Part shown: positions 1 through 64,000 of the stretch, piece after piece
Numbering within the stretch: the stretch's first letter is position 1
Layout of the letters: each line of letters starts with the position of its first letter
Assembly: GCA_037176725.1 (NCBI GenBank)
Contig: JAZBRS010000054.1
Span: 15,580,001 to 15,644,000, forward strand
DNA from: Posidonia oceanica
Lineage: Eukaryota; Streptophyta; Magnoliopsida; Alismatales; Posidoniaceae
DNA length: 64,000 nt
Direction of reading: 5' to 3'
Program-made: the position numbers and the translations under genes
Notes under the pieces: generated by a model
Databases searched by the model: none
What the model saw: the letters and a program-made list of their open reading frames with translations, nothing else
What the model was told of the DNA's origin: nothing

Positions 1-535
1 AGATAGTAGCCACCTGGGGAGGCGACTCATATAGTTGCCGCCTAAAGCGGCGACTATAACCGTCGCCCATTTCCCTACCGACTATTCCAGAAGCCATCCG
101 AGGAGGCGGCTTAGTCAGAAGCCATCTCAGGAGGCGACCCATACGGACGTCAACTGGAAAGGCGACTGGACGATCAAGGGCAGCGGTTGCTCCCCACTAT
201 CCCCTCAACCCTCAGGCGCCAGCTCATCAGGCGGCTGAGCGGTTGTGGAACAGCCTCGGTCTTCCCACGATCCTTGACCATCAGGTGTCATTCAATGCAG
301 CGACTAGCAATCATGGCTCCTTTCGAACCACTTTTCCACAGTTATTTCCCACTCCCCCCTCGACTGTTAGGCGCCATCTCACGCGGCGACTAACTGTCGT
401 GGCCTCGTTCCCGGTCGTCCCACACTTTGACTGAGTGATTGCTAGGTTTAAGCGCCACCCCAACTGACGACTCACCCTAAACTGCCATTTTTCTAAAATT
501 TTCTGAACTCCAACCGTCCCCACACCCCTAGAGTC

Positions 536-543
536 TATAAATA
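536..543 (+). promoter_or_regulatory. TATA box of element 0 LTR
   Basis: TATAAATA sits in a GC-poorer stretch and is followed 20-40 bp downstream by ggtcagaatttttgagagag, a plausible start of the R region. A TATA box at this position, with GA/CT-rich sequence after the start, is the usual plant LTR promoter layout. The transcription start (about 565-575) is inferred from spacing only. Confidence 0.65.
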
Positions 544-1190
544 AACCCCCTAGGTTGGTGGTTTGAGGGTCAGAATTTTTGAGAGAGAAATCCCCCCAGA
601 GAGGATTTTCCAAAAGAGACAGAGCCCTCTCAATTGTGAGCCACCTTCAGAGAGCTAGATTTCCAATCCAGAAACTCTATCTCCTCTCCCCAATAGGCTA
701 CCAACCGGAGCTTCTACCTCCGATCCAGGAATCCTCAGCTATGTTGAGCTCCGACCGTGCTTCCTTCTAACCTCATTGTACACAGTATAAGGGTGAAAGG
801 GAGTATCTTCCTCCAATCTAATTTCTTATTGCATCTCTTTACATTCCTTAGCATAGGACCATAGCATATGCATACAGCGAACAACCCCTGGTCAGTATTT
901 GCTTTCTTTCAGTTATGTCGCTTTATTCATTTATGTTACTGACTACTACACTTAAGCTAATTTAAATCTATGTTGTTTTGTTTTGAAGGAAAGGAAGGAA
1001 TTCACGTAGCACGAGGAAGCCGCTAGACGACATCCTGCCGTCAATCTAGTGGTCCGAGGACCCGCATCATCATAATCTCCCCCCAGGTGTCTTGTCTACC
1101 CAAAGGCGAGTGGCGATCACAACAAAAGCTGTCGACGTCGTGGAAGCGCTAACATCTTCTCAAACACCCCCCCCAAATTCCACACTACAG

Positions 1191-1208
1191 TGGTGACTCT
1201 GATTTGTC
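1191..1208 (+). other. Upstream PBS-like sequence of element 0
   Basis: TGGTGACTCTGATTTGTC follows ...actaca and G, the same arrangement as a true LTR/PBS junction. It lies 166 bp before the second PBS-like site at 1357. The same motif (TGGCGACTCTGATTTGTC) occurs inside the U5 ends of LTRs A-D. Its first 11 bases match the PBS core apart from C to T. It may be a former or alternative primer site. Confidence 0.5.
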
Positions 1209-1356
1209 TTATTATTTCTTTTTCCTCTTTTTGCCAGCGTTTCCGAGTCAAGTTTCCTTCCTCGGATTCCACCGCATATAGTGAACCTAATGTCGATCAG
1301 TGCACGCGAGCTTTGGCATCGTGCATGAACGATTCGATGTTTCAGGATTACTACAG

Positions 1357-1374
1357 TGGCAACTCCACTGGGGA
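1357..1374 (+). other. Primer binding site of element 0 (decayed)
   Basis: TGGCAACTCCACTGGGGA differs at three positions from TGGCGACTCTGCTGGGGA, the PBS next to LTRs B and D; two of the changes are G to A. This PBS type is, from memory, the tRNA-Arg type reported for Ogre-like elements. The flanking leader also aligns with those elements, which supports this site rather than 1191 as the positional PBS. Confidence 0.6.
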
Positions 1375-2598
1375 GCTTGCATTCCGACTTTCGCTTCTGG
1401 CTTTCTCGCCGCTTGCATTTTGCATCCTCTCTTGCCTTCTGCTTTTGCATGCTTTGTATGTTTGCTTGCTTGCGTCTTTGCTTGCCTTGCGCTTTCGCCT
1501 ACCGCACTTGTTTGATCGCCTTGCTTGTTTACATGCTTTATTACTTGCTTTGCTTTTACATGCTCTACTACTTGCTTGTCTTTACTTATTTTATTTGCTT
1601 GCTCAGTCTTGCTTTATTTCCTGCATTATGCATGTCTAAATATCTATTTGACGCACCATGCATGCCTTTTGAGTGGTGAATACTTTCTTTTACACCAATA
1701 CTATGCCACTGCACATGCACATGCCATGTATTCCTGCTTTTTGATATGATAAGTGCTTTCCCTTCACTATCATGTCCACAGCATTAGCACATACCATGCG
1801 CATGCCTTTTACAATGATTTGTGTTGCTTGCTTGCCATGTTTAGGTGATTTTCTTCCCCTTTTGCACTTAGCCTAAGGACAATTAGAGCCTGATTGCCCC
1901 CACAGCTAACTAAAAATGGCAAGTAAAAAATAAACTCTAGGAGCAACTAGAGACTGCAACACACTTGCACCCCCCTTGAGTTAATAAAATGAGCAAGATA
2001 AAACTCGAAGCATTTGCATAAAGCATCATATAGGGCATGCATTCTTCTCATCTGAGTCCACCTACAGTCTGAGAAGGACAGTCCCGGTCTCTTGCTCCAA
2101 TGCTTTGGCATGACGCAAGTCAGTCGGTCTGTCTCCCCTTATCAGGGGTCGCATCGATGCTAGTGGAGGGTACCACCCATGCTTCTAGCAGGGTTGAGGC
2201 CACCAACGCACCACCCCGTCACCACCTGAGCTCTAGGCCAGGATTTAGACGTGGGACCTACTGTTTCTAGCCTGAGTCGGCAACCCGTACACCCGTGAGT
2301 GTCCGAAGTAGACTGCCTACTAGGACACACTAGATTGGTGAGGGAGAGAATGCTAGAAAGCATACATCTACATGCATGAGTTCTAACCCTTGCTTTTGTT
2401 TGCCTTGCCGTCACAGAGAGGTCAGTGAGCGAGTTCCTTAGCTGGAGCTCGAGTTCTTTCTCTTACTGACGCCCCTGTCGCGACACTTGTTCCCGACCAT
2501 CCTCTTCCGAGCTATTCGCCTTCGTGATAATAGCTCCTCGTAGGATTCGCCCTCTTGCTTCCTGCTGCAGCCTTGTTCTTACCCACTCATGGTCAACC
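1375..2598 (+). other. Element 0 untranslated leader
   Basis: Region between PBS and gag. The first part is pyrimidine-rich with repeated cttgctt/gcatgc words. Its apparent Leu/Cys-rich ORFs (around 1190-1680) are low complexity and not protein-like. A donor-like GAG|GTCAGT at 2421 aligns with CG|GTAAGT and CG|GTAAGC at the same place in elements 1 and 2. Nothing else is recognised. Confidence 0.6.
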
Positions 2599-5500
2599 AT
2601 GGCCCAGTGCACCCTTAAGCCCCTGCTTACTCCTGTTGTTCCGGAGGGGATTTCTGCTTCGGCCCCTCTGACTCTCGTTTCCACACCCCCTGTGTCCCCT
2701 GTGACACCAAGGTTTCCCCATTTGTCGCCCAGGGCACCCTAGCATCCTGCGGGGCATTGGCAGACTCACGCCACTCCGGACCCAGTCATCGATCCCATCT
2801 TGGTGACCCCTACTCGCGCTCCGGAGGTGCCTCTGACCCCTCCTTCCTTGAACTATGTCACTTCTGACACCCACCCTACTGCGGCGACTTTCGCCTTAGT
2901 ACCTCTGCCTCCTAGATAGCCTGTGTCCCGGCCGCTTGACTCTGGTCGCCCGCCGGCCCTGCAACTCAGCATACCCACTGACAGGTCTCCAGAGACACAG
3001 TATCGGCAGCTGATGGAGACTGCCCAGAGACTGCAGGGCATGGCTCTATCTCTTCGCCCTTCCTTCACTCCTGCTACTCCCGAGGCTCTGCTACGGCCTG
3101 CACTTGCGTCGCAGTCATTCCCTTCTGCACTCCCGCCCAGACCATCGCCCTAGCTACTCACTGCTCCGGCGATGGGGGCTCAGCTTCCACCTCCTGCATA
3201 TGCACAACACATCGCACAGCATCCTCCTCCGCCACCTGGTGGCCAGTCCTTTGGGCTAGTTGGAGCGCAACACCCCGCAGGCCCGCCGCCCGGTGCCATG
3301 CCGGTGTAGCAACTGACGCTCCAGCACTCTGCATCACCTTCCGTTCAGCATGCTAGTTACTCCTACCCCCTGCATCAGTAATCCCCTACCCCAGCATATT
3401 TTCCTGCATACATAGCACATCTACACGGATACGCCACTCATCCCATCGCTCCACCAGGCGACGCAATGGTGGATTTGGAGGAGCACCTCGGTGCATCCCT
3501 TTCGGCGTATGTAGCCCCTGCCCCTGCTGCTCCACCACCTTTGGTAGCAACTCTAGAATCCAACGACGACAGGTTCGCCATTCTGGAGAAAGCACTTCGA
3601 CAAGTGCAGGGTACAGACCTCCAGTCCTACCAGTTCCGGGACCTCTACTACTTCCCAGAGGCGATGCTCCCACCGAAGTTTCGCATCCTGGTCTTTGAAA
3701 AATACAATGGTAGAGGCTGTCCAATCGCACACTCTGAAGGCATACTGCGGAGATCTCGCTCAACTCCAGGCTGACGAGAGGTTGCTTATCTGCTTGTTCC
3801 AAAAAAGTCTAACTGGCCCTGCACTCAAGTGGTTCACCTCACTTGATATGGCCACCATCAAGATGTGGAACGACCTCAACCAAGTGTTCCTAGGATAATA
3901 TTCCTTCAACCTGGACCTGGTCCCCAAGCGCGTGGACCTAGTCGCAACAAAGCAGAACCCCGGCGAGCCGTTTGGGGAGTATGTCGGCCGCTGGCGCGTC
4001 CTTGTTTCACAAGTTTGAGATGGACCCTCTAACGAGGAGTCCCTCGAGATTGTGATCGGAGGTGCACAGCCCACTACTGGGGCTCTGCTCAGCTTTCAAC
4101 CCGTCACGACCTTCACAGCACTGATTCGGGCTGGCACCCGCGTGGAGAGTTCGCTACGGAGTGGCAACTTCCCAGCGCTCTCTACGTTTGCCAAGCAGGC
4201 AGCCATCAGCAGCAACACCAGCAGCACCAGTAGCAACACCAGCAACAACAGCAGCGGTAGCACCAGCAGCCATCCTAAGAAGAAGGACTCACCGAAAACC
4301 GCTGTCGCCTACGTCAACCCCGCACCCGTACCCGCACCCGCGCCTATTCTGCTGGCGGTTCGGCCTCCCCCGAATCAGATAGTGTACGCACCAGCACCTA
4401 GGGCACCTCCCACACCACAAATCACTACCACCGCCCAACCAGTGTATCCTGCTGCACCGGTCCGGCAAGCGCAACCCTAGGAGCAAAGGCAACAATTCAG
4501 AGAGCGGTGTCAATTCACCCCACTGGTGGAACTGTTGAATGTCGTCCTCCCCAAGGCCACGCCATATCTGAGGTTTCCCAAAGTTCGCCCGCCGCCAAAT
4601 ACACTTCTGCATTGGCATAAGGTGAATCTTTTTTGCGACTTTCATCAAGCCGTAGGGCACTTGACGAATAGTTGCCTCACTTGACGCCATTCAGAATCTA
4701 ATCGAATCGGGAACAATTACGATCCACACGCACGAGGCATCCTCTTCAGCTCCTCCATCAGCATCAACCCCTGCACTAGCATTAGCATCCCCTCATGCCA
4801 GCATCGTCCACCAACCCCTTCTGGAGCATTCTAATCCAAAAGGCGCGGGGACCTCGAGAATCTATTCTCTCTCCCCTTCTGGGCCTATTACGTCTGTGGT
4901 AGACCCCTCCGAGCTCATTCATGATGTCTCGGAGCCCTTCCCTCTCTCTCTCTATCGTGCGGCCATTGCCAGCTCCGAGTCGGGGATTCTTATGATCCGA
5001 CCGCATGCTAGGCCGGGGTGCTCTATCGCATGCCCTACCATGCATTCTCAGGCCCCTGCCCTTGTATACCTCCAGGCAAAACCGCAAGCCCAAACCCCTG
5101 CCTCCCTTTTAGGTAGACCCCTAGTCAACCTACTAGCTAGGTCTCAGCTAGGGCCTCCAGCAACCTACCAGCAGCATCACCCATCTCCCCATCGCCCAGC
5201 ATATGCCCCCGTAGCCCCACTTGTGCTCGCAGCACAGGCTCCCACGGTTATTGACTTAACCTAGGACCCCCATCGCGTGTCCTACAACCACGCCACGGAA
5301 ACGTGTGCGGAAGTCACGCGATCGGGGAGGGTCTACAAGCCCCCAGCACCAGTGGTAAGGCCCAGCCGTCCAGCACCCGCTGTACCCCCACCAGCAAGCC
5401 AACCCACAGCACCTCCAGCATCAGGCCAAACCCCTGTGCCTAGCCCAACAGAGCCTACCCCCAAAGCACCTCCTTCTACCACCAAAAATCCGCACCACAA

Positions 5501-5636
5501 GGCCGACATCACCTCCCATCTTAGGAGGGTTAAAGCAGACATTTCAATTTGGGACCTTATAAACTCCTCTTCTGAACACCGCGAGGTTTTCCTCCAAGTG
5601 TTCCAAGCAGCCCATGTGTCCTAAGCTATAGAACCC
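2599..5636 (+). pseudogene. gag: Element 0 gag (broken)
   Basis: Capsid-type Gag remnant. The start is set at ATG 2599 (accATGG, protein MAQ...) because the same MAQ start is conserved in elements 1 and 2. Recognisable blocks are the proline-rich N-terminus, a Retrotrans_gag-like core around 3460-4200 (FRDLYYFPEA, ADERLL, LTGPALKWFTSLDM, VESSLRSGNFPALS), a Ser/Asn-rich stretch near 4200, and the TRSGRVYKPP and KADISIWDLI motifs at 5310-5560. A +1 shift near 3735, a TAA near 3895, a TGA near 4017 and stops near 4480, 4684, 5262 and 5623 break the frame. The zinc-knuckle region near 4630-4680 is itself interrupted. It cannot make a full Gag. Confidence 0.85.
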
Positions 5637-5651
5637 GCAACCCCAGAAAGC

Positions 5652-6152
5652 ATGGTTAGCGTCATCGTGGAGCCCCAGATCATCTCTTTCACGAGCGATG
5701 AGCTGCCTCCGGCGGGGATTAATCACAACCAGCCCCTTTTAGTCACGGTGCAATACAAAAACTTCCGCATTCCCCTGTCGCTGGTTGATAATGGATCAGA
5801 CCTTAATGTCTGTCCCTTGGGCACTGCAACCAGGCTCGGATTCAAAGCCGAGGATATCACCCCAGCGATAAAGGGAATGATAGCTTTTAATAACACCCAC
5901 CAAGACACTCTAGGGATTTTGATTATTCCTCTCATCATTGGCCCAGTCACATTCGATGTGGAATTCTACATTGTCGACTTGGAGCCTAACTTCAATTTTC
6001 TGCTTGGGCGCCCTTGGCTGCATAAGCATCAGGTCATCCCCTCGACCCTCCACCGCATGATCAAGTTTCGCTGTGGCGACGATGTTATCATTGTCATGGC
6101 AAAAAACTTCGAGAAGGAGTGGATCGAGGTGGCTGCACCCATCTCTTCGTAG
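5652..6152 (+). pseudogene. Element 0 retroviral-type aspartic protease (fragment)
   Basis: Open for 166 codons. Active-site motif VDNGSDLN (about 5784-5807), the Tat-type DNGS form, is followed by LLGRPWLH (about 6001-6024), the usual flap-distal block of plant Ty3/gypsy proteases. It would have cut the Gag-Pol polyprotein. The frame ends at a TAG (6150-6152) where elements 1 and 2 have a glutamine codon, so this is a fragment of a longer frame. Confidence 0.85.
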
Positions 6153-8222
6153 ACTGTCCCTTTTGACCCTGAGCTTTCAGATGCTTTGTAACGAGTTAAT
6201 CGGTGTGAGTCGGTTAACTTTATACCCGATCTTGAACGCGTCAACTCCTTGGCCGTTCACAGCAACCCCATCCTGATGGTCGAAAACGTCTGTCACAGGT
6301 GGGGCTATGTCAAGGGAACGCCGCTCGGGCGATACGGCCAGGGAATCGCTGAGCCGATCAAAGCAGCAAAGCGAAGAGATTCCGAAGGACTCGGATATGG
6401 CCTGCAGTCCAGCAAAGATAGATGCATGTAGCCCAAGGATCAAAGCATCGCCATCCCGCGGGACCTCACTAACTTTACCAGTGCAGGTACCCTTGATTCA
6501 AGTAGCAGTGAAGTCACAGCATAGCAAGTGTCATGCCTGAGCTCTCCGCTGCCGACGGAAGAATGGGTCTACATTAAGGACTACTACTCAGATGAGAAGC
6601 AGTCTGGCATAGTTGAGGCAGCCCCAACCAGCAGTAAAGATCAACTCAGCGTGACAGCATGTCGGTCAGTTTGCTTGGCATTCACTGACGTAGCAGTAGA
6701 TTTAGTAGGCCCTGTGGCGAGATTGACAGTTTCTCCTCTTTCTGCAGTTTCACCAATGTCACAGACAGCCACAACAGCACCTCCGAGGTCAGGAGCATGC
6801 CCTCTGACACTGTCCAGCAATCCGCTTGTGGCCACAGCCGCACCAGCATGGAAATCACCTTCTCCGACGGTGCAGTCAGTCGGATCAGACAGCAGCGTGA
6901 CTCGGCCCGCATCATTGACAGTGCCACAAGCAAGCCAGGTGACTCTATCAAGCACACCGCTGTCAGCTTCAGTAGATCCCGCTTTGTGGAGGATTCTCAC
7001 CACCACTACTAGGAGACAACCACTGTCACCCATGGGCACCGGCGTTTTGTCCCCAAGCATAGCAGCCCAGCCATCGGTCTTCTGGAGGAGCACTTGTGCC
7101 TCCCCTCCAGCAGCAGCAGTGACCTTGGCAGCCTACCCAACAGCAGTAAAGCAGGTGCCCCAAGCAGCAGCAGGCCTAGCGGTCGCCCAAGAGCCAGAGG
7201 TCACCGTCACCTACTACATTGACTCTCCCTCAGATGAGGAGGAAGTAGCGGCTACAGAGGCTGAGGTTGACTTTGCGATGGGGGACTTGGAGCAGCTGTT
7301 CCAAGAGCAACTTCTGTCCCTGGCAGAGGACATTGTAGAATATCAGACAGCGAGGAAAGGAAAAGTCATGGTCACGGATCCCTCCCCGCAAAAGGACCAT
7401 GCCTCTATCATGGTCCTACAAGAGGATCTTGCAACAGCGACAACCACTAGACCGGATGAGCTGATCACCCTGCAGCCGGGGGGTGGGTCTAGATGGTTTG
7501 TGCAACGCATGCCCCACTCAGGCAGTGCAGCAAGCGGCAGTACACAGATCAGCCGCCTGCCTGACATATTCCCTGCAAGCACATCAGAAGCACCGCAAGC
7601 ATCAGCATGAAAAGCACCGCAAGCATCAGCATTAGAAGCACCGCAAGCATCAGCATCAGCAGCACAGCAAGCATTAGCACCCGCAGCATCAGCATCCGTA
7701 GCACAGCAAGCACAAGCAGTAGCACCGCAAGCAACCGCATGGCAAGCAACCGCACAACAAGCAACCGCACAAGCAACAACCATGTAGGCAGCAACAGCAC
7801 AGTCAGCAGTAGCACAAGCAGCAGTACAGATAACAGTGGCAGAGTCAGCAAAGTCAACAGCAGCAGAGCAAGCAGAGTAGGCAAAGCTGGCAGAGGAGAT
7901 TGCCAAGACAGAGGTCGCGCACCGAGGATACAGAAACACTCGGGTAAGCGTGACCATCCTGAAGCGTCACCAGGGCCAAGCAGCGGAACATTTGCACTCC
8001 TTCGATATCTCAGATCCCACTTTTGAGAAGGAGATCCTCTCAAAACTCATTGCATACGGAGAGGAAGATGATGCAGGCGAGGATGAGAATGATGAACCAT
8101 CACCTGAGTTCTAGCCCCACGACAACGATCTAGAAGGCCCCAACCTCCATGACGAAGAGCAGACAAAGGTTGTTAGTATCGGCACAGCAAAAAAAGCCAG
8201 AGAGGTCCGCATTAGCGCCCAT
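6153..8222 (+). pseudogene. Element 0 protease-RT linker region
   Basis: Homologous to the long linker between protease and RT in elements 1 and 2: WGYVKGTPLGR near 6302, the acidic DYYSDE motif near 6578, YIDSPSDEEE near 7216, DHASIMVL near 7400, and SVTILKRHQGQAAEHLHSFD near 7950. A 360-codon stretch (6528-7610) is open. The rest has stops near 7608, 7783, 7878 and 8112. Composition is Ser/Ala/Gln/Pro-rich, so it is probably a flexible spacer. I recognise no enzyme domain. Confidence 0.75.
7560..7880 (+). repeat. GCACCGCAAGCATCAGCA-type coding repeat
   Basis: Imperfect tandem repeats of gcaccgcaagcatcagca and shorter gcaagca/gcagca derivatives, encoding APQASA-like runs in the linker frame. 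The equivalent Ala/Ser/Glu/Gln-rich tract in elements 1 and 2 is also repetitive but made of different words, so this is a fast-evolving part of the linker. Confidence 0.7.
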
Positions 8223-8462
8223 TTGTCACCCCAGGCTAGAGCATACCTGAAGAAAGTGCGGCCTAGAAGCTTCCAGGCAGGGAATCTCATTCTCCGAGCC
8301 ATCCACCTGCCAAACGGTCGAGGCAAATTCCGACCCAACTGGCGCAGCCCCTTTGTGGTCAAGCAGGCATTCTCAGGCGGCGCAACAATTCTTGAGGACA
8401 TGGACCAGGTTGGGCAGTCAAAGCCGGTCAACGCATGCTACCTCAAGAAGTACTATCAGTAG
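8223..8462 (+). pseudogene. Element 0 integrase C-terminus fused to pre-RT linker
   Basis: Encodes SPQARA joined to YLKKVRPRSF, then GNLILRAIHLP, WRSPFVVKQ, LEDMDQV and LKKYYQ-stop: the SH3-like/GPF C-terminal domain of a Ty3/gypsy integrase. Compared with element 2, everything from just before RT to the end of the integrase core (about 3.0 kb equivalent) is missing. Both parents share GAGCA at the breakpoint, and the fusion stays in frame. DNA-binding C-terminus only; no catalytic residues. Confidence 0.85.
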
Positions 8463-9778
8463 TTCGGCCCTCGTCTTGCAGATCTCTTGATCCCTATCCT
8501 GTCCCTTAGCATTTCCACTCTCTGCACATCCTCATGCATCCCTTCTTGTTCTACTTCTTGCATTCATACCCCCGCATTTGTACATCTCCATGCATTTCTT
8601 TCTTTTCAAGCATATCCCATTCAAAAAAAAAAAGAAGCAAAAAGCAAAGCAAAAAAGCAAAAAAATCATCTTGCATTGCATTCGACCCGATGATGAAATC
8701 GGACGTGCTTGCCTGCTCTGGAAGGAGTTTACCCTGCCTCACCTGACACTACTTAGATGTCTTAGCTAGTGAGGGAGCCACCACTCAGTGAGAACAGGCA
8801 AAATATCCAAACCTCTTAGGACTTGCACCTCCCAAGGGAGATAAAATGCTAGGGTGTGAGCAAGAGCGTGAGCTATAAAAGAATATATGTCTGAGCATGG
8901 GCATAAAAGAAAAGAGCAAATAGAAGGCGAAGGCAGAAGTAGGCCCTAGAGATAGAGGCGTGCAGCGTAACCTCATCCCTCCAGTTTACCTTGGAGAGGA
9001 GTCGAAGTTCACACCTGGCAAACCTACAAATCCCGCAAGGTCTAGCCACCCCTGTCTAGCAAGCAGCTCCCCAACTTCAAACCAGGTGCCCATTACCTCC
9101 AAGTTAGGGATAGGGGAAACCTGCATGCCTATGAGGGAGCAAAAGAAGCAAAAAATGAAAAGAGTAGGTGTAGGTCCTTGAGAGTTTGGTATGGAGCCTG
9201 TCCTCACCACACCACAACCCAAGCACTGCAATAACTCTTCCTAGAGCGCCACCAGCAAGTTAGGAGTTTGAGTAGAGTTCAGTGAGTCAAGGACCCCTCT
9301 CTTCCCCTACAGCAAGCGCTAAGCACTCCATATGCTGAGGGCTACAGCATATCAAAATCATACATATACCTACTGCACAGCATGTCAAAAATCATGCATA
9401 TATCCACGCATATCAATCATAAATCATGCATGCATGCACAGCAGCAATCATTCCCCTTCTTCTATCATCCCGCCCTGCAAGGCTAAGCTCGGCACTGAGA
9501 CAGTACTTCTATCAACCACGCATCGACCTCCTTCAAGCTACGCTGGTCCAGAGCTCCGACCGGCCTTATCCTGCAGACAGAATTGCCTTGTTTGAATATG
9601 CTTAGTCCCTGCACTCTGAATGCTAACTGTTGAGCATGCTAAACTGCTTTGCTAGTCTCGAAATCTGCTTCTTTGTTAGCCAATGGTTACATGCTTGTAT
9701 CTGATCTGATAAATTGCAACCTTGGCTATAGGTACCTGAGGTTTCTGCACCAGCGGCCTGCATTCTCCCTCCCGCACA
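8463..9778 (+). other. Element 0 spacer between integrase and DUF7745-like ORF
   Basis: No protein-like frame. Holds an A-rich tract at 8625-8670 that matches, in orientation-corrected position, the T-rich tracts at 21580-21705 and 47340-47490 of the other elements. The last 50 bp contain the acceptor-like ctatag|GTACCT at 9730-9731, 47 nt before the next ATG. Confidence 0.6.
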
Positions 9779-9952
9779 ATGGGTTATCCTACTCTGGTCA
9801 CCCCGATGCACTGCTCGGATGCCCTGCGAAAGTGGATTGGCAAGCTCACTGAAGCTGACCGCGAGAAGCTGCGCACATGGGGCATTCCATCCAAGCATCT
9901 GAAGGCCACTGATGTTGAAGTAAGCCAGCATCTCCTGTGCGCTGCTGCAAGG
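9779..9952 (+). pseudogene. Element 0 DUF7745-like ORF, interrupted by element 1
   Basis: Starts MGYPTLVTPMHCSDALRKW and runs to ...LLCAAAR, matching residues 1-58 of the 400-aa ORF of element 1 (MGFPTLLTPAHCSEALREW). Homology stops exactly where the TGTAGCG terminus of LTR A begins at 9953; the frame then reads into LTR sequence. The five bases before the LTR (caagg) are the expected target-site duplication. The remaining ~340 codons should lie to the right, outside the window. Confidence 0.85.
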
Positions 9953-10060
9953 TGTAGCGATCCCGATCGGAATCAGGCTCGCTAGATTTAGCGGCGATTG
10001 GATCCGAGAAAGAGGCTCAACTCGAAAACACTTGAAATCGAGGAGAAAAAGGAAAGATAA

Positions 10061-10078
10061 GACAAATCAGAGTCGCCA
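10061..10078 (-). other. PBS-like sequence inside U5 of LTR A
   Basis: Minus strand reads TGGCGACTCTGATTTGTC. Its first 11 bases are identical to the real PBS core. Copies lie at the same LTR position in B (29715-29732), C (36700-36717) and D (58228-58245), and in element 0 at 1191. Confidence 0.7.
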
Positions 10079-10624
10079 CCATGTCTATTAACGGGAGACA
10101 AGGAAAACCGGGGGAAATGCGTGAATTAACGCGCAAAACCAAGCAAGAAATGCAAAGCAAAGCAATGCAAAGGAAAACAAATGCAAACAAATGCAAATGA
10201 GATGACTCTAGCCTAGGATAAGGGCAGTATGGTCATTGCGGGCCAGAAGACAGGGCAAGGACTCCTGTTACGCGCGGGGAAGGTGTTAGGCACCCCCAAC
10301 ACGCCCGAGAATCGGTCTTTCTAGGCTTACGCTCGCATACGCAGGTAAATGCAGGATTGAATGCCTATGTGCCTATAAATGCCTAAATGAATGCTCAAGG
10401 TGTGCTCTAAGTGGGAAGAAACAAAGTAAGGAAGTAAACGTGCTCTCTAAGTGCTCAGCTACGCTGTCCGTATTCCAAACTAGGCGAAACCTAGCTCGTG
10501 AGAACTCCAGACAGTAAGCATCACAGCCCTATATGCACATGCAGGCGAAAAAACGAAACGGCGAGAAAACCATGCAATGCAATCGACATGCAAGGGAAAA
10601 CGGCGTAAAATACGCAAAACGAGG

Positions 10625-10865
10625 CGAGAAACAAGAAAGGCACACGGAACGGAGCAAAAGAACAAAACCGGCACGCAAAACAGGCGGGAAAGCAAGGCAA
10701 CACGTAAAACGAGACAAGGAAGCAAAGAGGCACGCAAAACGGTGCAAAAGCGAGAGCGGGACGCAAAACAAGCGAGAAAGCAAGGCAGCGCGCAAAACAA
10801 GGCAAGAAAACAGAGAGGCACGCAAAACGGTGCAAAAGCGAGAGCGGGCACGCGAAACGGTGCCA
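10625..10865. repeat. 90-bp tandem repeat in LTR A
   Basis: Unit of about 90 bp built from acgcaaaac, gcgagaaagcaaggcag and gaaagcgagagcggg words. Because the length is a multiple of three and stops are rare, several frames on both strands stay open (Cys/Phe-rich on minus, Lys/Arg-rich on plus); these are not convincing genes. LTR B has about one unit fewer, LTRs C and D about two more. Confidence 0.8.
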
Positions 10866-12616
10866 AAACAGCGAAGCAAAAACCTCGGAAAAGCCATGCG
10901 AATGCAAGAATGCAGAAAAGATCAGAAGAGGCCAAAGGGGAGGCAAAACAACGCGTGTGTAAGAACAGACGTCGTTTAGGACCGCTCAGAGTAGGTGTGA
11001 AGGCCTACGGGGGGGAGAGTGTGCAAACGGAGGGATTACCACTTCTTGGCGACTGTTTCCCGCTAAACCGTTCCACGGTGTGTCTCGCACGCTGCCCAAA
11101 GCTCGCGATGCGATCGGATCGTGGAAAAGGGGGAAAAAAGTCACATTAAGTGGCAAATCCAAGGAAAACTCAACACAAAACACACAGGGATACGCGAAAC
11201 GAGGATTTGGAGATAGAAGTAGAAAGGGGAGGCCCTATTCTACATGCTCAAAGAGACAGAAAGCGAAAACAAGGAAAACTGCGCAAATGGCATGCAAATG
11301 AATGCAATGCAGGGGTTCAGGAGGACATACCTGGAAATCCGGGAGCCTGATCTGAAATCTGTCTGGTCCATGCTGAAGAGCGCTTCGCTGCGGTCGCCTG
11401 GGCAGCTTACTTGAGAAGATCCAACGGCCGGATTGGAAGATATTGCAGCTTCAAAGCAGAAGGGCCAGAACAGGGGAGAAGAACAGATCTAGGTGTTTAG
11501 GAGGTCCTAGGGATGTGCAAAAGGTCCTCCCAAGTGAAAGGGAGCTAAAAGTGCTTGGTGTGTGCAAAAGGATGCTAGAATGCAAGACTAAATGAATGCA
11601 GGATGCATGCAAAAGCAAGAACAAGCAAAGAGAAGAAACTGGGAAAAGCCAGGAGTTCAGAAAGCATTTTGAAAAAGAAAAGGGGCTAAAATGCAAATTT
11701 TCACAAAAAGATGGAGTCCACAGGAAAGGGTTTTGAAAACAGGAGAGGGCGGGGCTTTATTTTGCAAAAGACTAAACTCAGAAAGTTGTTTTGAAAAGAG
11801 GGTATGCTTTAGAAGAGGTTTTGAAACCAAAAAGAAGTCAGAGTGCAATTTTGGAAAAACTGAGGTCTAAGATGCAAATTTTCCAGAAAACAAGATTCTG
11901 GGGAGTCTGAGAATGCAAGTGGAGGGTCTACATGCAATTTGGTAAACATAGGAGCTAAGATGCAACCTAGGGGCAAAATGGTCTTTTCACATGATTTTTT
12001 AAAAGATGCAAGGACCTATGTGTGATTTTTAAATCATGCAGGGGTCAAATATGCAATTTTATATGGAAAACATGCTCTGAAAAATAAGGGACAGGACTAC
12101 AGTGCAATTTTTAAAAAGAACAAGGTCAAAAATGCAATACAATAAGCTAAAAATGCATGCAAGAGTTACTGTCCATTTAAAATGGACCTAAATGCAAATA
12201 TGAAAAATCAGAGGGAAGGAAATGCAATGCAGTATGCAAAATAAGAAAATAAAAGCTAAGTTCCTACAGTGCATGGACCTACATGCAAAAACAAAAACAT
12301 GCAGGGGGCCAGAATGCAATGCAATATGGCAAAATATATGCAAATAAATGAACTGATTATGAGCAGGACTTACATGCAAAAATCGAAAGTAGAGGGGCTA
12401 AAATGCAAAATATTATAACAGCACAGTACAGTAACAGGACTAAAAGGCAAATACTGAAAAGCAAGAATAAAAGTTGCAATTTAGCATGGTATTTAATTAA
12501 AAACTAAGCACATTAAATGGCAGAAGGACTGAAATGCAAAAATTAAAAAACTTAAACCAGATCTGTAATATTTACACCTAAAACTATATAACAAAAGAAA
12601 TAAATGAATAGTGCTG

Positions 12617-12670
12617 GCCGGCGGTGGCTGGCACTGTAGCAGTGAGCCACCGGCGCTTGCCACCACCGGC
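12617..12670. repeat. GC-rich hairpin in LTR A
   Basis: Arms GCCGGCGGTGGC (12617-12628) and GCCACCACCGGC (12659-12670) pair with one mismatch, with an inner CACTG-tag-CAGTG hairpin. The homologous site in LTR C (39435-39489) has different but again complementary arms. Confidence 0.7.
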
Positions 12671-14299
12671 ACAGGAGGGCTGCGGGCGTCCGGACCGGCG
12701 GAGAACGACGTCGGCGATTGTGCAGAGCTCCGGGGATCGACTGGAGACCGCTCTGCTGGCCGGAGCATCCAGAGATCAAGAGACCGGCGCCGGAGAAGAA
12801 GAGAAGACCGGCGAGTTGCAGACGGAGCTGGAAGGCTCGGAATCCGGTTCTGACCGGCGGAGAAGCAGGAGGAGGAGGAGAGAGAGCAGGGGAGGGCGAG
12901 ACGTACCTGCGGTGGCGTCTGGAGAGTGCTCCCGACCTCGGCAGGGTCGGAGCCGGCCGGCGGTCCTCGTCCGGTCGCTACGGTGGATGCTGGCGGCTCG
13001 CGGTGGTCGGAACGCCTTCAGGACGAAGCTCCGGAGCTTCCCAGACGATCAGGCGAGGCTTCTGCGGCTCGAACGGAGGAATGCAATTTATGGGTTGTCT
13101 GTGAGCTGCCGGAGGCCGGGGGAGCGGTCTGTTGCTCCTTGGCTTGGCTGGAGTGCTCCGGGGGATTGCTGGAGTGCTGGCGGAGAGGTTTGAGTGCTTT
13201 GGAATGGGTTCTGGTGCGAGTGGAGAGGAATTGGAGGTTCGGGCTGGTTTCTGTCAGAAATAGGGCAAGGTGTTTGTGGTGTGGCTTAAGACTTGTGGTG
13301 GATGAGAAGGTCTGATGGCTGGGGCTTTGGAAAGGTGGAGGATAGGTGAGTAGCTGGGTGTAGTTTAGGAGGATGCTGTGGATTGTGGAGAAGGGAATTA
13401 TGGAATGGGTTCAGTTGGGTTGCAGATGGAAAGTTAGGTGGTCCGAGGGCAGTTTTGTGGGTGGAAAGGCTGGGAAATGATGAAGGGAAATGGCTGTGTG
13501 TTGGGTGAAGTTGGGGGAGTAATTGGGAGGTGGATGAAGGCCGGAAAGGGATTTGGTTTTCTGGAAACGAAAGAAGGAAGTTTTCTGAAGATCTCAGAGG
13601 GAATTGGAGGAGGATTGGGCGTGGGAATTGGGCTGAGACTGAGGCTCCTCTCCGGGATGCTGGAGACTCCCTCAAACACTCTCTTCTGCTCTCTCTTCTC
13701 TCTGGAATTGGAAGAAATGCAGAGGAGAAGGAAGGAATGCACAGGTGGGGAAGAAGTTGGAAATTCTGGTTTGGGGATTGCTCTCTCACTCTCTGGTTCG
13801 CTCTTGCACTGTCACACTTGCTTGCTCTGGCTTGCTCACACTCCGGCTCTGTCTAGTGCTCTGGATTGAAGGGAGGACGGGAGGCTTATGAATGAGGAGC
13901 TGCTGCTGCTGGGCGCGAGCTGAGAATTCAAACTCGGCCAGCGGTTACTGCAGTGGAGGGGACGGGGCGACCGGCTCCGGATTTGGTGCTGAGATGGAGG
14001 AGACGGCGAGCTGCTGTAGATTGACACGACGGAGGCTTGAATTTCGAATGAGGAGGGAAGGCTGTTGCAGCTGGCTGCGGGAGAAACGCTGAAAAAAAAT
14101 GCAGAAGGAGAAGGAGGAAGAAGGAGGGGCGGGCTGGACTGTGCTGTGGGCCGAGAAAAAGGAGGAAAAATTGAAGGAAAAAAGGGAATGGGCCGACGGG
14201 CCCAGAAAGGAAAAGAAAGAAAGAAGGAAAATAAGAAAGAAAGAGGGGGGGAAAAGAAAGGGGAAATAAAATTGGTAAAAAAGAACTAAAAATAAATAA

Positions 14300-15060
14300 A
14301 AATACTGGGGAGGTTGTGATGTAGATTAGGATTTTAATTAAGTTTTTTAATGGCCATTTTGGGTTGATTAATGTGTTTTGGGCTTGATTAGGGTTTTAGG
14401 GTTTTGGTTTTGCTTTTAATTGGTTTTCACTTGATTAAATGTGTGTCAAACCTTTTTTAAATTGTTTTAAAAATCGAATTTCTCTTTTTGGACACTTAGA
14501 ATATTGATTAGGATTTTTTTAGGATTTATTTCGTATTAATTAGGGTTGGTTTTAGGTTCTTAAGTTTTAGTCTTCTTAGGGTTTTTTTCTTTCTTAAGTC
14601 TTTTAAGTTATGTTTTGATTTTTATTTGTTGATTTTTCTTGAAGTTTTTAGTTGGATTTTTCTGGTTTGATAGGATGTTTTTAAGTCTTTCAGATCTGTT
14701 TTTATTTTCTTTTTTAATTAAGTTTTTAACTTGTTTTTCTTATGCTTATTAGGTTAAGTCTTTTGCCTTCTTTAATTACTTGTTTTAGTGTTTGGTTTTT
14801 AATTCTTCTTTTTAGGGTTTGTTTTTTAATTCTTTTCGTGGGGTTTTTACTTTTGCTGGGTTTAGATCTCATTTTAGTTTTTTCCTTGATTTTTCAGTGT
14901 TTTATTTTGATTTGTTTTGCATTTTTTAGCTTGCATGTTTGGTTTTCCTTTTAGCTTGATTTAGTTAAGTTTAAGTTGTTAATTGCTTGTTTAATATTTT
15001 TTAATTGTTTTTCTTAGGGTTCTGATTTGTTTATTTTATGTTTTGAGGTTTTACAGATTT
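14300..15060. repeat. T-rich low-complexity tract of LTR A
   Basis: Dominated by gttttt/taagttttt/agggttttt words on the plus strand (A-rich on the minus strand). Equivalent tracts: B 33880-34620, C 41140-41910, D 62670-63430. No frame above background. Followed at 15070-15360 by purine-rich sequence with GA dinucleotide runs. Confidence 0.75.
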
Positions 15061-15753
15061 TTATGGGTTTTTGTGGATTTTTGCAAAGGAGAGAAAAGGA
15101 AAAGAGAAGGAGGAAAGAAATGGAAAAAAGAGGGAGATAAAAGGAAAAGAGATAGGTTGGAGGAAAACGATTTTTAAAATTCAGAAAAAGTGTTAAAAAT
15201 AAAGTAAAAATAGGGATAAGATAGAGGAACGATAGAAGCACAGAGGGAGCCCACAGCCAGACCAGAAAAAGGATGAGAAGGGGATGAAAAGAGAGATGAT
15301 AATCAGGAGAGAGAGAGGAGAGAGAAAACGATAATCTCGGAGAGAGAAAAGGATAATTTGGGTGAAAGAGGGTCTTAATGGTCTTGGAATGGGGTGAGAA
15401 TTGGTGAGTGGGTAGTCTAGGGTTTGAAGTCTTGGTTCTGAAGTTTTGGTTCGATTCTAAGGAGGTTTTGGAAGGGTTTCAAGGTGTAGAAAAAGGGTAG
15501 TTTCACCTAAGTTTTCTAGGGTTTTTGGGAACGGGTTAGGTTTGGAAATTTCTAAGTTCTTGGGTAGGTTTGTTGGGTGGATAGTGGTGGATTTTCCTAT
15601 GGTTTTTTGTTAGGTTTTGAGGTTGGGAAGGGGGGCAAAGGTTTAGGTCAAAACAGGCTGATTTTGGAGGGTAAAGAGGAGGATTAGGGTTAGGATTTGG
15701 TTGGGGTTTGATCCAGCAATCACCAAGAGGGCTCCAAGGGTCCAAGCCTGCCA

Positions 15754-15837
15754 AGATGGGGTGTCAACAGATGCCCCTCCCTGAGCGAGGGCAAGCGGAG
15801 CGCGGCCGCTGCTCAGGGTTGACAAGACACCCCATCT
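15754..15837. repeat. Imperfect inverted repeat in LTR A
   Basis: AGATGGGGTGTCAAC (15754-15768) pairs with GTTGAC-AAGAC-ACCCCATCT (15818-15837) except for a 5-nt bulge. The loop holds smaller palindromes (ccctccctgagcgaggg, gagcgcggccgctgctc). Conserved at the same place in LTRs B (near 35320-35403) and C (near 42602-42685), so it is probably a functional or structurally stable U3 element. Confidence 0.65.
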
Positions 15838-16323
15838 GACTGGCGGGAGCAGCGGGTTGCTATGGGCGTGAGCTACTTATTCGGCGGATGCACCGAAGAT
15901 CGTAGCCCATTGCCGCAATGCAAGATGCCAGTGCAGATGGATGCTGTGCCGTGTGTATGCGTGCTGATGCGAGTGCAATGCAAGAGTTAGTATGAAAGTT
16001 AGTGCAGCTATAAGAAAATGCTGGTGCTGTGCAAGTGATACTGATGATGCTAAAGTGATATGCAGTGCTAGCTAAGAAAGTGCTGAGATGATGCAGAAAA
16101 AATGATAAAAAGGCGCGATGTGGTGCGAATATCTGGCAGGGAGGTCAGACTTGCACGACAAAGTGAAGGAAAACAGGGTGCAGCTGGTCCCCGCCCGGGG
16201 AGCAAGCTAGCAGAGAGAAGAGAAAGGGGCGCGAGGGGAGAGAGGCCAACTCCCCTATCGCAGAAAGGGGGTGCGTGACTTTGTCTTCCTGGGACAAGGT
16301 CACGCCGAAAAGGGAAAAAAAAT

Positions 16324-17400
16324 GATAAGGTGACGGGCTTATCGTCCGGATAGTTTACGGTCCTATCAACCGGGAGTGACAGTTTACGGTCCTGTCAACC
16401 GGAGGCAGTTGTGAGTGATAGTTACTGGATATCAGCCGTATAACATGGTTGTGGGATAGTTTACAGTCCTATCAACTGGCGGATAGTTTACAGACCTATC
16501 AACTGGAGGATAGTTTACAGACCTATCAACTGGCGGATAGTTTACAGACCTATCAACTGGAAGCCACAAACCATGAGGGATAGTTACTGGATATCAGCCG
16601 TATAATGCAATGCCGGATAGTTTACAGTCTATCATCTGGAGCGACAGTTTACGGTCCTGTCAACCGGCGAGTAGTTTACAGACCTATCAACTGGAGGATA
16701 GTTTACAGTCCTATCAACTGGAAACGGCATTGCGAGGGACAGTTACTGGATGTCAGCCATATAACATGATTGCGCGTGGTAGTTTACAGTCCTACCAACT
16801 GGCGGATAGTTTACAGACCTATCAACTGGAGCGACAGTTTACGGTCCTGTCAACCGGCGGATAGTTTACAGACCTATCAACTGGAAACGCGCAATGATGA
16901 GGGATAGTTACTGGATATCAGCCGTATAATGCAATTGCTGGTGATAGTTTAGGAATATCAGCCTAGCGACAGTTTACGGTCCTGTCAACCGGTGGATAGT
17001 TTACAGACCTATCAACTGGAGGATAGTTTATAGTCCTATCAACTGGAAACCGCAATTGCAAGGGACAGTTACTGGATGTCAGCCGTATAACGTAATTGCA
17101 CGCGATAGTTTACAGACCTATCAACTGGAGCGACAGTTTACGGTCCTGTCAACCGGTGGATAGTTTACAGACCTATCAACTGGAAAAGTGCAATTACGAG
17201 GGACAGTTACTGGATGTCAGCCGTATAACACAACTGCGGGCCAACCATGGATCGACCAGAATATAGTTTAGGAATATCAGCTTGAGATAGTTTCGGATAT
17301 CAGCCTAGCACGAGTGATTGATAGATGATAGTTTAGGAATATCAGCCTGAGATAGTTTCGGATATCAGCCTAGCACGAGTGATTGATTGATTGATAAGAG
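16324..17400. repeat. Hierarchical hairpin array in U3 of LTR A
   Basis: About 1.1 kb of small hairpins such as GATAG-tttacagac-CTATC and GACAG-tttacggtc-CTGTC, grouped into five blocks. Each block is bounded by its own inverted pair: 16444-16454/16564-16575, 16607-16614/16726-16733, 16769-16777/16887-16895, 16930-16938/17052-17060, 17091-17101/17188-17198. All lie within an outer pair, GCAGTTGTG 16405-16413 and CACAACTGC 17229-17237. LTR C has only the outer pair and one inner unit (43251-43298). Confidence 0.85.
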
Positions 17401-17459
17401 GGGGCAAGATCATGATGAGAATGATAAGATATCGGACTTATCGGCCGGCAAAGAGGGGA

Positions 17460-18090
17460 TGAGGTAATGATGAGAAGTTGAGCTAAAGAGGGGGATGAGA
17501 GCATGATGAGAAGCTAAGCTAAAGAGGGGGATGAGATCATGATGAGAAGTGAAGCTAAAGAGGGGGATGAGATCATGATGAGAAATTAATCTAAAGAGGG
17601 GGATGGGATCATGATGAGAAGTTAATCTAAAGAAGGGGGTGAGATCATGATGAGAAATTAAGCTAAAGAGGGGGGTGAGATCATGATGAGAAATTAAGCT
17701 AAAGAGGGGGATGAGATCATGATGAGAAGCTATGCTAAAGAGGGGGATGAGATCATGATGAGAAATTAATCTAAAGAGGGGGATGAGATCATGATGAGAA
17801 ATTAATCTAAAGAGGGAGATGAGATCATGATGAGAAATTAATCCAAAGAGGGGGATGAGATCATGATGAGAAGTTAATCTAAAGAGGGGGATGAGATCAT
17901 GATGAGAAGTTAATCTAAAGAGGGGGATGAGATCATGATGAGAAGTTAACCTAAAGAGGGAGATGAGATCATGATGAGAAATTAATCTAAAGAGGGGGAT
18001 GAGATCATGATGAGAAGTTAATCTAAAGAGGGAGATGAGATCATGATGAGAAATTAAGCTAAAGAGGGGGATGAGAGCATGATGAGAATG
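17460..18090. repeat. 36-bp tandem repeat array in U3 of LTR A
   Basis: About 17 copies of a 36-bp unit (atgagatcatgatgagaa followed by gttaatctaaagaggggg and variants). The unit contains the self-complementary ATCATGAT. As 36 is a multiple of three, the minus strand stays open for 239 codons (12-aa repeat LIPLFRLTSHHD); I treat that as a by-product. Flanked on both sides by GATAAG-atatcgga-CTTATC hairpins. Confidence 0.9.
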
Positions 18091-18299
18091 ATAAGATATC
18101 GGACTTATCGGCCGGCAAAGAAGGGACAAGGGAATGATGAGAATGATAAGATATCGGACTTATCGGCCGGCAACGAAGGGATAAGAGAATGATGAGAATG
18201 ATAAGATATCGGACTTATCGGCCGGCAAAGAAGGGATAAGGGAATGATGAGAAGAAATCATCCCATGGTGCCAGGAACGTCATAGGGGAAAGAGGGAAA

Positions 18300-19260
18300 G
18301 AATGATACCACGGGGCGATCAAAAGATGCCCCTGGTGTCGGGATGACACCAGGGGTTGGCCAGCGCGTCCATGGCATCGAAAGCAGAGAGTGATGACAAG
18401 AGTGTCGTGCTTGTCAGACGAGTAGTTTGGGGTACCAGCCCGCAAGGGACTCAGCTGAGGGCGATCAGCTGGGGACTCAGCTGGGGATGACCAGCCGAGA
18501 AGAGTGTCAGGTTGACGGACCTTTCGTCGAGCAGTTTGGGGTGCCAGCCCGCAGAGATAATGATCCAGCTGGGGGCGACCAACTGGGGACTCGACTGGGG
18601 ATGACCAGCCGAGAAGAGTGTCAGGTTGACGGACCTTTCGCCGAGCAGTTTGGGGTGCCAGCCCGCAAGGGACTCAGCTGGGGATGATACCACAGGACGG
18701 CCAAAAGATGCCCTTGGTATCAGGATGATACCAGGGGATGGCCGATGCGCCCCTGGCATCAGGATGCAAAGATAGGTAAGCGAGTGGATGGATGATAGGT
18801 TGACGAACCCATCGCCGAGCAGTTTGGGGTGCCAGCCCGCAAGGGACTCAGCTGAGGATGAACAGCTGAGGAGGATGACAGGTTGACGGACCTTTCGCCG
18901 GGCAGTTCGGGGTGCCAGCCCGCAAGGGACTCAGCTGGGGATGATCAGCTGGGGATGATACCACAGGGCGGCCAAAAGATGCCCCTGGTATCAGGATGAT
19001 ACCAGGGGATGGCCGATGCGCCCCTGGCATCAGGATGCAAAGATAGATAAGCGAGTGGATGGATGATAGGTTGACGAACCCATCGCCGAGCAGTTTGGGG
19101 TGCCAGCCCGCAAGGGACTCAGCTGAGGATGAACAGCTGAGGAGGATGACAGGTTGACGGACCTTTCGCCGGGCAGTTTGGGGTGCCAGCCTGCAGAGAT
19201 AGTGATCCAGCTGGGGATGACCAGCTGGGGACGCCGGACGGCGGAGCTTGGTGTCACGGG
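18300..19260. repeat. Compound hairpin repeat array in U3 of LTR A
   Basis: Alternation of two cassettes. The first has AGGT-tgacgg-ACCT plus GGCA-gtttgggg-TGCC hairpins followed by cagcccgcaaggg. The second has long inverted repeats CCCCTGGTGTC/GACACCAGGGG (18329-18355) and CCCCTGGTATC/GATACCAGGGG (18982-19008). The array leads to the inferred U3 start of the element. Confidence 0.8.
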
Positions 19261-19322
19261 CCCGCAGATGCTCTGGGCCCCGGATTGGGTGCTGAGGACT
19301 TCGCCGCGTTGGGATGTCTGCA

Positions 19323-19505
19323 AGTCTGATTAGAGGGCCCAAGATAATGATGATGATGATATGCAATGCAGCAAAGAGTCTTGGTGTGCAAACAGAAAGC
19401 AGAAACAGTTTCCATTGATATGATCTTGATAAGTACAATGCCTGCGGTAGGCCAGAAATGTACAGCACAATTTGAAAGAAGACCACATGATGGTCGCACA
19501 AGGGC
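19323..19505 (-). other. 3' untranslated stretch of element 1
   Basis: Lies between the stop of the DUF7745-like ORF and LTR A. A polypurine tract would be expected on the minus strand immediately before the LTR; none is obvious (minus strand reads ...gggccctctaatcagact then tgcagacat). Contains a short gat trinucleotide run near 19350. Confidence 0.55.
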
Positions 19506-20708
19506 CTAGTCAACCCGAGCCTTCTTCGGCTGCCTGGAGTCGGGGAATAAGGGGCCGCCTGGCGGAATTTCAGTAATTGGCCAGAGCCGTCGGACTTCAA
19601 CTTCATAATCAGGAGTGCATCCTGTACCTCTCACAGCTGCAATGTCTGTAGATTGGACCCCATGCTGCATCAGACTAGCAAGCTTCTTGGTTGGGGCAGT
19701 GGTGCTGAGAGGATAAGTCTGTAGAAGCTCGGGCGTTGTACTGTCAATGAAGGCGCCCTGCTGGAAGCCGAACTGGCGCATGACCCTGATTGGTTGGTAC
19801 TCTACGCCTGCTGTGAAGCCCGGAAGAATGATCAGCCGCGTGTCACGCGCGCTGAAGAAGATTGTGAATGGCTCTGCTGCAGAGGGAATGATGCGCCAGA
19901 TCACAGCGTCGTCAGTCAGTGCTGACAGCCTCTCATATTTGTCTTTGACGCTCTTGTCTGCTCTGGTACGGGCGCTGCTACAGTAAGCTTCGAAAGCATG
20001 CACTTGAGGACGCAGAAGGTCCATCTCTAAGTGCGCGGTCAGCCAGACTTGTATGAGTGCTCCGCAACCGTGGAAGTGGCGGCAGCGATGAGAAATGCGG
20101 TCCAGCCCGCGATAAGTCTCTGCCAAGACAACTGGTGCCAGATCTATGTGCTGGGTCACCACAGCTAATGCAATCTCTGCGACCTCGATGGCCACTGTCA
20201 GTCGGCCATGAGTAAAGATTAGTTTGCCCAGAAAGCGGATGACGAATCCTCGGAGCCACAGCTCGTCTCCGAGGTCAGCACGCTTGTTCATGATATCATC
20301 AAAGTGTGCAAGGCGAAGCATAGACTCTGGTCCACTGGTGCAGATTAGCTTCTGTTGGCAGTCTTGAGTGGAGAGCCCAGTCAGTTGGCTCAGGACCCGG
20401 AGATATCTGTCGCGCCTCATAAAGACAGGCGGCCCCATGATCTTTGAAAAGCCGCAGATCCGACGCACCTCTTCCAGTGTAGGTGTCAGCTCAGCTTTGT
20501 TGAAGCGGAAGACATGATGCGCCGGCTTCCAGAATCTTGCGGCGGCACACAGAAGGTGGCGGCTGACCTCCACATCAGCAGCCTTTAGCAGCTTGATTGG
20601 TATACCCCACAGGCGCAACTTTTCGCAGTCTTGTTGTGTGAGCCTGCTGATCCATTCTCGCAGGGCTTCCGAGCAATGTGCAGGAGTCAGCAGAGTAGGA
20701 AAACCCAT
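19506..20708 (-). CDS. DUF7745-like retroelement protein, element 1
   Basis: 400 codons from ATG 20708 to TAG 19506-19508, intact. It resembles the plant retroelement-associated DUF7745 (plant-mobile-domain-like) family as I recall it: N-terminal FWKPAHHVFRFNKAELTPTLEEV near residue 60, an LAETYRGLDRI motif near 195, HGCGALIQVWLTAHLEM near 215, and IIPSAAEPFTIFF followed by a Gly-rich VMRQFGFQQGAFI block near 285-330. No signal peptide or membrane segment is seen. It lies downstream of integrase on the sense strand, 50 nt after an acceptor-like ACAG|GTACCT at 20758, so expression from a spliced subgenomic RNA is possible. Function is not known to me. Long open frame in an element whose RT is deleted. 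The start is supported by the same MGFPTL/MGYPTL start in all three elements. Confidence 0.8.
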   Translation of the reverse strand: MGFPTLLTPAHCSEALREWISRLTQQDCEKLRLWGIPIKLLKAADVEVSRHLLCAAARFWKPAHHVFRFNKAELTPTLEEVRRICGFSKIMGPPVFMRRDRYLRVLSQLTGLSTQDCQQKLICTSGPESMLRLAHFDDIMNKRADLGDELWLRGFVIRFLGKLIFTHGRLTVAIEVAEIALAVVTQHIDLAPVVLAETYRGLDRISHRCRHFHGCGALIQVWLTAHLEMDLLRPQVHAFEAYCSSARTRADKSVKDKYERLSALTDDAVIWRIIPSAAEPFTIFFSARDTRLIILPGFTAGVEYQPIRVMRQFGFQQGAFIDSTTPELLQTYPLSTTAPTKKLASLMQHGVQSTDIAAVRGTGCTPDYEVEVRRLWPITEIPPGGPLFPDSRQPKKARVD

Positions 20709-20757
20709 TATACTTGATTGCAGAAGACAGTCTGATTACTGCAAGGCTTGAAGGTAC

Positions 20758-20759
20758 CT
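20758..20759 (-). promoter_or_regulatory. Candidate 3' splice site before DUF7745-like ORF
   Basis: Minus strand ttgttgataacag|GTACCT. The AG|GTACCT core and its distance to the ATG (about 50 nt) are conserved in element 0 (9730-9731) and element 2. It could pair with the donor-like CG|GTAAGTGAG at 28449. Prediction only. Confidence 0.4.
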
Positions 20760-22224
20760 GTTATCAACAATCAGTCAGATCTCGCAGGTATGTAATCACT
20801 GATAACAAGCAGAAACTGAGACCGAAAATGTAGTTCCAATATGCATCTAGGCAAAGTGATAACAGAACATAGCAATTGAGTACTGATAAGTAGGAGGATT
20901 CTGCAGCAGTCTTGCGGACACGGGGGCGAGGGTTGGCAGGAAATCTGGACCAGCGCAGCTTGAGTGTCGTCGATGTGCCTCTGCTGGGGAGAAGTACTGC
21001 CTCAGGACCTGAGCGTGTTGCAGAGCGGAGAGATTGGCAGAAGGGGAAAGGAAAGAAAGAAGATGCATGCATGCAAGATGCTAGTGATATGCTTATGAGG
21101 ATGAATATTATTGGATGAATAAGTATGCTTGAATGGATGGATATGCTTGGGTGGATGGGTATGCTTGGGTGCATGGGTATGCTTGGGTGGATGGGTATGC
21201 TTGGGTGCCCTCAGCATACGGAGTGCTTTGGTGCCTGCTGCAGAGGAAGAGAGTGGTCCTTGACTCACTGGGCCCTACTCAGACTCTCGGCTTATTGGTG
21301 GCGCTCCGGAACAGGTTGTTGGCATTACACAGGTGGTGATGTGGTGAGGACAGGCTACTGGCTGCACTCTCAGGACCTACACCTATTCTTTCGACTCTCT
21401 TTTTTTTTGAAAGGTTTCTCCCTCATAGGTATGCAGTCTTTCTCTGCTCCTAGCTAGGAGAAGGTATGTGTTTGCTCTTGGGAGGATGTGGTAGACCCCT
21501 TTTCCAGGCTTGACATGCTGGGGATCTCTAGTAAAGTACGGGGGATAACGGTGCCTGTGTTTTTTGGGCTACCATTGCCCTTTTCTTCTTCTTTTCTTTT
21601 TTTTTTTGTTTTGCTTGCTTTTCTCCTTTTTTTGTTTTTGTTTTTGTTCTATCTCCTTTTTTTTTTTTGCTTGATCTTTTTCCTCTTTTTTTTCAGGCTT
21701 TTGCTATCCCCATTCTGGTGGCAAAAGAAGGGTGCTTGAATTGTAATGGATTTAGGCTTTGGGTCTGCTGTGTGATGGGTAGAAGGAGCAGGGTTAGACT
21801 GCACACCCCTATCTCTAGGGCCGGCTTCTGTCTTCGTCTTCTGTTCCTTGGAGGTGCCCAAACCTAGATGTCTATTCTCACTTTTTTTCAAGCTCACAAC
21901 CTAACATTTTTTCTCCCTCGGAGGTGTATGTCCTTGCGAGATTAGGCACTTCGCCTGTCTTCGTTGGTGGTGGCTCCCTTACTTGCTAAGACATCTAAGT
22001 AGTGCCAGGTGAGGCAGGGTGACTCTTTCCAGAGCAGGCAAGCACTTCCGGTTGTCATCACCGGGCAGAAGATGCGATGTTTGAGAGGATGACGACGATG
22101 ATTTGAAAAGGAAGGGGGCAAGAGTTGAAAGGATGACGATGATGATTTGAAGTAAAGATGAAGCAAGAGGGCGAGAATGTGAATGCAAGTGGGAGAAGGG
22201 CATCTGCAACGGGGCCGCTTTCGG
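20760..22224 (-). other. Element 1 spacer between integrase and DUF7745-like ORF
   Basis: No protein-like frame. Contains an 18-bp tandem repeat (atgcttgggtggatgggt type, about five copies, 21125-21212; about three in element 2 at 46929-46993) and a pyrimidine-rich tract (21580-21705 on plus). Otherwise nothing recognised. Confidence 0.6.
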
Positions 22225-23124
22225 CTACTGATAGTACTTCTTCAGATAGCAGAGGTTGACGGGCTCAGACTGCTCGACCTAGTCCATATCCTCAAGGGTT
22301 ACAGCGCCTCCCGAAAAGATCTGCTTGACCACAAAGGGGCCACGCCAATTGGGACAGAATTTCCCTCGACCGTCAGGCAAATGAATGGCGCGCAAGACAA
22401 GGTCCCCTGACTGGAAGCTACTGGGCTGGACCTTCTTCAAGAATGCTCTGGCCATTCGTTTCTGATAGCAGTGAGCGTTGTGCATGGCTTGCAATCTGTG
22501 CTCATCAATTAGGTTCAGTTGGACGCAGCGGTCTTCGACCCATTCTGCTTCTTCCAACTCAGCTTCCCGCAGGATTCGCAGAGAGGGGATCTCCACTTCA
22601 ACAGGTAACACCGCTTCCATGCCGTACACCAGAGAGTACGGAGTGGCTCCTGTAGAGGTCCGGATTGATGTCCTGTACGCCCAGAGCGCGTACGGGAGCT
22701 TGTCGTGCCAATCCTTGTGGGTTTCTGCCATTTTCTTTAGGATCTTGACAATGTTCTTGTTTGCAGATTCCACTGCTCCATTCATCTGAGGCCGGTAGGG
22801 CGAGGATCGATGATGCTTGATCTTGAGACTTTGCAGGTATTCTTCGATCCTTTTGGCAATAAAGTTTGAGCCGTTATCAGAGATGATAGAGTACGGGACC
22901 CCATATCGGGCAACAATATTGTTTCTGATAAATTTTTCTGTTGCCGCAGCGGTGACTGTCCTGTAAGAGGCTGCTTCCACCCACTTGGTAAAGTAATCGA
23001 TCGCTACCAGAATGTAACGATGACCATTCGAAGCAGCAGGGTGGATGTCGCCGATGACATCGATCCCCCAGGTGGAGAAAGGCCATGGAGAAGACATGTT
23101 GTGCAGCTGATGTGGAGGGGCCTT
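22225..23124 (-). pseudogene. Element 1 integrase, N-terminally truncated
   Basis: Retains the catalytic core (GIDVIG near 23058, ISDNGSNF near 22867, and NGAVESANKN carrying the Glu near 22765, giving D, D, E) and the C-terminal domain (SFQSGDLVLRAIHLP, WRGPFVVKQ). The zinc-binding HHCC part seen in element 2 is gone, cut at a deletion junction near 23124-23130 that is out of frame with the upstream linker. A TAG at 22279-22281 replaces a CAG 18 codons before the normal end (LKKYYQ, stop at 22225). It cannot be made as part of the element 1 polyprotein. Confidence 0.85.
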
Positions 23125-23130
23125 GATGAT

Positions 23131-25172
23131 TCCGCTGCTGAAATTGCTGACTGTTCTGCTGCTGAGGTTTTCCGTTCAGTTACTGCTGCTGCATGAATTG
23201 CTGATGCTTCCCCTTCTGGGTCTTCTAGTGTGCCTGGGGAGGATATGCCGGACTGGCGGCTGATCTGAGCACTGCCGCTCGATATACTGCTCAAGTGAGG
23301 CGTGGGTTGCACAAACCACCTAGACCCGCCTTCTGGTTGAAGAATGATGAGCTCATCTGGTCTAGGGGAGTCCGGCGCTGCTGAGTCTTCTAGGACCATG
23401 ATAGAAGCATGGTCCTCTTGCAGAGGAGGATCCGTAACTACGGCTTTTCCTTTCCTTTCTGCAGCTTGATGCTCTGCCAGGTCTTCTACTATCGACTTGA
23501 TCTGTTCTTGAAAGAGTAGCTCTAAGTCGGACATCCAGGAATCGACCTGGGCTTCTATCGCCACTCCTTCTTCTTCGTCTGAGGGGGAGTCGACGTAGTA
23601 GGCGCCGGGGGCCTGCGGCACTGGCCCGGCTGTAAGATGGATCGCTACCCTTGGAGTCTGCATGATCTAGTTCACGGGTGCGTCCGCTGATGGCAGTTCT
23701 GATGTAGAAGGCCCAAACAAACAAGTCAGCGGTGCTACTGATGAATAAGCTTCCAGGGTCACTCCTGGAGAATAAGCAGGGGTGCTCTTCGAAGGGCTCA
23801 AGGGCCCGGAGAATGTAGTGCTCAGTTGGCCTTTTGTATCGGGCCGTAACTGAGAGAGCGCAGCCTCTGACGCCATAGGGTCTTGCCATGAGAGCTGCTG
23901 CAGGTTGTCAGGAGAATGCGGAGCGGACTGCGCCGGCTGCATTCCTGAAGATGATGCTGAGGGAGCGGGCTGGGCCACGCTGCTGACTGAACTGATGGAC
24001 TGCCCCTTCAGAGATGGGGGCAGTGGCACTGATATGTTTGTGACCGCTGGTAGCATACTTGGTTCTGCCAAGAGGAGTGTCTTTGTCTCCTGCACTGCTG
24101 CTGACTGTTCCTGAGGGGCCGATGTGGCTGCTGAAGGATGGGAACTTGAATCTGCCACAGGGCCTGCTGAGCTGCCTGCTGTTTCTGCCAGAGGGAGAGC
24201 TGAATAAATTGACTGTGGGGCCTCTGCTCTGACCACTGTTTCTGCTGAGTTGATTGGGACTGCCTCTGTTGCATCAGACTGCTCCTCATCCGAGTAGTAG
24301 TCCTCAATACACACCCAATCCTCTGCCGGCGCTGTGGCTTGGTAATCGGTTGATCCCAGAATTCCTGCACTGGTAAAGTTAGTGAGGTCTCTGGGAATGG
24401 CTGGCGCATGCGCTTTGAGCTGGAAGCAGTGATCTTCGTCGAGCTTTGGTTCGTAGCCGAGACCTTCAGACTTCCTTCGCTCCACTGCTACGATCGGCTC
24501 CGCGATCCCTTGGCCGTGACGCCCGAGCGGCGTACCCTTGGTGTAACCCCACCTGTGACATACGTTCTCGACCATTCGAAAGGGGTTATTGTGAACGGTC
24601 AAGGAGTTGACACGTTCAAGGTCAGGAACGAAGTTAACTGGCTCGCACTGGTTAACGCGATATAGGGCTTCAGAAGTCTCAGGGTCAAATGGGATAGATT
24701 GCGAAGACACGGGAGAGACTGCTTCGATCCGCTCCTTCTCAAAGTTCTCCGCCATGACGACAATGACATCATCGCCACGACGGTACTTTATCATTCGATG
24801 GAGGGTCGAAGGAAGGACCTGATGCTTGTGGAGCCAAGGGCGCCCAAGCAGAAGATTGAAGTTAGGCTTCAAGTCGACGACATAGAATTCTACGTCGAAG
24901 ACGACCGGACCGATAGCCAGAGGGATAATCAGAATCCCTAGAGCGTCATGGTGAGTGTTGTCAAAAGCAGTCATTCCCTTCACGGCTGGCGTGATATCCT
25001 CGGCTTTGAATCCGAGCTTGGTTGCTGTACGCAAGGGGCAGACGTTAAGGCCTGACCCATTATCAACCAGCGTTAGGGGAATGCGAAAGTTTTTGAACTG
25101 CACCGTGACGAATAGGGGCTGGTTGTGATTAATCCCCGCCGGAGGCAGCTCATCGCTCGTGAAAGAGATGAC
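23131..25172 (-). pseudogene. Element 1 protease and protease-RT linker
   Basis: Same frame as gag. Protease motif VDNGSGLN (about 25047-25070) and LLGRPWLH near 24845; then the WGYTKGTPLGR and acidic DYYSDEEQ motifs and a long Ser/Pro/Ala-rich linker with YYVDSPSDEEEG and DHASIMVLE. The frame is interrupted only by two TAG codons: 25173-25175, which ends gag, and 23667-23669 inside the linker. Both stand where element 2 has CAG. The linker runs into the RT deletion near 23130. The protease domain itself is open. Confidence 0.8.
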
Positions 25173-28100
25173 CTAGGGCTCCGCGATTAACCCAACCATG
25201 CTCTCCAAGGCAGAAGGCTCAATGGACTGGGACACACGAGCAGCCTGGAACACGCGAAGAAAAGCCTCGCGGTGCTCGGCAGAAGTGTGGATCAAATCCC
25301 AGATGGAGATGTCGGCTTTGACCTTCTTAAGCTGGGAGGTTAGGTCTGCTTTAGGTTGGCTTCTCCTAACAGCTGGAGGAGTGATTCTAGCAGGTTCTAA
25401 AGGGGTGGTGACAGGAAGCTGGGTTACTACAGGTTGGCTAGGGATTTGGCTAACTACAGGCTGATCCGGGGTTGGATCTGCTAAGGGTTGGCCCGAGGGT
25501 GGGGGCATAACAGGTCCAGGGTGAGTTGGCCTAGTTGCCGGTATTGGGGGCCTGTAAACCCTCCCCGACTGCGTTACTTCCGCGCACATTTCTGTGGCGT
25601 AGCTGTAAGGGACGCGGTGGGTGTCCAGGGTCAAATCAATGACGACTGGAGCATGTGCTGCGAGCACAGGAGGGGTTACAGGGGGACCTACAGGATATTG
25701 AGGTCTATCTAGGGGATATGGTTGTTGGGGTGGGAAGGCTGGGGCAGGTTGAGGTCTGCCTAGAAGGTGTAGCTGAGGCCGTCCTAAAAGGTGAATGGGA
25801 GAACTAGGCTGGGCTCTAGCTAAGAGGTGTACAGGGGATTGAGCCTGAGGGAGCACGGTGGGGGGCGCGAGAGGGCGCTCCGGCCTAGCACGCGGTCGGA
25901 TCAAATGGATTCCCGACTCGGAGCCGGCAACTGCCGCGAGATAGAGACTTACCGAGAAAGGCTCAGAGATGTCAGAGATAAGATCGGAAGGGTCTACTAC
26001 AGAAGTAGCGGGCCCAGAAGGAAAGACAGAGTGGACGCCTGAGGTTCCCGCCCCTCCCGGATAAGAGTGCTCCGGTAAAGGTTGGCGGACGATGCCAAAA
26101 TGCGGGGGAACAGCTGGAGATGCAGATGCATGAGTGCGTGCTTGAGTGGATGCCTCGTGCGTGTCGATCACAATCGTTCCTGATTCGATCAAGTCCTGAA
26201 TTGCGTTCCGCAGGGAGAAGCAATTGTCCGTCGAATGCCCGACGCTTCGATGGAAATTGCAGAAGAGGTCCGGCCTAAACCAATGCGACAGAGGGCTTGG
26301 CGACGGACGAACCTCCGGGAACTTCAGGAGCGATGCTACCTTTGGCAAGATGGCCGTGAGTGGTTCCACCAGTGGGGTGAAATTCCTCCTCTCAGCGGGT
26401 GGTCTTCTTTGCCTTGGGTGTGAGCCTTGCTGGACCGGTGCGGCAGGATAGACCGGTCTAGCGGTGGTAGTGATGTGCGGTGTGTGCGGGTTCCTAGGTG
26501 CAGGAGCGTACACGATCTGAGCTGGGGCAGGCCGAGACGGCAAGCGAACAGGCACAGCAGGAGAATCGACGAATGCAACAGCGGGTTTCGGCGAATCCTT
26601 CCTTTTCGGGCGGTTGCTGCTGCTGCTGCTGTTGTTGTTGTTGAAGGTGCTGTTGTTGACACTGTTGCTGCTGATCGCTGCCTGCTTAGCGAACGCAGAG
26701 AGAGCTGGGAAGTTGCCACTCCGCAAAGAACTCTCTACGCGCGCTCCAGCTCTGATGAGTGCCGCAAAAGTAGTGACTGGTTGGATGCTAAGCAGAGCTC
26801 CGAGAGACGGCTGCGCCCCTTTGATAACGATCTCGATAGACTCCTCGTCAGAGGGTCTATCTCGAACCTGAGAGGCAAGGGCGTGCCAGCGGCCGACGTA
26901 CTCCCCGAACGGCTCGCCAGAGTTCTGCTTGATGGCGATCAAGTCCGCCCTCTTTGGGACAAGATCGAGGTTGAAGGAGTATTGCTCCAGGAACGCCTGA
27001 CTGAGGTCGTTCCAAGTCTTGATGGCTGACATATCGAGTGATGTGAACCACTTGAGTGCCGGCCCGGTCAAACTCTTCTGGAACAAGCGGATCAGCAACC
27101 TCTCGTCAGCCTGAAGCTGAGCGAGATCACCGCAATACGCCTTCAGGTGTGCTACGGGGCAGCCCCTACCATTATACTTCTCGAAGTCCGGGATTTTGAA
27201 CTTCGGAGGGAGTACCGCCTCTGGAAAGCAGCAGAGGTCCCGGAATTGGTAGGTCTGGTGCTCAGTACCCTGCACTAGTCGTAGTGCCTTCTCCAAGACG
27301 TCCATCCGGTTATTGATGGGGTCTGGAATTGCTGCTGTAGGAGAGGGATCAGCAGGGGTAGTGAGCACATACGTCGAATGGGTCGCACCTAAGTGCTCCT
27401 CCGGATCTACCATAGCGTCGCCTGGTGGAGCAACGGGATGGCCGGCGTATCCGTGCTGGGGGACAGTGTATGCAGGAGTGTATGCAGGATGCTGGACTTG
27501 ATGGAGAGGGGAAGAATAAATGCCATGCTGTGCCGGGATAGGGGTAGGATGGCGGAGCACCAGTTGCTGTACAGGCGGGGTGCCAGACAGCGAGCCAGTG
27601 AGGTACTGGGCTCCAACCGGTCCAAAGGGTTGACCACCAGAAGGAAGTGGAGCATGCTGTGCCAAGTGTTGTGCAGGAGGAGGCGGTAAACGAGCCCCCA
27701 TCGTCGGAACCGTGAGGAGTTGAGACGATGGTCGAGGCGGAGGTGCAGAGGTTGATGCAAGGAATGCAGGAACTGGCCTCGGAGGAACCTCAGGGACGAC
27801 AGAGACAGAAGAAGGACGAACTGATAGAGCCATGCCCTGCAGTCTCTGGGCAAGCTCCATCAGGTGCTGGTACTGCGCTTCGGGCGTCTCGGCAGTGGGG
27901 ACGCTGAAGTGCAGTGCCGGCGGGGATTGAGAAGCAAGGGGCACGGACACAGATGGTCCGGGAAGGAGGGGATCTACGGAAAAGGTCGCAGCAGCGGTGG
28001 AAGGGATGTCGAAAGCGACGTATCCCTGGGACGGAGGGGGCAGTGGCGTCTCCGGAACGCGAGTAACGGCCGTCAAGATAGACTCGGCGACCGGATCCGG

Positions 28101-28274
28101 AGGAAGGGAGGCTTGCCACTGTCCCGGGGTGTACTGAGAACCTAGAGACGTCAGAGGAGGAAACCCTGGCGTCAGAGGGGGAACAAGGGGGACAGAAAGA
28201 GCAACCGGAGGGGCCAGAACGGAAACACCCTCCGTGACAGGAGTAAAAGAAGGCTCACTAACGTACTGGGCCAT
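25173..28274 (-). CDS. gag: Gag of element 1
   Basis: 1,033 codons from the MAQYVSEP ATG. That ATG is preferred to the further upstream GTG because element 0 has an equivalent accATGG at this site. Proline-rich N-terminal third; Retrotrans_gag-like capsid core at residues about 355-560 (FPEAVLPPKFKIPDF, RLLIRLFQKSLTGPALKWF, FGEYVGRW); Asn/Ser run near 610; zinc knuckle C-x2-H-x4-H-x4-C (CNFHRSVGHSTDNC) near 669; TRSGRVY-like motif (TQSGRVYRPP) near 900; KADISIWDLI near 1000. It would form the virus-like particle. The frame ends at a TAG where elements 0 and 2 read Gln, so this copy makes Gag without protease unless the stop is read through. Confidence 0.85.
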   Translation of the reverse strand: MAQYVSEPSFTPVTEGVSVLAPPVALSVPLVPPLTPGFPPLTSLGSQYTPGQWQASLPPDPVAESILTAVTRVPETPLPPPSQGYVAFDIPSTAAATFSVDPLLPGPSVSVPLASQSPPALHFSVPTAETPEAQYQHLMELAQRLQGMALSVRPSSVSVVPEVPPRPVPAFLASTSAPPPRPSSQLLTVPTMGARLPPPPAQHLAQHAPLPSGGQPFGPVGAQYLTGSLSGTPPVQQLVLRHPTPIPAQHGIYSSPLHQVQHPAYTPAYTVPQHGYAGHPVAPPGDAMVDPEEHLGATHSTYVLTTPADPSPTAAIPDPINNRMDVLEKALRLVQGTEHQTYQFRDLCCFPEAVLPPKFKIPDFEKYNGRGCPVAHLKAYCGDLAQLQADERLLIRLFQKSLTGPALKWFTSLDMSAIKTWNDLSQAFLEQYSFNLDLVPKRADLIAIKQNSGEPFGEYVGRWHALASQVRDRPSDEESIEIVIKGAQPSLGALLSIQPVTTFAALIRAGARVESSLRSGNFPALSAFAKQAAISSNSVNNSTFNNNNSSSSSNRPKRKDSPKPAVAFVDSPAVPVRLPSRPAPAQIVYAPAPRNPHTPHITTTARPVYPAAPVQQGSHPRQRRPPAERRNFTPLVEPLTAILPKVASLLKFPEVRPSPSPLSHWFRPDLFCNFHRSVGHSTDNCFSLRNAIQDLIESGTIVIDTHEASTQARTHASASPAVPPHFGIVRQPLPEHSYPGGAGTSGVHSVFPSGPATSVVDPSDLISDISEPFSVSLYLAAVAGSESGIHLIRPRARPERPLAPPTVLPQAQSPVHLLARAQPSSPIHLLGRPQLHLLGRPQPAPAFPPQQPYPLDRPQYPVGPPVTPPVLAAHAPVVIDLTLDTHRVPYSYATEMCAEVTQSGRVYRPPIPATRPTHPGPVMPPPSGQPLADPTPDQPVVSQIPSQPVVTQLPVTTPLEPARITPPAVRRSQPKADLTSQLKKVKADISIWDLIHTSAEHREAFLRVFQAARVSQSIEPSALESMVGLIAEP

Positions 28275-29587
28275 CGCTGACCTAGAGCGTGTGAGAACAG
28301 GGCTGCGACGTGTGTTCAAGAGGTGTCTCCTAAGAGGAGCTATCGTCGCAAGTGCGGATAGCTCGGAAGGGGAATGGTCGCGAACTAAGTCGCAAAAGGG
28401 CGTCAACGAGGGTCGATACTCGAGCTCTGGCAAAGGGAAACTCACTTACCGATCACGCTGACACAACAGAAGAAAATCAAGGTTAGTAACTAAAAGATGA
28501 ATGCAAATGAGTTTGTTAAGTGGCATGAATGATGTGCATGCTTTCTAGTATGCCCCCCTTACCTAACTAGTGTTTCCTAGCAAGGTTGTCTACTCCGGGT
28601 ATCCCTGGATGTGCGGGTCACCGACTCAGGTCAGAAAAAGTAGGTCCCCTGTCTAACTCCCGGCCCAAAGCTCAGGTAATGACAGGGTGGTGCGTTGGTG
28701 GCCTCTACCCCGCCAAAGCGTAGGTGGTACCCTCTACTAACACCGACACGACCCCCGGACAAGGAGGGGACGGACCGACCAACTTATGCCACGCCCAAAG
28801 CAGTGGAACAAGAGGCCGGAACCGTCCTTCGCAGACTAGTAGGTGGACTCAGAGGAGAAGAATGCATGCCCTATATGATGCTTATGCAAAATGATTAGAG
28901 TTTTTTATCTTGCGCGTTTTATTAACCAAAGGGAGTGAAGGATTGTTTGTAGTCTCTAGTTGCTCCTAGAAGTTCTTTTTACTTGCATTTTTTAGTTAAC
29001 CATGGGGGAAGCAGACAAGTCTCTAATATCCAAAGCATGGCAAGTGCAAAAGGGAAGAAAATCAGTCAAAATGGCAAGCAACCATCATACAACACAACAA
29101 AAGGCATGTTCATGGCATGTGCGAGTGTTTGTGAATATGATGGTGAAGAAAAGCATTCATCAAGTCAAAAGGCATGTAAGCATAGTATGTGCGTGTGTAG
29201 TGACATAGCAAGGGTGTAAAAGAAGCATTCAACATCTAAAAAGCATGTATTTTAGCCAAACAAAGTATGTAGACATGTAATGCGCAAGAATTAAAGCAAT
29301 AATGAGCAAATAAGATAAAGCAAGGTAAAAGTAAGCAGACTGTAAAGGAAATAAGAACATAAGCAAGACAATAAGTAAATAAACAAGCAAAGGAGCAAAG
29401 CCAGGCAAAAAGAGAGCAAAAACTGAAGCGAAAGAGGTGCGAGAACCTAAGCGGAGTAGTCACGAAGCGACTCGCTAGGAACTTGCACAGAAAAGCGAGC
29501 AAAACAGGCAAAGAAGGCACACAAGGCAGACAAGGCTGCAAAACAGGCGAGCGAAAAGCCGGGAACGAAAGCCGGAGTCTAGTCTCA
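28275..29587 (-). other. Element 1 leader between PBS and gag
   Basis: Untranslated leader of about 1.3 kb. The frame with gag is open up to 28445 but lacks an ATG upstream of 28274. A strong donor-like GATCG|GTAAGTGAG lies at 28449. The outer half is rich in gcttgcttt/tttgcttg words on the minus strand, like the element 0 leader. No RNA gene recognised. Confidence 0.6.
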
Positions 29588-29605
29588 TCCCCAGCAGAGT
29601 CGCCA
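29588..29605 (-). other. Primer binding site of element 1
   Basis: Minus strand TGGCGACTCTGCTGGGGA, one base from the LTR B terminus (…gctaca). Identical to the element 2 site at 58101-58118. From memory this is the tRNA-Arg type PBS of Ogre-like elements. Confidence 0.8.
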
Positions 29606-32600
29606 CTGTAGCGATCCCGATCGGAATCAGGCTCGCTAGATTTAGCGGCGATTGGATCCAAGGAAGAGGCTCAACTCGAAAACACTTGAAATCGAGGAGA
29701 AAAAAAAAAGATAAGACAAATCAGAGTCGCCACCATGTCTATTAACGGGAGACAAGGAAAACCGGGGTAAATGCGTGAATTAACACGCAAAACCAAGCAA
29801 GAAATGCAAAGCAAAGCAATGCAAAGGAAAACAAATGCAAACAAATGCAAATGAGATGACTCTAGCCTAGGATATGGGCAGTACGGTCATTGCGGGCCAG
29901 AAGACAAGGCAAGGACTCCTGTTACGCGCGGGGAAGGTGTTAGGCACCCCCGACACGCCCGAGAATCGGTCTTTCTAGGCTTACGCTCGCATACGCAGGG
30001 AAATGCAGGATTGAATGCCTATGTGCCTATAAATGCCTAAATGAATGCTCAAGGTGTGCTCTAAGTGGGAAGAAACAAAGCAGGGAAGTAAACGTGCTCT
30101 CTAAGTGCTCAGCTACGCTGTCCGTGTTCCGAATTAGGCGAAACCTAGCTCGTGAGAACTCCAGACAGTAAGCATCACTGCCCTATAAGCAAATGCAGGC
30201 GAAAAAGCGAAACAGCGAAAAAACCATGCAATGCAATCGACATGCAAGGGAAAACGACGTAAAACACGCAAAACGAGGCGAGAAACAAGAAAGGCACGCG
30301 GAACGGTGCAAAAGCGAGAGCGGGACACAAAACAAGCGAGAAAGCAAGGCAGCGTGCAAAACAAGGCAAGAAAACAGAGAGGCACGCAAAACGGTGCAAA
30401 AGCGAGAGCGGGCACGCGAAACGGTGCCAAAACAGCGAAGCAAAAACCTCGGAAAAGCCATGCGAATGCAAGAATGCAGAAAAGATCAGAAGAGGCCAAA
30501 GGGGAGGCAAAACAACGCGTGTGTAAGAACAGACGTCGTTTAGGACCGCTCAGAGTAGGTGTGAAGGCCTACGGGGGGGGAGAGTGTGCAAACGGAGGGA
30601 TTACCACTTCTTGGCGACTGTTTCCCGCTAAACCGTTCCACGGTGTGTCTCGCACGCTGCCCAAAGCTCGCGATGCGATCGGATCGTGGAAAAGGGGGAA
30701 AAAAGTCACATTAAGTGGCAAATCCAAGGAAAACTCAACACAAAACATACAGGGATACGCGAAACGAGGATTTGGAGATAGAAGTAGAAAGGGGAGGCCC
30801 TATTCTACATGCTCAAAGAGACAGAAAGCGAAAACAAGGAAAACTGCGCAAATGGCATGCAAATGAATGTAATGCAGGGGTTCAGGAGGACATACCTGGA
30901 AATCCGGGAGCCTGATCTGAAATCTGTCTGGTCCATGCTGAAGAGCGCTTCGCTGCGGTCGCCTGGGCAGCTTACTTGAGAAGATCCAACGGCCGGATTG
31001 GAAGATATTGCAGCTTCAAAGCAGAAGGGCCAGAACAGGGGAGAAGAACAGATCTAGGTGTTTAGGAGGTCCTAGGGATGTGCAAAAGGTCCTCCCAAGT
31101 GAAAGGGAGCTAAAAGTGCTTGGTGTGTGCAAAAGGATGCTAGAATGCAAGACTAAATGAATGCAGGATGCATGCAAAAGCAAGAACAAGCAAAGAGAAG
31201 AAACTGGGAAAAGCCAGGAGTTCAGAAAGCATTTTGAAAAAGAAAAGGGGCTAAAATGCAAATTTTCACAAAAAGATGGAGTCCACAGGAAAGGGTTTTG
31301 AAAACAGGAGAGGGCGGGGCTTTATTTTGCAAAAGACTAGACTCAGAAAGTTGTTTTGAAAAGAGGGTATGCTTTAGAAGAGGTTTTGAAACCAAAAAGA
31401 AGTCAGAGTGCAATTTTGGAAAAACTGAGGTCTAAGATGCAAATTTTCCAGAAAACAAGATTCTGGGGAGTCTGAGAATGCAAGTGGAGGGTCTACATGC
31501 AATTTGGTAAACATAGGAGCTAAGATGCAACCTAGGGGCAAAATGGTCTTTTCACATGATTTTTTAAAAGATGCAAGGACCTATGTGTGATTTTTAAATC
31601 ATGCAGGGGTCAAATATGCAATTTTATATGGAAAACATGCTCTGAAAAATAAGGGACAGGACTACAGTGCAATTTTTAAAAAGAACAAGGTCAAAAATGC
31701 AATACAATAAGCTAAAAATGCATGCAAGAGTTACTGTCCATTTAAAATGGACCTAAATGCAAATATGAAAAATCAGAGGGAAGGAAATGCAATGCAGTAT
31801 GCAAAATAAGAAAATAAAAGCTAAGTTCCTACAGTGCATGGACCTACATGCAAAAACAAAAACATGCAGGGGGCCAGAATGCAATGCAATATGGCAAAAT
31901 ATATGCAAATAAATGAACTGATTATGAGCAGGACTTACATGCAAAAATCGAAAGCAGAGGGGCTAAAATGCAAAATATTATAACAGCACAGTACAGTAAC
32001 AGGACTAAAAGGCAAATACTGAAAAGCAAGAATAAAAGTTGCAATTTAGCATGGTATTTAATTAAAAACTAAGCACATTAAATGACAGAAGGACTGAAAT
32101 GCAAAAATTAAAAAAACTTAAACCAGATCTGCAATATTTACACCTAAAACTATATTAACAGAGAAATAAATGAATAGTGCTGGCCGGCGGTGGCTGGCAC
32201 TGTAGCAGTGAGCCACCGGCGCTTGCCACCACCGGCACAGGAGGGCTGCGGACGTCCGGATCGGTGGAGAACGACGTCGGCGATTGTGCAGAGCTCCGGG
32301 GATCGACTGGAGACCGCTCCGCTGGCCGGAGCATCCAGAGATCGGGAGACCGGCGCCGGAGAAGAAGAGAAGACCGGCGAGTTGCAGACGGAGCTGGAAG
32401 GCTCGGAATCCGGTTCTGACCGGTGGAGAAGCAGGAGGAGGAGGAGAGAGAGCGGGGGAGGGCGAGAGGTACCTGCGGTGGCGTCTGGAGAGTGCTCCCG
32501 ACCTCGGCAGGGTCGGAGCCGGCCGGCGGTCCTCGTCCGGTCGCTGCGGTGGATGCTGGCGGCTCGCGGTGGTCGGAACGCCTTCAGGACGAAGCTCCGG

Positions 32601-33453
32601 AGCTTCCCAGACGATCAGGCAAGGCTTCTGCGGCTCGAACGGAGGAATGCAATTTATGGGTTGTCTGTGAGCTGCCGGAGGCCGGGGGAGCGGTCTGTTG
32701 CTCCTTGGCTTGGCTGGAGTGCTCCGGGGGATTGCTGGAGTGCTGGCGGAGAGGTTTGAGTGCTTTGGAATGGGTTCTGGTGCGAGTGGAGAGGAATTGG
32801 AGGTTCGGGCTGGTTTCTGTCAGAAATAGGGCAAGGTGTTTGTGGTGTGGCTTAAGACTTGTGGTGGATGAGAAGGTCTGATGGCTAGGGCTTTGGAAAG
32901 GTGGAGGATAGGTGAGTAGCTGGGTGTAGTTTAGGAGGATGCTGTGGATTGTGGAGAAGGGAATTATGGAATGGGTTCAGTTGGGTTGCAGATGGAAAGT
33001 TAGGTGGTCCGAGGGCAGTTTTGTGGGTGGAAAGGCTGGGAAATGATGAAGGGAAATGGCTGTGTGTTGGGTGAAGTTGGGGGAGTAATTGGGAGGTGGA
33101 TGAAGGCCGGAAAGGGATTTGGTTTTCTGGAAACGAAAGAAGGAAGTTTTCTGAAGATCTCAGAGGGAATTGGAGGAGGATTGGGCGTGGGAATTGGGCT
33201 GAGACTGAGGCTCCTCTCCGGGATGCTGGAGACTCCCTCAAACACTCTCTTCTGCTCTCTCTTCTCTCTGGAATTGGAAGAAATGCAGAGGAGAAGGAAG
33301 GAATGCACAGGTGGGGAAGAAGTTGGAAATTCTGGTTTGGGGATTGCTCTCTCACTCTCTGATTCGCTCTTGCACTGTCACACTTGCTCACTCTGGTTCC
33401 GCTCACTCACACTGGTTCCGTCTGGCGCTCTGGATTGAAGGGAGGACGGGAGG

Positions 33454-33459
33454 CTTATA
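33454..33459 (-). promoter_or_regulatory. Candidate TATA box of LTR B
   Basis: Minus strand catTATAAGcctcc, followed by CT/GA-rich sequence typical of plant 5' leaders. The same position is TATAAG in LTRs C and D but CATAAG in LTR A. Start site not shown. Confidence 0.45.
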
Positions 33460-35622
33460 ATGAGGAGCTGCTGCTGCTGGGCGCGAGCTGAGAATTCAAA
33501 CTCGGCCGGCGGTTACTGCAGCGGAGGGGACGGGGCGACCGGCTCCGGATTTGGTGCTGAGATGGAGGAGACGGCGAGCTGCTGTAGATTGACACGATGG
33601 AGGACTCAAATTCGAATGGAGGAGGGAATCCTGTTGCCACAGCTCGCGGGAGAAAATCCGATGGAAACGCTGAGGAAGGAGGAAGAAGAAGGAGGAGAAG
33701 GAAGGCGGGCTGGACTGTGCTGTGGGCTGAAGAAAGAAAAAAAAGAAAAAAGAAGAAACGGGCCGGAGGGCCCAGTAAAGAAAAGAAAGAAAGAAAAAAA
33801 GAAGTAAGAAAGAAAGAGAGGGTAGGATGGGGAAATAAAATTAGGTAAAAATAAACTAAAAATAAATAAAAATATTAGAAGGGTTGTGCTGTAGATTAGG
33901 ATTTAAATTAAATTTTTTGATGGTCATTTTGAGTTGATTAATGTGTTTTGGGCTTAATTAGGGTTTTAGGGTTTTGGTTTTGCTTTTAATTGGTTTTCAC
34001 TTGATTAAATGTTTGTTAAACCCTTTTTAAAATTATTTTAAAATTATGTTTCCCTTGTTGGACACTTAGGATACTGATTAGGATTTTTTAGGATTTATTT
34101 TCCCATTAATCAGGATGTCTTTTAGATTTTTAAGTTGTAGTCTTCTTAGGGTTTTTCCTTCTTAAGTCTTTTAAGTTATGTTTTGATTTTTATTTATTGA
34201 TTTTTCTTGAAGTTTTTGGTTGGGTTTTTCTGGTTTGATAGGATGTTTTTAAGTCTTTCAGATCTGTTTTTATTTTCTTTTTTAATTAAGTTTTTAACTT
34301 GTTTTTCTTATGTTTATTAGGTTAAGTCTTTTGCCTTCTTTAATTACTTGTTTTAGTGTTTGGTTTTTAATTCTTCTTTTTAGGGTTTGTTTTTTAATTC
34401 TTTTAGTGGGGATTTTACTTTTGCTGGGTTTAGATCTCATTTTAGTTTTTTCCTTGATTTTTCAGTGTTTTCTTTTGATTTGTTTTGCATTTTTTAGCTT
34501 GCATGTTTGGTTTTTCTTTTAACTTAATTTAGTTAAGTTTAAGTTGTTAATAGCTTGTTTAATGTTTTTTAATTGTTTTTCTTAGGGTTCTGATTTGTTT
34601 ATTTTATGTTTTGAGGTTTTACAGATTTTTATGGGTTTTTGTGGATTTTTGCAAAGGAGAGAAAAGGAAAAGAGAAGGAGGAAAGAAATGAAAAAAAAGG
34701 GAGATAAAAGGAAAAGAGATAGGTTGGAGGAAAACGATTTTTAAAATTCAGAAAAAGTGTTAAAAATAAAGTAAAAAATAAGGATAAGATAGAGGAAGGA
34801 TAGAAGCACAGAGGGGGCCCACAGCCAGACCAGAAAAAGGATGAGAAGGGGATGAAAAGAGAGATGATAATCAGGAGAGAGAGAGGAGAGAGAAAACGAT
34901 AATCCCGGAGAGAGAAAAGGATAATTTGGGTGCATGGGGGTCTTAATGATCTTGGAATGGGGTGAGAATTGGTGAGTGGGTAGTCTAGGGTTTGAAGTGT
35001 TCGGTCTGAGGTTTTGGTCTGATTCTAAGGAGGTTTTGGAGGGGTTTCAAGGTGTAGAAAAAGGGTAGTTTCGCCTAGGTTTTCTACGGTTTTTGGGAAT
35101 GGGTTAGGTTTGGAAATTTCTAAGTTCTTGGGTAGGTTTGTTGAGTGGATGTTGGTGGATTTTCCTATGGTTTTTGGTTAGGTTTTGAGGTTGGGAAGGG
35201 GGGCAAAGGTTTAGGTCAAAACAGGCTGATTTTGGAGGGTAAAGAGGAGGATTAGGGTTAGGATTTGGTTGGGGTTTGATCCAGCAATCACCAAGAGGGC
35301 TCCAAGGGTCCAAGCCTGCCAAGATGGGGTGTCAACAGATGCCCCTCCCTGAGCGAGGGCAAGCGGATCGCGGCCGCTGCTCAAGGTTGACAAGACACCC
35401 CATCTGACTGGCGGGAGCAGCGGGTTGCTATGGGCGTGAGCTACTTATTCGACGGATGCACCGAAGATCGTAGCCCGTTGCCGCAATGCAAGATGCCAGT
35501 GCAGATGGATGCTGTGCTGTGTGTATGCATGCTGATGCGAGTGCAATGCGAAGTTAGTATAAAAGTTAGTGCAGCTAGAAGAAAATGCTGATGCCGTGCA
35601 AGTGATATTGATGATGCTAAAG

Positions 35623-36591
35623 CTTACTGCGCTGTACTCCTCTGGGGGAAAGCGAGATGGTGCATGCACGCGGGAGGGTGGAAAATGCAATGTAAGAGCA
35701 GAAAGTAAAGTGCTGAAAGCATGGTGCTGAAAGGAAATTGCTGGAAGTAAAGTGCTTGTAAGGAAAGTGTTGGTTGTAAAGTTGCTGTAAAGAAAGTGCT
35801 GGATGTAAAAAACTGAATGTAAAGGTGCTGGAAAGTAAATATGCTGGAAAGTAAAGTGCTGAGAAGTAAAGTGCTGAAAAGTAAATATGCTGTGGATGTG
35901 CATGCGGTGGCGGGCGCGGGCCCGGGAAGGCGAAGTGCGGAAGTTGGTGTAAGGACCACAGAGGAGTAGTAACGCAATAAGGATGCAATGTTATGCAATG
36001 TTATGCAGTGGAATGCAGGGTATAAACAGCGGAGCGCCGGGCATACGGAACCGGGAAGACGATCCCAAGGCCGCATACTACTGCGAGTATCATCCAAGGC
36101 CGGCAAGCTGCGAAAGTCATGCAGGTGCCGAGGATGATACCTTAGGCAGTACACGAGCCAGGGGTTCGATTCCCAAGCACGCCATGTCCGTGCAATGATG
36201 GAATGCAGTACTAGGACTGACTCTACAGAGGACACAAGGAAGCTATATGATGTCATGCAATGCAAATGCTGATGATATGCCATGATATGCAACAGAATGC
36301 TATTTACTCTACGACGAAATGAGGTGATAAGTTAACGGACTTATCGCCGAATAGTTAGGGTTATCAGCCCACTGATGAGTTGACGGACTCATCACCAGAT
36401 AGTTAGGGCTATCAGCCCGCTGATGAGTTGACGGACTCATCACCGGATAGTTAGGGCTATCAGCCCGAATGAGGAGTTAACGGACTCATCACCGGATAGT
36501 TAGGGCTATCAGCCCGAGTGAGGGTGGAAAGGGGGCGGGATACCGAGCCGGGCAGAGGCCCAGAGATGCTCCCGCGACAGTTGGGGATGTC
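35623..36591 (-). repeat. Divergent U3 of LTR B
   Basis: Replaces the ~3.3 kb U3 part of LTR A. Contains gtaaagtgctg-type imperfect repeats (35690-35895), a GC-rich spacer, and an array of two-hairpin modules (36326-36520): GATAAG-ttaacgga-CTTATC (36326-36345), GATGAG-ttgacgga-CTCATC (36374-36393), GATAG-ttaggg-CTATC (36398-36413). The last ~60 bp regain similarity to the U3 end of LTR A (gagatgctc, gttggggatgtc). Confidence 0.75.
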
Positions 36592-37259
36592 TGTAGCGAT
36601 CCCGATCGGAATCAGGCTCGCTAGATTCAGCGGCGATTGGATCCGAGGAAGAGGCTCAACTCAAAAACACTTGAAATCGAGGAGAAAAAGGAAAGATAAG
36701 ACAAATCAGAGTCGCCACCATGTCTATTAACGGGAGACAAGGAAAACCGGGGTAAATGCGTGAATTAACACGCAAAACCACGCAAGAAATGCAAAGCAAA
36801 GCAATGCAAAGGAAACAAATGCAAACAAATGCAAATGAGATGACTCTAGCCTAGGATAAGGGCAGTACGGTCATTGCGGGCCAGAAGACAGGGCAAGGAC
36901 TCCTGTTACGCGCGGGGAAGGTGTTAGGCACCCCCGACACGCCCGAGAATCGGTCTTTCTAGGCTTACGCTCGCATACGCAGGAAAATGCAGGATTGAAT
37001 GCCTATGTGCCTATAAATGCCTGAATGAATGCTCAAGGTGTGCTCTAAGTGGGAAGAAACAAAGCAAGGAAGTAAACGTGCTCTCTAAGTGCTCAGCTAC
37101 GCTGTCCTTGTTCCGAACCAGGCGAAACCTAGCTCGTGAGAACTCCAGACAGTAAGCATCACAGCCCTATATGCAAATGCAGGCGGAAAAACGAAACGAC
37201 GAGAAAACCACGCAATGCAATCGACATGCAAGGGAAAACGGCGTAAAACACACAAAACA

Positions 37260-37685
37260 AGGCGAGAAACAAGAAAGGCACGTGGAACAGAGCAAAAGAA
37301 CAAAACCGGCGCGCGAAACAGGCAGGAAAGCAAGGCGGCACGCAAAACAAGGCAAGAAAACAGAAGGGCATGCAAAATGGTGCGAAAGAGCGAGACCGGC
37401 ACGCAAAACAAGCGAGAAAGCAAGACAGTGCGCAAAACAAGACAAGAAAACAGAAGGGCACGCAAAACGGTGCGAAAGAGAGAGACCGGCACGCAAAACA
37501 AGCGAGAAAGCAAGGCAGCGCGCAAAACAAGGCAAGAAAACAGAGAGGCACGCAAAACGGTGCGAAAGAGCGAGACCGGCACGCAAAACGAGCGAGAAAG
37601 CAAGGCAGCGCGCAAAACAAGGCAAGAAAACAGAGAGGCACGCAAAACGGTGCAAAAGCGAGAGCGGGCACGCGAAACGGTGCCA
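37260..37685. repeat. 90-bp tandem repeat in LTR C
   Basis: About four and a half 90-bp units of the same kind as in LTR A. LTR D (about 58790-59215) has the same copy number. Frames of 168-212 codons are open through it on both strands only because the unit is a multiple of three and nearly stop-free. Confidence 0.8.
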
Positions 37686-39434
37686 AAACAGCGAAGCAAA
37701 AACCTCGGAAAAGCCATGTGAATGCAAGAATGCAGAAAAGATCAGAAGAGGCCAAAGGGGAGGCAAAACAACGCGTGTGTAAGAACAGACGTCGTTTAGG
37801 ACCACTCAGAGTAGGTGTGAGGACCTACGGAGGGGAGAGTGTGCAAACGGAGGGATTACCACCTCTTTGCAACTGTTTCCCGCTAAACCGTTCCACGGTG
37901 TGTCTCGCACGCTGCCCAAAGCTCGCGATGCGATCGGATCGTGGAAAAGGGGGAAGAAAGTCACATTAAGTGGCAAATCCAAGGAAAACTCATACAAAAC
38001 ACACAGGGATACGCGAAACGAGGATTTAGAGATAGAAGTAGAAAGGGGAGGCCTTATTCTACATGCTCAAAGAGACAGAAAGCGAAAACAAGGAAAACTG
38101 TGCAAATGGCATGCAAATGAATGCAATGCAGGGGTTCAGGAGGACATACCTGGAAATCCGGGAGCTTGATCTGAAATCTGTCTGGTCCATGTTGAAGAGC
38201 GCTTTGCTGCGGTCGCCTGGGCAGCTTACTTGAGAAGATCCAACGGCCGGATTGGAAGATATCGCAGCTTCAAGGCAGAAGGGCCAGAACAGGAGAGAAG
38301 AACAGATCTAGGTGTTTAGGAGGTCCTAGGGATGTGCAAAAGGTCCTCCCAAGTGAAAGGGAGCTAAAAGTGCTTAGTGTGTGCAAAAGGATGCTAAAAT
38401 GCAAGACTAGGTGAATGTAGGGTGCATGCAAAAGCAAGAAAAAGCAAAGAGAAGAAGCTGGGAAAAGCCAGGAGTTCAGAAAGCATTTTGAAAAAGAAAG
38501 AGGCTAAAAATGCAAATTTTCCAGAAAACAGGGGTCCACAGGAAAGGATTTCGAAAACAGGAGAGGACAGGAGTCCACTTTGCAAAAAACTAGGCTCAGA
38601 AAAGTTGTTTTAAAAAGAGGGTATGCTTTAGGAGAGGTTTTGAAACCAAAAAGAAGTCAGAGTGCAATTTTGGAAAAACTGGGGTCTAAGATGCAAATTT
38701 TCCAGAAAACAAGGTTCTGGGGAGTCTGAGAATGCAAGTGGAGGGTCTACATGCAATTTGGTAAACATAGGAGCTAAGATGCAACCTAGGGGCAAAATGG
38801 TCTTTTCACATGATTTTTTAAAAGATGCAAGGACCTATGTGTGATTTTGAAATTATGCAGGGGCAAAAATGCAATTTTATATGGAAAACATGCTCTGAAA
38901 ATCAGATAACAGGACTGCAGTGCAATTTTTAAAAAGAACAGGGTCAAAAATGCAATACAATAAGCTAAAAATGCATGCAAGAGTTACTGTTCATTTAAAA
39001 TGGACCTAAATGCAAAAATGAAAAAACAGAGGAAAAGAAATGCAATGCAGTATGCAAAATAAGAAAATAAAAGCTAAGTTCCTACAGTGCATGGACCTAC
39101 ATGCAAAATCAGAAACATGCAGGGACCTAGAATGCAATGCAGTATGGTAAAATGAATGCAAATAAATTAACTGATTTAAGACAGGACTTACATGCAAAAA
39201 TCAAAAGTAGAGGGGCTAAACTGCAAAATATTATAACTGAAAAGCACAGTAGAAGGACTGAAAAGCAAATACTGGAAAACACAAATAAAAGCTGCAATTT
39301 GGCATAGTATTTAATTAGAAACTAAGCAAAAATAAATGACAGAAGGACTAAAGTGCAAAAATTGAAAAACTTAAGCTAAACATGCAATATTTACATCTAA
39401 AACTATACTAAAGAAAAATAAATGAACAGTGCTA

Positions 39435-39489
39435 GTCGGCGGTCGACGAGCACTGTAGCAGAATGCCGGCAGTACTCGTCGCCGCCGAC
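39435..39489. repeat. GC-rich hairpin in LTR C
   Basis: Arms GTCGGCGGTCGACGAG (39435-39450) and CTCGTCGCCGCCGAC (39475-39489) are complementary apart from one bulged T. Homologous to the hairpin at 12617-12670 in LTR A with different arm sequence. Confidence 0.75.
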
Positions 39490-40715
39490 AGGGGAGGTTG
39501 GGGAGGCGCAGACCGGCGGAGCTTGGTGCTGGCGTTCGTCCAGAGCTCTGGGAACGGTCCGGAGCTCGCTCTGTTGGTCGGAATGTCCGGAGGAAGAGCA
39601 GCCGGCGCCGGAGAAGGAGAACTAACCGACGAGTCGGGGACGGAGCAGGAAGACCGGAAAAGCTATTCTAAAGGGCGGAGAAGCAGCAGGAGAAGAAGAG
39701 GGAACTAAGGGAAGAAAGGTTTACCTTTTTCCGCGTCTGAGTCGTCCTCCCGACGTCGGTGGCTTCAGAAGTCGCCGGTGGAGTCCGTCCGGTCGCTGCG
39801 GGTGCTATCGGCTGCTCGCGAGGGCTGGAGTCGATTCCGGATGATCCTCCGGAGCTTCCCAGACGTCCGGACGCGAGCTTCGAAGTTCAGCAGAAGATTC
39901 GGCCAATTTGGGTTCACAGATGACAGCCGGAGGCCGGGGAGGGTGTTTGCTGCTCCTCAGGTAGAAAGGAACCCTCCGGGTGGTTGCTGGAAGTCTGGCG
40001 AGTGAGGTTGGATGCTCGGAGAGGTCTTCTGGAGAGCGTGGAGTGGATTTGGAGCTGGGTCGATTTTCTGGGCTGAAGATGGTCCAGGTGTTTGTTGTGC
40101 TGTTCTTGGTCTGTGGTGGGTGGCTGGGTTTGATGGTTGGTGTTTTGAGAAGGTGGAGGTCCAGTGAGTCTCTGGATGAAGTTTGGGAGAAGGCGGTGAG
40201 CTGGAGTAGAGGGAATTGTAAGAGGATCAGATTGGGTTTACAGTTGGAGCTTCAGGTGGTCTTCAGGTGATTTGGGGTGGTTCCGGGCAGCGGAAAGGCA
40301 ATGGGATGGTGGAGGATGAAGGTCTGGTGTTGGGTGAGATTGGGGAAGCAAAGGGGAGAGGAATGGAGGCTGGGAAAGGTGTCGGATTACTGGGAAAGAA
40401 AGAGGAGGATTTGCTGAAGATTTTGGCAGAGAGAGGGAAAGGAATTGGGTGGAAGCTGCTGGAGAATTGGAGGCTCTCTCCGGGACGCAAAGGTGGACAC
40501 TCAAACCACTCTCTCTGACCACTCTCTCTTCTGGAAATGGAGGAGGCAGAGAAGAAGAGGAAGGAGTCGTTTCAGGTGGAAGAAAAAGGTGGAAATGCTC
40601 TCTGGAATTGGATGCGACTCTGGGTTCGCTCTGGAGTCCTCAGTCCACTCTGAAGTTGAAGATTGCTCGCTCGGCCTCTCTCCTCTTTGGTCTGATGAAG
40701 GGAAGACGGAGGAGG

Positions 40716-40721
40716 CTTATA
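40716..40721 (-). promoter_or_regulatory. Candidate TATA box of LTR C
   Basis: Minus strand gaTATAAGcctcctccgtc, followed by a CT-rich leader with agagagag runs. Copy in LTR D at 62243-62248. If correct, R-U5 is about 4.1 kb and U3 about 4.4 kb. Confidence 0.5.
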
Positions 40722-43179
40722 TCTGGCGGAGGGGAGGCTGCTGGCGCGCTTACTGATTTCAAAATCAGCGGCGGCCACTGCAGCAGAGAAGACGGCGAGG
40801 CGATCGACTCCGGAAAAGCCGCTGGGATGGAGGTGAAGCGGCGAGCTGCTGTAGACGATAAGATGGAGGCTCAAAATTCAAATGAGGGAGGGAGTACTGC
40901 AGCAGCTCGAGCTCGCGGGAGGAATCCAGCCGACGCACGAGGAAGAAGAAGGAGGGAGAAGGAGCGTGGGCCGGACCGTGGGGGGGGGGCTGAAGAAAAA
41001 AAAAAAAAAAAAAAGAAATGAAAGAAAAAGAGAAACGGGCCAGTTTGAGCCCAATAAGGAAAAAGAAAGAAAAAGAGAAGTAAAAAAGAAAGAGAGGGTA
41101 GAATGGGGAAATAAAATTAGTAAAAAAAATAAACTAAAAACAAATAAAAATATTAGAAGAGTTGTGCTGTAGATTAGGATTTTAATTAAGATTTTTAATG
41201 GTCATTTTGAGTTGATTAATGTGTTTTGGGCTTGATTAGGGTTTTAGGGTTTTGGTTTTGCTTTTAATTAGTTATCTCTTGATTAAATGTTTGTTAAACC
41301 CTTTTTAAAATTATTTTAAAATTATGTTTCCCTTGTTGGACACTTAGGACACTGATTAGGATTTTTTTTAGGATTTATTTTCCCATTAACCAGGATGTCT
41401 TTTAGATTTTTAAGTTGTAGTCTTCTTAGGGTTTTTCCTTCTTAAGTCTTTTAAGTTATGTTTTGATTTTTATTTATTGATTTTTCTTGAAGTTTTTGGT
41501 TGGGTTTTTCTGGTTTGATTAAGATGTTTTTAAGTCTTTCAGATGTGTTTTTCTTTTCTTTTTTAACTAAGTTTTTAACTTGTTTTTCTTATGTTTATTA
41601 GGTCAAGTCTTTTGCCTTCTTTAATTACTTGTTTTAGTGTTTGATTTTTAATTCTTCTTTTTAGGGTTTGTTTTTTAATTCTTTTAGTGGGGTTTTTACT
41701 TTTGCTGGGTTTAGATCTCATTTTAGTTTTTTTGATTTTTCAGTGTTTTCTTTTGATTTGTTTTGCATTTTTTAGCTTGCATGTTTGGTTTTCCTTTTAG
41801 CTTGATTTAGTTAAGTTTAAGTTGTTAATTGCTTGTTTAATATTTTTTTAATTGTTTTTCTTAGAGTTCTGATTTGTTTATTTTATGTTTTGAGGTTTTA
41901 CAGATTTTTATGGGTTTTTGTGGATTTTTGCAAAAGGGAGAAAAGGAAAAGAGAAGGAGGAAAGAAATGGAAAAAAGAGGGAGATAAGAGGAAAAGGGAT
42001 AGGTTGGAGGAAAACGATTTTTTAAAATTCAGAAAAAGTGTTAAAAATAAAGTAAAAATAGGGATAAGATAGAGGAAGGATAGAAGCACAGAGGGGGCCC
42101 ACAGCCAGACCAGAAAAAGGATGAGAAGGGGATGAAAAGAGAGATGATAATCAGGAGAGAGAGAGGAGAGAAAAAACGATAATCCCGGAGAGAGAAAAGG
42201 ATAATTTAGGTGAAAGAGGGTCTTAATGGTCTTAGAATGGGGTGAAAATTGGTGAGTGGGTAGTCTAGGGTTTGAAGTCTTGGTTCTGAAGTTTTGGTTT
42301 GATTCTAAGGAGGTTTTGGAGGGGTTTCAAGGTGTAGAAAAAGGGTAGTTTCACCTAGGTTTTCTAGGGTTTTTGGGAATGGGTTAGGTTTGGAAATTTC
42401 TAAGTTCTTGGGTAGGTTTGTTGAGTGGATGTTGGTGGGTTTTCCTATGGATTTTGGTTAGGTTTTGAGGTTGGGAAGGGGGGCAAAGGTTTAGGTCAAA
42501 ACAGGCTGATTTTGAAGGGTAGAGAGGAGGATTAGGGTTAGGATTTGGTTGGGGTTTGATCCAGCAATCACCAAGAGGGCTCCAAGGGTCTGGGCCTGCC
42601 AAGATGGGGTGTCAACAGATGCCCCTCCCTGAGCGAGGGCAAGCGGAGCGCAGCCGCTGCTCAGGGTTGACAAGACACCCCATCTGACCGGCAGGAGCAG
42701 CGGTTTGCTATGGGCGTGAGCTACTTATTCGGCGGAAGCACCGAAGGTCGTAGCCCGTTGCCGCAATGCAAGATGCCAGTGCAGATGGATGCTGTGCTGT
42801 GTGTATGCATGCTAATGCGAGTGCAATGCAAAGTTAGTATGAAAGTTAGTGCAGCTATAAGAAAATGCTGATGCTGTGCGAGTGGTACTGATGATGCTAA
42901 AGTGATATGCAGTGCTAGCTAAGAAAGTGCTGAGATGATGCAGAAAAAATGATAAAAAGGCGCGATGTGGTGCGATTATCTGGCAGGGAGGTCAGACTTG
43001 CACGACAAAGCGAAGGAAAACAGGGTGCAGCTGGTCCCCGCCCGGGGAGCAAGCTAGCAGAAGAAAGAAAAGGGGCGCGAGGGGAGAGAGGCCAGCCCTC
43101 CTATCGCAGAAAGGGGGTGCGTGACTTTGTCTTCCTGGGACAAGGTCACGCCGAAAAGGGAAAAAAAATGATAAGGTGA

Positions 43180-43440
43180 CGGGCTTATCGTCCGGATAGT
43201 TTACGGTCCTATCAACCGGGAGTGACAGTTTACGGTCCTGTCAACCGGAGGCAGTTGTGAGTGATAGTTACTGGATATCAGCCGTATAACACAACTGCGG
43301 GCCGACCATGGATCGACCAGAAGATAGTTTAGGAATATCAGCCTGAGATAGTTTCGGATATCAGCCTAGCACGAGTGATTGATAGATGTTAGTTTAGGAA
43401 TATCAGCCTGAGATAGTTTCGGATATCAGCCTAGCACGAG
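43180..43440. repeat. Short hairpin array in U3 of LTR C
   Basis: Basic form of the LTR A array: GATAAG/CTTATC, GATAG/CTATC and GACAG/CTGTC hairpins, then the outer pair GCAGTTGTG (43251-43259) and CACAACTGC (43290-43298) enclosing a single GATA-gttactgga-TATC hairpin. The five inner blocks of LTR A are absent. Confidence 0.8.
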
Positions 43441-45347
43441 TGATTGATTGATTGATAAGAGGGGGCAAGATCATGATGAGAATGATAAGATATCGGACTT
43501 ATCGGCCGGCAAAGAGGGGATGAGGTAATGATGAGAAGTTGAGCTAAAGAGGGGGATGAGAGCATGATGAGAAATTGAGCTAAAGAGGGGGATGAGATCA
43601 TGATGAGAAGCTATGCTAAAGAGGGGGATGAGATCATGATGAGAAACTATGCTAAAGAGGGGGATGAGATCATGATGAGAAATTAAGCTAAAGAGGGGGG
43701 TGAGATCATGATGAGAAATTAAGCTAAAGAGGGGGATGAGAGCATGATGAGAAATTAAGCTAAAGAGGGGGGTGAGATCATGATGAGAAATTGAGCTAAA
43801 GAGGGGGGTGAGAGCATGATGAGAAGCTAAGCTAAAGAGGGGGATGAGGTCATGATGCGAAGCTATGCTAAAGAGGGGGATGAGATCATGATGAGAAGTT
43901 AAAGCTAAAGAGGGGGATGAGATCATGATGAGAAGTTAAAGCTAAAGAGGGGGACGAGAGCATGATGAGAAATTAATCTAAAGAGGGGGATGAGAGCATG
44001 ATGAAAATGATAAGATATCGGACTTATCGGCCGGCAAAGAAGGGATAAGGGAATGATGAGAATGATAAGATATCGGACTTATCGGCCGGCAAAGAAGGGA
44101 TAAGGGAATGATGAGAAGAAATCATCCCATGACGCCAGGAACGTCATAGGGGAAAGAGGGCAAGAATGATACCACGGGGCGATCAAAAGATGCCCCTGGT
44201 GTCGGGATGACACCAGGGGTTGGCCAGCGCGTCCATGGCATCGAAAGCAGAGAGTGATGACAAGAGTGTCGTGCTTGTCAGACGAGTAGTTTGGGGTACC
44301 AGCCCGCAAGGGACTCAGCTGAGGGCGATCAGCTGGGGACTCGGCTGGGGATGACCAGTCGAGAAGAGTGTCAGGTTGACGGACCTTTCGCCGAGCAGTT
44401 TGGGGTGCCAGCCCACAAGGGATAATGATCCAGCTGGGGGCGACCAACTGGGGACTCGACTGGGGATGACCAGCCGAGAAGAGTGTCAGGTTGACGGACC
44501 TTTCGCCGAGCAGTTTGGGGTGCCAGCCCGCAAGGGACTCAGCTGAGGGCGATCAGCTGGGGACTCGGCTGGGGATGACCAGTCGAGAAGAGTGTCAGGT
44601 TGACGGACCTTTCGCCGAGCAGTTTGGGGTGCCAGCCCACAAGGGATAATGATCCAGCTGAGGGCAACCAACTGGGGACTCGACTGGGGATGACCAGCCG
44701 AGAAGAGTGTCAGGTTGACGGACCTTTCGCCGAGCAGTTTGGGGTGCCAGCCCGCAAGGGACCCAGCTGGGGATGATACCACAGGGCAGCCAAAAGATGC
44801 CCCTGGTATCAGGATGATACCAGGGGATGGCCGATGCGCCCCTGGCATCAGGATGCAAAGATAGATAAGCGAGTAGATGGATGATAGGTTGACGAACCCA
44901 TCGCCGAGCAGTTTGGGGTGCCAGCCCACAAGGGACTCAACTGAGGATGAACAGCTGAGGAGGATGACAGGTTGACGGACCTTTCGCCGGGAGGTTTGGG
45001 GTGCCAGCCCGCAGAGATAGTGATCCAGCTGGGGATTACCAACTGGGGACGCCGGACGGCAGAGCTTGGTGTCGCGGGCCCGCAGATGCTCTGGGCCCCG
45101 GATTGGGTGCTGAGGACTTCGCCGCGTTGGGATGTCTGCAAGTCTGATTAGAGGGCCCAAGATAATGATGATGATAATATGCAATGCAGCAAAGAGTCTT
45201 GATGTGCAAACAGAAAGCAGAAACAGTTTCTATTGATATGATCTTGATAAGTACAATGCCTGCGGCAGGCCAGAAATGTACAGCACAATTTGAAAGAAGA
45301 CCACATGATGGTCGCACAAGGGCCTAGTCAACCCAGGCCTTCTTTGG

Positions 45348-46526
45348 CTACCTGGAGTCGGGGAATAGGGGGCCGCCTGGCGGGACTTCAGTGATTGGCC
45401 AGAGCTGTCGGACTTCGGCTTCATAATCAGGAGTGCATCCAGTACCTCTCACAGCTACAACATCTGTAGATTGGACCCCATGCTGCATCAGACTAGCAAG
45501 CTTCTTGGTTGGGGCAGTGGTGCTGAGAGGATAAGTCTGTAGAAGCTCGGGCGCTGTACTGCCAATGAAGGCGCCCTGCTGGAAGCCGAACTGGCGCATG
45601 ACCCTGTTTGGATGGTACTCTACGCCTGCTGTGAAGCCCGGAAGAATGATCAGCCGCGTGTCACGCGCGCTGAAGAAGATTGTGAATGGCTCTGCTGCAG
45701 AGGGAATGATGCGCCAGATCACAGCGTCGTCAGTCAGTGCTGACAGCCTCTCATATTCGTCTTTGACGCTCTTGTCTGCTCTGGTACGGGTGCTACTGCA
45801 GTAAGCTTCGAAAGCATGCACTTGAGGGCGCAGAAGGTCCATCTCTAAGTGCGCGGTCAGCCAGACTTGTATGAGTGCTCCGCAACCGTGGAAGTGGCGG
45901 CAGCGATGAGAAATGCGGTCTAGCCCGCGATAAGTCTCTGCCAAGACGACCAGTGCCAGGTCTATGTGCTGGGTCACCACAGCTAATGCAATCTCTGCGA
46001 CCTCGATGGCCACTGTCAGTCGGCCATGAGTAAAGATTAGTTCGCCCAGAAAGCGGATGACGAATCCTCGGAGCCACAGCTTGTCTCCAAGGTCAGCACG
46101 CTTGTTCAAGATATCATCAAAGTGTGCAAGGCGAAGCATGGGCTCTGGTCCACTGGTGCAGATTAGCTTCTGTTGGCAGTCTTGAGTGGAGAACCCAGTC
46201 AGTTGGCTCAGGACCCGGAGATATCCGTCGCGCCTCATAAAGACAGGCGGCCCCATGATCTTTGAAAAGCCGCAGATCCGACGCACCTCTTCCAGTGTAG
46301 GTGTCAGCTCAGTTTTGTTGAAGCGAAAGACATGATGCGCTGGCTTCCAGAATCTTGCGGCGGCACACAGAAGGTGGCGGCTGACCTCCACATCAGCAGC
46401 CTTTAGCAGCTTGGTTGGTATACCCCACAGGCGTAACTTTTCACAGTCTACTTGAGTGAGCCTGCTGATCCATTCTCGCAGGGCTTCCGAGCAATGTGCA
46501 GGAGTCAGCAGAGTAGGAAAACCCAT
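45348..46526 (-). CDS. DUF7745-like retroelement protein, element 2
   Basis: 392 codons from ATG 46526. Nearly identical to the 400-aa product of element 1 with scattered substitutions. It ends eight codons earlier because a CAG codon is TAG (45348-45350); the original stop is still present downstream, so the loss is minor. Same motifs (FWKPAHHVFRFNKTELTPTLEEV, LAETYRGLDRI, VMRQFGFQQGAFI). Preceded by the same AG|GTACCT acceptor-like site. Role unknown; conservation of a long frame next to a damaged pol suggests recent selection, or simply youth of the insertion. Confidence 0.8.
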   Translation of the reverse strand: MGFPTLLTPAHCSEALREWISRLTQVDCEKLRLWGIPTKLLKAADVEVSRHLLCAAARFWKPAHHVFRFNKTELTPTLEEVRRICGFSKIMGPPVFMRRDGYLRVLSQLTGFSTQDCQQKLICTSGPEPMLRLAHFDDILNKRADLGDKLWLRGFVIRFLGELIFTHGRLTVAIEVAEIALAVVTQHIDLALVVLAETYRGLDRISHRCRHFHGCGALIQVWLTAHLEMDLLRPQVHAFEAYCSSTRTRADKSVKDEYERLSALTDDAVIWRIIPSAAEPFTIFFSARDTRLIILPGFTAGVEYHPNRVMRQFGFQQGAFIGSTAPELLQTYPLSTTAPTKKLASLMQHGVQSTDVVAVRGTGCTPDYEAEVRQLWPITEVPPGGPLFPDSR

Positions 46527-48017
46527 TATACTTGATTGCAGAAGACAGTCTGATTACTGCAAGGCTTGAAGGTACCTGTTATCAACAATCAGTCAGATCT
46601 CGCAGGTATGTAATCACTGACAACAAGCAGAAACTGAGACTGAAAATGTAGTTCCAATATGCATCTAGGCAAAGTGATAACAGAACATAGCAATTGAGCA
46701 CTGATAAGCAGGGGGATTCTGCAGCAGTCTTGCGGACACGGGGGCGGGGGTTGGCAGGAAATCTGGACCAGCGCAGCTTGAGTGTCGTCGATGTGCCTCT
46801 GCTGGGGAGAAGTACTGCCTCAGGGCCCGAGCGTGTTGCAGAGCGGAGAGATTGGCGGAAGGGGAAAGGAAAGAAGGAAGATGCATGAATGCAAGATGCT
46901 AGTGATATGCTTATGAGGATGAATATTATTGGACGAATGAGTATGCTTGAATGGATGGATATGCTTGGGTGGATGGGTATGCTTGAGTGCCCTCAGCGTA
47001 CGGAGTGCTTGGGTGCCTGCTGCAGAGGAAGGGAGTGGTCCTTGACTCACTGGGCCCTACTCAGACTCTCGGCTTATTGGTGGCGCTCCGGAACAGGTTG
47101 TTGGCATTACACAGATGGTGGTGTGGTGAGGATAGGCTACTGGCTGCACTCTCAGGACCTACACCTATTCTTTCGACTCTCTTTTTTTTTGAAAGGTTTC
47201 TCCCTCATAGGTATGCAGTCTTTCTCTGCTCCTAGCTAGGAGAAGGTATGTGTTTGCTCTTGGGAGGATGTGGTAGACCTCTTTTCCAGGCTTGACATGC
47301 TGGGGATCTCTAGTAAAGTATGGGGGTTAACGGTGCCTGTGTTTTTTTTTGGGCTACCTTTGCCTTTTCCTTCTTCTTCTTTTTTTTTTTTTTTTTTTTG
47401 CTTGCTTTTCTCCTTTTTTGTTTTTGTTTTTGTTCTATCTCTTTTTTTCTTTTTCTTTTTGCTTGACCTTTTTCTCTTTTTTTTTTAGGCTTTTGCTATC
47501 CCCATTCTGGTGGCAAAAGAAGGGTGCTTGAATTGTAATGGATTTAGGCTTTGGGTCTGCTGTGTGATGGGTAGAAGGAGCAGGGTTAGACTGCGCACCC
47601 CTATCTCTAGGGCCGGCTTCTGTCTTCGTCTTCTGTTCCTTGGACGTGCCCAAACCTAGATGTCTATTCTCACTTTTTTCAAGCTCACAACCTAACATTT
47701 TTTCTCCCTCAGAGGTGTATGTCCTTGCGAGATTAGGCGGTTCGCCTGTCCTTATTGGTGGTGGCTCCCTTACTTGCTAAGACATCTAAGTAGTACCAGG
47801 TGAGGCAGGGTGACTCTTTCCAGAGCAGGCAAGCACTTCCGGTTGTCATCACCGGGCAAGAAAAATGCGATGCTTGAGAGGATGACGATGATGATTTGAA
47901 AAGAAAGAATGCAAGAGCTGAAAGGATGACGATGATGATTTGAAGTAAAGATGAAGCAAGAAGGCGAGAATGTGAATGCAAGCGGGAGAAGGGCATCTGC
48001 AACGGGGCCGCTTTCGG
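46527..48017 (-). other. Element 2 spacer between integrase and DUF7745-like ORF
   Basis: Collinear with 20709-22224 of element 1: 18-bp tandem repeat (46929-46993) and pyrimidine-rich tract (47340-47490). No protein-like frame. Confidence 0.6.
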
Positions 48018-49262
48018 CTACTGATAGTATTTCTTCAGATAGCAGAGGTTGACGGGCTCAGACTGCTCGACCTGGTCCATATCCTCAAGGGTTACAGCGC
48101 CTCCCGAAAAGATCTGCTTGACCACAAAGGGGCCACGCCAATTGGGTCGGAATTTCCCTCGACCGTCAGGCAAATGAATGGCGCGCAAGACAAGGTCCCC
48201 TGGCTGGAAGCTTCTGGGCTGGACCTTCTTCAAGAATGCTCTGGCCATTCGCTTCTGATAGCAGTGAGCGTTGTGCATAGCTTGCAATCTGCGCTCATCA
48301 ATCAGGTTCAGTTGGACGCAGCGGTCTTCGACCCATTCTGCTTCTTCCAACTCAGCTTCCCGTAGGATCCGCAGGGAGGGGATTTCCACTTCAACAGGTA
48401 ACACCGCTTCCATGCCGTACACCAGAGAGTACGGAGTGGCTCTTGTAGAGGTCCGGATTGACGTCCTGTACGCCCAGAGCGCGTACGGGAGCTTGTCGTG
48501 CCAATCCTTGTGGGTTTCTGCCATTTTCTTTAGGATCTTGACAATGTTCTTGTTTGCAGATTCCACTGCTCCGTTCATCTGAGGCCGGTAGGGCGATGAT
48601 CGATGATGCTTGATCTTGAGACTTTGCAGGTATTCTTCGATCCTTTTGGCAATAAAGTTTGAGCCGTTATCAGAGATGACAGAGTACGGGACCCCATATC
48701 GGGCAACGATATTGTTTCTGATAAATTTTTCTGTTGCCGCAGCGGTGACTGTCCTGTAAGAGGCTGCTTCCACCCACTTGGTAAAGTAATCGATCGCTAC
48801 CAGAATGTAACGATGACCATTCGAAGCAGCAGGGTGGATGGCGCCGATGACATCGATCCCCCAGGTGGAGAAAGGCCATGGCGAAGACATATTGTGCAGC
48901 TGATGTGGAGGGGCCTTGATGAAGTTTCCATGGATCTGACAATTGTGGCATCTACGCATGAACCGGTAGCAGTCGGCTTCCATGGTCTGCCAGAAATAAC
49001 CTTGCAGCATGATCTTCTTGGCCAGGAGGACGCCGTTCATGTGCGGGCCACAGGTCCCCGCGTGCACTTGAAGCATCAGCGTGTCCGCCTCCGATTTGTT
49101 CAGGCAGCGCAGTAGCATCTGATTGTACGACCTTCTGTACAGCTGCCCGGCCCCTAGCACATACTTTGACGCCAGATGCGCCAAAGTTCTCTTGTCTGTT
49201 GCCGTGGTATCAGGAGGAAAGCTACCAGACTCCAGGAAGGATTTTATGTCTTGATACCAGGG
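48018..49262 (-). CDS. Integrase of element 2
   Basis: Open frame after the TAG at 49263-49265, with no in-frame ATG needed if made as polyprotein. N-terminal zinc-binding HHCC (HAGTCGPHMNG, then CHNCQIHG), catalytic core with GIDVIGAIHP, VISDNGSNF and NGAVESANKN (D, D, E), and C-terminal SFQPGDLVLRA plus WRGPFVVKQIFSGG and LKKYYQ. Joins element cDNA to host DNA. The domain itself is intact, but the upstream stops separate it from RT. Confidence 0.85.
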   Translation of the reverse strand, partial: PWYQDIKSFLESGSFPPDTTATDKRTLAHLASKYVLGAGQLYRRSYNQMLLRCLNKSEADTLMLQVHAGTCGPHMNGVLLAKKIMLQGYFWQTMEADCYRFMRRCHNCQIHGNFIKAPPHQLHNMSSPWPFSTWGIDVIGAIHPAASNGHRYILVAIDYFTKWVEAASYRTVTAAATEKFIRNNIVARYGVPYSVISDNGSNFIAKRIEEYLQSLKIKHHRSSPYRPQMNGAVESANKNIVKILKKMAETHKDWHDKLPYALWAYRTSIRTSTRATPYSLVYGMEAVLPVEVEIPSLRILREAELEEAEWVEDRCVQLNLIDERRLQAMHNAHCYQKRMARAFLKKVQPRSFQPGDLVLRAIHLPDGRGKFRPNWRGPFVVKQIFSGGAVTLEDMDQVEQSEPVNLCYLKKYYQ

Positions 49263-49610
49263 CTACCCCTCTGCGGGATCCGCTTCCTCTATGCTCATGC
49301 AGTATGCAGGCTGTTCAATGCGAGTGACTGATACATCCACAGTGCTGTCTTCTGAAATGGTGAGCCAGGATGCCAGAGTTGCTAGCGCGTCTGCATACGC
49401 GTTCTTTGCTCTGTTCAGGTATGTGAAGCGGATGCTCTTGAACTCTTTCATCAGCCTCAGCAGGTGTTCGTGATACGGCATAAGTTTGGGATCTTTTGTC
49501 TTCCATTCGCCGTTCACTTGAGAAATTACCAGCATGGCATCGCCGTGCACATGCAGCTTTTGCGCCTCATGCTCGAGGGCGACTTTCAACCCCAGGATGC
49601 ACGCTTCGTA
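49263..49610 (-). pseudogene. C-terminal half of second (Tat-type) RNase H and tether, element 2
   Basis: Continues the pol frame after TAA 49611-49613: VALEHEAQKLHVHGDAMLV, ISQVNGEWK and NRAKNAYADALATLAS, carrying the two later Asp of an RNase H fold. Ends at TAG 49263-49265 just before the integrase zinc finger. The second RNase H is thus split in two. Confidence 0.8.
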
Positions 49611-52600
49611 TTATGCTTCGTTGTTTGTGCAGGTGAAAGTCAGCTTACTTGCGAAAGGAGTCATCTGTCCTTGGGGCGTGGTCAGCACTGCGCCTACGCC
49701 TCGGCCCTTCTTGTTGACTGCACCATCAAAGTAGAGCTGCCATTCCTCTTGTTCTTCAGGATCTTTTTGCTCAGAGTCCTCCATTGCAAAAAGAATGTCT
49801 CCATCAGGGAACTGCGTCTGGAGGGGCTGGTATTCAGGCAGAGGGAGGTCAGCAAGATGGTCTACCATTGCTTGACCCTTCATGGATTTCTGTGTGACGA
49901 AGGTGATGTCGTACTGAGACAATAACACCTGCCACTTGGCGCATCTGCCCACCATGGCCGACTTCTGAAAGAGGAACTTGATAGGATCATGCCGGCATAA
50001 GAGCTGCACCGGGTATGCCATTAGGTAGTGTCTCAGCTTCTGTGCAGCCCAGACAAGGGACAAGCAAGTCTTCTCTAGTGTTGTGTACCTGGCTTCACAT
50101 TCATTAAACTTCTTGCTCAGGTAGTAGATGGCGCGCTCCTTCCTACCAGATTCATCATGTTGGCCCAAGACGGCGCCCATGGAATGCTGCGTGGTAGAAA
50201 GGTAGAGAAGCAAAGGTCTCCCTGGCGTAGGCGGGACCAGGACAGGAGGCTTGATCAACAGCTGCTTGATCTTGGCAAATGCAGCCTGACACTCCTCGCT
50301 CCAGTGGATTTGCGCATTCTTCTTCAAGAGTTTGAATATGGGTTCACAGATGGGCGTAAGCTGTGCAATGAAGCGACTGATATATTGTAAACGCCCAAGC
50401 AGACTTCTGACTTCTTTTTCAGTCCTAGGGGGTGGCATGTCCACGATGGCTTGTGCTTTCAACGGGTCCACCTCAATCCCCCTTTGGCTAACAATGTAGC
50501 CGAGCAATTTGCCAGAAGACACCCCGAATACGCACTTCTTGGGATTCAAGCGCAGCTTGTACTTCCGTAGACGGTCAAAGAGCTTTCTGAGACAGGCAAG
50601 ATGATCCTCGGGCTCTTTGGTTTTGGCAATCATATCGTCTACATAGACCTCCACTTCTTGGTGCATGAGGTCGTGGAATAGCGCAGTCATGGCCCTCTGA
50701 TAGGTTGCACCAGCATTCTTCAGGCCGAACGGCATGACTTGGTAGCAGAAGACTCCCCAAGGGGTGATGAATGAAGTCTTTTCCATGTCTTCTTCTGCCA
50801 TTTTGATCTGATTGTATCCAGAGAAGCCGTCCATGAAAAAGAGCATTTTGTGGCCCGCTGTATTGTCGACTAGGACGTCAATGTGGGGCAATGGAAAGTC
50901 GTCCTTGGGACTCGCCTTGTTCAGGTCCCTATAGTCGATACAAATCCGAATTCGGCCATCTTTCTTGGGCACAGGTACAATGTTTGCCAGCCATTCAGGG
51001 TAAAGAACGACCTTCAGAAAGTTGACTCCAAGCTGCTTCATTATCTCTTCTTTGATCATGAGCAGCCACTGCGGTCGCCATCTTCTTAGTTTCTGCTTTA
51101 CTGGCTTGGCATCCGGATTTAAGGGCAGATTGTGCACCACTATCTCTATGTCAAGGCCGACCATATCTTCATAACTCCAGGCGAAGACATCCGCATATTC
51201 CCTCAGGAATGCAATGAATTCTGCTCGAGCCTGGGCGGACAGCTGGGCACTGATGCAAACTTCTCTGACTTCCTCAGCTGTGCCGATGTTGACAACCTCC
51301 GTTTCTTCTTCAACATGGAGGTTGGGGCCTTCTGGGTCGTCGTCATAAGGCCGGAACTCGGGCAAAGGTTCGTCAGTCTCGTCCATGCCCGTGTCATCCT
51401 CCTCTCCATAAGCAATAAGTTCCGAGAGGATCTCTTTCTCAAAAGAAGGGCTTGCAATGTTGAAAGAGTGTATGTGTTCCGCTGCTTGGCCCTGGTGACG
51501 CTTCAGGATGGTCACGCTCACTTGAGTATTCTTGTAGCCTCGGTGCGCGACCTCCGTCCCAGCAACTCCTTCTGCTGTTTGCTCTGGCCTGACTGGCTTT
51601 GCTGAGTGCTCTGCTGATTCTGCTGATGGCTCAACTGATTCTGCTGCTGATACTGCTGACTGTTCTGCTGACTGTGCTGCTGAGGCTGCTGAGGCATTCT
51701 GCTCTGCCGCTGCTGCATCTACTGCTGATGCTCCTCCCTCTGGGTCTTCTAGTGTGCTTGTGGAGGATATGCCGGACTGGCGGCTGATCTGGTTACTGCC
51801 GCTCGGTATATTGCTCAGGTGTGGCATGGGTTGCACAAACCACCTAAACCCGCCTTCGGGTTGAAGAGTGATGAGCTCATCTGGTCTAGGGGAGTCCGGC
51901 GCTGCTGAGTCTTCTAGGACCATGATAGAAGCATGGTCCTCTTGCAGAGAAGGATCCGTAACTACGGCTTTTCCTTTCCTTTCTGCAGCTTGATGGTCTG
52001 CCAGGTCTTCTGCTATTGACTTGAGTTGTTCTTGATAAAGTAACTCTAAGTCGGACATCCAGGAATCGACCTGGGCTTCTATCGCCACTCCTTCTTCTTC
52101 GTCTGAGGGGGAGTCGACGTAGTAGGCGCCGGGGGCCTGCGGCACTGGCCCGGCTGCAAGATGGATCGCTGCCCTTGGAGTCTGCATGATCTGGTTCACG
52201 GGCGCGTCCGCTGATGGCAGTTCAGATGTAGAAGGCCCAAACAAACAAGTCAGCGGTGCTACTGATGAATAAGCTTCCAGGGTCACTGCTGGAGAATAAG
52301 CAGGGGTGCTCTTCGAAGGGCTCAAGGGCCCGGAGAATGTAGTGCTCAGTTGACCTTTTGTATCGGGCCGTAACTGAGAGAGCGTAACCTCTGACGCCAT
52401 AGGGTCTTGCCATGAGAGCTGCTGCAGGTTGTCAGGAGAATGCGGAGAGGACTGCGCCAACTGCATTCCTGAGGATGTGACTGTGGGAGCGGGCTGGGCC
52501 ACGCTGCTGACTGAACTGATGGACTGCCCCTCCAGAGATGGGGGCAGTGGCACTGATGTGTCTGTGACCGCTGGTAGCATACTTGGTTCTGCCAAGAGGA

Positions 52601-52682
52601 GTGTCTCTGTCTCCTGCACTGCTGCTGACTGTTCCTGAGGGGCTGATGTGGCTGCTGAAGGATGGGAACTTGAATCTGCCAC
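49611..52682 (-). pseudogene. pol: RT and RNase H region of pol, element 2
   Basis: 1,023 open codons. Residues 1 to about 480 are the Ser/Gln/Pro-rich linker. RT has RICIDYRDLNKASPKDDFPLP, FFMDGFSGYNQI, MPFGLKNAGATYQRAM and the YVDD active site at 50634-50645. It is followed by a first RNase H (LLLYLSTTQHSMGAVL, RYTTLEKTCLSLVWA, KGQAMVDHLADL) and the start of a second one (WQLYFDGAVN...CTNNEA), the dual arrangement of the Tat clade. The RT appears undamaged, but the frame is cut off from gag-protease upstream and stops at TAA 49611, exactly where the catalytic Glu of the second RNase H is expected. Confidence 0.9.
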
Positions 52683-52732
52683 AGGGCCTGCTGGGCTGCC
52701 TGCTGTTTCTGCCAGAGGGAGAGCTAAATAAA

Positions 52733-55700
52733 CTAACTGTTTCTGACCACTGTTTCTGCTGAGCTGATTGGGACTGCCTCTGTTGCATCAGACTGCTTCT
52801 CATCCGAGTAGTAGTCCTCAATACACACCCAATCCTCTGCCGGCGCTATGGCTTGGTGGTCGGTTGATCCCAGAATTCCTGCACTGGTAAAGTTAGTGAG
52901 GTCTCTGGGGATGGCTGGTGCACGATCTTTGAGTTGGAAGCAGGGATCTTCATTGAGCTTTGGTTCGTAGCCGAGACCTTCAGACTTCCTTCGCTCCACT
53001 GCTACGATCGGCTCCGCGATCCCTTGGCCGTGACGCCTGAGCGGCGTACCCTTTATGTAACCCCACCTGTGACATACATTCTCAACCATTCGAAAGGGGT
53101 TATTGTGAACGGTCAAGGAGTTGACACGTTCAAGGTCAGGAACGAAGTTAACTGGCTCGCACCGGTTAACGCGATATAGGGCTTCAAAAGTCTCAGGGTC
53201 AAACGAGATAGATTGCGAAGACACGGGAGAGACTGCTTCGATCCGCTCCTTCTCAAAGTTCTCCGCCATGACCACAATGACATCATCGCCACGACGGTAC
53301 TTTATCATTCGATGGAGGGTCGAAGGAAGGACCTGATGCTTGTGGAGCCAAGGGCGCCCAAGCAGAAGATTGAAATTAGGCTTCAAGTCGACGACATAGA
53401 ATTCTACGTCGAAGACGACCGGACCGATAGCCAGAGGGATAATCAGAATCCCTAAAGCGTCATGGTGAGTGTTGTCAAAAGCAGTCATTCCCTTCACGGC
53501 TGGCGTGATATCCTTGGCTTTGAATCCGAGCTTGGTTGCTGTACGCAAGGGGCAGACGTTAAGGCCTGACCCGTTATCAACCAGTGTTAGGGGAATGCGA
53601 AAGTTTTTGAACTGCACCGTGACGAATAGGGGCTGGTTGTGATTAATCCCCGCCGGAGGCAGCTCATCGCTCGTGAAAGAGATGACCTGGGGCTCCGCGA
53701 TTAACCCAACCATGCTCTCCAAGGCAAAGGGCTCAATGGACTGGGACACACGAGCAGCCTGGAACATGCGAAGAAAAGCCTCGCGGTGCTCGGCAGAAGT
53801 GTGGATCAAGTCCCAGATGGAGATGTCGGCTTTGACCTTCTTAAGCTGGGAGGTTAGGTCTGCTTTAGGTTGGCTTCTCCTAACAGCTGGAGGAGTGATT
53901 CTAGCAGGTTCCAAGGGGGTAGTGGCAGGAAGCTGGGTTACTACAGGCTGGCTAGGGATTTGGCTAGCTACAGGCTGATCTGGGGTTGGATTTGCTAAGG
54001 GTCGGCCCGAGGGTGGGGGTATAACAGGTCCAAGGTGAGTTGGCCTAGTTGCCGGTATTGGGGGCCTGTAAACCCTCCCCGACCGCGTTACTTCCGCACA
54101 CATTTCTGTGGCGTAGCTGTAAGGAACGCGGTGGGTGTCCAGGGTCAAATCAATGACGACAGGAACATGTGCTGCGAGCACAGGAGGGGTTACAGGGGGA
54201 CCTACAGGATATTGAGGTCTATCTAGGGGATATGGTTGTTGGGTTGGGAAGGCTGGGGCAGGTTGAGGTCTGCCTAGAAGGTGTAGCTGAGGCCGCCCTA
54301 AAAGGTGGATGGGAGAACTAGGCTGGGCTCTAGCTAAGAGGTGTACAGGGGATTGAGCCTGAGGGAGCACGGTGGGGGGCGCGAGAGGGCGCTCCGGCCT
54401 AGCACGCGGTCGGATCAAATGGATTTCCGACTCGGAGCCGGCAACTGCCGCGAGATAGAGACTGACCAGGAAAGGCTCAGAGATGTCAGAGATAAGATCG
54501 GAAGGGTCTACTACAGAAGTAGCGGGCCCAGAAGGAAAGACAGAGTGGACGCCTGAGGTTCCCGCCCCTCCCAAATAAGAGTGCTCCGGTAAAGGTTGGC
54601 GGACGATGCCAGAATGCGGGGGAACAGCTGGAGATGCAGATGCATGAGTGCATGCTTGAGTGGATGCCTCGTGTGTGTCGATCACAATCGTTCCCGATTC
54701 GATCAAGTCCTGAATTGCGTTCCGCAGGGAGAAGCAATTGTCCGTCGAATGCCTGACGCTTCGATGGAAATTGCAGAAGAGGTCCGGCCTAAACCAATGC
54801 GGCAAAGGGCTTGGTGGCGGACGAACCTCCGGGAACTTCAGGAGCGATGCCACCTTCGGCAAGATGACCGTGAGTGGTTCCACCAGTGGGGTGAAATTCC
54901 TCCTCTCAGCGGGTGGTCTTCTTTGCCTTGGGTGTGAGCCTTGCTGGACCGGTGCGGCAAGATAGACCGGTCTAACGGTGGTAGTGATGTGCGGTGTGTG
55001 CGGGTTCCTAGGTGCAGGAGCGTACACGATCTGAGCTGGGGCAGGCCGAGACGGCAAGCGAACAGGCACAGCAGGAGAATCGACGAATGCAACAGCGGGT
55101 TTCGGCGAATCCTTCCTTTTTGGGCGGTTGCTGCTGCTGCTGCTGTTGTTGTTGTTGAAGGTGCTGTTGTTGACACTGTTGCTGCTGATCGCTGCCTGCT
55201 TAGCGAACGCAGAGAGAGCTGGGAAGTTGCCACTCCGCAAAGAACTCTCTACGCGCGCTCCAGCTCTGATGAGTGCCGCAAAAGTAGTGACTGGTTGGAT
55301 GCTAAGCAGAGCTCCGAGAGACGGCTGCGCCCCTTTGATAACGATCTCGATAGACTCCTCGTCAGAGGGTCTATCTCGAACCTGAGAGGCAAGGGCGCGC
55401 CAGCGGCCGACGTACTCCCCGAACGGCTCGCCAGAGTTCTGCTTGATGGCGATCAAGTCCGCCCTCTTTGGGACAAGATCGAGGTTGAAGGAGTATTGCT
55501 CCAGGAACGCCTGACTGAGGTCGTTCCAAGTCTTGATGGCTGACATATCGAGTGATGTGAACCACTTGAGTGCCGGCCCGGTCAAACTCTTCTGGAACAA
55601 GCGGATCAGCAACCTCTCGTCAGCCTGAAGCTGAGCGAGATCACCGCAATACGCCTTCAGGTGTGCTACAGGGCAGCCCCTACCATTATACTTCTCAAAG

Positions 55701-56788
55701 TCCGGGATCTTGAACTTCGGAGGGAGTACCGCATCTGGAAAGCAGCAGAGGTCCCGGAATTGGTAGGTCTGGTGCTCAGTACCCTGCACTAGTCGTAGTG
55801 CTTTCTCCAAGACGTCCATCCGGTTATTGATGGGGTCTGGGATTGCTGCTGTAGGAGAGGGATCAGCAGGGGTAGTGAGCACATACGCCGAATGGGTCGC
55901 ACCTAAGTGCTCCTCCGGATCTACCATAGCGTCGCCTGGTGGAGCAACGGGATGGCCGGCGTATCCGTGCTGGGGGACAGTGTATGCAGGAGTGTATGCA
56001 GGATGCTGGACTTGATGGAGAGGAGAAGAATAAATGCCATGCTGTGCCGGGATAGGGATAGGATGGCGGAGCACCAGTTGCTGTACAGGCGGGGTGCCAG
56101 ACAGCGAGCCAGTGAGGTACTGGACTCCAGCCGGTCCAAAGGGTTGACCACCAGAAGGAAGTGGAGCATGCTGTGCTGAGTGTTGTGCAGGAGGAGGCGG
56201 TAAACGAGCCCCCATCGTCGGAACCGTGAGCAGTTGTGACGATGGTCGAGGCGGAAGTGCAGAGGTTGATGCAAGGAATGCAGGAACTGGCCTCGGAGGA
56301 ACCTCAGGGACGACAGAAACAGAAGAAGGACGAACTGATAGAGCCATGCCCTGCAGTCTCTGGGCAAGCTCCATCAGGTGCTGGTACTGTGCTTCAGGCG
56401 TCTCGGCAGTGGGGACACTGAAGTGCAGTGCCGGCGGGGATTGAGAAGCAAGGGGCACGGACATAGATGGTCCGGGAGGGAAGGATTCTACAGCAAAGGT
56501 CGCAGCGACGGTGGAAGGGATGTCGAAAGCGACGTATCCCTGGGACGGAGGGGGCAGTGGCGTCTCCAGAACGCGAGTAACGGCCGTCAAGATAGATTCG
56601 GCGACCGGATCCGGAGGAAGGGAGGCTTGCCACTGTCCCGGGGTGTACTGAGAACCTAGAGACGTCAGAGGGGGAAACCCTGGCGTCGGAGGGGGAACAA
56701 GGGGGACAGAAAGAGCAACCGGAGGGGCCAGAACGGAAACACCCTCCGTGACAGGAGTAAAAGGAGGCTCACTAACGTACTGGGCCAT
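52733..56788 (-). CDS. gag: Gag-protease of element 2
   Basis: 1,351 codons from the MAQYVSEP ATG (open but ATG-less to 56947). Gag core at residues about 355-560; Asn/Ser run; knuckle near 669 reads CNFHRSVRHSTDNC (Gly to Arg change beside the second His); TRSGRVY near 899; KADISIWDLI near 1010; protease DNGS at 53567-53578 (residue about 1070) and LLGRPWLH near 1145. Ends shortly after the DYYSDEKQ motif at a stop created by a 10-nt net deletion relative to element 1. Gag and protease are complete, so this copy could still supply particles in trans. Confidence 0.85.
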   Translation of the reverse strand: MAQYVSEPPFTPVTEGVSVLAPPVALSVPLVPPPTPGFPPLTSLGSQYTPGQWQASLPPDPVAESILTAVTRVLETPLPPPSQGYVAFDIPSTVAATFAVESFPPGPSMSVPLASQSPPALHFSVPTAETPEAQYQHLMELAQRLQGMALSVRPSSVSVVPEVPPRPVPAFLASTSALPPRPSSQLLTVPTMGARLPPPPAQHSAQHAPLPSGGQPFGPAGVQYLTGSLSGTPPVQQLVLRHPIPIPAQHGIYSSPLHQVQHPAYTPAYTVPQHGYAGHPVAPPGDAMVDPEEHLGATHSAYVLTTPADPSPTAAIPDPINNRMDVLEKALRLVQGTEHQTYQFRDLCCFPDAVLPPKFKIPDFEKYNGRGCPVAHLKAYCGDLAQLQADERLLIRLFQKSLTGPALKWFTSLDMSAIKTWNDLSQAFLEQYSFNLDLVPKRADLIAIKQNSGEPFGEYVGRWRALASQVRDRPSDEESIEIVIKGAQPSLGALLSIQPVTTFAALIRAGARVESSLRSGNFPALSAFAKQAAISSNSVNNSTFNNNNSSSSSNRPKRKDSPKPAVAFVDSPAVPVRLPSRPAPAQIVYAPAPRNPHTPHITTTVRPVYLAAPVQQGSHPRQRRPPAERRNFTPLVEPLTVILPKVASLLKFPEVRPPPSPLPHWFRPDLFCNFHRSVRHSTDNCFSLRNAIQDLIESGTIVIDTHEASTQACTHASASPAVPPHSGIVRQPLPEHSYLGGAGTSGVHSVFPSGPATSVVDPSDLISDISEPFLVSLYLAAVAGSESEIHLIRPRARPERPLAPPTVLPQAQSPVHLLARAQPSSPIHLLGRPQLHLLGRPQPAPAFPTQQPYPLDRPQYPVGPPVTPPVLAAHVPVVIDLTLDTHRVPYSYATEMCAEVTRSGRVYRPPIPATRPTHLGPVIPPPSGRPLANPTPDQPVASQIPSQPVVTQLPATTPLEPARITPPAVRRSQPKADLTSQLKKVKADISIWDLIHTSAEHREAFLRMFQAARVSQSIEPFALESMVGLIAEPQVISFTSDELPPAGINHNQPLFVTVQFKNFRIPLTLVDNGSGLNVCPLRTATKLGFKAKDITPAVKGMTAFDNTHHDALGILIIPLAIGPVVFDVEFYVVDLKPNFNLLLGRPWLHKHQVLPSTLHRMIKYRRGDDVIVVMAENFEKERIEAVSPVSSQSISFDPETFEALYRVNRCEPVNFVPDLERVNSLTVHNNPFRMVENVCHRWGYIKGTPLRRHGQGIAEPIVAVERRKSEGLGYEPKLNEDPCFQLKDRAPAIPRDLTNFTSAGILGSTDHQAIAPAEDWVCIEDYYSDEKQSDATEAVPISSAETVVRNS

Positions 56789-58100
56789 CGCTGACCTAGA
56801 GCGTGTGAGAACAGGGCTGCGACGCGTGTTCAAGAGGTGTCTCCTAAGAGGAGCTATTGTCGCAAGTGCGGATAGCTCGGAAGGGGAATGGTCGCGAACT
56901 AAGTCGCAAAAGGGCGTTAACGAGGGTCGATACTCGAGCTCTGGCAAAGGGAAACTCGCTTACCGATCACGCTGACACAACAGAAGGAAATTAGGGTTAG
57001 AAACTAAAAGATGAACGCAAATGAGTTAGTTAAGTGGCATGAATGATGTGCATGCTTTCTAGTATGGCCCCCTAACCTAACTAGTGTTTCCTAGCAAGGT
57101 TGTCTACTCCGGGTATCCCTGGATGTACGGGTCACCGACTCAGGTCAGAAAAAGCAGGTCCCCTGTCTAACTCCCGGCCCAAAGCTCAGGTAATGACAGG
57201 GTGGTGCGTTGGTGGCCTCTACCCCGCCAAAGCGTGGGTGGTACCCTCTACTAACACCGACACGACCCCCGGACAAGGAGGGGACGGACCGACCAACTTA
57301 TGCCACGCCTAAAGCAGTGGAACAAGAGGCCAGAACCGTCCTTCGCAGACTAGTAGGTGGACTCAGAGGAGAAGAATGCATGCCCTATATGATGCTTATG
57401 CAAATGATTAGAGTTTTTTATCTTGCGCGTTTTATTAACCAAAGGGAGTGAAGGATTGTTTGTAGTCTCTAGTTGCTCCTAGAAGTTCTTTTTACTTGCA
57501 TTTTTTAGTTAACCATGGTGGAAGCAGGCAAGTCTCTACTATCCTAAGCATGGCAAGTGCAAAAGGGAAGAAAATCAGTCAAAATGGCAAGCAACCATCA
57601 TACAACACAACAAAAGGCATGTTCATGGCATGTGCGAGTGTTTGTGAATATGATGGTGAAGAAAAGCATTCATCAAGTCAAAAGGCATGTAAGCATAGTA
57701 TGTGCGTGTGTAGTGACATAGCAAGAGTGTAAAAGAAGCATTCAACGTTCAAAAAGCATGTATTTTAGCCAAACAAAGTATGTAGACATGTAATGTGCGG
57801 GAATTAAAGCAGTAATAAGCAAATAAGATAAAACAAGGTAAAAGTAAGCAGACTGTAAAGGAAATAAGAGCATAAGCAAGACAATAAGTAAATAAACAGG
57901 CAAAGGAGCAAAGCCAGGCAGAAAGAGAGCACAAACCGAAGCGAAAGAGGTGCGAGAACCTAAGCGGAGTAGTCACGAAGCGACTCGCTAGGAACTTGCA
58001 CAGAAAAGCGAGCAAAACAGGCAAAGAAGGCACACAAGGCAGACAAGGCTGCAAAACAGGCGAGCGAAAAGCCGGGAACGAAAGCCGGAGTCTAGTCTAA
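56789..58100 (-). other. Element 2 leader between PBS and gag
   Basis: Collinear with 28275-29587. Donor-like GATCG|GTAAGCGAG at 56963. The half near the PBS is made of gcttgc/tttgcctg words on the minus strand. No coding frame or RNA gene recognised. Confidence 0.6.
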
Positions 58101-58118
58101 TCCCCAGCAGAGTCGCCA
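58101..58118 (-). other. Primer binding site of element 2
   Basis: Minus strand TGGCGACTCTGCTGGGGA, one base from the LTR D terminus at 58120. Its first 11 bases recur in LTR D starting 127 bp upstream on the minus strand (58245). Confidence 0.8.
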
Positions 58119-58119
58119 C

Positions 58120-61100
58120 TGTAACGATCCCGATCGGAATCAGGCTCGCTAGATTCAGCGGCGATTGGATCCGAGGAAGAGGCTCAACTCGAAAACACTT
58201 GAAATCGAGGAGAAAAAGGAAAGATAAGACAAATCAGAGTCGCCACCATGTCTATTAACGGGAGACAAGGAAAACCGAGGTAAATGCGTGAATTAACACG
58301 CAAAACCACGCAAGAAATGCAAAGCAAAGCAATGCAAAGGAAACAAATGCAAACAAATGCAAATGAGTTGACTCTAGCCTAGGATAAGGGCAGTACGGTC
58401 ATTGCAGGCCAGAAGACAAGGCAAGGACTCCTGTTACGCGCGGGGAAGGTGTTAGGCACCCCCGACACGCCCGAGAATCGGTCTTTCTAGGCTTACGCTC
58501 GCATACGCAGGAAAATGCAGGATTGAATGCCTATGTGCCTATAAATGCCTGAATGAATGCTCAAGGTGTGCTCTAAGTGGGAAGAAACAAAGCAAGGAAG
58601 TAAACGTGCTCTCTAAGTGCTCAGCTACGCTGTCCTTGTTCCGAACCAGGCGAAACCTAGCTCGTGAGAACTCCAGACAGTAAGCATCACAGCCCTATAT
58701 GCAAATGCAGGCGGAAAAACGAAACGGCGAGAAAACCACGCAATGCAATCGACATGCAAGGGAAAACGGCGTAAAACACGCAAAACAAGGCGAGAAACAA
58801 GAAAGGCACGTGGAATAGAGCAAAAGAACAAAACCGGCACGCGAAACAGGCGGGAAAGCAAGGCGGCACGCAAAACAAGGCAAGAAAACAGAAGGGCACG
58901 CAAAACGGTGCGAAAGAGCGAGACCGGCACGCAAAACAAGCGAGAAAGCAAGACAGTGCGCAAAACAAGACAAGAAAACAGAAGGGCACGCAAAACGGTG
59001 CGAAAGAGCGAGACCGGCACGCAAAACAAGCGAGAAAGCAAGGCAGCGCGCAAAACAAGGCAAGAAAACAGAGAGGCACGCAAAACGGTGCGAAAGAGCA
59101 AGACCGGCACGCAAAACGAGCGAGAAAGCAAGGCAGTGCGCAAAACAAGGCAAGAAAACAGAGAGGCACGCAAAACGGTGCAAAAGCGAGAGCGGGCACG
59201 CGAAACGGTGCCAAAACAGCGAAGCAAAAACCTCGGAAAAGCCATGTGAATGCAAGAATGCAGAAAAGATCAGAAGAGGCCAAAGGGGAGGCAAAACAAC
59301 GCGTGTGTAAGAACAGACGTCGTTTAGGACCACTCAGAGTAGGTGTGAGGACCTACAGAGGGGAGAGTGTGCAAACGGAGGGATTACCACCTCTTTGCGA
59401 CTGTTTCCCGCTAAACCGTTCCACGGTGTGTCTCGCACGCTGCCCAAAGCTCGCGATGCGATCGGATCGTGGAAAAGGGGGAAGAAAGTCACATTAAGTG
59501 GCAAATCCAAGGAAAACTCAACATAAAACACACAGGGATACGCGAAACGAGGATTTAGAGATAGAAGTAGAAAGGGGAGGCCTTATTCTACATGCTCAAA
59601 GAGACAGAAAGCGAAAACAAGGAAAACTGTGCAAATGGCATGCAAATGAATGCAATGCAGGGGTTCAGGAGGACATACCTGGAAATCCGGGAGCTTGATC
59701 TGAAATCTGTCTGTCCATGTTGAAGAGCGCTTTGCTGCGGTCGCCTGGGCAGCTTACTTGAGAAGATCCAACGGCCGGATTGGAAGATATCGCAGCTTCA
59801 AGGCAGATGGGCCAGAACAGGGGAGAAGAACAGATCTAGGTGTTTAGGAGGTCCTAGGGATGTGCAAAAGGTCCTCCCAAGTGAAAGGGAGCTAAAAGTG
59901 CTTAGTGTGTGCAAAAGGATGCTAAAATGCAAGACTAGGTGAATGTAGGGTGCATGCAAAAGCAAGAAAAAGCAAAGAGAAGAAGCTGGGAAAAGCTAGG
60001 AGTTCAGAAAGCATTTTGAAAAAGAAAGGGGCTAAAAATGCAAATTTTCCAGAAAACAGGGGTCCACAGGAAAGGATTTCGAAAACAGGAGAGGACAAGG
60101 GTCCACTTTGCAAAAAACTAGGCTCAGAAAAGTTGTTTTAAAAAGAGGGTATGCTTTAGGAGAGGTTTTGAAACCAAAAAGAAGTCAGAGTGCAATTTTA
60201 GAAAAACTGGGGTCTATAATGCAAATTCTCTAGAAAACAGGGTTTTGGGGAGTCTGGGAATACTAGTGGAAGGTCTATATGCAATTTGGTAGGCATAGGA
60301 GCTAGAATGCAACCTAGGGGCAAAATGGTCTTTTCACATGATTTTTTAAAAGATGCAAGGACCTATGTGTGATTTTGAAATTATGCAGGGGCAAAAATGC
60401 AATTTTATATGGAAAACATGCTCTGAAAATCAGATAACAGGACTGCAGTGCAATTTTTAAAAAGAACAGGGTCAAAAATGCAATACAATAAGCTAAAAAT
60501 GCATGCAAGAGTTACTGTTCATTTAAAATGGACCTAAATGCAAAAATGAAAAAACAGAGGAAAAGAAATGCAATGCAGTATGCAAAATAAGAAAATAAAA
60601 GCTAAGTTCCTATAGTGCATGGACCTACATGCAAAATCAGAAACATGCAGGGACCTAGAATGCAATGCAGTATGTAAAATGAATGCAAATAAATTAACTG
60701 ATTTAAGACAGGACTTACATGCAAAAATCAAAAGCAGAGGGGCTAAACTGCAAAATATTATAACTGAAAAGCACAGTAGAAGGACTGAAAAGCAAATACT
60801 GGAAAACACAAATAAAAGCTGCAATTTGGCATAGTATTTAATTAGAAACTAAGCAAAAATAAATGACAGAAGGACTAAAGTGCAAAAATTGAAAAACTTA
60901 AGCTAAACATGCAATATTTACATCTAAAACTATACTAAAGAAAAATAAATGAACAGTGCTAGTCGGCGGTCGACGAGCACTGTAGCAGAATGCCGGCAGT
61001 ACTCGTCGCCGCCGACAGGGGAGGTTGGGGAGGCGCAGACCGGCGGAGCTTGGTGCTGGCGTTCGTCCGGAGCTCTGGGAACGGTCCGGAGCTCGCTCTA

Positions 61101-64000
61101 TTGGTCGGAATGTCCGGAGGAAGAGCAGCCGGCGCCGGAGAAGGAGAACTGACCGGCGAGTCGGGGACGGAGCAGGAAGACCGGAAAAGCTATTCTAAAT
61201 GGCGGAGAAGCAGCAGGGGAAGAAGAGGGAACTAAGGGAAGAAAGGTTTACCTTTTTCCGCGTCTGAGTCGTCCTCCCGACGTCGGTGGCTTCAGAAGTC
61301 GCCGGTGGAGTCCGTCCGATCGCTGCGGGTGCTATCGGCTGCTCGCGAGGGCTGGAGTCGATTCCGGATGATCCTCCAGAGCTTCCCAGACGTCCGGACG
61401 CGAGCTTCGAAGCTCAGCAGAAGATTCGGCCGATTTGGGTTCACAAATGACAGCCGGAGACCGAGGAGGGTGTTTGCTGCTCCTCAGGTAGAAAGGAACC
61501 CTCCGGGTGGTTGCTGGAAGTCTGGCGAGTGAGGTTGGATGCTCGGAGAGGTCTTCTGGAGAGCGTGGAGTGGATTTGGAGCTGGGTCGATTTTCTGGGC
61601 TGAAGATGGTCCAGGTGTTTGTTGTGCTGTTCTTGGTCTGTGGTGGGTGGCTGGGTTTGATGGTTGGTGTTTTGAGAAGGTGGAGGTCCAGTGAGTCTCT
61701 GGATGAAGTTTGGGAGAAGGCGGTGAGCTGGAGTAGAGGGAATTGTAAGAGGATCAGATTGGGTTTACAGTTGGAGCTTCAGGTGGTCTTCAGGTGATTT
61801 GGGGTGGTTCTGGGCAGCGGAAAGGCAATGGGATGGTGGAGGATGAAGGTCTGGTGTTGGGTGAGATTGGGGAAGCAAAGGGGAGAGGAATGGAGGCTGG
61901 GAAAGGTGTCGGATTACTGGGAAAGAAAGAGGAGGATTTGCTGAAGATTTTGGCAGAGAGAGGGAAAGGAATTGGGTGGAAGCTGCTGGAGAATTGGAGG
62001 CTCTCTCCGAGACGCAAAGGTGGACACTCAAACCACTCTCTCTGACCACTCTCTCTTCTGGAAATGGAGGAGGCAGAGAAGAAGAGGAAGGAGTCGTTTC
62101 AGGTTGAAGAAAAAGGTGGAAATGCTCTCTGGAATTGGATGCGACTCTGGGTTCGCTCTGGAGTCCTCAGTCCGCTCTGAAGTTGAAGATTGCTCGCTCG
62201 ACCTCTCTCCTCTCTGGTCTGATGAAGGGAAGACGGAGGAGGCTTATATCTGGCGGAGGGGAGGCTGCTGGCGCGCTTACTGATTTCAAAATCAGCGGCG
62301 GCCACTGCAGCAGAGAAGACGGCGAGGCGACCGACTCCGGAAAAGCCGCTGGGATGGAGGTGAAGCGGCGAGCTGCTGTAGACGATAAGATGGAGGCTCA
62401 AAATTCAAATGAGGGAGGGAGTACTGCAGCAGCTCGAGCTCGCGGGAGGAATCCAGCCGACGCACGAGGAAGAAGAAGGAGGGAGAAGGAGCGTGGGCCG
62501 GACCGTGCGAGGGGGGGCTGAAGAAAAAAAAAAAAAAAAAGAAATGAAAGAAAAAGAGAAACGGGCCAGTTTGAGCCCAATAAGGAAAAAGAGAAGTAAA
62601 AAAGAAAGAGAGGGTAGAATGGAGAAATAAAATTAGTAAAAAAAATAAACTAAAAACAAATAAAAATATTAGAAGAGTTGTGCTGTAGATTAGGATTTTA
62701 ATTAAGATTTTTAATGGTCATTTTGAGTTGATTAATGTGTTTTGGGCTTGATTAGGGTTTTAGGGTTTTGGTTTGGTTTTAATTAGTTATCTCTTGATTA
62801 AATGTTTGTTAAACCCTTTTTAAAATTATTTTAAAATTATGTTTCCCTTGTTGGACACTTAGGACACTGATTAGGATTTTTTTTAGGATTTATTTTCCCA
62901 TTAACCAGGATGTCTTTTAGATTTTTAAGTTGTAGTCTTCTTAGGGTTTTTCCTTCTTAAGTCTTTTAAGTTATGTTTTGATTTTTATTTATTGATTTTT
63001 CTTGAAGTTTTTGGTTGGGTTTTTCTGATTTGATTAAGATGTTTTTAAGTCTTTCAGATGTGTTTTTCTTTTCTTTTTTAACTAAGTTTTTAACTTGTTT
63101 TTCTTATGTTTATTAGGTCAAGTCTTTTGCCTTCTTTAATTACTTGTTTTAGTGTTTGATTTTTAATTCTTCTTTTTAGGGTTTGTTTTTTAATTCTTTT
63201 AGTGGGGTTTTTACTTTTGCTGGGTTTAGATCTCATTTTAGTTTTTTTGATTTTTCAGTGTTTTCTTTTGATTTGTTTTGCATTTTTTAGCTTGCATGTT
63301 TGGTTTTCCTTTTAGCTTGATTTAGTTAAGTTTAAGTTGTTAATTGCTTGTTTAATATTTTTTTAATTGTTTTTCTTAGAGTTCTGATTTGTTTATTTTA
63401 TGTTTTGAGGTTTTACAGATTTTTATGGGTTTTTGTGGATTTTTGCAAAAGGGAGAAAAGGAAAAGAGAAGGAGGAAAGAAATGGAAAAAAGAGGGAGAT
63501 AAGAGGAAAAGGGATAGGTTGGAGGAAAACGATTTTTTAAAATTCAGAAAAAGTGTTAAAAATAAAGTAAAAATAGGGATAAGATAGAGGAAGGATAGAA
63601 GCACAGAGGGGGCCCACAGCCAGACCAGAAAAAGGATGAGAAGGGGATGAAAAGAGAGATGATAATCAGGAGAGAGAGAGGAGAGAGAAAACGATAATCC
63701 CGGAGAGAGAAAAGGATAATTTAGGTGAAAGAGGGTCTTAATGGTCTTGGAATGGGGTGAAAATTGGTGAGTGGGTAGTCTAGGGTTTGAAGTCTTGGTT
63801 CTGAAGTTTTGGTTTGATTCTAAGGAGGTTTTGGAGGGGTTTCAAGGTGTAGAAAAAGGGTAGTTTCACCTAGGTTTTCTAGGGTTTTTGGGAATGGGTT
63901 AGGTTTGGAAATTTCTAAGTTCTTGGGTAGGTTTGTTGAGTGGATGTTGGTGGGTTTTCCTATGGATTTTGGTTAGGTTTTGAGGTTGTGAAGGGGGGCA
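58120..64000 (-). mobile_element. LTR D: 5' LTR of element 2 (first 5.9 kb; rest outside window)
   Basis: Begins TGTAACGATCCCG (one change from the other LTRs) and is collinear with LTR C from 36592 to about 42486: same 90-bp copy number, GC hairpin near 60963-61016, TATA candidate 62243-62248, T-rich tract. Its U3 arrays are beyond the window. One patch (about 60200-60310) differs strongly from C. Confidence 0.8.

Follow-up and report, generated by a model that had tools for sequence, protein, structure and literature searches.

Why would a plant retrotransposon keep a nested palindrome whose arms change from block to block and still pair? This question is raised by an array at positions 16405-17237 of a 64,000-nucleotide stretch of Posidonia oceanica DNA (the window, to which all coordinates refer). 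A preliminary description of the array proposed that pairing rather than sequence is maintained. It named three candidate roles: a fold that the genomic RNA adopts at its 3' end, a cruciform, or a hairpin from which small RNAs derive. We consider it probable, though well short of certain, that the 3' array consists of H-type pseudoknots in the element RNA, part of them set in five blocks inside one outer inverted repeat, and that it is likely kept by selection. The case is built on one element family and on the copies in this window.

We examined the elements around the array. The window holds several Ty3/gypsy elements, and those surrounding the array lie on the minus strand. Pfam searches of the window found gag, G-patch/aspartic protease, RT/RNase H and integrase, then an ORF with a plant mobile domain (PMD) downstream of integrase. 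The gag, protease, RT, RNase H and integrase domains follow the gypsy order on a single strand, as expected of Ogre; the protease matches fall slightly under the Pfam cut-off. In element 1, the integrase core is at 22279-23175 (minus strand, PF00665) and the sense PMD ORF at 19506-20735 (minus strand, PF10536, E 5e-22). In element 2, RNase H and integrase have an additional RNase H domain between them (RVT_3, 49263-49610, minus strand, PF13456, E 1e-17); none was found in the two ORFs scanned in element 1. An extra RNase H between RNase H and integrase is the position described for Ogre and Retand, and a PMD ORF is reported in 57 % of Ogre elements (PMC6317226). The PMD ORF and the position of the extra RNase H lead us to call the element Ogre-like; by domain content, it appears to be an Ogre-like Ty3/gypsy element (Tat clade) on the minus strand. 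PMD homologues in the protein collection number 16, encoded on contigs no longer than 2185 bases, and integrase and PMD queries found no relatives among viral contigs.

We took LTR bounds from self-comparison (A, B, C and D) and from TG...CA ends. LTR A, the 3' LTR of element 1 in the RNA sense, spans 9953-15769 on the minus strand and has TGTAGCG...GTGTCAACA ends. LTR B lies at 29607-35337, LTR C at 36592-42617, and LTR D runs from 58120 to past the window end. The 3' region of element 1 (15770-19505) contains the five-block array, which therefore sits between the PMD ORF and the 3' LTR. The array had been assigned to the U3 of LTR A, but that LTR stops at 15769 and the array begins about 640 bases beyond it, so its place is the 3' region and not U3. 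The 3' region of element 2 is at 42618-45347. A third, at 35338-36591, follows LTR B and is interrupted by LTR C: 285 bases of the usual 3' region lead into a diverged part with Y1/Y2 units that is cut by LTR C, apparently in a nested or tandem arrangement with LTR B in common. A related plus-strand element at 1511-9952, 72 % identical over 1511-6487, is apparently cut by LTR A.

A separate structure spans the LTR boundary. A hairpin at 15754-15837 (minus strand) reaches from the beginning of U3 into the internal region, of which it takes in the final 68 bases. Its arms (15754-15765 and 15826-15837) form a perfect 12-bp inverted repeat, AGATGGGGTGTC / GACACCCCATCT, with a further GC-rich stem inside. 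The segment GGGAGGGGCATC at 15770-15781 (minus strand), read off the sequence within this hairpin, is a candidate polypurine tract, which we take it to be from its position adjoining the 3' LTR. The hairpin is present in all three copies (15754-15837, 35322-35405 and 42602-42685), and the 121 nt that span it (15740-15860) fold at -61.6 kcal/mol.

The palindrome words described earlier, for the outer arms and the five blocks, are all present at the positions given for them. The outer stem pairs 16405-16413 with 17229-17237 (9 bp). Six copies of the separator GAYAGTTACTGGATRTCAGCCRTATAA lie between and around the blocks, the first at 16417-16443 (minus strand) and the others at 16579-16605, 16738-16764, 16903-16929, 17064-17090 and 17202-17228. 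The blocks are likewise given on the minus strand, and every one holds three or four units. Block 1 (16444-16578) is closed by 16444-16454 / 16564-16575 (11 bp, one bulge) and contains four P units starting at 16455, 16482, 16509 and 16536. Block 2 (16606-16737) is closed by 16607-16615 / 16725-16733 (9 bp) around four P units (16616, 16643, 16670, 16697), and block 3 (16765-16902) by 16765-16777 / 16887-16899 (12 bp, one G.G mismatch) around another four (16778, 16805, 16833, 16860). The stem of block 4 (16930-17063) is 16930-16941 / 17050-17060 (11 bp, one bulge); this block contains one Q1 and three P units (16943, 16968, 16995, 17022). Block 5 (17091-17201) has the stem 17091-17101 / 17188-17198 (11 bp) and three P units (17104, 17132, 17159). 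The small hairpins inside the blocks are of the GATAG, GACAG and GGTAG types, as previously listed, but the list was incomplete: block 4 also holds one GATA-GTTTAGGAA-TATC unit. A further hairpin, GCGTGAC-tTTGTC...GACAA-gGTCACGC, lies just outside the array at 16273-16305 and is identical in element 2.

The reduced second copy noted previously is that of element 2, which has just the outer stem with a single separator (43251-43298). Hence the five blocks are either an addition to element 1 or a loss from element 2. Block arms have a mean identity of only about 51-52 % between different blocks, against 95 % for the separators. The order of units fits a duplication of two blocks (2-3 to 4-5), but interior identities (0.92 for blocks 1 and 3, 0.88 for 2 and 4, 0.74 for 3 and 5) do not single out the pairs 2-4 and 3-5. 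We rejected tandem duplication alone, which would yield equal and not private block stems. A coding role for the repeat was also rejected: no sense ORF of at least 60 aa lies between 16395 and 17409, where plus-strand ORFs of 61-95 aa are present. For the 3' repeats of Tat elements in general, a proposed origin is abnormal strand transfer (PMC7004042). From that literature and the conserved separators, we infer that the array would have grown by duplication or template switching at the separators during reverse transcription.

We tested the partnership of the arms by permutation. When the six left arms were combined with the six right arms, their own pairing ranked first of 720 permutations, at -92.7 kcal/mol against -82.3 for the next best. 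When the letters of the right arms were shuffled 2000 times, the own pairing was never reached (best -42.4 versus -87.6). The border words are thus complementary in private pairs, as had been suggested, and their own pairing beats all 719 others.

We compared unconstrained MFE folds of 16340-17240 as sense RNA, plus-strand RNA and DNA, in which the stems total 63 pairs. The sense (minus-strand) RNA recovers 60 of the 63 pairs with all six stems present, the DNA 56, and the plus-strand (antisense) RNA 42, without the outer and block 1 stems. Folding energies rank differently. The sense RNA is only modestly stable (z -1.7, with 1 of 20 shuffles as good), the plus-strand RNA is more extreme (z -2.6, 0 of 20), and the DNA is the most extreme of the three (z -4.9, 0 of 20). 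The DNA result is in keeping with a copying process, in which one hairpin arm templates the other during reverse transcription or replication and the fold is kept without function. Such a process would also suit block stems that are near-perfectly Watson-Crick even though their arms diverge far more than the separators do. Some stems are imperfect, which copying would not predict. We regard copying as an unlikely account of the array as a whole, while copying or repair may still account for the block stems. The plus-strand energy, for its part, is what one would look for in a structured plus-strand (antisense) transcript or in a hairpin giving rise to small RNAs. The stems are short and interrupted, however, and the plus-strand fold is the one that loses the outer and block 1 stems.

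Nested pairing leaves the small hairpins insecure. Over 16400-17240, the intended nested fold without the additional helix S1 (described below) has an energy of -174.8 kcal/mol, 65 above the MFE of -239.7, and 84 of its 180 pairs are also in the MFE. This overlap and this gap indicate that other pairs largely replace the small hairpins unless S1 pays for them.

The preliminary description missed a further level of pairing. Most small hairpins, read in the RNA sense, have a word upstream that pairs with the hairpin loop. Word and hairpin together give the layout of an H-type pseudoknot, with two interleaved helices in the order S1a S2a S1b S2b. In the RNA sense (minus strand), S1a has 3-4 nt (CGGU, CAGU), L1 1-2 nt, S2a 4-6 nt and L2 0-2; S1b lies in the loop (ACCG, ACUG), and L3, of 2-5 nt and mostly A-rich (UAAA, UCAA), precedes S2b. 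An example is CGGU-U-GACAG-G-ACCG-UAAA-CUGUC, which changes in step to CAGU-U-GAUAG-G-ACUG-UAAA-CUAUC. A like layout recurs in different sequences: CGG-CC-GAUAAG-U-CCG-AUAU-CUUAUC, GGG-CU-GAUAG-CCC-UAA-CUAUC, CGGG-CU-GGCA-C-CCCG-AAC-UGCC and UCGU-C-UGACAAG-C-ACGA-CACU-CUUGUCA. On this model, the element RNA would fold as H-type pseudoknots.

We took a census of such units by similarity to 15 hand-picked seeds, allowing at most 25 % edits, with seeds and parse made by eye. The three 3' regions of the window contain 83 units (50, 8 and 25), 34 of them distinct; the units are copies of one another, so these counts are not independent. A run of three or more Watson-Crick pairs in S1 is present in 26 distinct units (of 34) and 66 copies (of 83); an S2 run of four or more pairs, G.U allowed, occurs in 26 and 69. 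Fewer than three Watson-Crick S1 pairs are found in eight distinct units and 17 copies (Y1', Y1b, N'', M19173, Q1', Q2, SEP and SEP2); two of these eight gain a third pair through G.U. The separators have a weak S1, with two pairs in six of seven copies, and S2 is broken in the N family.

Units also occur beyond the palindrome. Three pseudoknot-type units lie outside the outer stem at 16324-16402 (minus strand), and units Q1, Q2 and K lie beyond it on the other side, at 17263-17448 (minus strand). Units K, T, M, N and Y1b, of like layout, occupy the part of the 3' region that is upstream in the RNA sense (18090-19193, minus strand). The third 3' region has eight Y1/Y2-type units after LTR B at 36326-36516 (minus strand), and that of element 2 has 25 units at 43170-45011 (minus strand). 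A hairpin at 18329-18355, 18711-18737, 18982-19008 and 44800-44826 changes in step between CCCCTGGTATC/GATACCAGGGG and CCCCTGGTGTC/GACACCAGGGG; its copy at 18711 has one mismatch. Among the units runs a 36-bp tandem repeat (17450-18088, about 18 copies; 43511-44008, about 14) in which we saw no pseudoknot by eye. The exact P-unit pattern had no match in viral contigs and one in genome contigs, in a methanogen, which is about the chance level by our own estimate. Rfam gave no match in 15700-19500.

We tested whether each upstream word fits its own loop better than the loops of other units. When S1b was swapped among the 34 distinct units, none of 20000 swaps was as good. When each of the 13 families was represented by a single unit, 66 of 20000 swaps were as good by Watson-Crick pairs and 147 of 20000 when G.U was counted. 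Loop swaps in free register, run on 32 of the 34 distinct units (all but N' and Q1''), gave an S1 energy sum of -101.8 versus -168.9 for true partners, and none of 5000 did as well. With a single unit from each family, 6 and 3 of 5000 did so for the two choices of M unit. The mirror control, which pairs the loop with the downstream flank, was nearly empty at only -5.3. We also chose hairpins blind to S1. In the arrays, 23 of 47 hairpins, a set that takes in neighboring registers of one hairpin, had an S1 upstream at or below -4 kcal/mol (mirror, 3 of 47); in the rest of the window 15 of 136 did (mirror, 13 of 136; Fisher 2e-7). Both helices and the block stems are complementary, and their partners belong together.

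The P family (22 copies, 8 distinct) allowed a column-by-column comparison. Its seven unpaired columns are all invariant, and only paired columns vary. In the predicted register, 93 % of cells are paired, compared with 24-49 % in slid registers. S1 pair 2 and two S2 pairs, three pairs in all, have changed on both sides. Of 500 shuffles, 5 matched the covariation score, and no slid register did. Other measures separated less well: both-side changes were reached by 28 of 500 shuffles and cells paired by 22 of 500, and the number of pair types (4, against a shuffle mean of 4.7, reached in 500 of 500) was not above shuffles. The earlier proposal that pairing rather than sequence is kept finds support at several levels.

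These results bear on whether the array is an ordinary set of Tat/Ogre 3' minisatellites, by-products of abnormal strand transfer whose pairing reflects a constraint on sequence, such as protein-binding sites with complementary halves. Such arrays are described as common in Tat elements (PMC7004042, PMC3305785, PMC11963269), and the very constant loops would suit conserved sites. Constant sites, however, do not predict variable positions in partner columns, and private block stems are not predicted either; we consider this reading quite improbable, more so than copying. Copying in turn meets its main difficulty in S1, which crosses S2 and, at 3-4 bp, is probably too short for templating but still follows its partner. 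This short crossing helix leads us to disfavor a pure DNA or copying process. We rejected a cruciform as the main explanation, since the crossing helix cannot form in one. As roles, a cruciform and a simple siRNA hairpin leave the interleaved second helix unexplained, and the best of the three candidates is that the genomic RNA folds near its 3' end.

We examined which strand would carry the fold. A geometric H-type scan, which counts each repeat many times and was compared with 4-10 shuffles per region, found 24 sites on the RNA strand of 16300-17400 versus 4.6 in 10 shuffles, and 12 versus 3.3 on the other strand. LTR A and coding sequence were at background, and 15770-16300 gave 4 versus 2.3. 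The RNA strand exceeded the other in the third 3' region and in element 2, whereas the strands were nearly equal in 17400-19500 (25 on the RNA strand, 22 on the other). One-sided changes over distinct units numbered 2 G.U and 11 A.C in S1, and 6 G.U and 3 A.C in S2. They show no RNA-sense G.U excess across both helices, a result that would also be expected of copying, and we dropped G.U bias as proof of strand because the counts point both ways. Read on the plus strand, the 11 sense-strand A.C mismatches of S1 become G.U pairs, which favors an antisense transcript. By the rule for which loop crosses which groove of an H-type pseudoknot, however, the loop lengths suit a knot only in the RNA sense; in the opposite sense, 1-2 nt would have to span a 4-6 bp stem on the shallow-groove side. 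We therefore regard a small-RNA hairpin or antisense transcript as very unlikely, the least probable of the readings considered. The favored reading remains a set of pseudoknots in the sense RNA, and we infer that selection keeps the fold of the array.

We compared the units to known pseudoknots. A short L1 of 1-2 nt is known in pseudoknots, and the CPK-1 class combines it with an S2 of 6-7 bp (PMC3835772). As parsed, L1 is 1-2 nt in all 34 distinct units, but S2 is 6 bp in only 11 of 34, so that the units would work like CPK-1 but are not filed there. The upstream pseudoknot domain of TMV is likewise a series of consecutive pseudoknots in the 3' UTR of a plant RNA, where it is said to be structure and not sequence that counts (PMC4683447). 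By that account, TMV has three knots beside a tRNA-like structure, whereas the regions described here have 8 to 50 units each, in the RNA of a retroelement. ARAGORN found no tRNA or tmRNA gene in the window, and the Rfam search reported above likewise offered none in its interval; viral tRNA-like structures may escape both.

The closest relatives by position are the 3' UTR repeats of Tat-clade elements (Ogre, Retand, and the Gmr9/GmOgre minisatellites of soybean), which likewise lie between the coding region and the 3' LTR, are tandem, comprise several interleaved families and vary between elements (PMC7004042, PMC3305785, PMC11963269). The available descriptions present these repeats as of unknown function. 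The words hairpin, secondary structure and pseudoknot are absent from the main text of PMC11963269, as are hairpin, palindrom- and secondary structure from the available text of PMC7004042. Among the open-access matches listed, judged by titles and abstract openings, none reported a pseudoknot array in the 3' region of an LTR retrotransposon.

What might such an array do? We conjecture that it could be a platform offering many sites to a protein with a role in the export, protection or packaging of unspliced genomic RNA. The idea of export comes from the structure and the kind of element, which recall the musD MTE and the IAP RTE of mouse, likewise structured cis elements of LTR retrotransposon RNA; the MTE combines a pseudoknot with a kissing loop (PMC12786077, PMC5767303). 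Those are one element each with a tested export function, whereas the present array has many repeats, and a role comparable to the IAP and musD transport elements is conjectured from position and analogy. Introns are described in few plant elements, of which Ogre is one (PMC12786077). A role in stability or packaging is, in our conjecture, as possible as export.

Many plant elements carry Tat-clade 3' repeats, from which satellites arise (PMC7004042). In Ogre, the hypervariable 3' repeats have so far been viewed as by-products of replication and as seeds of satellite DNA. We tentatively suggest another possibility, of which we are much less confident than of our reading of this array: these repeats may be a modular RNA architecture, in which tens of H-type pseudoknots sit on orthogonal private stems, grow by cassette duplication at separators and form a multivalent platform for protein. 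If Tat-clade 3' repeats are pseudoknot arrays under selection, the question of why elements keep kilobases of repeats beside the 3' LTR becomes directly testable. Part of plant satellite DNA would, if this is true, be fossil RNA structure, and the private block stems would show that orthogonal stem design occurs naturally in a repeated RNA.
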